From Oxalobacteraceae bacterium (GTDB taxonomy: Bacteria > Pseudomonadota > Gammaproteobacteria > Burkholderiales > Burkholderiaceae_D), in the NCBI GenBank assembly GCA_021299035.1, contig JAJTGD010000017.1, positions 1 to 64,000 on the forward strand: DNA of 64,000 nucleotides, in the 5' to 3' direction. Below, in pieces: positions 1 to 64,000 of this stretch. A model generated the notes under the pieces. It was not told where the DNA came from. It saw only the letters and a program-made list of their open reading frames with translations, and did not search any database. The position numbers were made by a program, and so were the translations under genes. How positions within the stretch are numbered: the first letter of the stretch is position 1; each line of letters starts with the position of its first letter.

Positions 1-136
1 TCTGCGCGGCATCGCCAAACCCGTTGAATACGATGTTCGCGCCCTCTGCGGCGAGCGCCTGCGCGATGCCGAGGCCGATTCCGGAGGTGGAGCCGGTCAC
101 GAGGGCGGTTTTGCCGGTGAGCTGGCGAGTTTGCAT
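1..136 (-). CDS. bdhA: 3-hydroxybutyrate dehydrogenase, N-terminal part (SDR family)
   Basis: Only the first 45 codons lie in the window; the gene continues past base 1. The start ATG is at 136-134, preceded on the minus strand by an AAGGA-type ribosome site. The visible residues carry the short-chain dehydrogenase nucleotide-binding motif TGSTSGIGLGIA near residues 14-25 followed by NGFGD, a combination typical of D-3-hydroxybutyrate dehydrogenase, which interconverts 3-hydroxybutyrate and acetoacetate in polyhydroxybutyrate turnover. It is transcribed away from the hydrolase at 226. The assignment rests on the N-terminus alone, so another SDR enzyme is possible. Confidence 0.72.
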   Translation of the reverse strand, partial: MQTRQLTGKTALVTGSTSGIGLGIAQALAAEGANIVFNGFGDAAQ

Positions 137-225
137 GGGCATTCCTTTTGCAATGAGATGATGAACAACGCGATTTTACGGGCAGTGCCGCTAAAATCAT
201 AAAAAGCAAGCAAGGAGACCGCCCC

Positions 226-1095
226 GTGACGATGCAAGCGCAAATCAAAATGGTGCAATGCCTGTCGCCGGCCGGCCTGCACGCAATGGCCTACAAGGAA
301 TGGGGCGATCCGGGTAACCCGCGGGTGCTGGTGTGCGTGCACGGCGTGACCCGGGTGTCAGACGACTTTGATGCACTGGCTTCTGCCATGGCGGACCATT
401 ACCGCGTCATCTGCCCGGATGTCGTGGGGCGCGGCCGGTCGGGGTGGCTAAAAGACCCCAAGCACTACTGGGTGCCACAGTACGTGAGTGACATGGTGAC
501 CTTAATCGCGCGACTGGATGTGCCTGAGGTGGACTGGTTCGGCACTTCAATGGGTGCGTTGATCGGTATGGGCCTCGCTGCATTACCCGATACCCCGATT
601 CGCAAGATGGTGATGAACGATGTTGGCCCCGCGTTGAATTTTCAGGCGCTCTCGCGCATCGGCAGTTATATCGGTGAAGACATGCGCTTTGACAGTTTTC
701 AGCAGGGCAGGGACTACATCCGAACCATCTCTGCGCCGTTCGGTCCGCACACGGATCAGGAGTGGGACAAACTCGCAGCAGATGTGCTTCGACAAACTGC
801 TGATGGCCGCTGGCGACGACACTATGATGTGGCATTAGCGTTGCCATTCAAGGTGATGACCGAAGAAAGCGCGCAACGAGGCGAGGCAGCGCTATGGGCC
901 GCCTATGATGCCGTGCAATGTCCGGTTTTACTGGTGCGTGGCAGTGAGTCTGATCTGCTCACACGCGAGACAGCGCAGCAGATGACGACGCGCGGCCCAC
1001 ACGCGCAATTAGTGGAGTTGCCCGGCATCGGGCATGCGCCCACCTTTATGCATGAAGATCAGATCGCGCTTGCGCGTGAGTTTTTTCTGGAATAG
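226..1095 (+). CDS. alpha/beta hydrolase
   Basis: 289 residues. The start is GTG at 226, chosen because AAGGAG (212-217) sits 8 nt upstream. The fold is recognisable from HG at residues 39-40 (oxyanion loop), the nucleophile elbow G-T-S-M-G with Ser108, an acidic residue in the GSESDLL segment and the late GIGHAP histidine, which together make a complete Ser/Asp/His triad. No signal peptide is present, so it should be cytosolic. The substrate cannot be read from the sequence; a (thio)esterase or a role in hydroxybutyrate oligomer turnover would fit the divergent bdhA neighbour but is only inference. The stop codon lies 2 nt before the relA start, which suggests coupled translation. Confidence 0.85.
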   Translation: MTMQAQIKMVQCLSPAGLHAMAYKEWGDPGNPRVLVCVHGVTRVSDDFDALASAMADHYRVICPDVVGRGRSGWLKDPKHYWVPQYVSDMVTLIARLDVPEVDWFGTSMGALIGMGLAALPDTPIRKMVMNDVGPALNFQALSRIGSYIGEDMRFDSFQQGRDYIRTISAPFGPHTDQEWDKLAADVLRQTADGRWRRHYDVALALPFKVMTEESAQRGEAALWAAYDAVQCPVLLVRGSESDLLTRETAQQMTTRGPHAQLVELPGIGHAPTFMHEDQIALAREFFLE

Positions 1096-1097
1096 CC

Positions 1098-3338
1098 ATG
1101 GTATTCGTTGTAACCCGCGCCGGAGATGATGAGCTGTGCACAGGCCTGCGGCCCGAGGACGCGGCACGGCTGCGGGATGCGATCGAGTTTGTGCGTGAGC
1201 CCTATACTGGCAAGCAGGTACCCACCGGGCAAGACGCGATGGATTTTTCGCGCGATGTGGTTGCAGTACTGGCCTCGCTAAAAGCAGATGCCGATACGCG
1301 CATTGCCGGTATGTTGTTCGAGCTGGCAGTCGTGGTGCCTGAAAAAGTTGCAGAGATTGAGCCGCGCTTCGGTAAAGAAGTGGCCGACATGGTCACGAGC
1401 ATTCGGCAGCTGATGCGCTTGCACGAAGGCATGTTCGCGCGCAAAGACACTGACCGTACCAAGACTAGCGCGGCAAGCCAGCTGGAAGTGTTGCGCAAGA
1501 TGACGCTGGCAATGTCGAGCGATATGCGCGTGGTACTGGTGCGCTTGTGCTCGCGCCTAGCAACCCTACGGCACTTCGCTGAAATAAAGAGCGAGAGTGA
1601 CTTCACATTGCGTTACGCGCGCGAGACCTTTGATCTTTATGCGCCGCTCGCCAACCGGCTTGGTATCTGGCAGCTCAAGTGGGAACTGGAAGATTTATCG
1701 TTTCGGTTTTCTGAACCCGACAGCTATAAGCGCGTCGCAAAAATGCTGGAGGAGAAGCGAGTCGAACGCGAACAGTTTGTCGAGGACGCGATTAAACGTT
1801 TGCGATCCGAGCTGGCAGCGGCAGGCATCCGCGCCGAGGTCTATGGTAGACCGAAGCACATCTACAGCATCTGGAACAAGATGCAGGGTAAGGCCATTGA
1901 TTTCTCGCGCCTGCATGATGTGCGGGCGTTTCGGGTGATCGTGGAGGATGTAAAAACCTGCTACGCCGTTCTTTCGATCGTGCACGATATCTGGACGCCG
2001 ATTGCGGAAGAGTTCGACGACTATATTGCGCGCCCAAAGTCGAACGGCTATCAGTCACTCCACACGGTTGTAGAAGCTGATGATGGCCGCACGCTGGAGG
2101 TGCAGATTCGTACGCAGCAAATGCATCGCTTCGCAGAATTCGGGGTCGCTGCGCATTGGCGCTACAAAGAGGGCACAGGTAATGCACAAGACGATACCTA
2201 TGACCAGAAAATTGCGTGGTTGAGGCAGCTGCTGAACTGGAAAAGCGAGATCACGGACACTGTGGTCGGGCAAGAAGATAGCGAGCGGCAATGGGTCGAG
2301 CAGCTAAAGGCGGCTTCAATCAACGACCGGATTTACGTGCTGACGCCACAGGGCAGATTGATTGAGTTGCCGATGGGCGCCACGCCGATTGATTTTGCGT
2401 ACCAGTTGCATAGCGATGTCGGCCATCGTTGCCGTGGTGCGCGGGTCAATGGAACGATGGTGCCGCTCAACACTGTGCTGAAGAACGGTCAGACGGTAGA
2501 GATCATTACCGCCAAAGGTGAGGCGGTGGCGATGGGTACCGCAGGACCATCGCGTGACTGGCTGTCTGATGGGTACACCGCGAGCCCTCGTACACGCTCA
2601 AAAATTCGTGCCTGGTTCAATGCCATCGAGCAGGCGCAGACCTTGGCACACGGCCGTGGGCTACTTGAAAAGACCCTGCAACGTGAGGGCAAGACCGCTG
2701 TCAATCTGGATGATCTGGCGCATCGCCTGGGTTTTGCCAAGCTGGAGGATTTATTGCTCGCAGTGGGCAACGACCGAATGAGTTTGCGGCTGATTGAGCA
2801 GGCTTTGCATGGTGATGCGCACGAGCGCGCAACGCTGGATGATGAGAGCCAACTGACACGCAAGAGCCGCGCATCAAGTGTGACGCAGGGTGGCAAAGCG
2901 GGCGTGCTGATTTTGGGTACTGAGGGTTTGCTGACCCAAATGGCTAGCTGCTGCAAACCGGCACCCCCCGATCCTATCGTTGGCTTTATCACGCGTGGCA
3001 AGGGCATCTCGATCCATCGCGCCAGTTGCAAGAACTTGTCGCAGATGGTGCTCCGTGCGCCGGAGCGCATGGTGCAAAGTAGTTGGGGGGATCTCGGCAG
3101 CGATACCGTGTATCCGGTGGACGTGTTCGTGCTGGCGCAGGATCGGCAGGGTCTGTTACGCGATATCTCGGATATTTTTCTGCGTGAAAAAATCAATGTG
3201 ATTGGTGTCTCGACCCGCAGCAGCAAGGGGCAGGCCTACATGTCGTTTACGGGCGAGATTTCGTCGACAGAGCAGTTGCAGCGCGCATTGAAAGTGATTA
3301 GTGCAGTGAAGGGCGTGGCCGAGGTGAAGCGCGTTTAA
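1098..3338 (+). CDS. relA: GTP pyrophosphokinase RelA (synthetase-type, hydrolase site degenerate)
   Basis: 746 residues, the usual length of a long RSH protein. Order: pseudo-hydrolase domain (about 20-170), in which the metal-binding HD motif is replaced by LFELAVVV (73-80); ppGpp synthetase domain (about 230-350) with E305-F-D-D308, the acidic EXDD signature of Mg-dependent RelA rather than the RXKD of bifunctional SpoT; TGS domain (about 410-475); a Cys-containing zinc-finger-like region with ASCCKPAPPDPI; and a C-terminal ACT domain (about 670-746). It makes (p)ppGpp from ATP and GTP/GDP on stalled ribosomes. Without a working HD site it should not degrade (p)ppGpp, so a separate SpoT/Rel must exist elsewhere. 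It is probably co-transcribed with the hydrolase. No U-tract terminator is visible downstream. Confidence 0.96.
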   Translation: MVFVVTRAGDDELCTGLRPEDAARLRDAIEFVREPYTGKQVPTGQDAMDFSRDVVAVLASLKADADTRIAGMLFELAVVVPEKVAEIEPRFGKEVADMVTSIRQLMRLHEGMFARKDTDRTKTSAASQLEVLRKMTLAMSSDMRVVLVRLCSRLATLRHFAEIKSESDFTLRYARETFDLYAPLANRLGIWQLKWELEDLSFRFSEPDSYKRVAKMLEEKRVEREQFVEDAIKRLRSELAAAGIRAEVYGRPKHIYSIWNKMQGKAIDFSRLHDVRAFRVIVEDVKTCYAVLSIVHDIWTPIAEEFDDYIARPKSNGYQSLHTVVEADDGRTLEVQIRTQQMHRFAEFGVAAHWRYKEGTGNAQDDTYDQKIAWLRQLLNWKSEITDTVVGQEDSERQWVEQLKAASINDRIYVLTPQGRLIELPMGATPIDFAYQLHSDVGHRCRGARVNGTMVPLNTVLKNGQTVEIITAKGEAVAMGTAGPSRDWLSDGYTASPRTRSKIRAWFNAIEQAQTLAHGRGLLEKTLQREGKTAVNLDDLAHRLGFAKLEDLLLAVGNDRMSLRLIEQALHGDAHERATLDDESQLTRKSRASSVTQGGKAGVLILGTEGLLTQMASCCKPAPPDPIVGFITRGKGISIHRASCKNLSQMVLRAPERMVQSSWGDLGSDTVYPVDVFVLAQDRQGLLRDISDIFLREKINVIGVSTRSSKGQAYMSFTGEISSTEQLQRALKVISAVKGVAEVKRV

Positions 3339-3361
3339 GCCAGGCCCGGTTCGCTGGATAT

Positions 3362-3417
3362 CAAATCACTAACCTATTTAATAAGCCTTATCCGGGGCAT
3401 TGGGCAAATCACTAACC
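3362..3417. repeat. 13-nt direct repeat pair downstream of relA
   Basis: CAAATCACTAACC occurs at 3362-3374 and again at 3405-3417, 43 nt apart, in the non-coding gap between relA and tRNA-Val. No coding potential or terminator accompanies it. The role is unknown; it could be a regulator half-site pair or the relic of a duplication. Confidence 0.6.
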
Positions 3418-3482
3418 CACCGTGAATTCCCTCCTAACCAGCGCTTTTTGCGCTCACCCACACCCGCGAAATCTTGTCGTTC

Positions 3483-3512
3483 TTGGCGTTGGGATGCAAA
3501 GCTGGCTATAAT
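3483..3512 (+). promoter_or_regulatory. sigma-70 promoter of tRNA-Val
   Basis: TTGGCG at 3483-3488, an 18-nt spacer and a perfect TATAAT at 3507-3512, ending 11 nt before the mature tRNA 5' end. This is a strong stable-RNA type promoter. If its transcript reads past the hairpin at 3712-3730 it would also serve thrS. Confidence 0.8.
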
Positions 3513-3523
3513 CTCGGTTCTTT

Positions 3524-3600
3524 AGGCGCGTAGCTCAGCTGGTTAGAGCACTACCTTGACATGGTAGGGGTCGTTGGTTCGAGTCCAATCGTGCCTACCA
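3524..3600 (+). tRNA. tRNA-Val (GAC)
   Basis: 77 nt including an encoded CCA. The acceptor stem AGGCGCG pairs with CGTGCCT (one G-U pair). The anticodon stem CTACC/GGTAG encloses loop TTGACAT with anticodon GAC, reading GUC and GUU. The T arm holds TTCGAGT on a stem GTTGG/CCAAT with one G-U pair. All cloverleaf elements are intact. Confidence 0.96.
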
Positions 3601-3638
3601 ACACACAGCAGCAATAATCTGTAAGAGCGAGAAAGGCG

Positions 3639-3698
3639 AGACGGTTATGACACCGCGAACTAGCAGCGTAGCGAGATGTATCCACTGCTAGTCCGTCT
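3639..3698 (+). other. composite inverted repeat (structured leader) between tRNA-Val and thrS
   Basis: AGACGG (3639-3644) pairs with CCGTCT (3693-3698). Directly stacked on the 3' side, ACTAGCAG (3659-3666) pairs with CTGCTAGT (3685-3692), with a 14-nt bulge on the 5' side and an 18-nt loop. This gives a 14-bp interrupted stem lying 80 nt before thrS. It could be a processed tRNA trailer structure or a thrS leader element comparable in position to the ThrRS operator known in enterobacteria; that role is inference. Confidence 0.55.
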
Positions 3699-3711
3699 TC
3701 TTGCATAGAAA

Positions 3712-3736
3712 AACGCGGCTGGTCCGCGTTTTTTTT
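3712..3736 (+). terminator. intrinsic terminator or attenuator upstream of thrS
   Basis: Stem AACGCGG (3712-3718) / CCGCGTT (3724-3730), loop CTGGT, followed by an uninterrupted T run to 3736. It ends the tRNA-Val transcript about 40 nt before the thrS start. Because no clear promoter is visible between it and thrS, partial read-through (attenuation) is likely. Confidence 0.82.
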
Positions 3737-3777
3737 CGTCTGCGGCATGGGCCGCGACATTCTCCGAAGGAGCATCC

Positions 3778-5685
3778 ATGGTTTCAGTCCGACTTCCCGA
3801 TGGCTCGCAGCGTCAGTTCGATGCGCCCGTCACCGTAGCCGCGGTTGCCGCATCCATCGGCGCAGGCCTCGCCAAGGCAGCACTCGCCGGCAAGGTCGAT
3901 GGCAAGCTGGTTGACACCTCTTTCCTGATCGATCGAGATTCGGATTTGGCGATTGTCACCGACAAGGATGCCGATGGGCTTGAGGTGATTCGTCACTCGA
4001 CCGCGCACTTGCTCGCGTATGCCGTCAAATCACTTTTCCCTGAGGCGCAGGTAACGATTGGCCCGGTCATCGACAACGGCTTTTACTATGATTTCTCTTA
4101 CAAGCGTCCATTCACACCCGAAGACTTGGAAGCCATCGAGAAGAAGATGGCCGAGCTGGCGAAGAAAGACGAGCCAGTTGAGCGCAAGGTGATTCCGCGC
4201 GACGATGCGGTGGCGTATTTCAAGTCAATCGGCGAGCACTACAAGGCCGAGATCATTGCCTCGATTCCGGCGAATGAAGATGTCTCGCTGTACTCGGAAG
4301 GGCAGTTCACTGACCTGTGCCGCGGGCCACACGTGCCGTCGACCGGCAAGCTGAAAGTGTTCAAGCTGATGAAGCTGGCCGGTGCCTACTGGCGTGGCGA
4401 CTCAAAGAATGAAATGCTGCAGCGGATTTACGGTACCGCCTGGACGAAAAAAGAAGATCAGGAAGCCTACCTCCACATGTTGGAGGAAGCGGAGAAGCGC
4501 GACCATCGTAAGTTGGGTCGACAGCTTGATTTATTCCACTTCCAAGATGAGGCGCCGGGACTGATTTTCTGGCACCCGAAGGGCTGGACGATCTGGCAGC
4601 AGGTTGAGCAATACATGCGCCATGTGTATCAAGATAACGGCTATCAGGAAGTCAAAGCGCCGCAGATTCTTGATCGTTCGTTGTGGGAGAAGTCCGGTCA
4701 CTGGGACAACTATAAAGACAATATGTTTACGACCGATTCAGAGAATCGGGCGTATGCATTGAAGCCGATGAATTGCCCTGGGCACGTTCAAATTTTCCGC
4801 TCGAATATGCACTCGTATCGCGAGCTGCCGCTGCGCTATGGCGAGTTCGGACAGTGTCATCGCAATGAACCCTCGGGCTCGCTGCACGGCATGATGCGCG
4901 TGCGGGGCTTTACGCAAGATGATGGTCATATCTTTTGCACCGAAGACCAGATTCTGGATGAGTGCGTCGCTTTCACTGCGCTGCTTCAGCAGGTGTACCG
5001 AGATTTCGGCTTTACCGAGGTGATCTACAAGGTCGCCACGCGTCCCGAGAAGCGGGTTGGTTCGGACGAGCTGTGGGACAAGGCCGAGCGCGCGTTGATC
5101 GAGTCGCTGAAGCGCTCGGGTTGTGAGTATGAGATTACGCCGGGTGAGGGCGCTTTCTACGGTCCTAAGATCGAGTACACATTGAAAGACGCCATCGGTC
5201 GGCCCTGGCAGTGCGGCACGATTCAGGTGGATTTCTCGATGCCGGTCAGACTTGAGGCCGAGTACGTCGCTGAGGACAATACGCGCAAGGTTCCGGTCAT
5301 GCTGCACCGGGCGATCCTGGGGTCATTGGAGCGGTTTATCGGCATGCTGATCGAGAACCATGCGGGTGCCTTGCCGCTGTGGCTGGCGCCAGTGCAGGTG
5401 TCGATCCTGAATATCTCGGAAGGTCAGTCGGATTACGCCAAAGAAATCGAGCAATCCCTGAAAAAACAAGGGTTTAGAGTGCAGGCAGATTTGCGAAACG
5501 AGAAAATAACCTATAAAATACGCGAGCACTCGGTCCAGAAGCTGCCCTACATTGTGGTAGTCGGCGACAAAGAGCGAGATGCGAAAACCGTGGCCGTGCG
5601 TGCGCGAGGCAATGTCGATCTGGGCGTGATGTCCCTCGACGATTTGGTAGGCCGACTCCATCATGAGATCGCTACCAAGGCCTGA
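3778..5685 (+). CDS. thrS: threonine--tRNA ligase
   Basis: 635 residues, the standard bacterial length. Domains in order: TGS (1-60), editing domain with HSTAHLL (His-x3-His) and the CRGPH cysteine/histidine, class II catalytic core and C-terminal anticodon-binding domain. The catalytic zinc ligands are in place: C333 (MNCPGH), H384 (DDGHIFC) and H510 (MLHRAI), one residue offset from the E. coli numbering. The start ATG has AAGGAG at 3767-3772. It charges tRNA-Thr and clears Ser-tRNA-Thr. It heads the classic thrS-infC-rpmI-rplT-pheST cluster. The upstream hairpins suggest leader control. Confidence 0.98.
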
Positions 5686-5755
5686 CGGGACTTCCGTCGG
5701 GTCGGCTCGCAGCAGAAGCACGGCGTCTTTTTTGGACCTTTAGAAGGAAACGGCA

Positions 5756-6277
5756 ATAGCTACTGATAAATCGCACCGTATCAACGGTGAAATCACTGCC
5801 CCCCAGGTTCGCCTTTCTGGCGTTGAGAATGAAGCGATCGGCATCGTTAGTCTGGCCGACGCGTTCCGGATGGCCGAAGAGGCCGATGTCGATCTCGTCG
5901 AGATCGCGCCCACTGCGGTACCGCCCGTCTGTCGCCTGATGGACTACGGCAAGTTCAAATACCAAGAACAGAAGCGCGCACACGAGGCCAAGCTCAAGCA
6001 GAAGGTGATCTCGGTCAAAGAGGTCAAATTCCGTCCCGGCACCGACGATGGCGACTACAACATCAAGCTGCGCAATCTGGTGAAATTCCTCGAAGAGGGT
6101 GACAAGACCAAGATCACCTTGCGCTTCCGTGGCCGCGAGATGGCCCACCAGGAAATCGGCGTGCGGATGCTGGAGCGTCTGAAGCTGGATCTGGAGCCAT
6201 TCGGTCAGGTCGAGCAGTTTCCCAAGATGGAAGGCCGTCAGATGGTGATGGTACTGGCGCCAAAGAAGAAGAAATAA
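5756..6277 (+). CDS. infC: translation initiation factor IF-3 with a non-AUG (AUA) start
   Basis: 173 residues when read from ATA at 5756. That frame gives the family N-terminus [11 protein letters not shown], with AAGGA (5744-5748) 7 nt upstream. The first in-frame ATG is at 5870 and would remove the conserved N-terminal domain, so it is rejected as the start. The protein has both IF-3 domains joined by a Lys/Glu-rich linker and ends in KKKK. IF-3 checks start codons and keeps subunits apart. In E. coli its own AUU start makes the gene self-repressing, and an AUA start here should act the same way. It lies 70 nt after thrS. Confidence 0.9.
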
Positions 6278-6335
6278 GACCGTCTGGCTAAGTCCGGCGG
6301 CCGCCGCTCTTAGCCTCTTTTCTCTTGCTTGCCCT

Positions 6336-6353
6336 GCAGACTGTGCTGTCTGC
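6336..6353 (+). other. hairpin in the infC-rpmI intergenic region
   Basis: GCAGAC (6336-6341) pairs with GTCTGC (6348-6353) around TGTGCT, with no U tract, so it is not a clear terminator. It lies in the 300-nt non-coding stretch 6278-6577, which otherwise holds the rpmI promoter and the start-site hairpin. In related operons this leader is where ribosomal protein L20 binds its own mRNA, so a structural role is plausible. Confidence 0.4.
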
Positions 6354-6398
6354 GGCGGCATGTCTGGCGAGCGGCCTAGCGAGAAAGTCTCTGCTGAC

Positions 6399-6428
6399 TT
6401 GCTAAGGCGCTGATTTCCTTGATATAAT
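6399..6428 (+). promoter_or_regulatory. promoter of rpmI-rplT
   Basis: TTGCTA (6399-6404), 18-nt spacer and consensus TATAAT (6423-6428). It would produce a leader of about 140 nt before rpmI, allowing ribosomal protein synthesis independent of thrS-infC. Confidence 0.65.
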
Positions 6429-6553
6429 TTCGGGCTACGCAGATTTAGGCGGGGTCGTATTGATTGGCGGCTCGATCTGCCATCAACAATAAGCGAGAAC
6501 AGGCATCCAAGAGCAGTGAAATTGCTGCCACCTGTCATCGTCCAATAATGGAG

Positions 6554-6572
6554 CCGCCCGAAAAGGGCGGAG
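6554..6572 (+). promoter_or_regulatory. hairpin masking the rpmI ribosome-binding site
   Basis: CCGCCC (6554-6559) pairs perfectly with GGGCGG (6565-6570) around GAAAA. The 3' arm contains most of the GGCGGAG ribosome site (6567-6572), 5 nt before the rpmI ATG. A stable GC stem covering the site fits translational control, classically by L20. The L20 role is inference from the conserved operon. Confidence 0.6.
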
Positions 6573-6577
6573 TTGTC

Positions 6578-6775
6578 ATGCCAAAGATGAAAACCAAGAG
6601 CAGCGCGAAGAAGCGTTTTCGCGTTCGCCCAGGCGGTACCGTCAAACGTGGCCAAGCATTCAAGCGCCACATCCTGACCAAGAAAACCACCAAGAACAAG
6701 CGCCAGTTGCGCGGAGCGGTCGACGTTCATGACACAAACGTCAACGCTGTTCGCGCGATGATGCCGTTTGCCTAA
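6578..6775 (+). CDS. rpmI: 50S ribosomal protein L35
   Basis: 65 residues, beginning [14 protein letters not shown], the invariant L35 start. A longer in-frame extension back to 6464 is possible but has no family support and would cross the hairpin at 6554. The protein is small, very basic and ends with an RAMMPF-type motif. It is followed 26 nt later by rplT. Its translation start is covered by the hairpin described at 6554-6572, and rplT is probably coupled to it. Confidence 0.97.
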
Positions 6776-6801
6776 GCTAACGACCACCACAGGAGCACAC
6801 A

Positions 6802-7161
6802 ATGCCAAGAGTAAAGCGTGGGGTCACAGCACGGGCCCGTCACAAGAAAGTTCTCGACGCCGCCAAGGGTTACCGCGGCCGTCGTAGCCGCGTCTATCGC
6901 GTCGCCAAGCAGGCGGTCATGCGTGCCGGGCAGTATGCCTACCGCGATCGCCGCAACAAGAAGCGCGTGTTCCGTGCGCTATGGATCACCCGTATCAACG
7001 CGGCGACCCGCGAGCACGGTCTCACTTACAGCAAATTCATCAACGGTCTGAAAAAAGCAGAGATCGCCCTCGACCGTAAGGTGCTGGCCGACATGGCGGT
7101 GACCGACAAGTCGGCGTTTGCCGCCATCGTGAATCAGGTTAAAGCCACGATCGCAGCCTAA
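6802..7161 (+). CDS. rplT: 50S ribosomal protein L20
   Basis: 119 residues, the standard length. It starts MPRVKRGV with AGGAG at 6791-6795. The long basic N-terminal helix (residues 1-60, rich in Arg/Lys) binds 23S rRNA early in assembly of the large subunit. The globular C-terminal domain is the part that, in E. coli and Bacillus, recognises the rpmI leader and represses the operon. Context (infC-rpmI-rplT-pheS) is the textbook order. Confidence 0.98.
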
Positions 7162-7256
7162 TCGGCCGACTTGCGTTGGCGTCGCCGAATGCGGCGACGT
7201 TCATGCGGGGCATGAGGTGACAAGCCCGTGCCCCGTTGCCATTTTTAAGCATACGC

Positions 7257-8273
7257 ATGAGCTCACTGGAACAAATCGTCGTTGATGCAGGCGCTGATTT
7301 TGCCGCTGCGCAGGATTCTGCTGCACTGGAGAATGCCAAGGCCAAGTACTTAGGCAAGAGCGGCCTGATCACCGAGCAGATGAAAGGCTTGGGCAAGCTC
7401 GATCCCGAGGCGCGTCGCGCCCAGGGTGCGCTGATCAATGCTGCCAAGGATCAGATCGAGGCGCTGCTAACAGCCCGCCGCAATGCACTCTCCGATGCGC
7501 AGATGCAGGAGCGTCTCAACGCCGAGGCGATCGACGTTAGCTTGCCAGGCCGTGGTCGCGGTGTGGGCGGTATTCACCCAGTAATGCGATCATGGGAACG
7601 CGTTGAGCAGATCTTCGCCTCGATCGGTTTTGATGTCGCCGATGGTCCCGAGATCGAGACTGACTGGACTAATTTCTCTGCGCTGAACAGCCCGGAAAAC
7701 CATCCTGCGCGTTCGATGCAGGACACCTTCTACACCGACGGTAAAGACAGCACCGGCAAGCCACTGCTGCTGCGTACGCATACCAGCCCGATGCAGGTGC
7801 GCTATGCCACGATGCATCAGCCACCAATTAAGGTGATTGCCCCCGGTCGAACCTACCGCGTCGACAGCGATGCGACGCACTCGCCGATGTTCCATCAGGT
7901 TGAGGGCTTGTGGATCGATACCGATATCAGTTTCGCGGATCTGAAGGGTGTTTATCTCGGGTTTGTGAAAGCATTTTTTGAAACCGACGATTTGCAAGTG
8001 CGGTTTCGTCCCTCTTATTTTCCATTCACCGAGCCCTCGGCTGAGATTGATATTGCCTTTGGTTCGGGGCCGCTGAAAGGTCGCTGGTTGGAAGTGTCGG
8101 GCGCCGGTCAAGTGCACCCGACCGTGTTACGCAATATGGGTCTCGACCCGGAACAGTTCATCGGGTTTGCCTTTGGTTCTGGACTTGAGCGGCTGACGAT
8201 GCTGCGCTATGGCATCAACGACCTTCGCCTGTTCTATGAAGGTGACCTTCGCTTCCTCAAGCAATTCAATTGA
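7257..8273 (+). CDS. pheS: phenylalanine--tRNA ligase, alpha subunit
   Basis: 338 residues from ATG at 7257. A TTG start at 7236 would add seven residues without family support. The N-terminal coiled-coil (about 1-95) that binds tRNA-Phe is followed by the class II catalytic core with the motif 2 segment [19 protein letters not shown] and the motif 3 region [17 protein letters not shown]. The subunit holds the active site for Phe activation in the alpha2-beta2 enzyme. It is followed 18 nt later by pheT. The ribosome site before the ATG is weak. Confidence 0.97.
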
Positions 8274-8291
8274 TTTCGAACGACGCAAGCA

Positions 8292-10718
8292 ATGCAATTC
8301 TCTGAAAACTGGCTACGTACCATGGTCGACCCGAAGCTCAACTCGGATGAGTTGTCGCATCTGCTCACCATGGCCGGGCTTGAAGTGGAAGAGGTCGAGC
8401 CCGTCGTGCCGCCATTCACACACGTGGTGGTGGCGCAGGTGATGCAGGTAGAGCCGCATCCCAACGCCGACCGGCTGCGTGTCTGCCAAGTGGATGCCGG
8501 CACCGGCACCATGCTCAACATCGTCTGCGGCGCACCCAATGTTCGACCAGGACTCAAGGTGCCATGCGCCATGATCGGCGCAACATTACCCCCGGGCGAT
8601 GATGGCAAACCATTTGAAATTAAGCTGGGCAAATTGCGCGGTGTAGAGTCACAAGGCATGCTGTGCTCGGCGCGCGAGCTGAAACTGTCCGAAGAAAATG
8701 CCGGTCTGCTCGAACTACCGGACGATGCACCGGTGGGTAAAAATTTCCGCGACTACTATCAGCTCAATGATCTGAAGTTCACCATCAAGCTAACGCCGAA
8801 TCGTGCAGACTGTTTGTCGGTACTCGGCGTTGCACGAGAGGTGTCTGCCCTGACTGGCGCACCATTGTCGATGCCAGCTTTTACGCAAGTCGCCGTCAAT
8901 CATGATGAGAGATTGCCAGTAAAAATTTCTGCGCCCGATTTATGCGGACGTTTTTCTGGTCGTGTCATCCGCGGTCTGAATGCGAAGGCAGAGACACCGC
9001 AGTGGATGCGTCAGCGTCTGGAACGCAGCGGCCAACGATCTATTTCTGCTCTGGTGGATATCTCGAACTACGTAATGTTGGAGTTGGGTCGACCTACGCA
9101 TGTGTTCGACCTCGATAAGGTTCGTAGTGGCCTCGAGGTGCGCTGGGCTCGCGCTGGCGAGTCGCTGAAGCTATTGAACGGCAACACTGTCAGCTTGGAT
9201 GATTGGATCGGTGTCATCGCTGACCATACGGCGCCAGAAGCTATGGCCGGCATTATGGGCGGCGACGCGACCGCAGTATCGCTCGATACCCGTAATATTT
9301 ATCTTGAGGCTGCGTTCTGGTGGCCGAGTGCGATTCAGGGCAGGGCACGCCGCTTTAACTTTTCAACGGATGCAGCGCATCGCTTCGAGCGCGGTGTGGA
9401 CTTTGCGACGACGGTCGAGCATATCGAGCGCATCACTACGCTGATTGTCGAAATTTGCGGTATCCCGAACCAGACCCAGGTGGGGCCGGTGGATGACCAA
9501 ATCACCGCTTTACCGAAGCGTGCAGCAGTTCAGTTGCGTGTGGCCCGCGCTTCCAAAATCATCGGCATCACGCTGTCGGCGCAGCAGGTAGCAGATATCT
9601 TTACTCGTCTTGCACTGCCATTCACGCAGGACGGCGATGTATTTTCAGTGACGCCGCCCAGCTATCGCTTCGATATCGAGATTGAAGAAGATCTGATCGA
9701 GGAGATTGCAAGGGTCTATGGCTTCGACAATATTCCGGCGTTACCACCGGTGTCTGCCAATGAAATCCGTCTGCCGCCTGAACATGTGCGTTCCTTGTTT
9801 ACGGTACGCAGGCAGCTGGCCGATCTGGATTATCAGGAAGTAGTGAACTACAGCTTCATCGACGATGCTTCTGAGCACCGATTTGGTGTGTCGGATCCGA
9901 TCAAGTTGCTGAATCCGATCGCCAGCCAGATGAGCGTGATGCGCTCGCAGCTATTGAGTGGCTTGGTTGCCAACGTGCGCTACAACCTGAACCGCAAGGC
10001 CTCGCGCGTACGCGTATTCGAGATTGGTGCGGTGTTCTCGCGTGACGCGCATATGACCGATGGACCGCTCTCGGTAGCGGGGGTGGCACAGCCTAAGCGA
10101 TTGTCGGCACTGGCCTATGGCGCAGTGGTTGACGAGCAGTGGGGGCAGGCCGCACGCACTATCGACTTTTTCGATCTGAAAGCGGATCTGGAAGCCTTGT
10201 TCGCGCCGCAGCCGCTGCGCTTCGAGGCTGCACCTCACCCAGCGCTGCACCCCGGTCGATCCGCTGCTGTTTTTCTCCATGGCGAGCGAGTGGGTGTCAT
10301 CGGCGAGTTGCACCCCGCCTTGGTGCAATCCCTTGAACTGCCGCTGGCGCCGGTCGTGTTCGAAGTAGATGCCTTGGCGCTGCAGCAACGCAGCGTGCCC
10401 ACCTATCACGAGATATCGAAGTTCCCCGCCGTTTTGCGTGACCTGGCCTTGCTGGTCGAGCAAACCGTGTCGGTACAGGCCCTGCTCGATACCATGCACC
10501 AGACTGTGGCATCGAACCCGGCATGTCGAATCATGCAACACATTGTTTTATTTGATGAATATCGCGGCAAAGGGCTGCCCGAAGGGCAAAAAAGTCTTGC
10601 CTTCCGAGTGACCATGCAAGATACTCGAAGCACCCTGCAGGACGAATCGGTTGATGCTGCAATGGCAGCGTTGGCCGAGGCTGTTCACCAGAAGCATGGC
10701 GCAACCATAAGAAAATAA
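8292..10718 (+). CDS. pheT: phenylalanine--tRNA ligase, beta subunit
   Basis: 808 residues, the normal length. Order: N-terminal tRNA-binding OB fold (about 40-150, with the [13 protein letters not shown] segment), B3/B4 editing domain (about 210-390) that hydrolyses Tyr-tRNA-Phe, B5 domain (about 400-475), catalytic-like core, and a C-terminal ferredoxin-fold anticodon-binding domain (about 715-808). It pairs with PheS encoded directly upstream. It lies 25 nt before ihfA, an order conserved across proteobacteria. Confidence 0.97.
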
Positions 10719-10743
10719 GCAGCCATTTCGGTCCTCGTCGAAC

Positions 10744-11160
10744 ATGATGAATCACACGAATCCCGCAGAAGTCGAGTCCCTGGTGGCGGCTGACCTTGAC
10801 CGCGCTATCGAAGCCAACCAGGCGCGCATGGGGGCGGAGAAAGATCTGCCCACGCTGACCAAAGCCGAATTGGCCGAGTTGCTGTTTGAGCAGGTCGGCT
10901 TGAACAAGCGGGAAGCCAAGGACATGGTCGATACATTTTTCGGCGAAATCCGAGATGCGCTGGAGCGTGGCGAGTCGGTGAAGCTGTCCGGGTTTGGCAA
11001 CTTCCAACTGCGTGACAAGCCGCAACGGCCCGGGCGCAACCCCAAGACTGGCGAGGAAATCCCGATCAGTGCTCGTCGGGTGGTCACCTTCCATGCCAGC
11101 CAAAAGCTGAAAGCGCAGGTCGATTCGGCGAGCAGCCGTACGCCCACGCATCCGGCCTAA
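10744..11160 (+). CDS. ihfA: integration host factor subunit alpha with N-terminal extension
   Basis: 138 residues. The HU/IHF core begins at [15 protein letters not shown] (about residue 37) and includes the DNA-wrapping arm with [12 protein letters not shown]. About 35 acidic residues precede it, compared with the 99-residue E. coli protein; similar extensions are known in betaproteobacteria. Two ATGs are adjacent (10744, 10747), so the exact start is uncertain by one residue. IHF alpha pairs with IHF beta to bend DNA by about 160 degrees at specific sites. It is co-transcribed with pheST and the MerR-type gene 12 nt downstream. Confidence 0.94.
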
Positions 11161-11171
11161 TCTAAGCTGCC

Positions 11172-11537
11172 ATGAACGAGCGCGCAGCCAAGCCTGCATT
11201 GGCGCCTCTGCCACCGATCCCGCCAAAGCGATACTTCACGATCGGTGAGGTCAGCGAGCTGTGCGGCGTGAAGCCCCACGTACTTCGCTACTGGGAGCAG
11301 GAATTTACTCAGCTCAAGCCGGTCAAACGACGAGGTAACCGGCGCTACTATCAGCACCACGAGGTGATGTTGATCCGCCGTATCCGAGAGTTGCTTTATG
11401 AGCAAGGATTTACCATCAGCGGGGCGCGCAACAAACTCGACTCAAGTGGTGCTGGCCAGCCAGCCAAAGCTGAAGCATTGGATTTGTTGGCTGTACGTGC
11501 TGAGCTGTCGGCCATCCTTGGATTACTGCGCGCCTGA
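11172..11537 (+). CDS. MerR-family transcriptional regulator
   Basis: 121 residues. A winged-helix MerR DNA-binding domain spans about 20-90: YFTIGEVSELCGVKPHVLRYW, then RRYYQHHEVMLIRRIRELL. The C-terminal tail is short (about 30 residues) and has no effector domain or metal-binding cysteine pair, so it is not a canonical metal or drug sensor. It follows ihfA by 12 nt, a pairing kept in many proteobacteria. Targets cannot be inferred from the sequence. Confidence 0.88.
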   Translation: MNERAAKPALAPLPPIPPKRYFTIGEVSELCGVKPHVLRYWEQEFTQLKPVKRRGNRRYYQHHEVMLIRRIRELLYEQGFTISGARNKLDSSGAGQPAKAEALDLLAVRAELSAILGLLRA

Positions 11538-11587
11538 GCCCTGGCCTGATCGGGCATAGCCTAGGCAGCAAAGGGGCAAAAGCGGGC

Positions 11588-11614
11588 AAAAAAAAGCCCG
11601 CTCAGGAAGCGGGC
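11588..11614 (-). terminator. minus-strand intrinsic terminator without an assigned gene
   Basis: Read on the minus strand: GCCCGCT (11614-11608), loop TTCCTG, AGCGGGC (11602-11596), then eight T (11595-11588). A third copy, AGCGGGC at 11581-11587 on the plus strand, could compete for the same arm. No minus-strand gene ends here, so it either ends an unannotated small RNA or blocks antisense transcription. Confidence 0.6.
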
Positions 11615-11734
11615 AAGATCTATATCTGAGGAGAAGACATAGAGGAGACAGGTGAATTATGCTGCTATGCAGAATATAAGGCAAATGCATTGTTTCTATC
11701 TGCCTCATAGAATTTCCATATGACTGCAAGGTAA

Positions 11735-11743
11735 GGGGGGGGG
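11735..11743. repeat. G9 homopolymer tract
   Basis: Nine consecutive G on the plus strand, about 100 nt upstream of the bactofilin promoter. Such runs are prone to slippage in replication and in sequencing. Confidence 0.8.
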
Positions 11744-11800
11744 CTACTTCGGTCTTTGCTGAATTTCATGCAGTGCTTCATGCGAGCGTGCCATATTGGC

Positions 11801-11814
11801 AATTTCATGAAATT
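11801..11814. promoter_or_regulatory. perfect 14-bp palindrome, possible operator
   Basis: AATTTCATGAAATT reads identically on both strands. A related half-site GAATTTCATG occurs at 11761-11770. It lies about 33 nt upstream of the -35 of the bactofilin promoter, a position suited to a dimeric regulator; the binding protein is unknown. Confidence 0.45.
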
Positions 11815-11846
11815 CCGATCCATAGATTCATTGCGGAAATAAAATT

Positions 11847-11877
11847 TTGCGAATTTCTGAACATTTGACCGTATAAT
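11847..11877 (+). promoter_or_regulatory. promoter of the bactofilin pair
   Basis: TTGCGA (11847-11852), 19-nt spacer and consensus TATAAT (11872-11877), giving a leader of about 95 nt before the bactofilin start at 11980. Confidence 0.6.
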
Positions 11878-11979
11878 TTCTTTTAGGAATCAAACCGGTT
11901 TGCCAGCGTCCCGCATCCGTCGCTTTGGATGGGATGATGGCAAGCCCCAAGTGTTTGATTTTTTTCTCTCACCAGATTC

Positions 11980-12348
11980 ATGGAGGCGGTGTTGGCGGAC
12001 TCTAATCAAAGCGGCTGTCTGACGGTTGGCGAAGGCGTCGTGCTGAACGGGACATTCGTTGTTCCAGATATTGCGTCGGTGTCCGGTAGTATCGAGGGTG
12101 ATATCACGGCACGAGAATTGATTGTGGCCAGTTCTGGCGTGATCAAGGGTAAGGTCACCGCAGAGATCATCGACCTCCGCGGCGAGATTCACGACACCCT
12201 CACAGCCAAGAAGTCGTTGTTCATCAGATCGACAGGCAAGGCGCTCGGCTCAGTTCAGTACGCTGAGATCGAGATTGAAAAGGGCGGTGACCTCCAGGGC
12301 TCACTACAAAAGATTGATGGTGACGGTCCGGCATCGGGCACCTACTGA
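11980..12348 (+). CDS. bactofilin family protein (first copy)
   Basis: 122 residues. It consists almost wholly of the bactofilin beta-helix (polymer-forming, formerly DUF583): repeated short strands with G at regular spacing, for example SGSIEGDITARELIV and SSGVIKGKVTAEIIDLRG. Such proteins form nucleotide-independent filaments under the membrane that position cell-wall enzymes. No signal peptide or membrane segment is present. An isoleucine/valine core with short N- and C-terminal tails fits the family. It is followed 17 nt later by a second bactofilin. Confidence 0.85.
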   Translation: MEAVLADSNQSGCLTVGEGVVLNGTFVVPDIASVSGSIEGDITARELIVASSGVIKGKVTAEIIDLRGEIHDTLTAKKSLFIRSTGKALGSVQYAEIEIEKGGDLQGSLQKIDGDGPASGTY

Positions 12349-12365
12349 CTTCGGGGCTTTGACTC

Positions 12366-12854
12366 GTGTTCATCAATAAAAAACGAAACGACGAACGGGA
12401 AAAAATGGCGACTCCCATCGAAAATAGCCAGCCACCGGTCATCGAGCCAGAACCGGTTGCACCAGAAATGCCAATGGCGGAAATCGATTCTGGCTACCCA
12501 GCAGGCGGTAACGGCAACGGCGGCATGAAACCGTCGGTCAATAATCTCAAACCTTCGATTATCAGTGAGGGCTTTGAGTTTATCGGCGAGATCCGTTCAA
12601 ACGGTTACCTGACAATCGACGGCACCGTTCGCGGCACGCTCTCGCTGCACTCGATTCAGATCGGTGTGACCGGCGTGTTGGACGGCAATGTCACTTGCGA
12701 CACCATGAACGTGAAGGGTAACTTCGCGGGCTCCTTGGATTGCCGCGATTTGACTATTGGTAGCCGCGCTGTCGTTGATGGCAAAGTGAGCTTCAAGAGC
12801 ATCACCATCCAGCGTGGTGGTGTGGTCAAAGGCGAACTCAAGAAAAAGCCGTAA
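12366..12854 (+). CDS. bactofilin family protein (second copy)
   Basis: 162 residues from GTG at 12366; an internal ATG at residue 14 is an alternative. A disordered Pro/Gly-rich N-terminal tail (about 1-60) precedes the beta-helix core (about 65-155) with FEFIGEIRSNGYLTIDGTVRG and VLDGNVTCDTMNVKGNFAG. The tail ends in basic ELKKKP. It shares an operon with the bactofilin at 11980 and converges on a third copy. Different tails on similar cores suggest that the paralogues form mixed filaments or recruit different partners. Confidence 0.85.
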   Translation: MFINKKRNDEREKMATPIENSQPPVIEPEPVAPEMPMAEIDSGYPAGGNGNGGMKPSVNNLKPSIISEGFEFIGEIRSNGYLTIDGTVRGTLSLHSIQIGVTGVLDGNVTCDTMNVKGNFAGSLDCRDLTIGSRAVVDGKVSFKSITIQRGGVVKGELKKKP

Positions 12855-12892
12855 CAGCGCAAACTCGGGCGTCGCAAGGAGCCTGAAAAAAC

Positions 12893-12922
12893 AAAAAAGC
12901 CTGACATTCGTCAGGCTTTTTT
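12893..12922. terminator. bidirectional terminator between convergent bactofilins
   Basis: Stem GCCTGAC (12899-12905) / GTCAGGC (12910-12916), loop ATTC, flanked by six A (12893-12898) and six T (12917-12922), so it can stop transcription from both sides. Confidence 0.92.
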
Positions 12923-12953
12923 GTTTGACTGTGCGCAGTCAGAGATTCAATGC

Positions 12954-13382
12954 TTACTTCTTCTCTTGCGCCATCTTGATCACAGTCTGAGCATCAGTCG
13001 TGCTGGTGTTGTTCTGTGCCTGGATCACCAGACCAAGCAACTTGGCACCGTGCTCGACACCGATGGTGCCGTACGTAATATCGCCGCGCACTTCGGAGTC
13101 TTTGTGGAACTCTGCGCGCTCATTGGCGTAGATGTTGCCTTCAACTTTGCCGGCCACCATCACGCGATGCGCGGTGATATCACCCGACACTTCACCTGAA
13201 CGACCAATCGCAACGGTGACTTTCTTCTCTTTGGCTGTCTCGATATTACCGATGACTTTGCCATCAATACGGACGCTATCCAAAAGCACCAGACGACCAT
13301 AAATCTCGGTCGTTGCCCCGATCAGCGTGTCGAATTTTTCTTGAGTAGGTAGTAGCTTGCTTTGCTTCATTTTGCGGAACAT
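12954..13382 (-). CDS. bactofilin family protein (third copy)
   Basis: 142 residues from ATG at 13382 (MFRKMKQSK), chosen because AGGAGGG lies just upstream; an upstream ATG at 13427 has no such site. A basic N-terminal tail is followed by the beta-helix core with RIDGKVIGNIETAKEKK, GEVSGDITAHRVMVAGKVEGNIYA and SEVRGDITYG. It lies 3' of the M23 peptidase on the same strand, probably with its own promoter. The pairing of a bactofilin with an M23 endopeptidase is a known cell-shape arrangement. Confidence 0.88.
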   Translation of the reverse strand: MFRKMKQSKLLPTQEKFDTLIGATTEIYGRLVLLDSVRIDGKVIGNIETAKEKKVTVAIGRSGEVSGDITAHRVMVAGKVEGNIYANERAEFHKDSEVRGDITYGTIGVEHGAKLLGLVIQAQNNTSTTDAQTVIKMAQEKK

Positions 13383-13486
13383 CGCGCCCTCCTGTTCCAA
13401 TTTTCCAATCCGCAATATACCGGACACTGAGTCGGTTCGGGATTGATTTTTTCGTGATTACGCTACTCGTTACACCTGCTAGATCA

Positions 13487-13519
13487 TCAAAATACGTTGA
13501 TGAAAACTACGTATTTTGA
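13487..13519. other. 11-bp inverted repeat between the M23 peptidase and a bactofilin
   Basis: TCAAAATACGT (13487-13497) and ACGTATTTTGA (13509-13519) are perfect inverted copies separated by 11 nt. No U tract follows on either strand, so an operator or RNA processing site is more likely than a terminator. Confidence 0.55.
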
Positions 13520-13584
13520 AAATCAATTACTTATATTTATTTCGGAGAAACTGCTTGAGCTTGTCGGTTTTCGATCCGATAAGT

Positions 13585-14520
13585 TCAACCGCCTCCAGTG
13601 GGAAGCACTTGGGCGGGGTTCAGCACGTGACCATGGCGAAACACCTCATAGTGGAGGTGCGGGCCAGTAGAGCGACCGGTGCTTCCAACGTCGGCGATAT
13701 GCTGGCCGCGCTTGACGCGTTGGCCTTCAGTGACGAGACGCTTGCTGATGTGCGCGTAGCGCGTCATGAAGCCTTCCGAATGCGTTACTTCTACAATATT
13801 GCCGTACGTGTCTTCCCAACCTGAGCGCGTCACCAAGCCGTCTGCGGTTGCGAGAATCGGCGTGCCTTGCATGGCGGTGAAGTCGAGGCCCTCATGACGT
13901 GCCAGGGTGTGCGTGAATGGGTCAACGCGTAAGCCGAAACCACTCGTCATGCGGAAATTACCGCCAATCGGCACGCCGGTCGGCAGCGTATGCAGCCACT
14001 GAAGCTGCTTATCCCAATCGGTTCGCATGCTGCTAATGGTTTTATTGAACTGACCGAACTCACCCATCGCGTTATCCAGCGTTTCACTGAGGGGCTGAGT
14101 AGCGTCGAGTGCAGAGCGGCGGTTTGGCATCAACAGCAGCGGTCCGCCACGGCCATCCTCTTTAGAGGCATTACGCTCACGCAGTGATGCGGGCGTTGCG
14201 ATTTCCATGAAGCGGTTTTTCAGCTGCTGCAGCTGACGAATATCTTGTGCAGTGGCGTCCAGCATCGATTGCATCTTTGCGAGGCGCTCACGATAAATCG
14301 CCTCCATGCGCTGCTGCTCAGCTTCCGTCGTCACGCCACCCAAAGTGCGTGCGAGATCAGGACTGGTTTCGACCGCAATCTTGAAGCCAACTAGGTAAAG
14401 CAGAAACCCAGTGACGACCAGCGAGAGGGAAGCCACCAACGCCGCAACCACCACCTTCCTGAAGGTGATCGAGATAGTGCGTACACGCCCTGTAGGGCCA
14501 GAAACCCACATCAACTGCAT
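13585..14520 (-). CDS. membrane-anchored M23 (LytM-type) metallopeptidase
   Basis: 311 residues. An N-terminal transmembrane helix (about 22-46) leaves a periplasmic coiled-coil stalk (about 65-105) and a C-terminal M23 domain (about 190-305). The zinc ligands look intact: H and D in RHEGLDF, and the HxH of GPHLHYEV, so it should be a working peptidoglycan endopeptidase rather than an activator. The start has an AGAGGA site. It sits beside three bactofilins, which suggests that the filaments localise it to shape or elongate the wall. In related genomes such a gene lies near secA; that neighbour is not seen here. Confidence 0.9.
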   Translation of the reverse strand: MQLMWVSGPTGRVRTISITFRKVVVAALVASLSLVVTGFLLYLVGFKIAVETSPDLARTLGGVTTEAEQQRMEAIYRERLAKMQSMLDATAQDIRQLQQLKNRFMEIATPASLRERNASKEDGRGGPLLLMPNRRSALDATQPLSETLDNAMGEFGQFNKTISSMRTDWDKQLQWLHTLPTGVPIGGNFRMTSGFGLRVDPFTHTLARHEGLDFTAMQGTPILATADGLVTRSGWEDTYGNIVEVTHSEGFMTRYAHISKRLVTEGQRVKRGQHIADVGSTGRSTGPHLHYEVFRHGHVLNPAQVLPTGGG

Positions 14521-14783
14521 CGCTACGTCCTCTGCCGGGATTCGTTGGAATCAATGGTCACGGGTCGAACATTATATTGTTTTCTAGCAACCTTTTGCCT
14601 AAAAAAGTGCGGAATATGAATAGTCTGATAACAAAATTACCGAGATTCTTGCTCTCAATAGCTCGCAGATAGGAGTAGTCCGAAGTTTGGGCCTGGTATG
14701 GGAAGTGATATTTCGTACGCGAAATGTTTTTACCCCAAAGCCCATGTGGCGCAGTCAGAAATTCAGGTTGCGCTGTCGATCGC
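14521..14783. other. non-coding region upstream of the M23 gene
   Basis: No supportable gene. It holds the M23 promoter near 14571 and an inverted repeat ATTTCG (14710-14715) / CGAAAT (14720-14725) around TACG that could be an operator. The 3' end of the DUF2863 frame comes in from 14784. Confidence 0.5.
14571..14576 (-). promoter_or_regulatory. -10 box of the M23 peptidase promoter
   Basis: Consensus TATAAT on the minus strand at 14576-14571, about 50 nt upstream of the ATG. No good -35 hexamer is visible at the expected distance, so an activator may be needed. Confidence 0.45.
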
Positions 14784-16241
<1,458 letters not shown>

Positions 16242-16305
16242 GGTTTGCGGTGAGGCGTGGGGAGGGAGCGGCGATTGTACTGGATGCGTCAGCCCTTGAG
16301 ATGAC

Positions 16306-16331
16306 AAAAGAAAAGCCCGCCGAAGCGGGCT
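16306..16331 (-). terminator. terminator of the 73-residue membrane protein gene
   Basis: Minus-strand stem AGCCCGC (16331-16325), loop TTCG, GCGGGCT (16320-16314), then TTTCTTTT. It separates the small gene upstream from DUF2863. Confidence 0.85.
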
Positions 16332-16353
16332 GCTTAATCGCAAGCGATCAAGC

Positions 16354-16575
16354 TTACTTTTTCCCGGCTTCCGGTGTTGCTGGTGCAGCTGCCGCATCTG
16401 AAGTAGCAGGAGTGATTGCCGGGCTGGCTGCGGTTGGCGCGGCTGCCGGTGCCTCGGTGTGAGTATCTCCATGGCCGCCTGCTTCGCCCTGCAGGCTGGC
16501 TTTATCGCCCATGCTAAAAACAGCCGCCAGCGCCGCTGCCGCAAAAATTACAAACGCTACAAGCATTTTCCACAT
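16354..16575 (-). CDS. small membrane protein with Ala/Pro-rich tail
   Basis: 73 residues. An N-terminal hydrophobic helix (about 4-20, LVAFVIFAAAALAAVF) is followed by a low-complexity Ala/Pro/Thr tail ending GKK. A GGAGACG ribosome site precedes the ATG and a clear terminator follows, so the gene is probably real. The helix may be an uncleaved anchor or a signal peptide. No family is recognised. It lies after acnA on the same strand. Confidence 0.65.
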   Translation of the reverse strand: MWKMLVAFVIFAAAALAAVFSMGDKASLQGEAGGHGDTHTEAPAAAPTAASPAITPATSDAAAAPATPEAGKK

Positions 16576-16647
16576 CTGTTCGTCTCCGGTTGGATACTTG
16601 ATTCAGCTCTACAAGTTAATTTTTGTGTTTGTCTGCACGGCGAAGTC

Positions 16648-16674
16648 GGTGCCAGCCTCAACGCGGCTGGCACC
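16648..16674. other. 10-bp inverted repeat just after acnA
   Basis: GGTGCCAGCC (16648-16657) and GGCTGGCACC (16665-16674) form a perfect stem with a 7-nt loop, 6 nt beyond the acnA stop. No U run follows on the minus strand. It would stabilise the 3' end or pause transcription. Confidence 0.65.
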
Positions 16675-16680
16675 CTTGGT

Positions 16681-19290
16681 TCAAGCTGCCAGAAGTTGAC
16701 GCAACACAAACGGCAAGATGCCGCCGTGACGGTAGTAATCGACTTCAATCGGCGTATCGATTCGCAGTAGTAATTTCACATGCTGGGTCTGGCCATTGGC
16801 ACGATGAATCACCAGTGTCACATTTTGCTGCGGCTTGATATCTTGCTCAAGACCGATCAGATCGAAGCGTTCATCACCCGTTATATTCAGCGATTGCACG
16901 CTATCGCTGCCGATGAACTGCAAGGGCAACACACCCATGCCGACCAGATTAGAGCGGTGGATACGTTCGAAAGAGCGTGCGATAACGGCTTTTACACCGA
17001 GTAGTTGTGTGCCTTTAGCAGCCCAGTCACGCGACGATCCGGTACCGTACTCCTCGCCAGCGAACACCATGGTAGGTACATCATCATGTACGTACTTCAT
17101 GGCGGCGTCGTAGATCGACATCTGTTCGCCGCTTGGCTGATGAATGGTGATGCCGCCTTCAACGCGCGAGCCATCGGCCTTGGTCGGGATCATCAGGTTT
17201 TTGATGCGGACATTGGCGAAGGTGCCGCGCATCATGATTTCATGATTGCCACGACGCGAGCCATACGAGTTGAAGTCTGCTTTCAACACACCATGCTCAA
17301 TCAACCATTTACCTGCAGGGCTGCTGTCTTTGATCGATCCGGCAGGGGAGATGTGATCGGTGGTGATCGAATCGCCAAACACGCCGAGTGCGCGTGCACC
17401 AGCGATGCCGGTGGCAGCCGCTTTGGGTTGCATGGCGAAGTCTTGGAAGAACGGTGGCTCGGCGATATAGGTAGACTTTGGCCAGTTGTAGACCTGACCC
17501 TCGGCCACACCTTGAATCTGCTCCCACAACTTGCCGGGAGCGCCTTTGACGTCGGCATAGTTACGCTTAAACGTGTCTGCGTTCATGGCGAACTTCATGA
17601 GCTTGTTGATCTCTTCCGAGCTTGGCCAGATGTCGCCGATATAAATATCACGGCCCTTGGCATCTTTGCCCAGCGGCTGGGTCATGAGATCAACGGTGAC
17701 ATTACCGGCGATGGCATAGGCCACCACCAGAGGCGGCGAAGCTAGGAAGTTGGCGCGGATGTTTGGATGAATACGCGCTTCGAAATTACGGTTACCCGAC
17801 AACACGGCGGCAGCAACCACATCGTTTTTAACGATGGCCTCGTTGAAGGCCGGGGTCAGATCGCCGGCATTGCCGATGCAGGTGGTGCAACCATAAGCGG
17901 TGACGCCGAAGCCAAGCTCTTCGAGGTAGGGCAACAAGCCAGCACCAGCAGCCAGCAGCACGCTCGGATTAGAGGTATTCGTGCAGGAAGTGATTGCAGC
18001 GATCAGCACATCACCGTTGCGCAGACTGACGCCGTCGCTGGTCGTGTAGCTTGCGTCAAGATCTTCAGGTTTTTTATTGAAGCCATTGTCTGCTACTGGC
18101 TTGGCGAACAAATCTTTGAAGGTGTCTTTGACGTGACCGATTTCGATACGGTCTTGCGGGCGCTTGGGTCCAGCCAGTGACGGCGCGACTTTGGACAGGT
18201 CGAGGCTGAGTTCTTTGCTGTAATCGATCTGCCCTTTTTTCGGAATGCCGAAAAGGTTTTGGGCTTTGAAGTAGGCCTCGAAAGCATCGATCTCGGCTTT
18301 GGTGCGGCCGGTGCCATGGAAGTAATCAATCGTGGCTGCATCGACCGGGAAAAAGCCCATGGTGGCACCGTACTCCGGCGCCATGTTGGCAATGGTGGCG
18401 CGATCGGTGAGCGAGAGTGAGGCTGTGCCTTCACCAAAAAACTCAACAAACTTGCCAACGACTTTTTCTTTGCGCAGCATCTCGGTGATGGTGAGCACCA
18501 GATCGGTCGCGGTAACGCCTTCGCGCAGCACGCCCGTCAGGTTAACGCCGACCACATCTGGCGTGAGGAAGTAGACAGGCTGACCGAGCATACCTGCTTC
18601 AGCCTCGATACCACCAACGCCCCAACCGACCACACCGATGCCGTTAATCATCGTGGTGTGAGAATCGGTGCCGACCAAGGTGTCGGGGTAGTAGACACCG
18701 TTTTTATGGTGGACGCCGCGCGCCAGGTATTCCAAGTTCACCTGATGAACAATGCCAAAGCCCGGTGGCACCACACCGAAGGTGTCAAATGCCTGCATGC
18801 CCCATTTCATGAACTGGTAGCGCTCGTTATTGCGCTGAAACTCGAGTTTCATGTTCAGGTCGAGTGCATTTTTTTCGCGGAAGTGATCGATCTGCACCGA
18901 GTGATCCACCACCAAATCCACAGGTACTAATGGCTCAATATTCTTTGGGTTCTTACCCATCTTCGATGCAACGCCGCGCATTGCAGCCAAGTCGGCCAGC
19001 AACGGTACACCGGTGAAATCCTGTAGTACGACGCGCGCAACAACAAACGGGATCTCGTCGGTGCGGTCTGCTTTGGGTTTCCAGTTGGCCAGCTGGCGTA
19101 CATGGGCTTCGGTGACCTTGTTGCCGTCGCAGTTGCGCAGCACGGATTCGAGCACGATACGAATCGACACCGGGAGACGTTCGATATTCACGCCGAGCGC
19201 TTTTTGTAGGGCAGGGAGTGAGTGAAACTTCCCTTTATGGGAGCCGGAAATTGTGAACTCTTTGAGCGTATCCAGCGGATGGTGCGACAT
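16681..19290 (-). CDS. acnA: aconitate hydratase A with internal 34-residue deletion
   Basis: 869 residues from ATG at 19290 ([12 protein letters not shown]), preceded by AGAGGAGAACAC. It matches AcnA/IRP1-type aconitase over the whole length and should interconvert citrate and isocitrate. The three [4Fe-4S] cysteines are present: C436 (ITSCTNTSN), C468 and C471 (GCTTCIG). The first and second are only 32 residues apart, whereas E. coli AcnA has C435 and C501, 66 apart. The missing 34 residues are the very conserved block after SVLLAAG that includes the KTSLAPGS segment with substrate-binding arginines. The junction is near 17941 and the frame is kept. If real, the enzyme should be inactive. 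Confidence 0.9.
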
Positions 19291-19383
19291 GTGTTCTCCT
19301 CTTTTTCGAAAAGGCTGAAAGCCTGTCAAAGTTAATCCTTGGCGGACCGCAGGCAGCGGACCCTACGCTGCCAACAGTCGCAC

Positions 19384-19713
19384 TCAGCGAACGGTTGGGC
19401 CGCCCGCAATCTTGCAGTCGCTGACGATGGGTTCACCCTTGCTGCCATCGAGCAGCATGGATTTGCTCGGGATGCTGATCCAGATTAGGCGGCTGGCGGG
19501 ATCCTCGAAACGCTGTACCCCGGTGGTCGTACCAACGCGTTGCATCCGGTAGGTTCTGCCACGCCAGATCAGGTCAATCACGCTATCACTGACTACGTCC
19601 CCACCCACAAAAACCGGTTGTGCACGTTCGCACATCAAGTCAGCGGTAGATGAATGAGCCTGCCCAATCCAAAACAAGCAAAGCAACAGCACCAACGAAA
19701 AACGGTTCGGCAT
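19384..19713 (-). CDS. exported MliC-like (lysozyme-inhibitor-like) protein
   Basis: 109 residues with a strong AGGAGG site before the ATG. A signal peptide (about 1-22) ends near AHSSTAD and has no lipobox. The mature part has two cysteines (DLMC near the N-terminus and SDC near the C-terminus) and a small beta pattern, IDLIWRGRTYRMQRV, TGVQRFEDPA, LIWISI, that resembles MliC/PliC periplasmic inhibitors of C-type lysozyme. The usual SGxxY and WxKG core residues are not conserved, so inhibition is uncertain. It lies between acnA and mdh with no operon partner. Confidence 0.55.
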   Translation of the reverse strand: MPNRFSLVLLLCLFWIGQAHSSTADLMCERAQPVFVGGDVVSDSVIDLIWRGRTYRMQRVGTTTGVQRFEDPASRLIWISIPSKSMLLDGSKGEPIVSDCKIAGGPTVR

Positions 19714-19903
19714 ACAACCTCCTGCGGAGTGGGTTGAATCTGAACTGGCGCCGCATTCTGTTGCAGCTGCGCCTTACCCTATGTTTACCGAACCGGATTA
19801 GGACTCGGCAAACCCCTGTTACAACGCATCTTTTACCGCATGGTACCGGCTTGCGGCCGGGAATGACAAAGTAGGGCAGGTTGGTGCTGTGCTATCCGTG
19901 TAT

Positions 19904-20893
19904 TCAGGGCAGCAGATGTTTCACGCCATCGCGTTCTTCTTGCAACTCTTTCAACGTCAGCGCGATACGTTCTTGTGAGAAGGCATCGATGTCCAGCCCC
20001 TGAACAATCTCGTACTCGCCGTTGTTCGTGGTGACTGGGAAGCCGAACATGGTGTCTTTCGGGATGCCATACGAGCCATCAGACGGGATGCCCATCGTGG
20101 TCCATTTGCCGTGCGTGCCCAGCACCCAGTCACGTACGTGGTCAATTGCTGCATTGGCTGCGGATGCAGCAGAAGACAAGCCCCGCGCCTCAATAATCGC
20201 AGCGCCGCGTTTGCCGACGGTTGGCAAGAAAACATCTTTGTTCCATGCATCGTCGTTGATCATTTGCCTCACTGAGTGGCCGTCGATGGTCGCAAAGCGA
20301 TAGTCGGCGTACATAGTGGGCGAGTGATTGCCCCAGACGCAGAGCTTCTCGATCGATGCAACGGGCTTGCCAGTTTTAGTCGCGATCTGCGATAGCGCGC
20401 GGTTGTGATCGAGGCGCAGCATGGCGGTGAAGTTTTTAGCGGGCAGGCTAGGGGCCGACTTCATTGCGATGTAGGCATTCGTGTTGGCCGGATTGCCAAC
20501 CACGAGCACCTTGACATTGCGAGAGGCCACCGCATCCAGCGCTTTGCCCTGTACCGTAAAAATCTGTGCATTCGCTTCCAGCAAATCCTTGCGCTCCATT
20601 CCAGGTCCGCGTGGACGTGCACCGACCAGCAGCGCAACATCAGCGTCTTTGAAGGCGGTCATCGGGTCAGCGTGTGCTGTCATCCCGGCAAGAAGCGGGA
20701 AGGCGCAGTCGTCGACTTCCATCATCACGCCTTTCAGCGCTTTCTGTGCCTTTTCGTCGGGGATCTCGAGCAACTGCAGGATGACGGGCTGGTCCTTGCC
20801 CAGCATGTCGCCATTGGCAATGCGGAACAGCAGGGAATAGCCGATTTGACCCGCGGCGCCAGTGACGGCAACTCGCATGGGAGTTTTTGACAT
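19904..20893 (-). CDS. mdh: malate dehydrogenase
   Basis: 329 residues, the length of the cytosolic-type (type 2) bacterial enzyme. NAD-binding motif GAAGQIG at about 11-17; substrate arginines in [10 protein letters not shown] and LRLDHNRA; catalytic histidine in WGNHSPT; GSYGIP near the C-terminus. It oxidises malate to oxaloacetate. It is transcribed divergently from gntR with a well-formed promoter at 20998-20970 and an adjacent palindrome, so the two genes probably share control. Confidence 0.97.
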
Positions 20894-20969
20894 GGTAGAT
20901 CTCCGGTCTGGTGGATTAAGCGAAACAGCTGCGCGGGCCTAAGGTACAGCACCCGAAAACTTGGTCGCG

Positions 20970-20998
20970 AGTTTAGGGGCGCAATATGATGCTGTCAA
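20970..20998 (-). promoter_or_regulatory. mdh promoter
   Basis: On the minus strand TTGACA (20998-20993), exactly 17 nt, then TAAACT (20975-20970). The -35 is perfect. The palindrome at 21012-21023 begins 14 nt upstream of the -35, a location suited to activation or wrapping rather than direct blocking of mdh. Confidence 0.75.
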
Positions 20999-21004
20999 TC
21001 TACC

Positions 21005-21023
21005 TCTTATATCTTATATAAGA
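21005..21023. promoter_or_regulatory. palindromic operator between mdh and gntR
   Basis: TCTTATATAAGA at 21012-21023 is a perfect 12-bp palindrome, and TCTTATAT is repeated in direct orientation at 21005-21012. For gntR, CTGTCA (20992-20997) and TATATA (21015-21020) have a 17-nt spacer, so the palindrome covers the likely gntR -10. Autorepression by the GntR protein is the simplest reading. Confidence 0.65.
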
Positions 21024-21080
21024 CATCATACTCATTAATCTTCTGGACGTTGGGCAACGTCTGTGGTGAAATGACGCGCA

Positions 21081-21863
21081 ATGAGTCAGACCCTAAACCC
21101 ACCGCTTCCCAGCGTGCCGGCGGCGAGTGCCGGCACCGGTTTGTCATCGCCGACTTTCAGTCCGCTTTATCAGCAGATTAAGTCCCTAATATTGCTAAGT
21201 TTGCAATCAGGTGAGTGGAAGCCGGGTGAGTTGATTCCGAGTGAGGTAGAACTCGCCCTGCGCTACAAAGTCAGCCAGGGCACGGTCAGGAAGGCCATCG
21301 ACGAGCTTTCTGCGGAGAATCTGGTGGTGCGGCGGCAGGGCAAGGGGACGTTTGTCGCCACGCATCATGAGGCGAAGGTCCAGTTTCGCTTTCTGAAGCT
21401 AATGCCCGATAACGGCGACGCGCATCAAGCTGAAAACCGCATTATTGAGGTAAAGCGCCTGCGCGGTCCCGCCGAAGTGGCACGCGCGCTCGATATCAAG
21501 GCGGGCGATTCGGTGGTGTACATCAAGCGCGTGCAATCTTTCGATAGCGCTCCCATCATTCTGGAAGAGATTTGGCTGCCAGGTGTTCTGTTCAAGGGGC
21601 TGACTGCGGAGAGGCTAGCAGAGTACAAAGGCCCGATGTACGGCCTGTTCGAGACAGAGTTCGGTACGCAAATGATTCATGCAACCGAGAAGCTGAAGGC
21701 TGCGCTGGCTGATGATTCAGTGGCTGCAACGCTGCTTGTGGCTCGAGGCACCCCGGTGCTCAGTATTGAGCGTGTCGCGTTTACCTATGGTGAGCGCCCG
21801 GTTGAGTTGCGCAGAGCAATCTACCTGACCGCTCAGCACCACTACCATAACGAACTGAGCTAG
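21081..21863 (+). CDS. GntR-family (HutC type) regulator of the TCA cluster
   Basis: 260 residues. N-terminal winged helix (about 25-95: PLYQQIKSLIL, GELIPSEVELALRYKVSQGTV, RRQGKGTFV) followed by a UTRA effector-binding domain (about 110-250), the HutC subfamily layout. Its position between divergent mdh and the sdhCDAB-gltA genes is typical of betaproteobacteria and points to control of TCA genes by a small carboxylate, but the ligand cannot be read from the sequence. Its own promoter appears to overlap the palindrome at 21012. Confidence 0.88.
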   Translation: MSQTLNPPLPSVPAASAGTGLSSPTFSPLYQQIKSLILLSLQSGEWKPGELIPSEVELALRYKVSQGTVRKAIDELSAENLVVRRQGKGTFVATHHEAKVQFRFLKLMPDNGDAHQAENRIIEVKRLRGPAEVARALDIKAGDSVVYIKRVQSFDSAPIILEEIWLPGVLFKGLTAERLAEYKGPMYGLFETEFGTQMIHATEKLKAALADDSVAATLLVARGTPVLSIERVAFTYGERPVELRRAIYLTAQHHYHNELS

Positions 21864-22005
21864 ACCCGCAATTAATGATGTTAACAAGGTGACAAAGACC
21901 ATTTCGGCGACAGATGGGCGCTGAACTGTCGACACAGATAGAATTCGGAAAGTTCACGAAAACACGCTGAAACAGATTCGGCCAGAAACGCTGGAGAAAA
22001 CACCG

Positions 22006-22410
22006 ATGTCCGACGCCGCCGCACGCAAACGCTTCACCAATATCCACGTCACGCAGATTATTCGTTATCGGCTACCAGCTTCCGGGATGGTGTCGATTTT
22101 GCATCGAATCAGTGGCGCACTGATGTTCCTGTTACTTCCTTTCGTGCTGTTCTTGTTCGACAAATCGATTACTTCCGAAATCTCTTTCGAGTTTTTCAGA
22201 GGCTATGTGAGCCACCCGCTGGTCAAGCTGGCGATACTGGCACTGAGCTGGGCCTACCTGCATCATTTCATCGCAGGTATTCGGCACCTGGTGATGGATA
22301 TGCACATCGGTCTGTCCAAGCACGAGACTGTTAAATCCGCATGGGTAGTGCTCATCATCAGCGGTGTCCTGACCTTGCTGGTGGCAATGAAACTGTTCGG
22401 GGTGATCTGA
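22006..22410 (+). CDS. sdhC: succinate dehydrogenase cytochrome b556 subunit
   Basis: 134 residues with three transmembrane helices (about 30-52, 66-90, 108-132). The family motif near the first helix (ASGMVSILHRISGALMF) carries the quinone-site Ser/His/Arg, and the second helix segment AYLHHFIAGIRHL supplies the haem b histidine. GGAG precedes the ATG. It anchors complex II and passes electrons to ubiquinone. The stop is 1 nt before sdhD. Confidence 0.95.
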   Translation: MSDAAARKRFTNIHVTQIIRYRLPASGMVSILHRISGALMFLLLPFVLFLFDKSITSEISFEFFRGYVSHPLVKLAILALSWAYLHHFIAGIRHLVMDMHIGLSKHETVKSAWVVLIISGVLTLLVAMKLFGVI

Positions 22411-22411
22411 T

Positions 22412-22777
22412 ATGGCAGACAATAATATCGGTGCAAAGCGCGTTGTCGTCGGCGCTCACTACGGGCTGCGCGATTGGCTCGCGCAACGTGTCACTGCAGT
22501 CGTGATGGCGGTGTTTACGGTGGTGACGCTGGTCTTGTTTTTAGGTGCGTCGGATTTTAGTTATGAAGGGTGGGCCGGGCTGTTTGCACAGCAGTGGTTC
22601 AAGATTCTGGCATTCGTCACCTTCCTTGCTATGTATTACCACGTCTGGGTTGGCATTCGAGACATTTGGATGGACTACATCAAGCCAGTCGGTATTCGAC
22701 TTACGCTGCAAGTATTCACCATCCTCTGGCTGCTCGCCTGTGCCGGCTGGACCGTACAGATTCTTTGGAGAGTGTGA
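22412..22777 (+). CDS. sdhD: succinate dehydrogenase membrane anchor subunit
   Basis: 121 residues, three membrane helices (about 22-45, 58-80, 92-117). The N-terminal RVVVGAHYGLRDWLAQR and the helix segment MYYHVWVGIRDIWMDY are typical of proteobacterial SdhD, with the haem-side histidine in YHVWVG. It pairs with SdhC to bind haem b and the quinone. It ends 2 nt before the sdhA start. Confidence 0.95.
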   Translation: MADNNIGAKRVVVGAHYGLRDWLAQRVTAVVMAVFTVVTLVLFLGASDFSYEGWAGLFAQQWFKILAFVTFLAMYYHVWVGIRDIWMDYIKPVGIRLTLQVFTILWLLACAGWTVQILWRV

Positions 22778-22779
22778 TC

Positions 22780-24555
22780 GTGACTGCCATTAAATCTTCC
22801 ATCGCGCGTCGTCGTTTCGATGCGGTTGTTATCGGCGCAGGTGGTTCCGGCATGCGCGCTTCGCTGCAACTGGCTGAGGCCGGTCTGTCGGTGGCTGTGC
22901 TGTCGAAGGTATTCCCGACACGCTCTCACACGGTTGCTGCTCAGGGTGGTGTCGGTGCTGCGCTCGGCAATATGTCAGAGGACAGCTGGTACTGGCATAT
23001 GTTCGATACCGTCAAGGGTTCCGATTATCTCGGCGACCAAGACGCGATCGAATTCATGTGCCGCGAGGCGCCCAAGGTCGTGTACGAGATGGAGCACTTT
23101 GGCATGCCGTTCGACCGCAATCCGGACGGCACCATCTATCAGCGTCCGTTCGGCGGTCACACCGCAAATTTTGGCGAGAAACCAGTGCAACGCGCCTGTG
23201 CGGCTGCCGATCGTACTGGTCACGCCATGCTGCACACGCTGTATCAGCGCAATGTGCGTGCAAAAACGCATTTCTTCGTTGAGTGGATGGCGATCGATCT
23301 GATTCGCAATCAGCAAGGCGATGTGGTTGGTGTGGTGGCGTTGGAAATGGAAACCGGTGAGCTGGCCATCCTGGAGGCAAAAACCACGGTATTTGCAACC
23401 GGCGGTGCTGGTCGTATCTGGGCCGCATCGACCAATGCGTTCATCAATACCGGCGACGGTATGGGCATGGCCGCACGTGCTGGCTTGCCGCTGGAAGATA
23501 TGGAGTTCTGGCAGTTTCACCCGACCGGTGTTGCCGGTGCGGGTGTGCTGATTACCGAAGGCGTTCGCGGTGAGGGCGGTATTCTCATCAACAGCAACGG
23601 CGAGCGATTCATGGAACGCTACGCGCCGACGCTGAAAGATCTGGCGCCACGTGATTTCGTGTCGCGCTCGATGGACCAAGAGATCAAAGAAGGTCGTGGT
23701 TGCGGTCCGAACAAAGACCATGTGTTGCTCGATCTGCGTCATATAGGTGCCGACACTATTCGCAAACGTCTGCCTTCGATTTTGGAGATCGGTCACAAGT
23801 TTGCAAACGTCGACGCGACCAAAGAGCCCATTCCAGTCGTGCCGACCATTCATTACCAGATGGGTGGCATCCCGACCAATATCCATGGTCAGGTGGTCGC
23901 GCCGAAAAACGGTACCCAAGAGATCGTCAATGGGCTGTATGCGATTGGTGAATGTGCTTGCGTCTCGGTGCATGGCGCCAACCGTCTTGGTACCAACTCA
24001 TTGCTCGACCTGTTGGTGTTTGGTCGTGCAGCGGGTAACCATATCGTGGCGTCTAAGTTGAAAGAGCAAAGCCATCACGATCTACCAGCCGATGGTGCTG
24101 ACATGGCGCTCGAACGTTTGGCGCATTTGGAATCGTCCAATGGCAGCGAGCGCGTGCAGACGGTTGCCAGCGACATTCGCAAAGTGATGCAGCGACACTG
24201 TGGTGTGTTCAGGTCTCAGGCGCTGCTCGATGAAGGCGTGGCGATGATCGCTGAGCTCGACGAGCGCCGTAAGCATGTCTCGTTTAAAGACAAGTCGAAA
24301 GTGTTCAATACTGCGCGCGTCGAAGCGCTCGAACTGGATAACCTCATCGAGACTGCGAAGGCCACGATGTACTCTGCAGCCGCTCGCCATGAGTCGCGCG
24401 GTGCACACGCGCACAGCGACTATCCACAGCGCGATGATGAGCAATGGATGAAACACACCTTGTGGTTCTCGGAGGGCAATCGTCTCGACTACAAGCCGGT
24501 GGTCACCAAACCACTGACGGTAGAGACTTTCAAGCCCAAGGCCCGTACTTTCTGA
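22780..24555 (+). CDS. sdhA: succinate dehydrogenase flavoprotein subunit
   Basis: 591 residues from GTG at 22780, with GGAG at 22767-22770. A GTG at 22774 is too close to that site, and an open frame further upstream lies inside sdhD. FAD-binding GAGGSGM (near residue 20), the histidine for covalent FAD in RSHTVAAQGG, the active-site HPTG region and the capping domain are all present at normal length. It oxidises succinate to fumarate. It needs SdhE (encoded at 25191) for flavinylation and SdhB for electron exit, but sdhB next door is broken. Confidence 0.97.
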   Translation: MTAIKSSIARRRFDAVVIGAGGSGMRASLQLAEAGLSVAVLSKVFPTRSHTVAAQGGVGAALGNMSEDSWYWHMFDTVKGSDYLGDQDAIEFMCREAPKVVYEMEHFGMPFDRNPDGTIYQRPFGGHTANFGEKPVQRACAAADRTGHAMLHTLYQRNVRAKTHFFVEWMAIDLIRNQQGDVVGVVALEMETGELAILEAKTTVFATGGAGRIWAASTNAFINTGDGMGMAARAGLPLEDMEFWQFHPTGVAGAGVLITEGVRGEGGILINSNGERFMERYAPTLKDLAPRDFVSRSMDQEIKEGRGCGPNKDHVLLDLRHIGADTIRKRLPSILEIGHKFANVDATKEPIPVVPTIHYQMGGIPTNIHGQVVAPKNGTQEIVNGLYAIGECACVSVHGANRLGTNSLLDLLVFGRAAGNHIVASKLKEQSHHDLPADGADMALERLAHLESSNGSERVQTVASDIRKVMQRHCGVFRSQALLDEGVAMIAELDERRKHVSFKDKSKVFNTARVEALELDNLIETAKATMYSAAARHESRGAHAHSDYPQRDDEQWMKHTLWFSEGNRLDYKPVVTKPLTVETFKPKARTF

Positions 24556-24571
24556 TCGCAGGACATTGAAT

Positions 24572-25188
24572 ATGCCACGCACAGTCAAATTTCAGATCTA
24601 CCGCTACGATCCCGACAAGGATGCCAAGCCCTACATGCAGGATCTGACGGTCGAGTTGGACGATACCGACAAGATGCTGCTTGATGCGCTACAGCGTATC
24701 AAGGCTGATGTCGATGATTCTCTCGCGCTGCGGCGCTCCTGCCGCGAAGGTGTGTGCGGCTCGGACGCGATGAACATCAACGGCAAGAACGGGCTCGCTT
24801 GTACCACTAACCTTACCACTCGATCAAACCGTTCCTGATCAACGATACGCCGCCGCCCGAGCGTGAGCGTCTTCAGACGCCAGAGGAGCGTGAGGAACTT
24901 GACGGTTTGTACGAATGCATTCTGTGCGCCTGCTGCTCGACCTCATGCCCATCGTTCTGGTGGAATCCGGATAAATTCGTCGGGCCAGCGGGTCTGTTAC
25001 AAGCCTACCGCTTTATCGCGGATAGCCGCGATCAGGCCACCGGTGAGCGCCTCGATAATCTGGAAGATCCTTACCGTCTGTTCCGCTGTCACTCGATCAT
25101 GAACTGCGTCGATGTCTGCCCGAAGGGTTTGAATCCCAACCAGGCGATCGGCAAGATCAAGGAGCTGATGGTTCGTCGCGCTGTTTGA
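24572..25188 (+). pseudogene. sdhB: succinate dehydrogenase iron-sulfur subunit, disrupted by internal deletion and frameshift
   Basis: The first part (24572 to about 24813) encodes the N-terminal ferredoxin domain with all four [2Fe-2S] cysteines (CREGVCGSDAM ... LAC). The frame then stops at 24836-24838. The second part resumes in another frame at about 24814 ([11 protein letters not shown]) and carries the [4Fe-4S]/[3Fe-4S] domain (CILCACC, then [14 protein letters not shown]) to the normal end. The last [2Fe-2S] cysteine (24800) and first C-terminal cysteine (24916) are 116 nt apart, where the family has about 210-222. So about 95-105 nt, the linker with the PLPGLPV and DLIVDM segments, is absent. 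TACCACT occurs on both sides of the junction (24802-24808, 24814-24820). As it stands no functional SdhB can be made. Confidence 0.9.
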
Positions 25189-25190
25189 GT

Positions 25191-25463
25191 ATGGCGGACG
25201 TAAGGCATCAGGATGACCCAACCCGGCGCGCCCGACTCCGTTGGCGCAGTCGTCGTGGCTTGCTCGAAAATGATCTGATCCTGACCCGCTTCCTCGATGC
25301 GCATGAAATCGAGCTGACCGATGACGAGGTCGATGCGCTCACCCGGTTGCTTGAGCTTTCCGACAATGAGCTATTGGATCTGCTACTGGGTAGAACCGAA
25401 CCCGCTGACATGCTCGCGGCACCCAACGTGAGTGCCTTGCTAAGTAAACTACGCCAGGCCTAG
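25191..25463 (+). CDS. sdhE: succinate dehydrogenase flavinylation factor SdhE
   Basis: 90 residues from ATG at 25191, 2 nt after the sdhB stop. The RRGLLENDLIL segment carries the R-G-x-x-E-x-D motif of SdhE/YgfY (DUF339), the small five-helix protein that helps attach FAD to SdhA. Its place directly after sdhB in the sdh-gltA operon is typical for betaproteobacteria. Confidence 0.94.
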   Translation: MADVRHQDDPTRRARLRWRSRRGLLENDLILTRFLDAHEIELTDDEVDALTRLLELSDNELLDLLLGRTEPADMLAAPNVSALLSKLRQA

Positions 25464-25521
25464 CGAATGAATGACTTGTTCTTGTAATCGTTGACATATT
25501 TTTTGAGTTGAAGGTAACGCC

Positions 25522-26832
25522 ATGAAACAGTCCGATGTGAAAGCAACGCTCTCATTCTCCGATGGTTCGCCATCGGTTGAATTCCCCGTGTATGCCGGCT
25601 CGATTGGGCCAGACGTTCTGGACATCCGTAAGCTATACGGTGCGACGGGGATGTTCACCTACGACCCCGGATTCATGTCGACCGCTGCTTGTAATTCATC
25701 GATCACCTACATCGATGGCGATAAGGGCGAGCTGCTTTATCGCGGTTACCCGATCGAACAACTTGCGGTGAATTGCGACTTCCTGGAAACCTGCCACTTG
25801 CTGCTGCATGGCGAGCTGCCGAGCGCGACGCAGAAAACGGAGTTTGTCTCCACGGTGACGAATCACACCATGGTGCATGAGCAGATGCAGTTTTTCTTCC
25901 GTGGGTTCCGGCGCGATGCTCACCCGATGTCGGTGCTGGTCGGTACGGTGGGTGCGCTGGCGTCGTTCTACCACGACTCGCTCGACATCAATGATCCCAC
26001 GCACCGTGATGTATCGGCGATTCGCTTAGTAGCCAAGATGCCGACACTGGTGGCGATGGCGTACAAGTACTCGGTCGGTCAGCCGTTTGTCTATCCGCGT
26101 AATGACCTCTCTTTCAGCGCAAACTTCATGCGAATGATGTTTGCGACCCCGGCAGCGGATTACAAAGTCAATGATGTGTTGGTACGCGCGCTAGACCGTA
26201 TCCTGATCTTGCATGCTGACCATGAGCAGAATGCCTCAACATCGACCGTCCGACTGGCGGGCTCCTCGGGTGCGAATCCGTTTGCTTGTATCGCCGCGGG
26301 CATTGCCTGCTTGTGGGGCCCGGCACATGGTGGCGCGAATGAAGCGGCGCTTCAGATGCTGCAAGACATTCAGCGTGAGGGTGGTGTCGAGAAAATTGGC
26401 GAGTTCGTCGCCAAGGTCAAGGACAAGAACTCGAATGTGAAGCTGATGGGCTTCGGTCACCGCGTCTACAAGAACTACGATCCGCGTGCGAAGTTGATGC
26501 GCGAGACCTGCCACGAAGTGCTGAATGAACTGGGTCTGCAAAATGATCCTTTGTTCAAGCTGGCGATGGCGCTCGAGAAGATTGCATTGGAAGACGAATA
26601 CTTCGTGTCGCGCAAGCTGTACCCGAACGTCGACTTCTACTCCGGCATTGTGCAGTCGGCGCTCGGTATTCCGGTGTCACTGTTCACGGGTATTTTTGCG
26701 ATGGCCCGTACCGTCGGCTGGATCGCGCAGTGGAAGGAAATGATCTCCGATCCGGAGCAAAAGATCGGTCGCCCGCGCCAATTATTTGTCGGTTCGCCAC
26801 GTCGCGACGTGCCGCCGATGGCCAACCGGTAA
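25522..26832 (+). CDS. gltA: citrate synthase
   Basis: 436 residues, type II hexameric citrate synthase size, with no internal loss. N-terminal small beta domain (about 1-50) and then the helical core with the catalytic histidines in [12 protein letters not shown] and [13 protein letters not shown] and a later aspartate. It condenses acetyl-CoA with oxaloacetate. GAAGG precedes the ATG. A TTGACA at 25490-25495 has no matching -10, so transcription is probably from the sdh promoter. Confidence 0.97.
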
Positions 26833-26840
26833 CTGAAGTG

Positions 26841-26869
26841 TTGTCATTTTGCGCCCTGCTTGTGATACG
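26841..26869 (+). promoter_or_regulatory. possible odhA promoter
   Basis: TTGTCA (26841-26846), 17 nt, GATACG preceded by TGT (26864-26869). The -35 is good but the -10 is poor. The 190-nt gap after gltA makes a separate promoter likely. Confidence 0.35.
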
Positions 26870-26994
26870 CTGCGGGGGTAGGTGACTTAGTTGTGTTTTA
26901 CAAAGCGGGCATCCCGGCGAGGGTCTGCTCGTTTGAAATGCAATCTGCAACGCGGTGTGGCCGCAGTGTGGATGGTTGATGAACCCGCTGATTA

Positions 26995-27011
26995 CTTCGC
27001 GAAGCGCGAAG
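26995..27011 (+). promoter_or_regulatory. hairpin next to the odhA ribosome-binding site
   Basis: CTTCGCG (26995-27001) and CGCGAAG (27005-27011) form a perfect 7-bp stem with an AAG loop, ending directly before AAAGG (27012-27016), the odhA ribosome site. It could tune translation. Confidence 0.45.
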
Positions 27012-27025
27012 AAAGGTGAGCAGTG

Positions 27026-29800
27026 ATGATGCAGCAATATTTCTCCAACTCCTATCTGTTTGGAGGGAATGCCCCGTACGTGGAAGAAGCTGTCGACGGC
27101 TCCGACCGCCCTGATGTGCCCCATGCGAGCGTTATTGCTTCGTTTGCCGAGCGCGCCAAACGTGGACCGATTCGTACGGTTACCGCTTCGGCCGATGCCG
27201 AGATGGGGCGCAAACGGGTTTCGGCTACGCAGTTGATCGCGGCCTATCGCTTCTTGGGTACGCAGTGGGCCAATCTGGACCCGCTACAGCGCCAGGAGCG
27301 ACCGACGATTCCCGAGCTCGAGCCGCCGTTTTACGGATTTAGCGACGCCGACCTCGATACCGTCTTCAACATCAGTAATACCTATTTTGGCCCCGAGTCT
27401 GCCTCGCTCAGAGATCTGCTACAGGCGCTGCGCGATACCTATTGCCGCTCGATTGGCGCCGAGTTCCAGTACATCACCGACCCCACCCAAAAACGCTGGA
27501 TGCAAGAGCGGTTGGAGTCAACCCGCGCCACCGGTACCTTCACCGTGGAAGAGAAGCAGCACATCCTCGACCGTATCACGGCCGCCGAAGGCTTGGAACG
27601 CTATCTCCACACCAAATATGTCGGCCAGAAGCGTTTCTCGCTCGAGGGCGGTGAAAGCTTTATCGCCTCGCTCGACGCGTTGATTCAACGCGCAGGAAGC
27701 CAGGGCGTGCAAGAGATCGTGATCGGCATGGCACACCGTGGCCGTTTGAATGTGCTGGTGAATATTCTCGGCAAGATGCCGCACGACCTGTTTGCTGAAT
27801 TCGAGGGCAAGCACGCAGATGATTTGCCGGCGGGTGATGTGAAATACCACCAGGGCTTTTCCTCCGATGTGTCGACACCCGGCGGACCAGTCCACCTGTC
27901 TCTGGCGTTCAACCCGTCGCATCTTGAAATCGTGAATCCGGTGGTCGAGGGTTCAGCCAAGGCGCGTATGGACAGGCGCGGTGACAGCGAGGGTAATCAG
28001 GTACTCGCTGTTCAAGTCCACGGCGATGCTGCTTTCGCTGGCCAAGGCGTTGTGATGGAGACGCTCAACCTCGCGCAGACGCGTGGCTACGGCACTGGCG
28101 GTACCGTACACATCGTCATCAATAACCAGATTGGTTTCACTACCTCGGATCCACGTGACTCGCGCTCGACCTTGTACTGCTCGGATGTGGTGAAGATGAT
28201 CGAGGCACCGGTGCTGCATGTGAATGGTGATGATCCTGAGGCGGTCGTCTTTGCGACCCAAATCGCGTTGGATTACCGGATGCAGTTCCACAAAGATGTG
28301 GTGGTTGACATCGTCTGCTTCCGTAAACTCGGTCACAACGAGCAGGACACCCCAGCGCTGACACAGCCGCTGATGTACAAAAAAATCGCGCAGCATCCGG
28401 GGACCCGCAAGCTCTACGCTGACAAGTTAATGGCGCAGGCCGTGATTGGTGCTCAGGATGGCGACCAGATGGTCAAAGACTACCGGCAGGCGATGGATGA
28501 GGGCAAGCAGACGGTTGACCCTGTTATCTCAAACTACAAGAATAAATTCATCGTCGACTGGATGCCTTTCCTGAACCGGAAATGGACCGACGCTGCTGAC
28601 ACCTCGGTACCTGCAGCTGAGCTCAAACGGCTTTCTGAGCGCATCACGACTGTTCCTGAAAATTTCAAGTTACACCCCTTGGTAGAAAAAGTCCTAGCTG
28701 ATCGCGCTGCGATGGGTCGTGGAGAGGTTAATCTCGACTGGGGTATGGGTGAGCATCTAGCGTTTGCATCATTGGTGGCCTCCGGCTACGCAGTACGAAT
28801 CACAGGCCAGGATGCAGGGCGCGGCACCTTTACGCACCGGCACTCTGTGTTGCACGACCAAAATCGTGAGAAATGGGATGCGGGTAACTACATCCCGCTG
28901 CAGCATGTTTCGGATCAGCAGGCACCTTTCACCGTGATTGACTCGGTCTTGTCGGAAGAGGCGGTGTTGGGCTTCGAGTACGGCTACTCCACGTCTGAGC
29001 CAAATACGCTCACGATTTGGGAAGCGCAGTTTGGCGATTTCGCGAACGGCGCGCAGGTAGTGATTGATCAGTTCATCAGCTCCGGTGAAGTTAAATGGGG
29101 TCGCGCCTCCGGCTTGGTGATGATGCTGCCACACGGCTATGAAGGGCAGGGGCCAGAGCACTCCTCGGCACGGATTGAGCGCTTCCTGCAATTGGCTGCA
29201 GATAACAATATGCAACTGGTACAGCCGACCTCGGCAGCGCAGATCTTCCATCTGTTGCGACGTCAAATGATTCGCTTGTTCCGCAAGCCGCTCGTGATTT
29301 TCACACCGAAGTCACTCCTGCGGAACAAGGATGCTGGCTCACCGCTGTCCGAATTGGTGAAGGGCTCGTTCCACACCGTGATCGGTGATGTGGACGACAA
29401 GCTTGATCCGAAAAAGGTCAAGCGTGTGCTGGCTTGCTCGGGCAAGGTCTACTACGACTTAGTCAATGCGCGGAAAGAGCGTAACTCTACTGACGTTGCC
29501 ATTATTCGTATCGAGCAGCTCTATCCCTTCCCGCACAAAGCGCTGGCCACTGAACTGGCCAAATTCCCGAATTTTTCAGAACTGGTTTGGGTGCAGGATG
29601 AACCTCAGAATCAGGGCGCTTGGTTCCAGATTCAACACAACATCCTCGAGAACCTGTCTGACGGGCAGAAGCTTGCGTATTCAGGTCGTCCGGCCTCCGC
29701 TTCGCCTGCGGTGGGCTATTACGACAAACACTACGCGCAGCAAAAAACCTTGATCGATACCGCGTTCTCGAAACTGAAAGGTTTTGTAATCACCAAGTAA
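27026..29800 (+). CDS. odhA: 2-oxoglutarate dehydrogenase E1 component with N-terminal internal deletion
   Basis: 924 residues from ATG at 27026; GTG 27023 and ATG 27029 are alternatives. The thiamine diphosphate region (IVIGMAHRGRLNVL ... HGDAAFAGQG ... NNQIGFTTS) and the transketolase-like C-terminal half are complete, so the catalytic core looks intact. It decarboxylates 2-oxoglutarate and hands succinyl to E2. The N-terminus starts normally (MMQQYFSNSYLFGGNAPYVEE) but jumps straight to AVDGSDRPDVPH. The conserved LYEAYL..P..V...WR..F block, about 27 residues, is missing at about 27090. In the family this segment is implicated in holding E1 to the E2 core. The frame is kept. Confidence 0.92.
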   Translation: MMQQYFSNSYLFGGNAPYVEEAVDGSDRPDVPHASVIASFAERAKRGPIRTVTASADAEMGRKRVSATQLIAAYRFLGTQWANLDPLQRQERPTIPELEPPFYGFSDADLDTVFNISNTYFGPESASLRDLLQALRDTYCRSIGAEFQYITDPTQKRWMQERLESTRATGTFTVEEKQHILDRITAAEGLERYLHTKYVGQKRFSLEGGESFIASLDALIQRAGSQGVQEIVIGMAHRGRLNVLVNILGKMPHDLFAEFEGKHADDLPAGDVKYHQGFSSDVSTPGGPVHLSLAFNPSHLEIVNPVVEGSAKARMDRRGDSEGNQVLAVQVHGDAAFAGQGVVMETLNLAQTRGYGTGGTVHIVINNQIGFTTSDPRDSRSTLYCSDVVKMIEAPVLHVNGDDPEAVVFATQIALDYRMQFHKDVVVDIVCFRKLGHNEQDTPALTQPLMYKKIAQHPGTRKLYADKLMAQAVIGAQDGDQMVKDYRQAMDEGKQTVDPVISNYKNKFIVDWMPFLNRKWTDAADTSVPAAELKRLSERITTVPENFKLHPLVEKVLADRAAMGRGEVNLDWGMGEHLAFASLVASGYAVRITGQDAGRGTFTHRHSVLHDQNREKWDAGNYIPLQHVSDQQAPFTVIDSVLSEEAVLGFEYGYSTSEPNTLTIWEAQFGDFANGAQVVIDQFISSGEVKWGRASGLVMMLPHGYEGQGPEHSSARIERFLQLAADNNMQLVQPTSAAQIFHLLRRQMIRLFRKPLVIFTPKSLLRNKDAGSPLSELVKGSFHTVIGDVDDKLDPKKVKRVLACSGKVYYDLVNARKERNSTDVAIIRIEQLYPFPHKALATELAKFPNFSELVWVQDEPQNQGAWFQIQHNILENLSDGQKLAYSGRPASASPAVGYYDKHYAQQKTLIDTAFSKLKGFVITK

Positions 29801-29860
29801 TGACCCCGCAGGTGGGTGGAAGCCGCCGATCTGCGTGACAAACCCGAAACGGAGTATGTA

Positions 29861-31114
29861 ATGGCCATCATCGAAGTCCATGTACCGCAACTATCTGAAT
29901 CTGTCGCCGAGGCGACGCTACTGAACTGGCACAAAAAGGTGGGCGAAGCCGTCGCCCGCGATGAAAACCTGATTGATATCGAGACCGACAAAGTCGTACT
30001 CGAGTTACCCGCGCCTGCGCAGGGTGTGGTCGTTGAAATTGTTAAGCCAGACGGCAGCACCGTGGTGTCGGGCGAAGTCATCGCCAGAATCGATACCGAA
30101 GCAACTGCCTCAGCCGGCACGTCTTCGAGCACGCCCGCGAGCGCGCCTGCAGCGGCAAGTTCGGCGCCTAGCCCCGCACCCGCTGCCGCCAAGCCACCTG
30201 CGTCATCCGGCGCGATTGCGATGCCCGCCGCAGCCAAGATGCTGTCCGAGAATCAGATGTCGGCATCTGCAGTAGCCGGTACCGGCAAGGATGGCCGCGT
30301 CACCAAAGGCGATGTGATCCAAGCACTGGCACAGCCAAAGCTGAGCGCAGCACCTGCAGCAGCGCGTCCTTTGCTGCCTGAGGTGCCGGCACAAGTCGGT
30401 CTGGATTTGGGCGATCGTCCTGAGCAACGCGTACCCATGAGCCGCTTGCGTGCACGCATCGCCGAGCGCCTGCTTGAGTCGCAGTCGACCAACGCGATCC
30501 TCACTACGTTTAATGAAGTGAACATGCAGCCGGTGATGGATTTGCGGAACAAGTACAAAGACAAGTTCGAGAAGGAGCATGGCGTGAAACTCGGTTTCAT
30601 GTCGTTCTTTGTGAAAGCGGCTGTGGCTGCGCTAAAAAAATATCCGATTCTGAACTCCTCAGTGGATGGTAACGATATTGTCTACCACGGCTACTTCGAT
30701 ATTGGTATTGCAGTCGGCTCACCGCGCGGTTTGGTCGTACCTATCTTGCGAAATGTTGATCAGATGTCGATTGCAGATATCGAAAAAAAGATTGGTGAGT
30801 TTGGTACCAAGGCCAAAGACGGCAAGCTCACACTGGAGGAACTCTCCGGCGGTACTTTCTCGATTTCCAATGGCGGTGTATTTGGTTCGATGCTCTCCAC
30901 GCCGATCATCAACCCGCCGCAATCAGCAATTCTCGGGGTGCACGCCACCAAGGAGCGCGCGGTGGTTGAGGATGGACAAATCGTTATCCGTCCCATGAAC
31001 TACCTTGCGATGTCATACGACCATCGCATTATCGATGGCCGTGAGGCGGTACTGGGTTTAGTAGCAATGAAAGAGGCACTGGAAGATCCAGCGCGTCTGC
31101 TGCTCGATCTGTAA
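29861..31114 (+). CDS. odhB: dihydrolipoyllysine succinyltransferase (E2 of 2-oxoglutarate dehydrogenase)
   Basis: 417 residues from ATG at 29861, GGAG 6 nt upstream. Lipoyl domain (1-78) with the modified lysine K44 in [11 protein letters not shown]; an Ala/Pro/Ser-rich hinge (about 78-120); the peripheral subunit-binding domain (about 120-160, [13 protein letters not shown]); and the catalytic acyltransferase domain with SYDHRIIDG at the C-terminus. It transfers succinyl to CoA. The operon with odhA and lpd gives the full complex. Confidence 0.96.
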
Positions 31115-31123
31115 GGAGCGGCC

Positions 31124-32548
31124 ATGGCAAAGCATTTCGATGTGGTCGTGATCGGCGGCGGCCCGGGTGGATACATCGCTGCGATTCGCGCGGCCCAGCT
31201 TGGATTGTCGGCGGTCTGTATTGACGAGTGGCAGAACGCTAAAGGCGGCCCAGCACTCGGCGGCACTTGCACTAATGTGGGCTGTATTCCATCCAAAGCC
31301 ATGCTGCAATCTTCCGAACATTTCGAGCATGTGCAGCATGGGCTTACCGAGCATGGTGTTGAGGTCAAAGGTGTGAAGCTCAACCTCGGACAGATGCTTG
31401 GGCGCAAGGATGGCGTCGTGAAGCAAAACAATGACGGTATTCAGTACCTTTTCAAGAAGAATAAGGTGGCTTTCCTGCACGGTCGCGCATCTTTCGTGAA
31501 AGCGGATGCCTCGGGTTACGAGATTGCCATTGCAGCACCCGCAAATGAATCAGTGACGGGTAAGCATGTCATCGTGGCCACTGGCTCGAACCCGCGTGCT
31601 TTGCCACAAGCACCTTTCGACGAACAGCAAATTCTGTCGAATACAGGCGCACTGGCACTTGATGCTGTACCAAAAAAGCTGGGTGTGATCGGTGCAGGCG
31701 TTATTGGTCTTGAGATGGGCAGTGTATGGCGCCGTCTCGGTGCCGAAGTGACGATCTTGGAGGCATTGCCGACCTTCCTGGGTGCGGCGGACGAGTCGAT
31801 TGCAAACGAGGCGCATAAGCTGTTCACCCAACAGGGTTTGATCATCAAGATGGGCGTCAAGATCGGTGAGATCAAAACGGGTAAATCGGTTCGTATTGAC
31901 TATAGCGACGCTAGCGGTACTGCACACACGCTCGACGTTGATAAGCTGATCGTGTCGATCGGTCGAGTACCCAATACGGTTGGCTTGAATTCCGAGGCGA
32001 TTGGTTTGAAGCTCGATGAGCGGGGCTTTATTGTGGTTGATGACCACTGCAAGACCAGTTTGCCCAATGTCTGGGCGGTGGGTGATGTGGTGCGCGGGCC
32101 GATGCTGGCGCACAAGGCCGAGGAGGAGGGGGTCGCGGTTGCCGAGCGCATCGCTGGTCAGCACGGCCACGTCAACTTCGACACCATTCCTTGGGTGATT
32201 TATACCGCCCCCGAGATCGCGTGGGTGGGTAAAACTGAGCAGCAACTCAAAGCGTCTGGTATTGCCTACAAGTCCGGTAGTTTCCCTTTCATGGCGAATG
32301 GTCGCGCTCGCGCGCTTGGTGATACCTCCGGCTTGGTGAAGTTCCTTGCTGATGCGCATACCGACGAGATACTTGGCGTGCACATCGTTGGCCCGATGGC
32401 TTCCGAGTTGATTTCCGAGGCCGTGGTGGCGATGGAGTTTCGTGCCTCGGCGGAAGACATCGCGCGTATTTGCCATGCCCATCCCACATTATCCGAGGCG
32501 ACCAAAGAGGCCGCGCTGGCAGTGGATAAGCGGGCCCTGAACTTCTAA
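31124..32548 (+). CDS. lpdA: dihydrolipoyl dehydrogenase (E3)
   Basis: 474 residues; AAGGAG precedes the ATG. FAD motif [10 protein letters not shown] (11-20), redox-active disulfide C49/C54 in [18 protein letters not shown] motif [10 protein letters not shown] (about 185-194) and the C-terminal HAHPTLSEA with the catalytic His-Glu pair. It reoxidises the lipoyl group of OdhB with NAD+. It lies 9 nt after odhB. Confidence 0.96.
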
Positions 32549-32552
32549 GTCA

Positions 32553-33038
32553 ATGCCCGGGCGCACTGGCGAACAATGGCGAGCGAGCCCCAGGGGGCCA
32601 AGGATCGCTGCGTTGAGCATGCTGGTCACACTGTTGGTCAGTTGTGCCAGCCAGCCGTCGCCACCGGCAGGACAACTCCAGGTGTTGTCGACAGCCCAGG
32701 GCAAGCCGCTTACTGGTGCGGCTTGCGTCGTGAGCAATCTATCTGGCAGCTGGAATGTACAGACACCTGCAACCGTCATGGTGGGCGATCCGAATGGCGA
32801 CCTGCGTGTGGTCTGTGAGCACCCTGGTTACCGTAACTCCGAGGTGATTTATCGCATGTCAGGCGGCGGGGTCAGCAACAGCGGAACGCGCGTTAATGTT
32901 GGCGTGGGTGGCGGCAGCTTTGGTAGCGCAAGCGGTGTGGGCGTATCGATGGGTATCGGTTTCCCCTTGGGCACGGTACGGCAGCGCTACCCTGGACAAC
33001 TCACGGTGGATTTAACGCCACTTAGTGACGCGCGATGA
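32553..33038 (+). CDS. hypothetical lipoprotein
   Basis: 161 residues. A basic N-terminus and hydrophobic stretch end in a lipobox LLVSC (Cys at about residue 31), so it should be a lipid-anchored envelope protein. The mature part contains a glycine-rich segment (about 105-145, GVSNSGTRVNVGVGGGSFG). No family is recognised. The start at 32553 is kept because a shorter start at 32619 would lose the positive charges of the signal peptide. It lies 4 nt after lpd and overlaps zapE by 4 nt, so it is probably in the same operon. Confidence 0.7.
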   Translation: MPGRTGEQWRASPRGPRIAALSMLVTLLVSCASQPSPPAGQLQVLSTAQGKPLTGAACVVSNLSGSWNVQTPATVMVGDPNGDLRVVCEHPGYRNSEVIYRMSGGGVSNSGTRVNVGVGGGSFGSASGVGVSMGIGFPLGTVRQRYPGQLTVDLTPLSDAR

Positions 33039-34147
33039 ATGTCACCGAGTACTACGAGCTTTCCCTAGACGAGCGCGGCTACAGCGCAGATCCCTCGCAG
33101 CGCGCCGCAGTCGAGCGGCTACAGAGTTTATATGACGAATGGGTAGCCTATCGTTCCAAACGCTCGACACGTCTCACCAAACTACTCCGGCATCCTGATA
33201 TCCCACGTGGCGTCTACCTCTGGGGCGGCGTCGGCCGTGGCAAGTCGTTTCTGATGGATTGCTTTCATGCGGTCGTACCCGTACAGCGCAAGACGCGCGT
33301 GCATTTTCATGAGTTTATGCGCGAAGTGCACCATGCACTGGACGAGCAAAAAGATGTGGAAGATCCCTTGCTGGTAGTCGCCGAGCACATTGCGCAGCGC
33401 TACCGGCTCATTTGTTTTGATGAGTTCCATGTCTCCGACATCGCTGATGCGATGATTCTGTATAACCTTTTGCAGCCCTTATTTGATCGCGGCGTATCTT
33501 TTGTCATGACTTCCAATTACGCGCCCGATGCGCTGTATCCGGATGGCTTGCATCGTGATCGGATGCTGCCGGCAATCGCACTGATCAAAGACAAGCTTGA
33601 CGTGTTAAATGTCGATGCCGGAACAGACTACCGCAAGCGCATCCTCGAGCAGGTCTCGGCGTATCACGCGCCATTGGGTACGGCCTCGGCAGAGGCGCTG
33701 GAGCAGGCCTTTACCAATCTCGCCGGCGCTGCTGAAGATGCCCCCAAGATCAGGATAGAATCGCGAGATGTGCGTTGCGTGCGGCGTGCTGGTGGAGTGG
33801 CCTGGTTTGACTTTGCCACGCTGTGCGGTACCGCGCGCTCGCAAAATGATTATCTCGAGATTGCAAACCGATTTCATACGGTGATTTTGTCGGATGTGCC
33901 GAAGATGTCGGCCGAGATGGCCTCTGAGGCGCGTCGATTCACTTGGCTGATCGACGTGTTGTATGACCACCGGATCAAATTATTGATATCCGCAGAAGTA
34001 GCGCCGGATTTGCTCTTCACCGAGGGAAGTTTTGCAACGGAGTTTCAGCGAGCGGTGTCGCGTATCGTCGAGATGCAATCGCGCGAATATAAAGAGAGCG
34101 AGCGCCGTACATCGGCTGTCGTGATGGGCAGAGAAACTGCTGATTGA
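33035..34147 (+). CDS. zapE: cell division ATPase ZapE (AFG1-like)
   Basis: 370 residues. The Walker A motif GGVGRGKSFLMD lies at about 62-73, Walker B LICFDEFHVSDIADA at about 127-141, and the later RRFTWLIDVLYDHR region is typical of AFG1/ZapE AAA-type ATPases. In E. coli ZapE acts on FtsZ late in division and under low oxygen. ATGA overlap with the preceding lipoprotein gene implies coupled translation. Its location at the end of the odh operon is common in betaproteobacteria. Confidence 0.92.
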   Translation: MNVTEYYELSLDERGYSADPSQRAAVERLQSLYDEWVAYRSKRSTRLTKLLRHPDIPRGVYLWGGVGRGKSFLMDCFHAVVPVQRKTRVHFHEFMREVHHALDEQKDVEDPLLVVAEHIAQRYRLICFDEFHVSDIADAMILYNLLQPLFDRGVSFVMTSNYAPDALYPDGLHRDRMLPAIALIKDKLDVLNVDAGTDYRKRILEQVSAYHAPLGTASAEALEQAFTNLAGAAEDAPKIRIESRDVRCVRRAGGVAWFDFATLCGTARSQNDYLEIANRFHTVILSDVPKMSAEMASEARRFTWLIDVLYDHRIKLLISAEVAPDLLFTEGSFATEFQRAVSRIVEMQSREYKESERRTSAVVMGRETAD

Positions 34148-34689
34148 ACGAAACGGGATATTCTTTGGCTCTGAGTGGAAAGTTTGCAGCGCCGATGCTT
34201 GGCGCAGCCTTGTTGCTGAGCTGCTGGGGCGCGGGCGCGCAGCTGATCACGTCCCCTGGCGCCGCTGAACAGGCGCTGGCAACGCAGTTTCCAGCGCAGT
34301 CGATCGACTCGGTTGAGCGGGCTAATGCCGCGCTTGCTTTGGTGCCGGTTGCCCGCGCCGAAATTTCTCTCCGAATTGCTGGTCAACGTGCGAAGTGCCT
34401 CGATAATTTTTTTACCTCTTCTTGTCTGAGTGACCTTCGCGAGAGCGAACGACGTGCTACCAAAGCGGTCCGGCGTGTCGAAGTTGAGGCAAACGCCTTG
34501 TTAAGACGTGAGCGGGCCGCTGAACGAGACCGCGCGGTTGCGGATCGTGAGCGTCGTGCTGCCGAGCAGCGCGACAAATCCATCTCGATCACCGGTTCTG
34601 CGCGTAACGCTGATAAGGCTGAAGCAGGTGATCCTGTAACTACTACGCCGCCCAACGAGTCAATACCAGTCGATGAGCCTCGACCCTGA
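34144..34689 (+). CDS. conserved exported protein with Arg/Glu-rich coiled coil
   Basis: 181 residues from TTG at 34144, overlapping the zapE stop. A signal peptide (about 12-32) ends near GAGAQ. The mature part has two cysteines in KCLDNFFTSSCLSD and then a long charged helix (about 100-145, rich in Arg/Glu/Ala) before a Pro-rich tail. A protein of this kind follows zapE in other betaproteobacteria. The function is unknown; the cysteine pair could form a disulfide in the periplasm. Confidence 0.65.
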   Translation: MNETGYSLALSGKFAAPMLGAALLLSCWGAGAQLITSPGAAEQALATQFPAQSIDSVERANAALALVPVARAEISLRIAGQRAKCLDNFFTSSCLSDLRESERRATKAVRRVEVEANALLRRERAAERDRAVADRERRAAEQRDKSISITGSARNADKAEAGDPVTTTPPNESIPVDEPRP

Positions 34690-34876
34690 GCAGCTACGGG
34701 AACGCATCCTTGCGTTGGAGATCGAGCACCGCGATCTCGACGAGGCGATCGCGCGCTTGGCAGACCTGCCGACGCGCGATGACTTGCTCCTCACGCGTCT
34801 GAAGAAACGTAAGCTGCAGCTGAAGGACCAGGTGCTGCAGCTAAAGATGTTATTGGTACCTGATATTCCTGCCTGA
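34673..34876 (+). CDS. DUF465 (YdcH-like) small coiled-coil protein
   Basis: 67 residues, overlapping the previous gene by 17 nt. A single helical hairpin rich in Leu, Glu and Arg with the family pattern LEIEHRDLDEAIARL and LKKRKLQLKDQVLQL. Members are small cytosolic proteins of unknown function. Confidence 0.85.
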   Translation: MSLDPEQLRERILALEIEHRDLDEAIARLADLPTRDDLLLTRLKKRKLQLKDQVLQLKMLLVPDIPA

Positions 34877-34890
34877 CTATCTACCGTATT

Positions 34891-36876
34891 TTGACCGAAA
34901 CACCTGCCACCACCGATACCGTCGGCGTCCATGATGCCGAGGTCGATGCCTTGTTCGCGGCAACCGGTCGGCTGGCCGAGCACATACCCGGCTTTCGGTC
35001 GAGGCAGTCACAGACCGACATGGCACGCGCAGTAGCCCAGGCAATTTCCACGCAATCCACCCTTTTGGCCGAGGCCGGTACTGGTACCGGCAAGACCTTC
35101 GCTTACCTGGTGCCTGCTTTGCTTTGGGGTGGCAAGGTCATCGTGTCGACCGGTACTCGAAATCTGCAAGATCAGTTATTCCTGCGCGATCTACCGGTCG
35201 TGCGCAAGGCGCTGAATGCGCCGGTGAGTGTTGCGCTGCTCAAAGGGCGCGCCAATTATGTTTGCCACTTTCACCTCGATCGTACGTTGCAGAATGGTCG
35301 GCTAACTGCGCGGGAGGATGTCGGCTACTTACGCGAGATCGGGCGCTTCATCAAAACTACGCGCAATGGTGATAAATCGGAGCTATCGCGTGTACCAGAG
35401 AACGCGACGGTATGGAATCTGGTGACCTCGACCCGTGACAACTGCGCGGGTGCCGAATGCAAGCACTACCAGGATTGCTTCGTCATGAAGGCACGGCGTG
35501 ATGCACAGCAGGCAGATGTGGTCGTGGTGAACCATCATCTCTTCTTCGCTGATGTCGCGTTAAAAGATACGGGCGTCGCCGAATTACTACCGACTGCCAA
35601 CACTATTATTTTCGATGAAGCGCATCAGCTACCGGATACCGCCACCTTATTTTTTGGTGAGACTGTGTCGACGACGCAGCTGATGGAGTTATGCCGTGAT
35701 GTGCTGGCCGAGGGGCTCGCCCACGCGCGCGACGGCGCTGATTGGGGTGCGGTGGTAAGCAGCGTCGAGAAGTCTGTACGCGATCTGCGTCTGAGCTTTC
35801 CCGTTGAGGGTGCGAAGCTGGCCTATCAGCAGATTGCCGAGAGCAGTGCTTTTTTCCCAGCGCTGGCGCACCTGAAGTCGATGCTGGCGCACCTGGTCGA
35901 GGTGTTGGCTGCGCAGGCCGAGCGTGCTGAGACGATCGATCAGTGTCGCGCACGGGCATCCGAGCTTGGCTTGATGCTGGATCGATGGAATCTTTCAATA
36001 GCGTCAGAGGGCGACCAGGCTGAGGTATTGTGGGTAGAGGCGTTTTCCCAATCTTTGCAGCTCCATCGAACGCCGCTCTCGATTGCACCGATCTTCAACA
36101 AGCAGCGGGAAGGTGCGCCGCGGGCTTGGATTTTTACTTCGGCGACGCTGGCAGCGAAAAATGATTTCTCTCACTTCACCTCTCAGATGGGTCTGGAGCT
36201 TGCTACCGCGAAAAGCTGGCCGAGTCCGTTTGACTACACGCGACAGGCTTTGCTGTATGTGCCCGCCGATCTGCCTGATCCCAGTTCGATCGCCTACACC
36301 GATGCGGTGGTCGATGCCGCGTTGCCCGTGATCGAGGCCGCAGGTGGCCGTGCTTTCCTGCTATGCACCACCTTGCGTGCGGTCAGACGCGCAGCCGAGC
36401 GGCTACGCGAGTTGTTTGCCGAGCGCCAGTTGCCTTGGCCACTACTCGTTCAGGGTGAGTTAGGTCGTAACGAGTTGCTCGAGCGGTTTCGCAGCGCTGG
36501 TAATGCCGTGTTGGTCGGTAGCCAGAGCTTTTGGGAAGGTGTTGATGTGCGCGGTGATGCCCTGTCGGTGGTCATTATCGACAAGTTGCCCTTTGCACCG
36601 CCCGACGATCCGGTACTTGCGGCGCGAATTGCGGCCATGGAGCGGCGTGGTCAGAATGGTTTCATGCATCACCAGCTGCCTGAGGCCATCATCTCGCTGA
36701 AGCAGGGCGCTGGTCGCTTGATTCGGGATGAGCATGATCGCGGCATTTTGATGATCTGCGACCCGAGACTAATCTCCAAGGGCTATGGCCGTCGAATCTG
36801 GCAGAGCCTGCCTCCCTTTGCCCGGACACGTGACCTCAAAGAGGTGCAAAACTTTCTGTTGAGCGCCCCGTGTTGA
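34891..36876 (+). CDS. DinG/YoaA-family ATP-dependent DNA helicase
   Basis: 661 residues from TTG at 34891; an ATG only comes much later. The XPD-like superfamily 2 layout is clear: Walker [14 protein letters not shown] (about 58), cysteines for a [4Fe-4S] cluster (NYVC, then [13 protein letters not shown]), the NHHLFFAD segment, DEAH box [11 protein letters not shown], and a C-terminal helicase domain ending in motif [16 protein letters not shown]. It unwinds 5'-3' and serves replication repair. Length and motifs favour YoaA over DinG. It lies 14 nt after DUF465. Confidence 0.92.
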
Positions 36877-36928
36877 GCGGTGTCAAAGCGTCGCCGCGCC
36901 CGGGATGCGTTCAGGTAAAATCGCGCCG

Positions 36929-37666
36929 ATGAAAATCCTGATCAGCAACGATGACGGCTATCTGGCCCCCGGAATCAACGCACTTGCTGAGCAGCTGTCT
37001 TCGTTTGCCGACATCGTCGTGGTTGCGCCGGACAGTAATCGTTCCGGCTCCTCAAACTCGTTGACTTTAGACCGGCCCTTGCGTGTGATGAAGTCCGACA
37101 AGGGCTATTACTCGATCAACGGCACGCCGAGCGATTGCGTTCATATTGCGCTGACTGGACTGCTCGACGAGCGTCCCGATCTGGTGGTGTCGGGTATCAA
37201 TCAAGGCCAGAACATGGGCGATGACACGCTCTACTCAGGCACGGTGGCCGCCGCTACCGAAGGCTTCTTGTTCGGTATCTCGGCGATTGCTTTTTCTCAG
37301 GTTGCACATGGCTGGTCAGAGCTGGACGCTGCTGCGCGCCTGGCAAAAGATATCGTACTGCGGAATCTGGACGCGCTGAGTGCGCCTTTCCTGCTGAATG
37401 TGAATATTCCGAATCGCCCTTATGCCGCTTTGAACAAGGTGGTCGCGACACGCCTTGGGAAGCGACATGAATCGGAGCCGGTGATCCGTTCGGCTGATCC
37501 CCATGGCAACGAGATTTTCTGGATTGGTCCGGCGGGGCGGGCCAAGGATGCCGGCGAGGGAACGGATTTTTATGCGACTGAGCAGGGTTGGGTGTCGGTC
37601 ACACCGCTGCAGATCGATCTGACGCATGGTCCCCAGCTAGAACGTTTGCGGACGGTGCTGCGATGA
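36929..37666 (+). CDS. surE: 5'/3'-nucleotidase SurE
   Basis: 245 residues from ATG at 36929; a longer start at 36905 has no support. The metal-binding SNDDG (6-10), the phosphate loop [14 protein letters not shown] and [19 protein letters not shown] are the full SurE signature. It dephosphorylates nucleoside monophosphates and is linked to stationary-phase survival. It overlaps pcm by 4 nt, the first pair in surE-pcm-nlpD-rpoS. Confidence 0.97.
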
Positions 37667-38532
37667 GCGAGAGTGAAAGCCAACCCAAAAAGCGGTTCCC
37701 GCTGACGCTTGATTTTGTGACCGGCCTCTCCGGGCGCAGTAAAGCTGCCGCGAAGACCACTCACGGCACGCAGACCGCAACCCGCAATGCCACGGAACGT
37801 ACCCATGCGCCGCGCGCGGTACAGGCGCCAGTTGTCGCCAGTAAGCAGCAGCGGCAGGTTTCCACCGTTGACAGTGGGGGCGGCGCGCTTTTGGTATCAG
37901 AGGCAGTACGCAAGGCGATGGTGCGGCGGATCGCACAGCAGGGTGTGAAGGATGCGGCAGTGCTGTCGGCCATGGAAAGTGTGCCTCGACACTATTTCCT
38001 GGAGCCGGGTCTGGCCTCACAGGCGTATGTCGATACCGCACTACCGATTGGCTACCACCAGACTATCTCCAAACCCTCCATCGTGGCGCGCATGATCGAG
38101 TTGATGCGTGAGGGTGTCGACGGAAAGCTGCTCCGAGTACTCGAGATCGGCACCGGTTGCGGCTATCAGGCGGCGGTACTGGCGCAGGTTGCTCATGAAG
38201 TGTATTCGATTGAGCGCATGCGACCGCTACATGAATTGGCACGCAGCAACCTGCGTGCGCTGTGCATTCCCAACCTGCGGCTGCACTATGGCGATGGTAT
38301 GTTGGGCTTGCCCCAGTGTGGACCATTCGATGGCATCATTCTGGCGGCGGCCGGCTTGGACGTGCCACAGGCACTTCTGGACCAAATGGCGCTGGGCGGA
38401 CGTTTGATCGCGCCAGTCGGTGAGCGCGCGCAGCGCCTCAAGTTGGTGATCCGTACCAAGCCAAATGAATGGGTGGCCGATTTGCTGGAGCCTTGTCACT
38501 TTGTGCCGATGCGGCCGGGTACCTTTGGCTGA
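37663..38532 (+). CDS. pcm: protein-L-isoaspartate O-methyltransferase with N-terminal extension
   Basis: 289 residues from ATG at 37663 ([10 protein letters not shown]). The catalytic domain starts at about 80 and has the SAM-binding [16 protein letters not shown], preceded by the substrate loop [17 protein letters not shown]. About 75 low-complexity residues precede it, absent from the 208-residue E. coli protein but common in Burkholderiales. It repairs isoaspartyl damage in aged proteins. The ATGA overlap with surE indicates coupling. Confidence 0.95.
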
Positions 38533-38560
38533 GGCCGATACCGTTTTCGAAGCAGGACCG

Positions 38561-39499
38561 ATGAAGCGCAAAACCCTACGAATTGTTTCGATACTGATGG
38601 CCATTTGGCTGCTTCACGGCTGTGCCGGGGCGCCAGGTAATGCGCCTATCGACGACCGCAGCGCCACTCGCGAAAATAGCAAGACAACTCAATCCAAGTC
38701 GCAAACAGCGCAATCAGCGAAGATGGCCACTGCCCCGGAGCCGATTGACCCCCCGGGTTTTTACACCGTCAGAAAAGGGGATACCCTGGGCAAGATCGGC
38801 AAGCAGTTCAGCCAACCCGTGCGCGACCTGAGCGACTGGAATCGGTTATCCGACCCGAACGACATCCGCGTCGGGCAGCAGTTGCGCATTATCCCGCCCG
38901 AAGACAACAAGGTCGCTAGCGTGCCAACTGAAACCGGCATGGAGATGCGTAGCCTTGATGCTCAGCCGAACAACAATCCGCCGCCGGCGGCGACTGCGCG
39001 TGTTTTGGGCGGTACTAAGAATGGACCCCTGGGTCGTAAAGTCGCTTACTCCGATCAGGCTTGGTCCGACTTACAGCGTGGCGAACCCGCGAAGTCGCTG
39101 TCGGATAGCCGCAAGCCTGACGATGTGAGTCCACCCGCTGCCGGTCGCTTCGTTTGGCCGACCGAGGGCAAGATCATTCGCGCTTTCGACGTATCACGCA
39201 AAGGGATTGATATTGCAGGACAACCCGGACAGCCGATTGTCTCTGTCGGCGACGGCACGGTGCTCTATGCGAACACAATGCGCGGCTTCGGCAACCTAGT
39301 AATTATTGATCATCGCGATGGACTGGTGTCCGCCTATGGACACAATAAAACTATGCTGGTCAAGGAAGGCCAAACGGTCGCCAAGGGACAGCGTATTGCC
39401 GAGATGGGCGATGTGGATGCGGAGTCAGTCCGTCTGCATTTCGAGATCAGACAGCTGGGTAAGGCGGTTGACCCGATCGGTTTTCTGCCGAGTCGCTGA
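38561..39499 (+). CDS. nlpD: NlpD-type LytM lipoprotein
   Basis: 312 residues from ATG at 38561, AGGA just upstream. Lipobox WLLHGC (Cys at about 25), a LysM domain (about 65-110, FYTVRKGDTLGKIGKQF) and a C-terminal M23/LytM domain (about 205-310, GKIIRAFDVSRKGIDIAG). The HxH and HxxxD zinc ligands are replaced, so like E. coli NlpD it should be an amidase activator at the septum, not a peptidase. The stop is immediately followed by the rpoS ATG. Confidence 0.94.
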   Translation: MKRKTLRIVSILMAIWLLHGCAGAPGNAPIDDRSATRENSKTTQSKSQTAQSAKMATAPEPIDPPGFYTVRKGDTLGKIGKQFSQPVRDLSDWNRLSDPNDIRVGQQLRIIPPEDNKVASVPTETGMEMRSLDAQPNNNPPPAATARVLGGTKNGPLGRKVAYSDQAWSDLQRGEPAKSLSDSRKPDDVSPPAAGRFVWPTEGKIIRAFDVSRKGIDIAGQPGQPIVSVGDGTVLYANTMRGFGNLVIIDHRDGLVSAYGHNKTMLVKEGQTVAKGQRIAEMGDVDAESVRLHFEIRQLGKAVDPIGFLPSR

Positions 39500-40480
39500 A
39501 TGAACGATTGGTCGGAACGGCCGGATTCGGCACCGATGACCCCGCTGCACGATGGGGAGCCGGCGGATCAAACCGAGCTGGTCGAAGAGGACGATGCTTC
39601 ACTACAACCGATCGAGGAGTTTCGTGCCTTGCTAAGTTCCGAGTTGGCAAGCGATACCACGCAGTATTACCTGAACCGAATCGGAACGCGCCCCTTGCTG
39701 ACGCCGCCGCAGGAGCGGCACTACGCGACACTCGCGGCGCAGGGCGATTTCGATGCGCGGCAGGTCATGATTGAGCATAACCTTCGCTTGGTCGTCTCAA
39801 TTGCCAAGCACTACGTGAACCGTGGACTTGCCTTGCTTGACCTGATCGAAGAAGGCAACCTTGGATTGATGCATGCGATCGGTAAATTCGAGCCACAGCG
39901 TGGCTTTCGCTTCTCGACCTATGCGACATGGTGGATACGGCAGAGTATCGAGCGCGCCATCATGAACCAGGGACGCATGATTCGCTTGCCGGTACATCGT
40001 GTACGCGAGTTAAATCTGGTACTACGTGCCAAGTATCACCTCGAGGCGCGGCTGGACCATCAGAAGGATGCGCGATTGGAAGATATTGCGCACCTAGTGG
40101 AGCGAAGCATCGACGAAGTGCGCGAGATACTCGGAATGGCCGAGCCAGTATCCTCGCTCGATACGCCACTGCCAAGCGACACCCATGCCAGTTTGCTCGA
40201 TCTGGTTGCTGATGTGGCCGCCAAGGGGCCCGACGTCCATGTCGAGGAGCAGGAGATGACGCACATGGTGCGCCGTTGGATCGATGCCATGCCGATCAAG
40301 CAGCGTATCGTGATTCTGAGACGTTTTGGTTTGGACCACGGTACGCCTGCGACATTAGATGAAATTGCCGATGAGTTGGGCGTGACACCAGAGCGCGTGC
40401 GCCAGATTCAGCAAGATGGTTTGCAAAGGCTCAAGCAGGTGATCGCCGCGCGCGGTGTTAGAAAGGATGCGCTGTTGTGA
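39500..40480 (+). CDS. rpoS: RNA polymerase sigma factor RpoS
   Basis: 326 residues. Region 1.2/2 with [19 protein letters not shown], core-binding region 2.2 [17 protein letters not shown], promoter -10 recognition [16 protein letters not shown], region 3 and region 4.2 with [20 protein letters not shown]. It drives the general stress and stationary-phase response. The start abuts the nlpD stop without a clear ribosome site; an ATG 36 nt downstream (39536) is an alternative. As in other proteobacteria a promoter may lie inside nlpD. Confidence 0.95.
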
Positions 40481-41829
40481 CGCCGATACTTGACATTACC
40501 TCGCTCGATATGGAGGCACGTGGCGTTGGTCATCTACCTAATGAAGATGGATCTCCGGGCAAGGTGATCTTCGTCGAGGGCGCGTTGCCTGGCGAGCAAG
40601 TGCGCTTCCAGTCTTTCCGTCGCAAGCCCAAGTGGGAAGCCGCAGAGATGACGGCCTTGCTGCGTGCGTCTTCGTTACGTACGACACCGCGATGTGCTCA
40701 TTTTGGTGTCTGCGGTGGCTGCGCGATGCAACACCTTAATCCTGCTGCGCAAGTCGCGATTAAGCAGCGCGTTTTGGAAGACAACCTGTTCCACATTGGC
40801 CGTGTGCGTCCTGCGTATCTTTTGCGTGCCATCCAAGGGCCTGATTGGGGATACCGATACCGCGCACGCCTGTCCGTGCGGTTTGTCGCGAAGAAGGGTG
40901 GGGTACTGATTGGTTTTCATGAGCGGCGGTCCAGCTTCATTGCCGACATGCGTACGTGCGAGATCCTGCCCCCCAAAGTATCCGCCATGCTGATGCCGAT
41001 GCGCACGCTAGTTGCGTCGTTGTCGATTCGTGATCGATTACCGCAGATCGAGTTGGCGGTCGGCGAGCATGACGGTGAGCTGGTGATTGTGATGGTGCTT
41101 CGCATTATGGAGCCGCTCTCCGCTGACGATGAGCAACAGTTGAAGGCATTTGCTGATCGGTGGGATATCGAGTGGTGGTTGCAGACCAAGGGTCCGGATA
41201 CCGCCACGGCGTGGTATCCCCAGAAGCGGCCGCTAGAGTACCGGTTGCCGGAATTTGGCTTGGCGATGCCATTCAAGCCAACCGATTTCACGCAGGTGAA
41301 TCACCATATCAATAGCGTGCTGGTTTCGCGTGCCTTACGTCTACTCCAGGTACAGCCCGACGATCGTGTGGCAGATTTGTTTTGCGGCTTGGGCAACTTC
41401 ACACTACCGCTGGCGACGCAGGCGCGGGAGGTGGTTGGTGTTGAAGGAAGCTCGGCGCTGACCGAGCGCGCATCGCGTAATGCGGCGCTGAATGGGTTGG
41501 ATCATCGAACTCAATTCATGCACAGGAATTTGTTCGAATTTACGCTTCAAGAGCTTCAGTCGTTCGGGCGCTTTGACCGAATGCTGATCGATCCACCCCG
41601 CGACGGTGCAATGGACCTCTGCACGGCTATCGCAGAGGCGAAAGAACGTAATCCGGATTTACAGCCGTTGCGTATTGTCTATGTGTCTTGCAACCCCTCG
41701 ACTTTGGCGCGCGACGCGGGCCTGCTGGTGAATAAGGGTGGTTATCGGCTGAGTCAGGCGGGTGTGGTGAATATGTTTCCTCACACCGCGCATGTCGAAT
41801 CGATTGCAGTGTTTGATCGAGGTCATTAA
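40477..41829 (+). CDS. rlmD: 23S rRNA (uracil-1939-C5)-methyltransferase RlmD
   Basis: 450 residues from GTG at 40477, overlapping rpoS by 4 nt. N-terminal TRAM domain (about 1-60), Fe-S cysteines in [15 protein letters not shown] with a later CEILPP, and a C-terminal SAM methyltransferase domain with [14 protein letters not shown], the DPPRDG motif and the catalytic CNPSTLARD cysteine. It methylates U1939 of 23S rRNA. It ends the surE-rlmD run at the terminator at 41845. Confidence 0.95.
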
Positions 41830-41844
41830 TTAATTCGGTGGAAT

Positions 41845-41875
41845 AAAAAACGCCGGCATCAAGCCGGCGTTTTTT
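41845..41875. terminator. bidirectional terminator between rlmD and the BI-1 gene
   Basis: CGCCGGC (41851-41857) / GCCGGCG (41863-41869), loop ATCAA, with six A before (41845-41850) and six T after (41870-41875). It serves both convergent genes. Confidence 0.93.
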
Positions 41876-41892
41876 ATTGGGGTGGGCGCTGC

Positions 41893-42585
41893 TTAGTCGC
41901 GCTCGCCGCCGAAAATGCCCAGCAGCGCGAGCAAGTTCACAAACACGTTGTACAGATCCAGATAGATCGCCAAGGTTGCGCTGATGTAGTTAGTTTCGCC
42001 ACCGTTGATGATGCGCTGTACATCAAACAGGATGTAGGCAGAGAAGATCACAACGGCAACCAACGAGATCACGATCTGCAATGCAGGCATCTGCAGGAAG
42101 ATGTTGGCAACACCTGCCAACAGAATCACGATCACGCCCGCGAACAGCCAGCTCGACAAGCCGGAAAAATCACGCTTGCTGGTAGTTGCAATCGATGCCA
42201 TGGCAGCAAACACGACCGCGGTGCCGCCAAAAGCAGTCATGATCAGTTGCGGTCCGTTAGCGAAATGCAGGATATGCCCGATCATCCGCGAGAGCATCAG
42301 ACCCATAAAGAAGGTGAAGCCCAACAGCAAGACCACGCCCAAGCCGGAGTTTTTGGTGCGCTCTATGCCATAAAAAAAGCCGAAGGCGATCGCGAGAAAC
42401 GCGATGAAGCTCAATATAGGACTGCCAGCGAACAGCGAGAAGTGCATCTGCACTCCAAGCCAAGCCCCCAGCACCGTTGGCAGCATGGATAGCGCCAGCA
42501 GCCAGTAGGTGTTGCGCAATACGCGGTGACGTACGACGGAAGTGTCGTCCAGCGTGCCGTATTGAGTGGGTAGCGGTTGGTTCAT
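41893..42585 (-). CDS. Bax inhibitor-1 (YccA/UPF0005) membrane protein
   Basis: 230 residues with seven hydrophobic helices. GGAGG lies just before the ATG. The C-terminal FSAYILFDVQRIINGGETNYISATLAIYLDLYN region carries the paired aspartates of the TMBIM family, which form a pH-sensitive latch for calcium leak in the Bacillus homologue. In E. coli YccA modulates FtsH with HflKC, and hflK/hflC lie 11 kb away in this window. A weak promoter may lie upstream (TTGACA near 42640-42635 on the minus strand). Confidence 0.92.
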   Translation of the reverse strand: MNQPLPTQYGTLDDTSVVRHRVLRNTYWLLALSMLPTVLGAWLGVQMHFSLFAGSPILSFIAFLAIAFGFFYGIERTKNSGLGVVLLLGFTFFMGLMLSRMIGHILHFANGPQLIMTAFGGTAVVFAAMASIATTSKRDFSGLSSWLFAGVIVILLAGVANIFLQMPALQIVISLVAVVIFSAYILFDVQRIINGGETNYISATLAIYLDLYNVFVNLLALLGIFGGERD

Positions 42586-42739
42586 TTGACCTCCATTTTC
42601 AAATTAATAACAGCCGGCGAAGCTCGCCACCTGTCAATTCGATAATTTACCTTACTTTTTAGCAGGCTGCACCCGTCTCGACAAAGCCCGATTTACTAGT
42701 CAGCGTCGCGAGAGAGGCCTGAAAGGGGTACTTTCATGT

Positions 42740-42745
42740 TAAAAT
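42740..42745 (+). promoter_or_regulatory. -10 box of a possible ndk promoter
   Basis: TAAAAT at 42740-42745 in an AT-rich stretch, 64 nt before ndk. No clean -35 is present at 16-18 nt. The 223-nt gap 42586-42808 holds nothing else I can name. Confidence 0.35.
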
Positions 42746-42808
42746 TAAAAGTTATCAAATAATTCTCCCCAATTCTTTAACCCTTTCATTCTATTGGAGT
42801 TTTTTCAG

Positions 42809-43234
42809 ATGAGCACCGAGCGCACCCTGTCAATCATCAAGCCGGATGCAGTGGCCAAGAACGTCATCGGACAGATCTACAGCCGATTCGAAAACGCTGG
42901 CCTAAAAGTGATCGCTGCCCGCATGGTTCAGCTCTCTCGCGCCGAGGCGGAAGGGTTCTACGCTGTCCATCGTGAGCGTCCGTTTTTCAAGGATCTGGTT
43001 GATTTCATGATCTCCGGTCCGGTAATGATCCAAGTGCTGGAAGGCGACAACGCGATCGTGAAAAATCGTGATCTGATGGGCGCTACAGACCCTAAGAAAG
43101 CCGATAAGGGAACCATCCGCGCTGATTTCGCCGACTCGATCGACGCTAACGCTGTCCATGGTTCCGATGGCCCGGACACAGCAAAAAACGAAATCGCTTA
43201 TTTTTTCCCGAGTTTGAACGTTTACTCTCGCTAA
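42809..43234 (+). CDS. ndk: nucleoside diphosphate kinase
   Basis: 141 residues from ATG at 42809 ([15 protein letters not shown]), with GGAG at 42796-42799; an upstream in-frame start at 42794 is not needed. Active-site histidine H117 in NAVHGSDGP is phosphorylated and passed to nucleoside diphosphates. The KPDA and RADF motifs are in place and the length is standard. ndk-rlmN-pilF is the usual betaproteobacterial order. Confidence 0.97.
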
Positions 43235-43330
43235 TCTCATTAACGCGAGTAGCGCAAGCCAAGGGGCTGAAACAAGACGCGCGCATCGTCGCGATGTCCA
43301 ACTCGGCCGCAAGGAGTTTGGGGGGTAACC

Positions 43331-44488
43331 ATGGCGGCATTGACCAATCTGCTGGATCTGGAACCCGCTGAGCTTATTCGCTGGTGCGGCGAACTTGGCG
43401 AGCAGCCATTTCGCGCGAAGCAGTTGCAGCGCTGGATACATCAATTCGGTGAGGCCGACTTCGATGCGATGACCGACCTCGCCAAATCCTTGCGCGAAAA
43501 GCTGAAGCTTCACGCAACGGTAAATGCGCCAGCGATCATCAGCGATAACACCGCCTCCGACGGCACACGCAAGTGGTTGATCGACGTTGGCGATGGTAAC
43601 GCGGTCGAAACGGTTTTTATCCCCGAAGAAAATCGCGGTACGCTTTGCGTATCCACGCAAGCCGGCTGCGCCGTGAACTGCCGATTTTGCTCTACCGGCA
43701 AGCAAGGGTTCTCGCGCAACCTGACAATCGGTGAGATTGTCGGACAGCTATGGATGGCCGAGCGAACGCTGCGCCGTGAGAAGGGCATTGCAGCCGGACC
43801 CAAAGGCGAACGTCAGATTACAAATGTAGTGATGATGGGCATGGGTGAGCCGCTGCTCAACTATGAACCGACGGTCGCTGCGCTTAAGCTGATGCTCGAC
43901 GATAACGCCTACGGTCTCTCGCGTCGTCGCGTCACGGTATCAACGAGTGGCGTTGTGCCCATGATGGACAAACTGTCCAGGGACTGTGCGGTCGCGCTTG
44001 CTGTTTCTCTACATGCTTCGAACGACGTGCTACGTGACGACTTGGTGCCGCTGAACCGCAAGTATCCGCTGGTCGAGTTGCTTGCGGCATGCAAGCGCTA
44101 CTTGGAGTTCGCGCCGCGCGATTTCATTACATTTGAGTATTGCATGCTGGACGGTGTCAATGATACGGATGCGCATGCACGTGAGTTGCTCAAGCTGGTG
44201 AGTGATGTGCCTTGTAAGTTTAATTTGATTCCATTCAATCCGTTTCCGGCTTCGGGGTTGCGTCGCTCTGGCGCCACGCGTATCAAGGCTTTCGCCAAAA
44301 TTCTGATGGATGCCGGTATCGTGACAACCGTTCGCAAGACACGCGGCGATGATATTGACGCAGCCTGCGGCCAACTAGCGGGCGACGTGCAGGATCGCAC
44401 CCGTGTACAAGAGCGGATGCGTAGTTTGGATTCTTATCAGCAAAAATACGGCGCGGATTTTGGTCGTATTGTTGAGATTCCTGGGTGA
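43331..44488 (+). CDS. rlmN: dual-specificity rRNA/tRNA adenine-C2 methyltransferase RlmN
   Basis: 385 residues. Radical-SAM cysteines C113-x3-C117-x2-C120 in [12 protein letters not shown]-terminal helical domain; the C-terminal cysteine that takes the methyl lies in the DIDAACGQL region (about 350). It methylates A2503 of 23S rRNA and A37 of some tRNAs, aiding proofreading. TTTGGGGGG precedes the ATG. It lies about 100 nt after ndk, and pilF follows 7 nt after its stop. Confidence 0.96.
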
Positions 44489-44495
44489 AGTACCA

Positions 44496-45254
44496 ATGAA
44501 TCGTTGGATTGTTCTGGTCATACTATTGTCACTTGGCGCATGCACGCACACGCTGCGTGATCCGGCAGTTTCCGCTGATGCCGAACAACGCGCGAGCGCG
44601 CGGCTCGAGTTGGCAAAAGCCTACTTTGCCGAGGGCAGTCACGCGATTGCACTTGAAGAGGCGAATCGCGCACTCGAGCTCGAGCCAAACCGCGCTGATG
44701 TACTCGGCCTGCGTGCGCTGGCCTTGATGCGGCTTGGTGAACCGGAGCAGGCAAGGCAGAGCATGGCGCATGCATTGCGTACAGCGCCGGAAGATCCTGC
44801 CCTGCAAAACAATATGGGTTGGCTGCTCTGCGAAACAGGCAAGGCAGCCGAGAGCTTGCCGTATTTCGATCGTGCGTTATCCCACCGACGGTACGCGGCG
44901 CCGGCGAATGCAGCGATGAACGCTGGCACGTGCAGCTTGCGGCTGAATGATCGTGATCGCGCCGAGCGTTATTTTCAGCGAGCGCTTCAGGCAGACGCTG
45001 GTCTGCTGGCAGCCAGGTCTCAACTAGCGCGGCTTGCTATCGAGCGCGGTGATGATCAGCAGGCGCGACGTTATCTCAAAGTCGTGCTCGGTAGTGGCAA
45101 GGCAGCTAGTCAGGACTACGCATTAGCAGTGGCTATTGAGCAGCGGCTAGGCGATAGAGATGCTGAACGCAGCATCGCCGCACAGTGGAAGCGACGATTC
45201 CCGGAATCCCCGCAGTTGCAAGCTTATTTGCGTACCGAAACCAATGAGCGATAA
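44496..45254 (+). CDS. pilF: type IV pilus biogenesis lipoprotein PilF/PilW (TPR)
   Basis: 252 residues from ATG at 44496. A signal peptide ends in lipobox LLSLGAC (Cys at about 16). Then about six tetratricopeptide repeats follow (residues 35-250), with AYFAEGSHAIALEEANRALEL as the first clear one. PilF/PilW is the outer-membrane pilotin needed for PilQ secretin assembly. Its position between rlmN and rodZ/ispG is conserved even in strains with few pilus genes. It overlaps rodZ by 11 nt. Confidence 0.9.
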   Translation: MNRWIVLVILLSLGACTHTLRDPAVSADAEQRASARLELAKAYFAEGSHAIALEEANRALELEPNRADVLGLRALALMRLGEPEQARQSMAHALRTAPEDPALQNNMGWLLCETGKAAESLPYFDRALSHRRYAAPANAAMNAGTCSLRLNDRDRAERYFQRALQADAGLLAARSQLARLAIERGDDQQARRYLKVVLGSGKAASQDYALAVAIEQRLGDRDAERSIAAQWKRRFPESPQLQAYLRTETNER

Positions 45255-46281
45255 AGATAAATCTGATCCGGCGCTGCCCATCAGTGATCCACCCCATGAT
45301 CCTATGGCTGGATTGCCGTCGGGGTCGACGGGCGATGATCATGCTTCAGCTGACCACACAGTGCCCACGAAGGATGGCACTGCATCAATTGCTGATACTG
45401 ATGAAGAATCGACGATCGAGCAGTCACCCTCCATCGATTCGGCTTCAGTTGCGGTTGCTGATCAGGCGGTCGTACCTCATCAGGAGCATGTCGCTGAGAG
45501 CCTGACCGAGCAGCTACCGGGGGCATTGCTTGCCAAGCGCCGCAAAGAATTTCGTTTGTCGGTCGAGGATGTTTCTGGGCGACTGAAAATCTCGCCGCGC
45601 CAGATCATTGCGCTGGAGTCGGATGATTTCGCTCAACTCGCCAGTATGGCCACCGTCCGTGGCTTCATCCGCTCCTATTGCAAGCTGCTAGAGCTCGACC
45701 CGGCGCCGCTGATCGCCATGTTGTCGAACGAGCCTAACCCGGCATTCGAAAGTATGGTCGTAAGACGTCCTTTGCCTGCCCCGGGCCTGCGCGGCCGACA
45801 ATCGCCCCCGCCTCGGCGCCGCAGTTCGAATAAATGGTTTTCATGGGTGATTCTGGCGTCTGCAGTGAGTGCATTGCTGGTGCTAGCGTACAGGTATGAG
45901 TGGGTTTCAATCCCTAGCGTGGACTTCACCAAAGTGGTGGATGCACTGCCACCACTGACAGGTGGCCGAGAGCCGTCCGCATCGGAAGCGGATAAAGACA
46001 AAACAGGCGTGCTCGAAACATTAGGCATAGCCGCTGCGTCTGCCAGCGCTCTGGAGATCAAGGCGCGGGAAGACAGTTGGGTAGAGGTCACCACGGTCGA
46101 TGGCGAACGTAGGATCATTTCCCGATTGATGAAGGCGGGTACAACAGAACTGGTGGAAATCAATGAACCGGCTGTGCTCGTGGTTGGCAACGCTGCTGGT
46201 ATCGACGCAACGCTACGCGGACAGTCGCTTAATCTGCGTGCAGTTGCACGCGATAACGTCGCCAAGCTGAGCCTCAAGTAA
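45244..46281 (+). CDS. rodZ: cytoskeleton protein RodZ-like
   Basis: 345 residues from ATG at 45244. An acidic, disordered N-terminal tail (about 1-90) precedes a Cro/C1-type helix-turn-helix (about 95-160, [20 protein letters not shown]), a basic stretch, one transmembrane helix (about 198-220) and a periplasmic DUF4115 domain (about 260-345). RodZ links MreB filaments to the wall elongation machinery. The long N-terminal tail is unusual compared with E. coli RodZ, where the HTH starts near residue 10. It is followed 10 nt later by ispG. Confidence 0.9.
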
Positions 46282-46291
46282 GGAGCTATTT

Positions 46292-47551
46292 ATGGATCAG
46301 TCTGTCTCCCCCATACCCTCAGGACCAGTCGCGCGCAAGATCACGCGCCAATCGGTTGTGCGTTACGGCGACCGAAAAGTACTGGTCGGCGGCGGCGCAC
46401 CCGTGGTCGTGCAGAGCATGACGAACACGGACACCGCCGATGCGATCGGTACCGCGATCCAGATCAAGGAACTGGCACGTGCCGGCTCAGAAGTCGTGCG
46501 TATTACCGTCAACACCGAAGAAGCGGCAGCAGCTGTTCCAGCAATTCGCGAGCAGTTGGACAAAATGGGTATTGATGTGCCGCTGGTGGGCGATTTTCAT
46601 TACAACGGTCACCTCTTACTGACGCGCCATCCAGCGTGTGCAGAAGCGCTCTCTAAATACCGTATTAACCCCGGTAACGTGGGGCAGGGCGCGAAGCGAG
46701 ATACGCAGTTTGCGCAGATGATTGACGTAGCGAACAAATATGGCAAGCCGGTGAGAATTGGCGTCAACTGGGGCAGTCTCGACCAATCGCTACTGGCGCG
46801 TATGATGGATGAAAACGCGCAGCGTAAAGATCCATGGACTGCACAAGTGGTGATGTATGAAGCGCTGATCACCTCCGCTCTGGATAATGCCAAGCGCGCC
46901 GAAGAGCTCGGTATGCCGGGTGACCGAATTGTTCTTTCCTGCAAAGTGTCGGGCGTACAAGATCTCATCGCGGTGTATCGCGAGCTGTCGCGTCGTTGCG
47001 ATTACCCACTGCATCTCGGACTGACCGAAGCGGGCATGGGCAGTAAGGGGATTGTTGCATCGACTGCAGCGATTGGTGTGCTGCTCCAAGAGGGCATCGG
47101 CGACACCATACGAGTTTCGCTGACCCCCGAGCCTGGCGGTGATCGAACCAAGGAAGTCATCGTTGCGCAGGAAATCTTGCAGACCATGGGCTTGCGTAAA
47201 TTTACGCCGATGGTGATTGCCTGTCCCGGCTGCGGTCGCACGACATCCACCGTGTTTCAAGAGTTGGCAGATCAAATTCAAACCTATCTGCGCGAGCAGA
47301 TGCCGGTGTGGAAGACCAGTTATCCCGGCGTGGAGGAGATGAACGTTGCGGTGATGGGCTGTATCGTCAACGGCCCTGGTGAGTCCAAGCACGCCAACAT
47401 TGGTATCAGCTTGCCCGGAACCGGCGAGTCACCGGCCGCGCCGGTTTTTGTCGATGGTCAGAAGTCGGTCACGCTGCGGGGTGAGCGTATCGCCGAAGAA
47501 TTTCAAACCATCGTACTGGATTATGTGAAGACCCGTTATGGCAGAAGCTAA
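46292..47551 (+). CDS. ispG: 4-hydroxy-3-methylbut-2-en-1-yl diphosphate synthase
   Basis: 419 residues. The N-terminal TIM barrel ([12 protein letters not shown] ... [11 protein letters not shown] ... NPGNVG) and the C-terminal Fe-S domain with CPGCGRT and [10 protein letters not shown], whose three cysteines bind [4Fe-4S], are complete. It makes HMBPP in the MEP isoprenoid pathway. It overlaps hisS by 14 nt. Confidence 0.97.
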
Positions 47552-48896
47552 AAAAGAAAAAATCCTCGGGGTCAAGGGCATGAATGATGTACTGCCCGAC
47601 GATGCGCCACTGTGGGAGCTGTTTGAAAATACGGTGCAGTCGGTGTTACGTAGCTACGGCTATCAACAAATCCGTACGCCGATTGTTGAACCCACGGCTT
47701 TGTTTGCGCGCGGGCTTGGCACCGTCACCGATATCGTCGAGAAAGAAATGTATTCCTTTACCGACAGCATGAACGGCGACCAGCTGACCTTGCGCCCGGA
47801 AAGTACTGCAGGCGTCGTTCGCGCCGTACTGGAACATAACCTGACCTATGAAGGTCCTAAACGCTTGTGGTACTCGGGCCCGATGTTTAGGCATGAGCGG
47901 CCCCAGCGTGGTCGCTACCGCCAGTTTCATCAAATTGGTGCCGAGGCGATTGGTTTCTCCGGCCCCGATATTGATGCCGAGTTAATCATGATGTGCCAGC
48001 GTCTTTGGGATGATCTTGGCTTGAGTGACATACGTCTGGAAATCAATTCCATTGGTGATGCTGAAGAGCGCAACCGGCATCGTGCAGATTTGATTACGTA
48101 CTTTGAAAAACATAGCGACGTACTCGATGCTGAGGCAAAGCGACGTCTGCACACCAATCCCTTGCGCATACTGGATACCAAAAACCCTGCGATGCAGGCA
48201 TTGGTGAATGATGCGCCAAAGCTGCTCGATTACTTGGGTGATGAATCGCGTGCCCATTTCGACGGTGTGCAACGACTGCTTAACGCTAACAATATTCGAT
48301 TCAGTATCAACCCTCGGCTAGTACGTGGTATGGATTACTACAACCGTACCGTGTTTGAATGGATCACCGACCATCTGGGTTCTCAGGGTACGGTGTGCGG
48401 CGGTGGTCGCTATGATCCTTTGGTCGAGATTTTCGGTGGTAAGCCTACTCCGGCGGTCGGTTTTGCTATGGGTGTCGAGCGTTTGCTTGAATTAATGCGT
48501 GCAAACACGACCTCTACTGTTGCTGGTCAATGCGATGTCTATCTTGTGCACCAGGGTGACGCGGCGCAGTTGCAGGCCTTTATTCTGGGCGAGCGCTTGC
48601 GGGATGCCGGTCTGGATGTTGTGCTACATTGCGCAGCGCTTGGCGGCACCGGCAGTTTCAAGTCTCAGATGAAGCGGGCCGATGCGAGTGGCGCTGCCTA
48701 CGCGCTCATACTCGGCGATGATGAAATGGCAAAAGGCGAGGCCACCATCAAGCACTTGCGTGAGGCCGACATGACCAATAATCAGCGTCACATCGGGTTC
48801 GAGCAAGTTGTCGACTATCTCATCGATCAAATTGTCGGTGATTCGGAGCATGAACACGGTCACCTTCACGCCGGACAAATCCCTACCCATCATTAA
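47538..48896 (+). CDS. hisS: histidine--tRNA ligase
   Basis: 452 residues. Class II motifs: motif 2 ([21 protein letters not shown]), histidine loops [15 protein letters not shown] and GGGRYDPL, motif 3 [11 protein letters not shown], then a C-terminal anticodon domain. A His-rich tail (HEHGHLHAG ... HH) extends past the usual end. A second HisS-like protein, HisZ, is encoded at 55998. Confidence 0.97.
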
Positions 48897-48911
48897 TACA
48901 TTTGTACAAAC

Positions 48912-49556
48912 ATGGCATACGATCACGAAGAACAAGAGCAGATCGCCAGCTTAAAAGCCTGGTGGGATAAATACGGCAATCTGGTGACATGGTTAGTCAC
49001 TGCGGTCCTTCTGGCCTATGCGGCTTGGACAGGTTGGAATTATTGGCAGCGCTCACAAGCCGCGAAGGCTGCGGTCTTGTACGAAGAGTTAGTGAAGGCT
49101 GTCGAATCGAATGATGCGTCCAAACGAACTCGCGCTTCGGCAGATCTAAAAGATAAATTTAGCGGTACTGCTTACGCGCAGATGGGTGCGCTGGTGGCGG
49201 CAAGGGCGGCTTTCGACGCCGCTGATTTGAAGGCAGCCAAAGGCGAACTCCTGTGGGTATCGGAGCATGGCAAGAACGAAGAGTTCAAAGCCATCGCGCG
49301 CATTCGGCTTGCCGGCGTATTGCTGGATGAAAAAGCCTATGACGAGGGTTTGAAAGTGCTGTCCGGTGATTTCCCTGATCAGTTTGCGGCCCTGGTCGCT
49401 GACCGCAAGGGCGACTTGTACTTTGGTCTGAATAAGTTGGAGGATGCACGTGCGGCCTACCAAAACGCGCTCGAAAAAACCGAGGTGAAGAACCCCGCTC
49501 GCCAGTTGATACAGTTGAAGCTGGATGCAGTCGGTGGCTCATCCGGCAAGGGATAA
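48912..49556 (+). CDS. yfgM: YfgM-type TPR membrane protein
   Basis: 214 residues. One transmembrane helix (about 25-42) near the N-terminus, then a periplasmic TPR-like helical domain. YfgM is an ancillary SecYEG subunit that hands substrates to periplasmic chaperones in E. coli. The hisS-yfgM-bamB-der order is the classic one. It ends 13 nt before bamB. Confidence 0.92.
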   Translation: MAYDHEEQEQIASLKAWWDKYGNLVTWLVTAVLLAYAAWTGWNYWQRSQAAKAAVLYEELVKAVESNDASKRTRASADLKDKFSGTAYAQMGALVAARAAFDAADLKAAKGELLWVSEHGKNEEFKAIARIRLAGVLLDEKAYDEGLKVLSGDFPDQFAALVADRKGDLYFGLNKLEDARAAYQNALEKTEVKNPARQLIQLKLDAVGGSSGKG

Positions 49557-49569
49557 TAGGGAACGATTG

Positions 49570-50715
49570 ATGAATGCCTTCCGCCGCGCGCTGCGGTTCT
49601 CCTCCTTGCTGCTGGTCGTTTTGCTAGCTTCTTGCTCCATGGTCTCCAGCAAGAAGCCACGCGTTGAACCAGCACCATTAGTTGATTTCAAGCCAAGCCT
49701 CACCGTCCGCACGCTTTGGCGCGTCGACCTCGGTCGCCCTGGTACACCTTTTCTTGCGCCCATTTTTGCCGACGGTAAGGTCTATGCTGCTGGCGCTGAC
49801 GGTAAAGTATCCGCCTTCGATGCCGCCAGCGGTCAGCAGGTCTGGAGTATCACTGTCGATGCGGATATCGCGGCAGGCGTTGGTGCTGATGCTGCAACCG
49901 TGGCTGTAGCCAGTGCACGCGGCACCGTATTCGCCTTCGATGCAGCAACGGGTAAGCAGCGATGGAAAGTGAAGGCATCGACGGAAGTGCTGTCCGCGCC
50001 TGCCGTTGGTAGCGGCGTGGTGGTCGTGCGCAGCATGGACAACAAGATTGTTGCCTATGATGTTGAGACCGGTGATCGCCGTTGGGTGATACAGCGCACT
50101 GCACCTGCGCTCGTCTTGCGCGCTGCGCCCGGCATAGTCATCGCCGATGGAACAGCTTTCGTTGCTTTGCCCGCCGGGCGTATGCTGGCGATCAACACCG
50201 CTACAGGCGTTGCTCGCTGGGACGCGCCGATCGCCGAGCCGCGTGGCGCGACCGAACTTGAGCGTGTCGCCGATGTCTCGGGTATTCCCGCGTTACTTGG
50301 CCGCGACATTTGTGCTGCCGCCTATCAGGGCCGGATTGCCTGCGTCGATGCTGTCAACGGTAGTCTGCGCTGGGCGCGAGAATTCTCCGCGGACGTGGGT
50401 CCGGCGATGGATCAACGCTACGTCTTTGCGGCGGATGAGTTGGGTTCGCTGGCCGGGTTTTCCCGCGATACCGGCGGCAGCTTGTGGCGCAGTACCACTC
50501 TCAGAGGCCGCGGCTTATCGGCCCCGGTTTCTTTTGGTCGTGCGGTGGTGGTCGGCGATAAAGAAGGCTATCTGCATTTTCTGTCACGCGAGGAGGGAGC
50601 TATGTTGGCTCGATTAGGCGTGGGTAGTCAGGTGCTTGCTGCGCCGATTGTGACTGGTGCCAACTTGGTGGTTCAAACCATCGATGGCAAACTGATCGCG
50701 ATCACCACCGAGTAA
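49570..50715 (+). CDS. bamB: outer membrane assembly lipoprotein BamB
   Basis: 381 residues from ATG at 49570. Lipobox LLASC puts the lipidated cysteine at residue 22. The rest is a PQQ-type eight-bladed beta propeller with repeated A/G-x-D-x-x-T/S-G-x-x-x-W motifs (for example [25 protein letters not shown]). It is a subunit of the BAM complex that inserts outer-membrane proteins. Confidence 0.96.
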
Positions 50716-50729
50716 TCCTTAGGCGTTTC

Positions 50730-50766
50730 TCGCCGCGAACGAAGCGGCGAACCTGGGCGAGCCCAG
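50730..50766. other. two tandem hairpins between bamB and der
   Basis: TCGCCGC (50730-50736)/GCGGCGA (50744-50750) and CTGGG (50753-50757)/CCCAG (50762-50766). Neither has a U tract. They fill the 65-nt gap and may set the bamB/der ratio or protect the bamB 3' end. Confidence 0.5.
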
Positions 50767-50780
50767 AATCGAAAATCACC

Positions 50781-52115
50781 ATGAAACCTGTCATCGCCTT
50801 GGTCGGGCGGCCAAACGTCGGCAAATCGACTTTGTTTAACCGAATGACGCGCTCGCGCGATGCGCTGGTCGCTGATTTCCCGGGACTCACGCGCGATCGC
50901 CATTACGGCGAAGGGCGGGTGGGCAAGCGCCCGTTCCTCGTGATCGACACCGGCGGTTTTGAGCCTGTCGCCAAAGATGGCATCCTGCGTGAAATGGCAA
51001 AGCAAACGCGGCAAGCGATTGCTGAAGCGGATATTGTATTTTTTATGGTTGATGGTCGACAAGGGCTGACCCCGCACGACAAGACCATCAACGATTTTCT
51101 GCGCAAGGCCGGAAGCAAGGTCATTCTGGTCATCAATAAATCCGAAGGTATGCAATACACAAGCGTTGCATCGGATTTCTACGAGCTTGGCCTCGGCGAT
51201 CCTTGCGTTATCTCTGCCGCGCATGGTGATGGCGTAGCTGATCTGGTCGAGACTTCGTTGGATGAGCTGGTTAACGCTGAACCGGATGCTACTGACGAGT
51301 CTGCTCATCGTGGTACCCGGATTGCGATCGTCGGACGTCCGAACGTGGGCAAGTCAACGATGGTCAATGCGTTGCTCGGTGAGGAGCGTGTGATCGCGTT
51401 CGATATGCCAGGTACCACGCGTGACTCGATCGAGATTCCTTTCGAGCGCGATAGTCGTCATTACGTGTTAATCGATACTGCAGGTATTCGTCGTAAGGGC
51501 AAGGTATTCGAAGCGATCGAGAAGTTCTCAGTCGTCAAAACGCTGAAGTCGATTTCCGACGCTAATGTTGTGCTGTTGTTGCTCGATGCTCAGCAGGACA
51601 TCTCCGAGCAAGACGCGCATATTGCCGGTTTTGTGTTGGAGGCTGGTCGGGCGTTGGTGGTTGGCGTGAACAAGTGGGATGGGCTAGAGCAGGACGCGCG
51701 CGAGCACATCAAGCGCGAGATTGAGCGCAAGCTGTCATTCCTGTCATTTGCCAAGATGCATTTCATTTCTGCGATAAAAGGGACGGGGATCGCACCGATG
51801 ATGAAATCAATCAATGCTGCCTATGCCGCAGCAATGAAAAAGTTACCCACCCCGCAGTTAACCCGCGCACTGGAACAAGCTGTCGAGCACCAGCAGCCGC
51901 GGCGCAAGGGATCGGTGCGCCCCAAGCTTCGTTACGCACATCAGGGTGGGCAAAACCCACCGGTGATTGTTGTGCATGGCAGCGCATTGGATGGTATCGA
52001 CGCGAGCTATAAGCGGTATCTGGAGAAACATTTCAGAGAAAGTTTCGGGCTGGTCGGCACCCCCCTAAGAATAGAGTTTCGCTCAGGGAAAAACCCCTTT
52101 TTAAAGGCGGATTAG
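50781..52115 (+). CDS. der: ribosome biogenesis GTPase Der
   Basis: 444 residues with the diagnostic tandem G domains: GRPNVGKST near residue 8 and again near 182, each with a DTAG-type G3 (DTGG and DTAG) and an NK-type G4, followed by a KH-like C-terminal domain (about 355-444). It is needed for 50S subunit assembly. Confidence 0.97.
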
Positions 52116-52137
52116 CGAGGATTTTGCGCGACGACGT

Positions 52138-52156
52138 TTGCCAGCACATGGCAAAA
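52138..52156. other. hairpin after der
   Basis: TTTGCCA (52138-52144) and TGGCAAA (52150-52156) around GCACA, in the 132-nt gap before hfq. No U tract, so it is not a clear terminator. TATAAG at 52228-52233 could be an hfq -10 but lacks a good -35. Confidence 0.45.
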
Positions 52157-52247
52157 TCGATTACAGTTGTCGTTGCCAGTGATTGGGGCGTTTACCTCCG
52201 TCAAACGTGAAAACAATCGACTGAACTTATAAGAATACGGAGCATCC

Positions 52248-52493
52248 ATGAGCAACAAAGGGCAACTGCTGCAGGATCCATTCCTCAACGCCTTGCGAAA
52301 AGAGCACGTGCCGGTGTCTATTTACCTCGTCAACGGCATCAAGCTGCAAGGGCATATCGAGTCCTTCGATCAATACGTTGTGCTGCTTCGCAACACAGTC
52401 ACCCAAATGGTGTACAAGCACGCGATTTCGACCGTTGTGCCGGCGCGCGCCGTTAATCTCCAACAAGCCTCTTCAGAGTCCGAGTCTGAGTAA
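52248..52493 (+). CDS. hfq: RNA chaperone Hfq
   Basis: 81 residues. Sm1 motif ([31 protein letters not shown]) with distal-face residues and Sm2 YKHAIST; a short acidic C-terminal tail SSESESE, typical of betaproteobacteria. The hexamer pairs small RNAs with mRNAs. GGAG precedes the ATG. Confidence 0.97.
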
Positions 52494-52532
52494 GCCCTTC
52501 TCGCCTCGTGACCCTCGGTCCGAGGCTGACTG

Positions 52533-53636
52533 ATGCGCGCTGTACTTGTCGGCGTTGATTTCGGCAAAGGTGATTTTCTCGCCAGCCTAGAGGAGCTAGG
52601 TCTCCTGTCAAAATCTGCTGGCGCCGAGCCGGTAGCGGCAGTGACCGGTCGGCGCTCAAGTCCGGATGCGGCCTTATTTGTCGGTTCGGGTAAAGCCGAT
52701 GAAATCGCCGAGGCTTTGGCCGATCTCGGCGCCGAATTGGTGATCTTCAACCATCCTCTCTCACCGGCTCAGCAGCGTAACCTTGAGCGCCGTCTGAACA
52801 CGCGTGTCATCGACCGCACCAGCCTGATTCTCGATATTTTTGCCCAGCGGGCGCAGAGCCATGAGGGCAAGGTTCAGGTCGAGCTTGCCCAGTTGCAACA
52901 TCTCGCCACCCGACTTGTGCGTGGCTGGACCCACCTCGAGCGGCAAAAAGGCGGTATCGGGCTTCGAGGACCGGGAGAAACCCAGTTGGAAACCGACCGT
53001 CGCCTGATTGGTGAGCGGGTCAAGATGCTGCGCGCCAGGTTGGCAAAGCTGCAGCGGCAGCGTCTCACCCAGCGGCGTGCTCGCGAACGCAGTGCAACAT
53101 TTTCCGTATCGCTGGTCGGCTACACCAATGCCGGCAAGTCCACGCTATTTAACAACATGACGAAAGCGGGCGTGTACGCTGCAGACCAGCTATTTGCGAC
53201 GCTAGACACGACATCGCGCCGGATTCACTTGGGCGAAGTGGGCAACATCGTGCTGTCCGACACTGTGGGCTTCATCCGGGAACTGCCAACGCAACTGGTG
53301 GCAGCCTTCCGCGCCACCCTGGAAGAGACGATTCACGCCGATCTGCTGCTACATGTGGTGGATGCGGCCAGTCCAGTGCGAGACGAGCAGATCGTCCAGG
53401 TGAACGAGGTGCTCGCGGAGATTGGCGCCGATCATGTTCCCCAAATTCTGGTCTGGAACAAGATTGATCTTGGTGGGCATGCCCCCGGCGTGGAATATGA
53501 TGAATATGATAAAATTCGACGCGTTTTTGTCAGTGCGAGAACGGGCGAAGGCATTGACTTGCTGCGCAGCGCGATCGCCACTTGCGTACAGCACTCCCAC
53601 CGACCGCAGAACACCACAGCATGTTCGGATCAATAA
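52533..53636 (+). CDS. hflX: ribosome-splitting GTPase HflX
   Basis: 367 residues. The N-terminal HflX domain (about 1-170) includes the glycine-rich GIGLRGPGETQLETDRR, and the G domain has GYTNAGKSTLFN, a DTVGFI G3 and a WNKIDL G4. It rescues stalled ribosomes. It overlaps hflK by 16 nt. Confidence 0.95.
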   Translation: MRAVLVGVDFGKGDFLASLEELGLLSKSAGAEPVAAVTGRRSSPDAALFVGSGKADEIAEALADLGAELVIFNHPLSPAQQRNLERRLNTRVIDRTSLILDIFAQRAQSHEGKVQVELAQLQHLATRLVRGWTHLERQKGGIGLRGPGETQLETDRRLIGERVKMLRARLAKLQRQRLTQRRARERSATFSVSLVGYTNAGKSTLFNNMTKAGVYAADQLFATLDTTSRRIHLGEVGNIVLSDTVGFIRELPTQLVAAFRATLEETIHADLLLHVVDAASPVRDEQIVQVNEVLAEIGADHVPQILVWNKIDLGGHAPGVEYDEYDKIRRVFVSARTGEGIDLLRSAIATCVQHSHRPQNTTACSDQ

Positions 53637-54904
53637 GAAAAAAACTCGGCCTTATCTTTTCCCTCAATGACCCGCGTTGGGGTCGTGGTCCTCAGGACAA
53701 TGACGGGAAAGAGCCGCGTCAAACCGGTCGACCTAGCGACGGCCCGCCTGATCTTGATCAGCTGTGGCGAGAATTCAATCAACGAATTAACCGCCTGCTT
53801 CGAGGTAAGGGTGGCGGTGGCGCAGGTGGCGGATCGTCGAATGATGGAGATGATGACGCGCGCAACGCGGGTATTAGTGCCGGCGTGGCAGGCGCAGTCA
53901 TTGTGTTTCTCTGGTTGGTCAGTGGGTTTTTCATTGTCCAAGAAGGTCAAACCGGTATCGTATTGACGTTCGGCAAGTACAGCCACTCGGCACAACCTGG
54001 TTTCAACTGGCGTTGGCCTTACCCGATTCAGACACAGGAAACCGTCAACCTGTCGCAGGTTCGTACGGTTGAAGTGGGCTACCGTAGCAATGTCCGCAAC
54101 AAACTCGCGCGTGAGTCGTTGATGTTGACCGACGACGAGAACATCATTGATATCCAGTTTGCAGTCCAGTACCGCTTGAAAGATGCATCTGCTTGGGTCT
54201 TCAACAATCGCGATCAGGAAGAAACAGTCAAGCAGGTTGCTGAGACAGCCATCCGCGAAGTGGTGGGCAAGTCCAAGATGGATTTTGTGTTGTACGAAGG
54301 TCGCGAGAAAGTTGCATTTGATACCAGCACACTGATGCAGCAGATTCTCGATCGCTACGCTACCGGAGTGCTAGTGGCCAATGTCACCATGCAGGCAGTG
54401 CAGCCACCGGAGCAAGTACAGGCGGCGTTTGATGATGCGGTGAAAGCCGGACAAGACCGTGAGCGTCAAAAGAACGAGGGCCAAGCCTACGCAAATGACG
54501 TTGTCCCCAAGGCGCGCGGTGCGGCCTCGCGCTTGATGCAAGAATCCGAGGGTTACCGGGCGCGTGTGGTGGCGAATGCAGAGGGTGAGGCGTCTCGCTT
54601 CAATAAAGTGTTGGTGGAATATCAGCGTGCACCGGCGGTGATGCGTGATCGGCTCTATATCGAAGCCATGCAGCAGATTTTTGCCAGTACGACCAAGATC
54701 ATGGTCGACACAAAAAGTAATAACAGCATGATTTATCTGCCGCTCGATAAGTTAATCGCACAAACGGCGGCTGAGGCAGCGTCTGGTGTAACGGCACCCG
54801 CGACTTCTGCAACACCACCAGCGGTGAGCAATGAGCCACCGCTGAGTGAGGGAAGAATTGATAGAAACCGCGAGCGCAGCTTGCGTGATCGGGAGAGTCG
54901 CTAA
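53621..54904 (+). CDS. hflK: FtsH regulator HflK
   Basis: 427 residues from ATG at 53621, inside the 3' end of hflX. The family usually starts at the SLNDP...W motif, which here lies about 14 residues in and has no usable start codon of its own, so a short N-terminal extension is likely. A Gly-rich cytosolic stretch, one transmembrane helix (about 85-107) and an SPFH/band 7 domain follow. With HflC it forms a large cage around FtsH. Confidence 0.95.
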   Translation: MFGSIRKKLGLIFSLNDPRWGRGPQDNDGKEPRQTGRPSDGPPDLDQLWREFNQRINRLLRGKGGGGAGGGSSNDGDDDARNAGISAGVAGAVIVFLWLVSGFFIVQEGQTGIVLTFGKYSHSAQPGFNWRWPYPIQTQETVNLSQVRTVEVGYRSNVRNKLARESLMLTDDENIIDIQFAVQYRLKDASAWVFNNRDQEETVKQVAETAIREVVGKSKMDFVLYEGREKVAFDTSTLMQQILDRYATGVLVANVTMQAVQPPEQVQAAFDDAVKAGQDRERQKNEGQAYANDVVPKARGAASRLMQESEGYRARVVANAEGEASRFNKVLVEYQRAPAVMRDRLYIEAMQQIFASTTKIMVDTKSNNSMIYLPLDKLIAQTAAEAASGVTAPATSATPPAVSNEPPLSEGRIDRNRERSLRDRESR

Positions 54905-55782
54905 TGAGTCGCCTGATCTCTTACTTTATTGCGGGCCTGATTGCACTGGCCATTTTGTCCTCGACCTTGTTCGTTGTCGATCAGCGCCAGTACGCGATTG
55001 TGTTCGCGTTGGGTGAGGTCAAGCAGGTCATTAAAGACCCCGGGCTGCATTTCAAGTTGCCGCCGCCTTTCCAGAATGTGATGTTCCTCGAAAAGCGCAT
55101 CCTGACGCTCGACACCCCGGAGCCAGATCGCTTTATTACGGCAGAGAAGAAAAATATTCTGGTCGATGCCTTTGTTAAATGGCGTATCTCAGACCCGAAG
55201 TTGTACTTTGTTTCGTTTGGTGGAGACGAGCGCCGAATGCAGGATCGAATGGCGCAGATCGTCAAGGCCTCCCTGAATGAAGAGATTACCAAGCGTACCG
55301 TGCGTGAAGTGATCTCCGGCGAGCGCGGCAAGGTGATGGATGCCATACGAACCAAGGTAGCCGCCGAGGCCACCCAGATCGGTGCGCAAATTCTGGATGT
55401 CCGTTTGAAGCGTGTTGACTACGTCGAGCAGATCAATAACTCGGTGTACGAGCGTATGAAATCGGAGCGCGTCCGGGTTGCCAATGAGTTGCGCTCGACC
55501 GGTGCTGCCGAGTCGGAGAAGATTCGCGCTGACGCCGATCGTCAACGCATTGTGATCCTGGCAGATGCCTATCGACAGGCTGAGGCTATCCGCGGCGAAG
55601 GCGATGCTAAAGCGGCCCGCATTTACTCAGATGCTTTTGGCAAGAATCCAGAGTTCTACAAATTCACGCGTAGCTTGGAGGCTTACAAAGACAGCTTCAA
55701 GACGCGCAGCGATGTATTGCTGATCGACCCGAATTCGGAGTTCCTCAGGTACTTCAAGACCCCCGGCGGCGCGAAGAAGTAA
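54904..55782 (+). CDS. hflC: FtsH regulator HflC
   Basis: 292 residues; the ATG overlaps the hflK stop (TAATG). N-terminal membrane helix (about 5-23), then the SPFH domain with KRILTLDTPEPDRF and a helical region with EAIRGEGDAKAARIYSDAF. It is the partner of HflK. Confidence 0.96.
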   Translation: MSRLISYFIAGLIALAILSSTLFVVDQRQYAIVFALGEVKQVIKDPGLHFKLPPPFQNVMFLEKRILTLDTPEPDRFITAEKKNILVDAFVKWRISDPKLYFVSFGGDERRMQDRMAQIVKASLNEEITKRTVREVISGERGKVMDAIRTKVAAEATQIGAQILDVRLKRVDYVEQINNSVYERMKSERVRVANELRSTGAAESEKIRADADRQRIVILADAYRQAEAIRGEGDAKAARIYSDAFGKNPEFYKFTRSLEAYKDSFKTRSDVLLIDPNSEFLRYFKTPGGAKK

Positions 55783-55790
55783 GGCAGGCG

Positions 55791-55991
55791 GTGGGCTACT
55801 CCTTCATGGTCGCGCTCGGCCTGCTTTTCGTGCTCGAGGGCTTGCTCCCTCTGCTGGCGCCGCGCCACTGGCGGCAGACTTTCCTGCAAATAGCGCAACT
55901 TTCTGATGGCCAGATTCGGTTTTTCGGACTGGTGGCGATGCTGTTTGGTATCCTCCTGCTCGCTTTCCATCTTTTGCCCCTGCCGGCCTGA
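55791..55991 (+). CDS. DUF2065 small membrane protein
   Basis: 66 residues from GTG at 55791; ATG at 55806 is possible. Two hydrophobic helices flank an RHWRQTF turn, the layout of DUF2065, which follows hflC in many proteobacteria. The function is unknown. Confidence 0.85.
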   Translation: MGYSFMVALGLLFVLEGLLPLLAPRHWRQTFLQIAQLSDGQIRFFGLVAMLFGILLLAFHLLPLPA

Positions 55992-55997
55992 TCCCCA

Positions 55998-57149
55998 ATG
56001 CCGAACTGGCTGTTACCCGAGAATATTGCTGATGTCTTGCCGTCCGAGGCGCGCAAGACCGAAGAGGTTCGTCGTGCCTTGCTCGACCACTTCCGTAGCT
56101 ATGGCTATGAGCTAGTCGCACCACCCATGCTGGAGTACCTTGAGTCCCTGATGCCGGTGCAAGACCAGGATCTGGATCTGCGCATGTTCAAGTTGGTCGA
56201 CCAACTCTCTGGTCGCACCATGGCGGTACGGGCGGATATGACGATTCAGGTGGCGCGAATTGATGCGCATCTACTAAACCGCCCGGGGGTCGTCCGCCTG
56301 TGCTATGCAGGCTCGGTGCTTCACACGCGGCCTTCAGGTTTTCATTCCACGCGCGAGCCGCTGCAGGTCGGCGCCGAGATCTACGGCCATGCCGGGCTTG
56401 AGGCTGATATCGAAATACAGGCACTGGCGCTGGCCTCGCTTAAGCTTGCAGGTTTGTCAGACCTGACGCTTGATCTTTCACACGCCGGTATTCTCGACGC
56501 GGTGATCGAGGACGACGCGCTGGCCAAGCGCGATCGCTCGGCACTGATCGGTTTGCTGCGTTCAAAGGATATGCCGGCACTGCGCGCATGGGTGGAGCGT
56601 TACAGTGGCCCAACGCGCGAGGCCATATTGGCGCTTAGCTCGCTGCGGGGCGGGGTGGAAGTGTTGCAGGCAGCGAAGCAGCAACTGCCGGCCAAGAAGG
56701 CGATTGGCGTTGCGCTCGCGGAGTTGGCGCAGCTTGCCGAGTCCGCTGGAGCAGCGCGCGTCAATATCGACCTGGCGGATCTGTCGGGCTACCAGTATGA
56801 AAGCGGTGTGACCTTTGCGATTTACGTCCCCGGCTTGCCGAATGCGGTAGCGCGCGGTGGACGCTACGACGAGGTTGGCGAGGCCTTTGGCCGTGCCCGG
56901 CCCGCCACTGGGTTCTCAATGGATTTGCGCGAGATCGTCGGCCTGTTGCCGGTTACGCCACCCGTGCCTGCGATCAGTGCCCCGTGGCGACAGGATGCAT
57001 TACTGCAGGCCTTTATTGCCGAGTTGCGGCAGCAGGGCGAGATCGTGATCCAACATCTTCCGGGGCATCCGCATGATCCGCAGGAGTTCGATTGTGATCG
57101 AGAGATTGTTGAAGAAAACGGAAAGCTCATCATCAAGCCGCTACGCTGA
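55998..57149 (+). CDS. hisZ: ATP phosphoribosyltransferase regulatory subunit HisZ
   Basis: 383 residues, a HisRS-like class II fold without the anticodon domain ([19 protein letters not shown] ... [24 protein letters not shown]). It activates the short form of HisG, implying that this organism uses HisG-S plus HisZ for histidine synthesis. It starts 6 nt after DUF2065 and sits before purA, as in other Burkholderiales. Confidence 0.95.
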
Positions 57150-57172
57150 TGGCGGCAATCATAAGAGACTGA

Positions 57173-58489
<1,317 letters not shown>

Positions 58490-58494
58490 ATATC

Positions 58495-59007
58495 ATGGCT
58501 GGCGAGTCGGGTCATCGCTGGGTTGATTGGGATGAATATCACGGCCTGATCGAACGCCTGGCCCGTATCGTGTTCGAATCCGGCTATGTATTCGATCATA
58601 CGCTTTGTCTTGCGCGCGGTGGTCTGCGCGTTGGCGATGTTTTCTCGCGGCTGTTTCGCGTGCCCTTGTCGGTGTTGTCGACCAGTTCGTACCGCGAGGC
58701 TGCTGGAACACGACGCGGCGAATTAGATATTGCCAACAGCATTACTTCCACAGCAGGTCCGCTCACGGGACGCGTGCTGCTGATTGATGATCTGGTGGAT
58801 TCAGGGGTGACGCTGTCGCGAGTCCCGCACTATCTTCAACAGCGATTTCCTCACATTACCGAGATTCGTTCCGCAGTTATCTGGTTCAAGGCGTGCTCGA
58901 TTATCCAACCTGATTATTTTGTTGAATATCTGCCGGACAGTCCGTGGATTCATCAGCCGTTCGAGATGTACGATGAGATGACGCCGGATCTGCTTCCCTC
59001 CGCCTAG
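58495..59007 (+). CDS. phosphoribosyltransferase
   Basis: 170 residues. The PRPP loop GRVLLIDDLVDSGVTL (about 93-108) is a clear type I PRTase signature, with a hood region before it. It resembles bacterial xanthine/hypoxanthine transferases of the Gpt type, and the purA neighbour suggests purine salvage, but the base is not certain. It starts 5 nt after purA. Confidence 0.85.
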   Translation: MAGESGHRWVDWDEYHGLIERLARIVFESGYVFDHTLCLARGGLRVGDVFSRLFRVPLSVLSTSSYREAAGTRRGELDIANSITSTAGPLTGRVLLIDDLVDSGVTLSRVPHYLQQRFPHITEIRSAVIWFKACSIIQPDYFVEYLPDSPWIHQPFEMYDEMTPDLLPSA

Positions 59008-59055
59008 CCAAATAAATGGGATAGGGACGCAGGTGCTGTGCTCGCGTGCACCCAT

Positions 59056-59090
59056 AAAAAAAGGAGGCTGCTCTCGCAACCTCCTTTTTG
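59056..59090. terminator. bidirectional terminator between the PRTase gene and tRNA-Leu
   Basis: AAGGAGGCTGC (59061-59071) pairs with GCAACCTCCTT (59076-59086; one G-U in one of the two transcripts), loop TCTC, with A and T runs on the flanks. It serves the PRTase gene on the plus strand and tRNA-Leu on the minus strand. Confidence 0.88.
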
Positions 59091-59094
59091 TATT

Positions 59095-59179
59095 TGGTGC
59101 CCACGGAGGGACTCGAACCCCCACACCTTGCGGCACATGGACCTGAACCATGCGCGTCTACCAATTCCGCCACGTGGGC
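59095..59179 (-). tRNA. tRNA-Leu (CAG)
   Basis: 85 nt with encoded CCA. Acceptor GCCCACG/CGTGGGC; anticodon stem CATGG/CCATG with loop TTCAGGT, anticodon CAG; a long class II variable arm (TGCCGCAAGGTG region); T arm with TTCGAGT. It reads CUG codons. Confidence 0.97.
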
Positions 59180-59192
59180 CAAAAGAAGCGGG

Positions 59193-59220
59193 ATTATAGA
59201 GGCTCAGAGGAAAAAGTCAA
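59193..59220 (-). promoter_or_regulatory. tRNA-Leu promoter
   Basis: Minus-strand TTGACT (59220-59215), 16 nt, TATAAT (59198-59193), ending 13 nt before the tRNA. Near-consensus. Confidence 0.85.
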
Positions 59221-59467
59221 ATTAGGGACGCCCTGAGGAAGCCGCTATTTCAGCGTAAACCTGCATGGCTGAAGGCCTGACATGGGTCGCGAAGCCCGGA
59301 TCGGCGCGCCGGTTGGCCGGCCTCATGGTTGAATAATGTCAGCCCCTGTCCAATCAAAGCCTTGTATTGCGCATACGTTGAGTGGAACTCGGCTCCTTGC
59401 GCTGAGTGGTTTTCGGTTTCGTCGGTTACACTTACGCCGCTATTCCTCCTACAAGATCATACGTTCT

Positions 59468-61897
59468 TTGAGCACTTACCCCTACAGCATCCCCAGCCGG
59501 GAAGATATCCTCGGCATATTGCGCACCAATGCCGAGCCGCAAACTATTGCGGCGATCGCGAAGGCGCTCTCGGTCAAAGACGTCGAGCTTGACGGTTTGA
59601 GTCGTCGTTTGACGGCCATGGAGCGTGACGGACAAATCAAGCCTGATCGCCGCGGTCGTCTGCAGCTGGCGAATACATCAAACTTTATTGAGGGCAGTGT
59701 CTCGGCACATCGAGATGGCTATGGGTTTTTACTGCCGGATGGTGGCGAGGATATTTTCTTGCCAGAGCGTGAGATGCAGAAAGTACTGCACGGTGATCGT
59801 GTTCAGGTACGCGTAACGGGTCTTGATCGTCGTGGTCGCCCTGAGGGTACGATTGTCGAAGTGGTCAGTCGCGCTAACACCCATGTGATTGGTCGTCTGG
59901 TCAATGAAAATGGTGTTTGGCTGGTGGTGCCGGAGGACAAGCGCATCAGCCATGACATCATGCTGGCGGGCTCGGTCGGCGAGGCGAAAGCCGGGCAAGT
60001 CGTGAGCGTTGAATTGACGGAGCAGCCATCTCGTTATTCACAGCCATTGGGCAAGATCGCCGAAGTATTGGGCGAGATTGATGACCCTGGCATGGAGATC
60101 GAGATCGCAGTGCGAAAGTACGGCGTCCCTCACGAGTTTTCAGCAGCGGCGCAAAAACTGGCAGCGGCTTTGCCGTCTGAGGTCGGTGACAATGATCTCG
60201 ATGCACGCGTAGATTTGCGCGACGTGCCACTAGTCACGATTGATGGCGAAGATGCGCGCGACTTTGATGATGCGGTGTACTGCGAACCCTGCAAGATCGG
60301 GCGCGCCAAAGGCTACCGTTTGATCGTGGCGATCGCCGATGTCAGCCATTATGTGAAACCAAATGATGCGCTGGATGCTGATGCCTTAGAGCGCAGTACC
60401 TCGGTCTATTTCCCGCGGCGTGTGATACCGATGCTGCCGGAAAAATTGTCGAATGGTTTGTGCTCGCTGAATCCAGAAGTTGACCGCCTCACGCTGGTGT
60501 GTGATGCCGTCATCACGATGAGCGGAGAAATCCGCGCCTACCAGTTCTATCCGGCGGTGATTCACTCGGCAGCGCGACTGACCTACACCGAAGTGGCTGC
60601 GATCCTCTCCAATACACGAGGGCCAGAGGCGCAGCGGCGCCCTGGCTTGCTACCGCATCTTCAAGATTTGTATGACTTGTTTCAGGTCTTGCTGGCAGCG
60701 CGCAAGCAGCGTGGTGCGATGGACTTTGAAACCACCGAGACCTATATCGTTGTCAATGCCGCTGGTAAGATCGAGAAGATCTTGCCACGCACCCGCAACG
60801 ATGCGCATCGGGTGATTGAGGAGTGCATGCTTGCCGCTAACGTTTGTGCGGCAGATTTTGTGCATCGGCATGAGCACCCGGCGCTGTATCGCGTCCATGC
60901 AAGCCCGTCAGAAGAAAAGCTGAATCAGCTGCGAACCTTCCTCAAACAGCTCGGGTTGTCGCTCGGCGGTGGCAATTCACCGGCGGCTTCGGATTATGCT
61001 CAGCTGATGGAAAAAATTCACGGCCGGCCAGATGCCGTGCTGCTACAGACCATGCTGCTGCGGTCGATGCAGCAAGCGGTTTATAGCCCGGAGAACATCG
61101 GCCATTTTGGTTTGTCGTATCAGGCGTATGCGCATTTCACGAGTCCGATTCGTCGCTACCCGGATTTGCTGACCCATCGCGCGATCAAGGCGATTTTGCA
61201 AGGCAAGCGCTACCATCCGAAGGGTATAGAGACCGAGACGCTCAACACAAGTCTTTCACCGATGGCGCGCAAGCTACTCGCGCGCGACCGTGCCAGCGGC
61301 AAGAAGCGCGCTGAAGGTGACTTGGCGATATGGGAATCACTCGGTATTCATTGCTCGGCGAATGAGCGGCGCGCCGACGAGGCCTCGCGCGATGTCGAGG
61401 CTTGGCTCAAGTGTTATTTTGTGCGCGACAAACTCGGTGAAGAATTCACCGGAACGATTTCGGGTGTCGCGTCCTTCGGTATCTTTGTGCAGCTTGATGC
61501 GCTGTATATCGAAGGCATGGTGCATGTGACCGATCTGGGTGCTGATTATTTTCAATATGATGAAGCGCGCCATGAGCTGCGCGGTCAGCGTACCGGTATT
61601 CGTTATCAACTGACCGACCGTGTCACGGTGCAAGTCAGTCGGGTGGATCTGGATGCGCGTCGTATTGACCTGCGACTTGTCCATCAGCCGGATATTCACA
61701 CGCAAATTAAGAAAGAGTCGCGCCGGGCCGATGCAGAGCATGTGCGTAGTGGTTTATTCGGGGCTAAAAAAGCTGCGAAGAAAGCTACTAAAAAAGCCGC
61801 TGCTGCCAAGCCGGAGAGCGCCAAGGCACGCAAGAGCGCCAAGAAGACGAATGGTAGTGGCAGTGCATCGCGCACTGGCCGTAAAAAGCGCAAGTAG
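59468..61897 (+). CDS. rnr: ribonuclease R
   Basis: 809 residues from TTG at 59468 (LSTYPYSIPSRED), where family similarity begins. An ATG at 59336 would add 44 Arg-rich residues with no family likeness, and neither start has a strong ribosome site. Order: winged-helix N-terminal domain, two cold-shock domains, RNB catalytic domain with the metal-binding aspartates in DGEDARDFDDAVY, an S1 domain (EFTGTISGVASFGIFVQ) and a Lys/Ala-rich basic tail. It degrades structured RNA 3'-5' and matters in stationary phase and cold. It ends 6 nt before rlmB. Confidence 0.95.
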   Translation: MSTYPYSIPSREDILGILRTNAEPQTIAAIAKALSVKDVELDGLSRRLTAMERDGQIKPDRRGRLQLANTSNFIEGSVSAHRDGYGFLLPDGGEDIFLPEREMQKVLHGDRVQVRVTGLDRRGRPEGTIVEVVSRANTHVIGRLVNENGVWLVVPEDKRISHDIMLAGSVGEAKAGQVVSVELTEQPSRYSQPLGKIAEVLGEIDDPGMEIEIAVRKYGVPHEFSAAAQKLAAALPSEVGDNDLDARVDLRDVPLVTIDGEDARDFDDAVYCEPCKIGRAKGYRLIVAIADVSHYVKPNDALDADALERSTSVYFPRRVIPMLPEKLSNGLCSLNPEVDRLTLVCDAVITMSGEIRAYQFYPAVIHSAARLTYTEVAAILSNTRGPEAQRRPGLLPHLQDLYDLFQVLLAARKQRGAMDFETTETYIVVNAAGKIEKILPRTRNDAHRVIEECMLAANVCAADFVHRHEHPALYRVHASPSEEKLNQLRTFLKQLGLSLGGGNSPAASDYAQLMEKIHGRPDAVLLQTMLLRSMQQAVYSPENIGHFGLSYQAYAHFTSPIRRYPDLLTHRAIKAILQGKRYHPKGIETETLNTSLSPMARKLLARDRASGKKRAEGDLAIWESLGIHCSANERRADEASRDVEAWLKCYFVRDKLGEEFTGTISGVASFGIFVQLDALYIEGMVHVTDLGADYFQYDEARHELRGQRTGIRYQLTDRVTVQVSRVDLDARRIDLRLVHQPDIHTQIKKESRRADAEHVRSGLFGAKKAAKKATKKAAAAKPESAKARKSAKKTNGSGSASRTGRKKRK

Positions 61898-61903
61898 GTA
61901 AAT

Positions 61904-62650
61904 TTGAAATCGAAACTTATTTTTGGCTTTCACGCAGTGACCGCGCGTTTGCGGCTGGATGCATCGACCGTGGAGGAAATCTACGTCGATTCATCGCGCC
62001 ATGATCGTCGCATGGGTGATCTGTTACGCGCCGCCAAAGGCGTCAATGTGCGTGTGATCCAAGCAGACGATCAGCGCCTTGATGCTATGGTGGGTACGCG
62101 GCGTCATCAAGGTGTTGTCGCCCGCGCGGGCGAACTCTCGTTGGCGCGCAACCTGGCCGAGCTGCTGGATATGATTCAGGGTCCGCCACTTTTGCTGCTG
62201 TTGGATGGCGTGACTGATCCGCACAACCTCGGCGCGTGCCTGCGTGTGGCGGATGGTGCTGGCGCGCATGCAGTGATCGCCCCCAAGGACCGAGCAGTGG
62301 GGCTGAACGCAACCGCCAGCAAAGTCGCCAGCGGCGCAGCGGAGTCCGTACCATATATCACCGTCACCAATTTGGCACGCACTATGCGTGAGTTACAGGA
62401 GCGCGATATTTGGTTGACCGGTACCACCGATGATGCCGAGCAGAGCATGTTCGATCTTGACTACACAGGTGGTACCGCCTTTGTGATGGGCTCGGAAGGC
62501 GAGGGGATGCGACGCCTGACTCGCGAGAACTGTGATCGTCTGGTGAGCCTGCCGATGATGGGCACGGTTGAGAGTCTGAACGTCTCGGTTGCTTCCGGGG
62601 TGTGCTTGTATGAGGCGCGCCGCCAGCGGCTGCGTGCGGCGGGTGGGTAA
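61904..62650 (+). CDS. rlmB: 23S rRNA (guanosine-2'-O)-methyltransferase RlmB
   Basis: 248 residues from TTG at 61904. An L30e-like N-terminal substrate-binding domain is followed by the SPOUT domain with the three trefoil-knot motifs ([44 protein letters not shown]). It methylates G2251 of 23S rRNA. It is in operon with rnr. Confidence 0.95.
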
Positions 62651-62679
62651 AATATCGGGATCGGTCCCGGAGTCCTGAC

Positions 62680-63429
62680 ATGTTCAGCCGCCTTAACGAA
62701 GACATCAGCAGCATCATGCAGCGTGATCCCGCAGCGCGTAGTCGCTGGGAGGTCTTGACCTGCTATCCCGGCTTGCACGCGATTGTTATGCACCGCTGGG
62801 CAAATGCTTGCTGGCGTATGGGTCTGAAATGGCTGGGCCGTTTCATCTCGCACATCTCGCGTTGGCTGACTGGCATCGAGATTCACCCCGGTGCGATCAT
62901 TGGGCGCCGCGTATTCATTGATCACGGCTTTGGCGTCGTGATCGGCGAGACGGCAGAGATCGGCGATGATTGCACCATCTATCAGGGCGTCACGCTCGGC
63001 GGCACATCGTTGAATAAAGGTAGCAAGCGTCATCCAACCTTGGGCCGTGGTGTGATCATTGGTGCGGGGGCGCAAGTCTTGGGTGGATTCACGGTGGGCG
63101 AGGGTGCCAAGGTGGGCTCCAATGCGGTGGTCGTCAAAGAGGTACCTGCTGGCGCGACTGCAATCGGTAACCCGGCGCGTGTGATCGCGAAAGACACGCA
63201 TCCCGGGCGGGACGATGCAGCAGCGCGTATGTTTGCGGCGTATGGTCTGACGCCAAATGGTGACGATCCCTTGTCCAAAGCCTTGCACGGTTTGATCGAT
63301 AATGCGGCCTCGCAAGAGACGCAATTGCAGAAAATCGTCGCAGCCCTCAAAGCGGCGGGCATTGCTGTTGAAGAAGTAGCGCCCTCCGATCGTTTCGATG
63401 CCGATCAACTCAACAAACTCGTTGAGTAA
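62680..63429 (+). CDS. cysE: serine O-acetyltransferase (short form)
   Basis: 249 residues. The N-terminal helical part is shorter than in E. coli CysE, as in EpsC/short SATs. The left-handed beta helix of hexapeptide repeats ([21 protein letters not shown] ... [20 protein letters not shown]) carries the catalytic histidine and aspartate. It makes O-acetylserine for cysteine synthesis. Confidence 0.94.
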
Positions 63430-63474
63430 GTCATTGTCGTCGGTGTCTTGATCCCTTTTTATTTATCAGCTTCT

Positions 63475-63500
63475 TGAAACGATTTTTCTTATTCGTTTCA
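63475..63500. other. 8-bp inverted repeat between cysE and the ligase gene
   Basis: TGAAACGA (63475-63482) and TCGTTTCA (63493-63500) with a T-rich 10-nt loop, in the 92-nt gap between convergent genes. No U run follows either arm, so it is a weak terminator candidate at best. Confidence 0.45.
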
Positions 63501-63521
63501 TTGCGATTAGCATTAGCTAAC

Positions 63522-64000
63522 TCAGTGCGATTGGTTTTCCCCAGTTGCACGATTCAACTCTAATGCTCTGAGTACGTTGCGCTGAACCTTGCCGGTCGTA
63601 GTCATCGGCAGCGCATCAATGAACTCGATCTGCTTCGGGTATTCATATGGCGCTAGCTGGCCGCGCACATGCTGCTGCAATGCCTTGATCAGTTCAGCAT
63701 CTTGCTGCTCGCCGCGCGGTGTCTCGGGTGTCAGCACAATGAATGCCTTCACTAAATTGCCGCGCTCTGCATCCGGTGTGGGCACCACAGCGGCATTCGC
63801 GACGGCCGGGTGCTTGACCAGACAGTTCTCGATTTCCGATGGCCCGATTCGATAACCTGCGGCCTTGAACATGTCATCCGCACGACCGCGATACCAGAGG
63901 TAGCCGTCGGCATCCATCTCCGCTAAATCGCCAGTCATCAGCCAGTCACCGCGGTACTTGTCTCGACTTGCATCGGGGCGACGCCAGTAGCCAGTGAAAA
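63522..64000 (-). CDS. AMP-forming acyl-CoA synthetase, C-terminal part
   Basis: The 5' end lies beyond the window. The visible about 159 residues contain FTGYWRRPDASRDKYRGDW, the TGDLA motif, the hinge YRGRADDMFKAAGYRIGPSEIE and the catalytic lysine region PMTTTGKVQRNVLRALE, all typical of the ANL superfamily C-terminal domain. Substrate chain length cannot be judged; acetyl-, medium-chain or aromatic acyl-CoA ligases are possible. Confidence 0.85.
   Translation of the reverse strand, partial: FTGYWRRPDASRDKYRGDWLMTGDLAEMDADGYLWYRGRADDMFKAAGYRIGPSEIENCLVKHPAVANAAVVPTPDAERGNLVKAFIVLTPETPRGEQQDAELIKALQQHVRGQLAPYEYPKQIEFIDALPMTTTGKVQRNVLRALELNRATGENQSH

Follow-up and report, generated by a model that had tools for sequence, protein, structure and literature searches.

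The gene for the iron-sulfur subunit of succinate dehydrogenase (sdhB, 24572–25188) is assembled with exactly 94 nt absent between positions 24813 and 24814, a gap that breaks the reading frame and removes 31 residues and that, on the sequence data at hand, most likely represents a local assembly error in a metagenome-type draft genome. We favor this explanation because the gap is not alone, with clean gaps in acnA and sucA nearby, and because the remaining parts of sdhB carry no sign of decay and the bin contains a second copy of the locus that is probably foreign. The same three observations speak against the claim of the earlier note that sdhB of the organism is broken, and they point to the outcome, an error in assembly, that the note had itself named as fatal to that claim. 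The stretch of DNA analyzed here (the window) comprises 64,000 nt of one contig (G000:C48:1-64000) of a 2.58-Mb draft, which consists of 80 contigs and is estimated to be 94.9% complete with 1.5% contamination. From the number of contigs, the completeness, the probable foreign contig, and the related named records, which are metagenome-assembled genomes (MAGs), we infer that G000 is a metagenome draft.

The assembled sequence aligns collinearly with that of congeners on both sides of the junction, through 24813 and then from 24814 onward, with 94 nt lying between these positions in the congeners. The ATG of sdhB is located at 24572 and its frame ends at a stop codon at 24836–24838, whereas the rest of the gene is in another frame, and there is no single open reading frame of the about 236 codons expected of a functional SdhB. 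The 5′ part, encoding the [2Fe-2S] half (24572–24813, plus strand), comprises 80 whole codons collinear with the closest congener, G011, and covers positions 1–79 of the 107 positions of the Fer2_3 ([2Fe-2S]) profile, compared with 1–106 in the second copy of the gene in the bin (see below); the 31 absent residues would complete this domain. The 3′ part, encoding the Fe-S dicluster half (24814–25188, plus strand), comprises 124 codons plus the stop, matches positions 107–222 of the 222 of TIGR00384, and contains the C-terminal 4Fe-4S dicluster in full (Fer4_17, 1–61 of 61). Both halves are clearly SdhB (TIGR00384/NF004616) and the sdhCDAB order is kept, but the window copy differs from this family in lacking the 94 nt and the continuity of the frame in its middle. 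The neighboring sdhC, sdhD, and sdhA (22006–24555, plus strand) and gltA (25522–26832, plus strand) are open and gap-free.

These results bear out the earlier note in that the assembled sdhB contains a frameshifting gap, which leaves it 94 nt shorter than in all 17 other congeners that gave a match, and in that the cluster cysteines are split over two frames, with codons at 24740, 24755, and 24800 in the first frame and 8 codons (24916–25117) in the frame ending at 25188. Measured between codon starts, the last [2Fe-2S] cysteine (24800) and the first C-terminal cysteine (24916) are 116 nt apart, as the note had stated; the normal range that it gave, about 210–222 nt, needs to be narrowed to 210 nt, the spacing in G011 and in 72 of 81 loci in a protein pattern search, in which the other 9 yielded no pattern match.

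The comparison within the genus covered 21 genomes, G000 itself included. The 94 nt are present in 17 of 17 other congeners with an sdhB match, including G011 (92–96% identical), with the 94-nt difference recomputed for 7 of them and the match in G002 lying on a contig that ends soon after the gap site. The 3 of the 20 other genomes that gave no sdhB match (G007, G017, and G018) are 75–88% complete. The genomes searched yielded no second representative of the same species. In a tblastn search of 80 named loci with the G011 proteins, sdhB gave 72 uninterrupted matches, none irregular, and 8 loci were unmatched. For acnA, 70 loci were clean, 8 unmatched, and 2 irregular (L114 and L134, with split matches rather than clean gaps); for sucA, 46 were clean, 33 unmatched, and 1 irregular (L075). 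The 3 irregular loci are all titled MAG. By a count of titles, 38 of the 80 named loci are titled MAG or uncultured; the same applies to all 15 named loci nearest by the neighboring regulator gene (L071–L085), several of whose titles name ponds. The plasmid collection yielded 81 records, 80 of them at 60–80% identity.

The heptamer TACCACT, which the earlier note had described as a repeat flanking the junction, is indeed present at 24802–24808 and 24814–24820 on the plus strand, but it is no footprint of a deletion. Because G011 has both copies at homologous places, as unrelated codons in different frames, and both are still in the window, the heptamer is native sequence that bears no trace of the event. 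The left copy ends 5 bases before the junction, and TACCACT occurs 3 times in the window, where 2.5 occurrences are expected by chance. We rejected repeat-mediated slippage, since a slip would leave one copy and two native copies remain. The repeat near the junction is a coincidence between native codons. At the junction itself, we found zero bases of microhomology on either side.

Two further gaps of the same clean kind, overlooked in the earlier note, emerged when the window was aligned to 7 congeners and to the second copy of the locus, with protein matches in agreement. In acnA (about 16681–19290, minus strand), 102 nt (34 residues; 100–102 nt by BLAST edges) are absent in frame between 17943 and 17944, and positions 363–395 of the Pfam Aconitase profile are skipped. 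This gap falls between the TSCTNTSN and CTTCIGN motifs. In sucA (about 27026–29800, plus strand), 81 nt (27 residues; 81–82 nt by edges) are absent in frame between 27088 and 27089, near the N-terminus. A stretch of 9.1 kb contains all 3 gaps (102, 94, and 81 nt), and in each case the flanks are collinear with no inserted bases. No microhomology was found at the acnA and sucA junctions with the placement used, and another placement of the acnA gap shares one base; as the lack of microhomology at all 3 junctions has a probability of about 0.2 by chance (hand estimate), it has no discriminating power. Among the congeners aligned, the draft of another species (L075/G003) is the exception at sucA, with its own comparable gap of 26 residues, which overlaps that of the window. 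Directly upstream of sucA, at 26938–27022, is a SucA RNA motif (RF01070, 63.5 bits), and the first sucA codons look strongly conserved at the DNA level among congeners.

Against the 7 congeners, each covering 13–44 kb of the window, gaps inside genes were confined to the 3 sites and one other position, 53579, close to the end of hflX. This fourth gap appears only against G003 and G015 and is not specific to the window, because G004 and G011 align across it. Against G011, no other genic gaps were found in 30000–49990, 44012–59109, and 59964–64000 of the window, in the pieces of 1–16331 covered by G011 contigs, or, elsewhere in the bin, in C60:1-20000 and C1:1-16347; C25:1-20000 gave mainly short matches and carries no weight here. 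There are no runs of N in the window, and a single ambiguous base was present in one other stretch of the same genome that was checked. The clustering of the 3 gaps in one locus is suggestive, not overwhelming. Outside genes, there is a length difference of 143 nt before sucA. Beside a tRNA at about 3.6 kb it is about 1.1 kb shorter than G011, and beside another at 59030–59110 (59.1 kb) about 150 nt shorter, both differences lying outside protein genes. A match to a Betaproteobacteria toxic small RNA (RF02278, 58.2 bits) is located at 11588–11650 on the minus strand.

A search for a second sdhB, which the earlier note had called for, found one in the bin, although it appears to come from another species. 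It lies on contig C46 (L036, G000:C46:1-12823), which is 12,823 bp long and carries most of the locus in intact form, including the 94 nt of sdhB, in the order acnA-mdh-gntR-sdhCDAB-sdhE-gltA, the same order and orientation as at about 14.8–26.65 kb of the window. The match to the window stops inside gltA, at the end of C46, and the first 691 bases of the contig gave short matches only. In a tree of sdhA-sdhB-gltA DNA, C46 joined G012, G013, and G020 (100/100; 87–88% identity), whereas the window joined G011 (100/100; 94% identity), and gene by gene, as well as in 2 intergenic stretches, the sequence nearest to C46 is that of G012 or G013. That C46 falls among other species of the genus points to a mixed sample and to misbinning, the contig probably belonging to another species that was sampled together with G000. 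The tetranucleotide composition of C46 falls inside the range seen in the bin, but composition fails to separate congeners. A family-wide search with part of C46, in which only 2 other genomes of the genus were sampled, found nothing above 80% identity outside the bin. The bin contains one copy of sucA, with no second one found. Two other aconitase-family genes are present in the bin, one on C64 that is LeuC-sized and one on C51, of 877 residues, that is AcnD-like; these names reflect a reading of length and sequence and not a family call. Taken at face value, the assembly thus describes a bin with no intact SdhB or AcnA outside C46 and no full-length SucA, which counts in favor of an assembly error.

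The assembled parts of sdhB differ from those of G011 at 41 of 204 codons, and all differences are synonymous (11 in the 5′ part and 30 in the 3′ part). The corresponding numbers of synonymous and nonsynonymous codon differences are 63 and 6 for sdhA, 65 and 8 for gltA, 255 and 14 for acnA, and 298 and 38 for sucA after its junction. Relative to G011, sdhB thus gives no sign of relaxed selection, although a very recent break would look alike. Assuming that about half of the sdhB differences arose on the branch of the window (branch lengths 0.030 and 0.028) and that neutral change yields about 3 nonsynonymous differences per synonymous one, the lack of nonsynonymous differences would date a real break to approximately the final 5% of the branch leading from the split with G011 to the window (a rough hand estimate). 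Identity to G011 is patchy across 16600–30093, reaching 99% in sdhC-D and 97% in the first half of sdhA, with 84–90% in acnA-mdh-gntR and about 86–87% in sucA; it is 95% in 30000–49990 of the window. Such a pattern suggests either that closely related species have recombined or that one of the 2 drafts is a mixed assembly. A chimeric join at the sdhB junction is not supported, since the identity to G011, although variable across the locus, has no sharp step at 24813.

If the gaps were real, a free-living freshwater Oxalobacteraceae lineage would just have lost working aconitase A, succinate dehydrogenase, and full-length 2-oxoglutarate dehydrogenase E1 through 3 separate small deletions in one locus, leaving it with a broken TCA cycle or a newly acquired congener block. 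We consider such loss unlikely even when its two versions are taken together. In one of them, itself improbable, C46 is resident, its TCA-cycle block having been acquired from a congener, and the redundant resident acnA, sdhB, and sucA are being lost. The presence in the bin of a second acnA-mdh-gntR-sdhCDAB-sdhE-gltA block, the uninterrupted counterparts on C46 of both damaged acnA and damaged sdhB, and a composition of C46 inside the range of the bin fit this version. However, C46 lies closest to G012/G013 in its genes and in the 2 intergenic stretches alike and never joins G000-type sequence within its 12.8 kb, no second sucA was found in the bin, and the compositional agreement loses its weight where congeners are not separated by composition. 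Furthermore, a second sdhB match, a partial one, was seen only in G009 among the 17 other matched congeners, and sdhB shows no sign of relaxed selection.

The other version, in which sdhB suffered a genuine deletion very recently, with loss of complex II, hits on acnA and sucA, and an incomplete oxidative TCA cycle, is hard to credit. It matches the assembled sequence as it stands, with continuous flanks and every gap exact, and acnA, sdhB, and sucA all belong to one pathway. Three separate losses of 81–102 nt without other broken frames are unlike ordinary gene decay, and here no other frame among the genes of the locus is broken, with sdhC, sdhD, sdhA, and gltA still open. With 0 of the 41 differing sdhB codons nonsynonymous, there would be room for a break only in about the final 5% of the branch, by the rough estimate above. 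A real bacterial pseudogene formed by a small deletion shares with the window copy a frame broken relative to intact orthologues, but the window copy differs in its lack of relaxed selection and in the 2 sister gaps of similar size in the locus. The ten papers listed, of 23 found, in a literature search for broken bacterial sdhB mostly concern human tumors; one of them deals with E. coli cultures (PMC7858067). There, sdhB mutations are described as selected, in parallel, during long-term starvation, one of them being listed as a substitution, so that real changes in sdhB are not absurd (PMC7858067). Finally, that a programmed frameshift or a two-part protein yields a functional SdhB is scarcely conceivable: both halves are conserved at the residue level, but the residues that complete Fer2_3 are absent from both frames, on which ground we rejected this possibility, and not one of the 72 named loci that carry the gene has it split. 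The earlier note was right that a programmed frameshift could not restore the missing about 30 residues.

Under an assembly error, contig ends would have been abutted across short unassembled stretches, possibly through a scaffold gap that was closed wrongly or stripped of its Ns, and a co-sampled congener, represented by C46, may have confused assembly and binning at the locus. By k-mers shared among congeners (k = 21, 31, and 41, flanks included), the sdhB and sucA sites rank at 0.89–0.97 and the acnA site at 0.43 or less; because the latter ranks low, shared k-mers fit only in part as a trigger of misassembly. Metagenome drafts are described as limited by gaps, local assembly errors, and contamination, and skipping curation as propagating incorrect protein-coding sequences (Chen et al. 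2020, PMC7111523). The present case would resemble the errors described there, namely wrong coding sequence at local joins, scaffolding gaps, and contamination by foreign fragments, but those errors were diagnosed from reads, whereas the present case is read from assembled sequence, and the main text of that paper has no match for “deletion” or “frameshift” (PMC7111523).

If the gaps are artefacts, they caution that what appears to be gene loss in a draft genome may be a clean gap of about 80–100 nt in a conserved gene, and it is then helpful to check neighboring genes for sister gaps and the bin for a copy of the locus from another organism; the sampled organism itself would keep ordinary acnA, sdhB, and sucA and an ordinary complex II. 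If they are real, the locus would offer a rare snapshot of ongoing loss or replacement of the TCA cycle.
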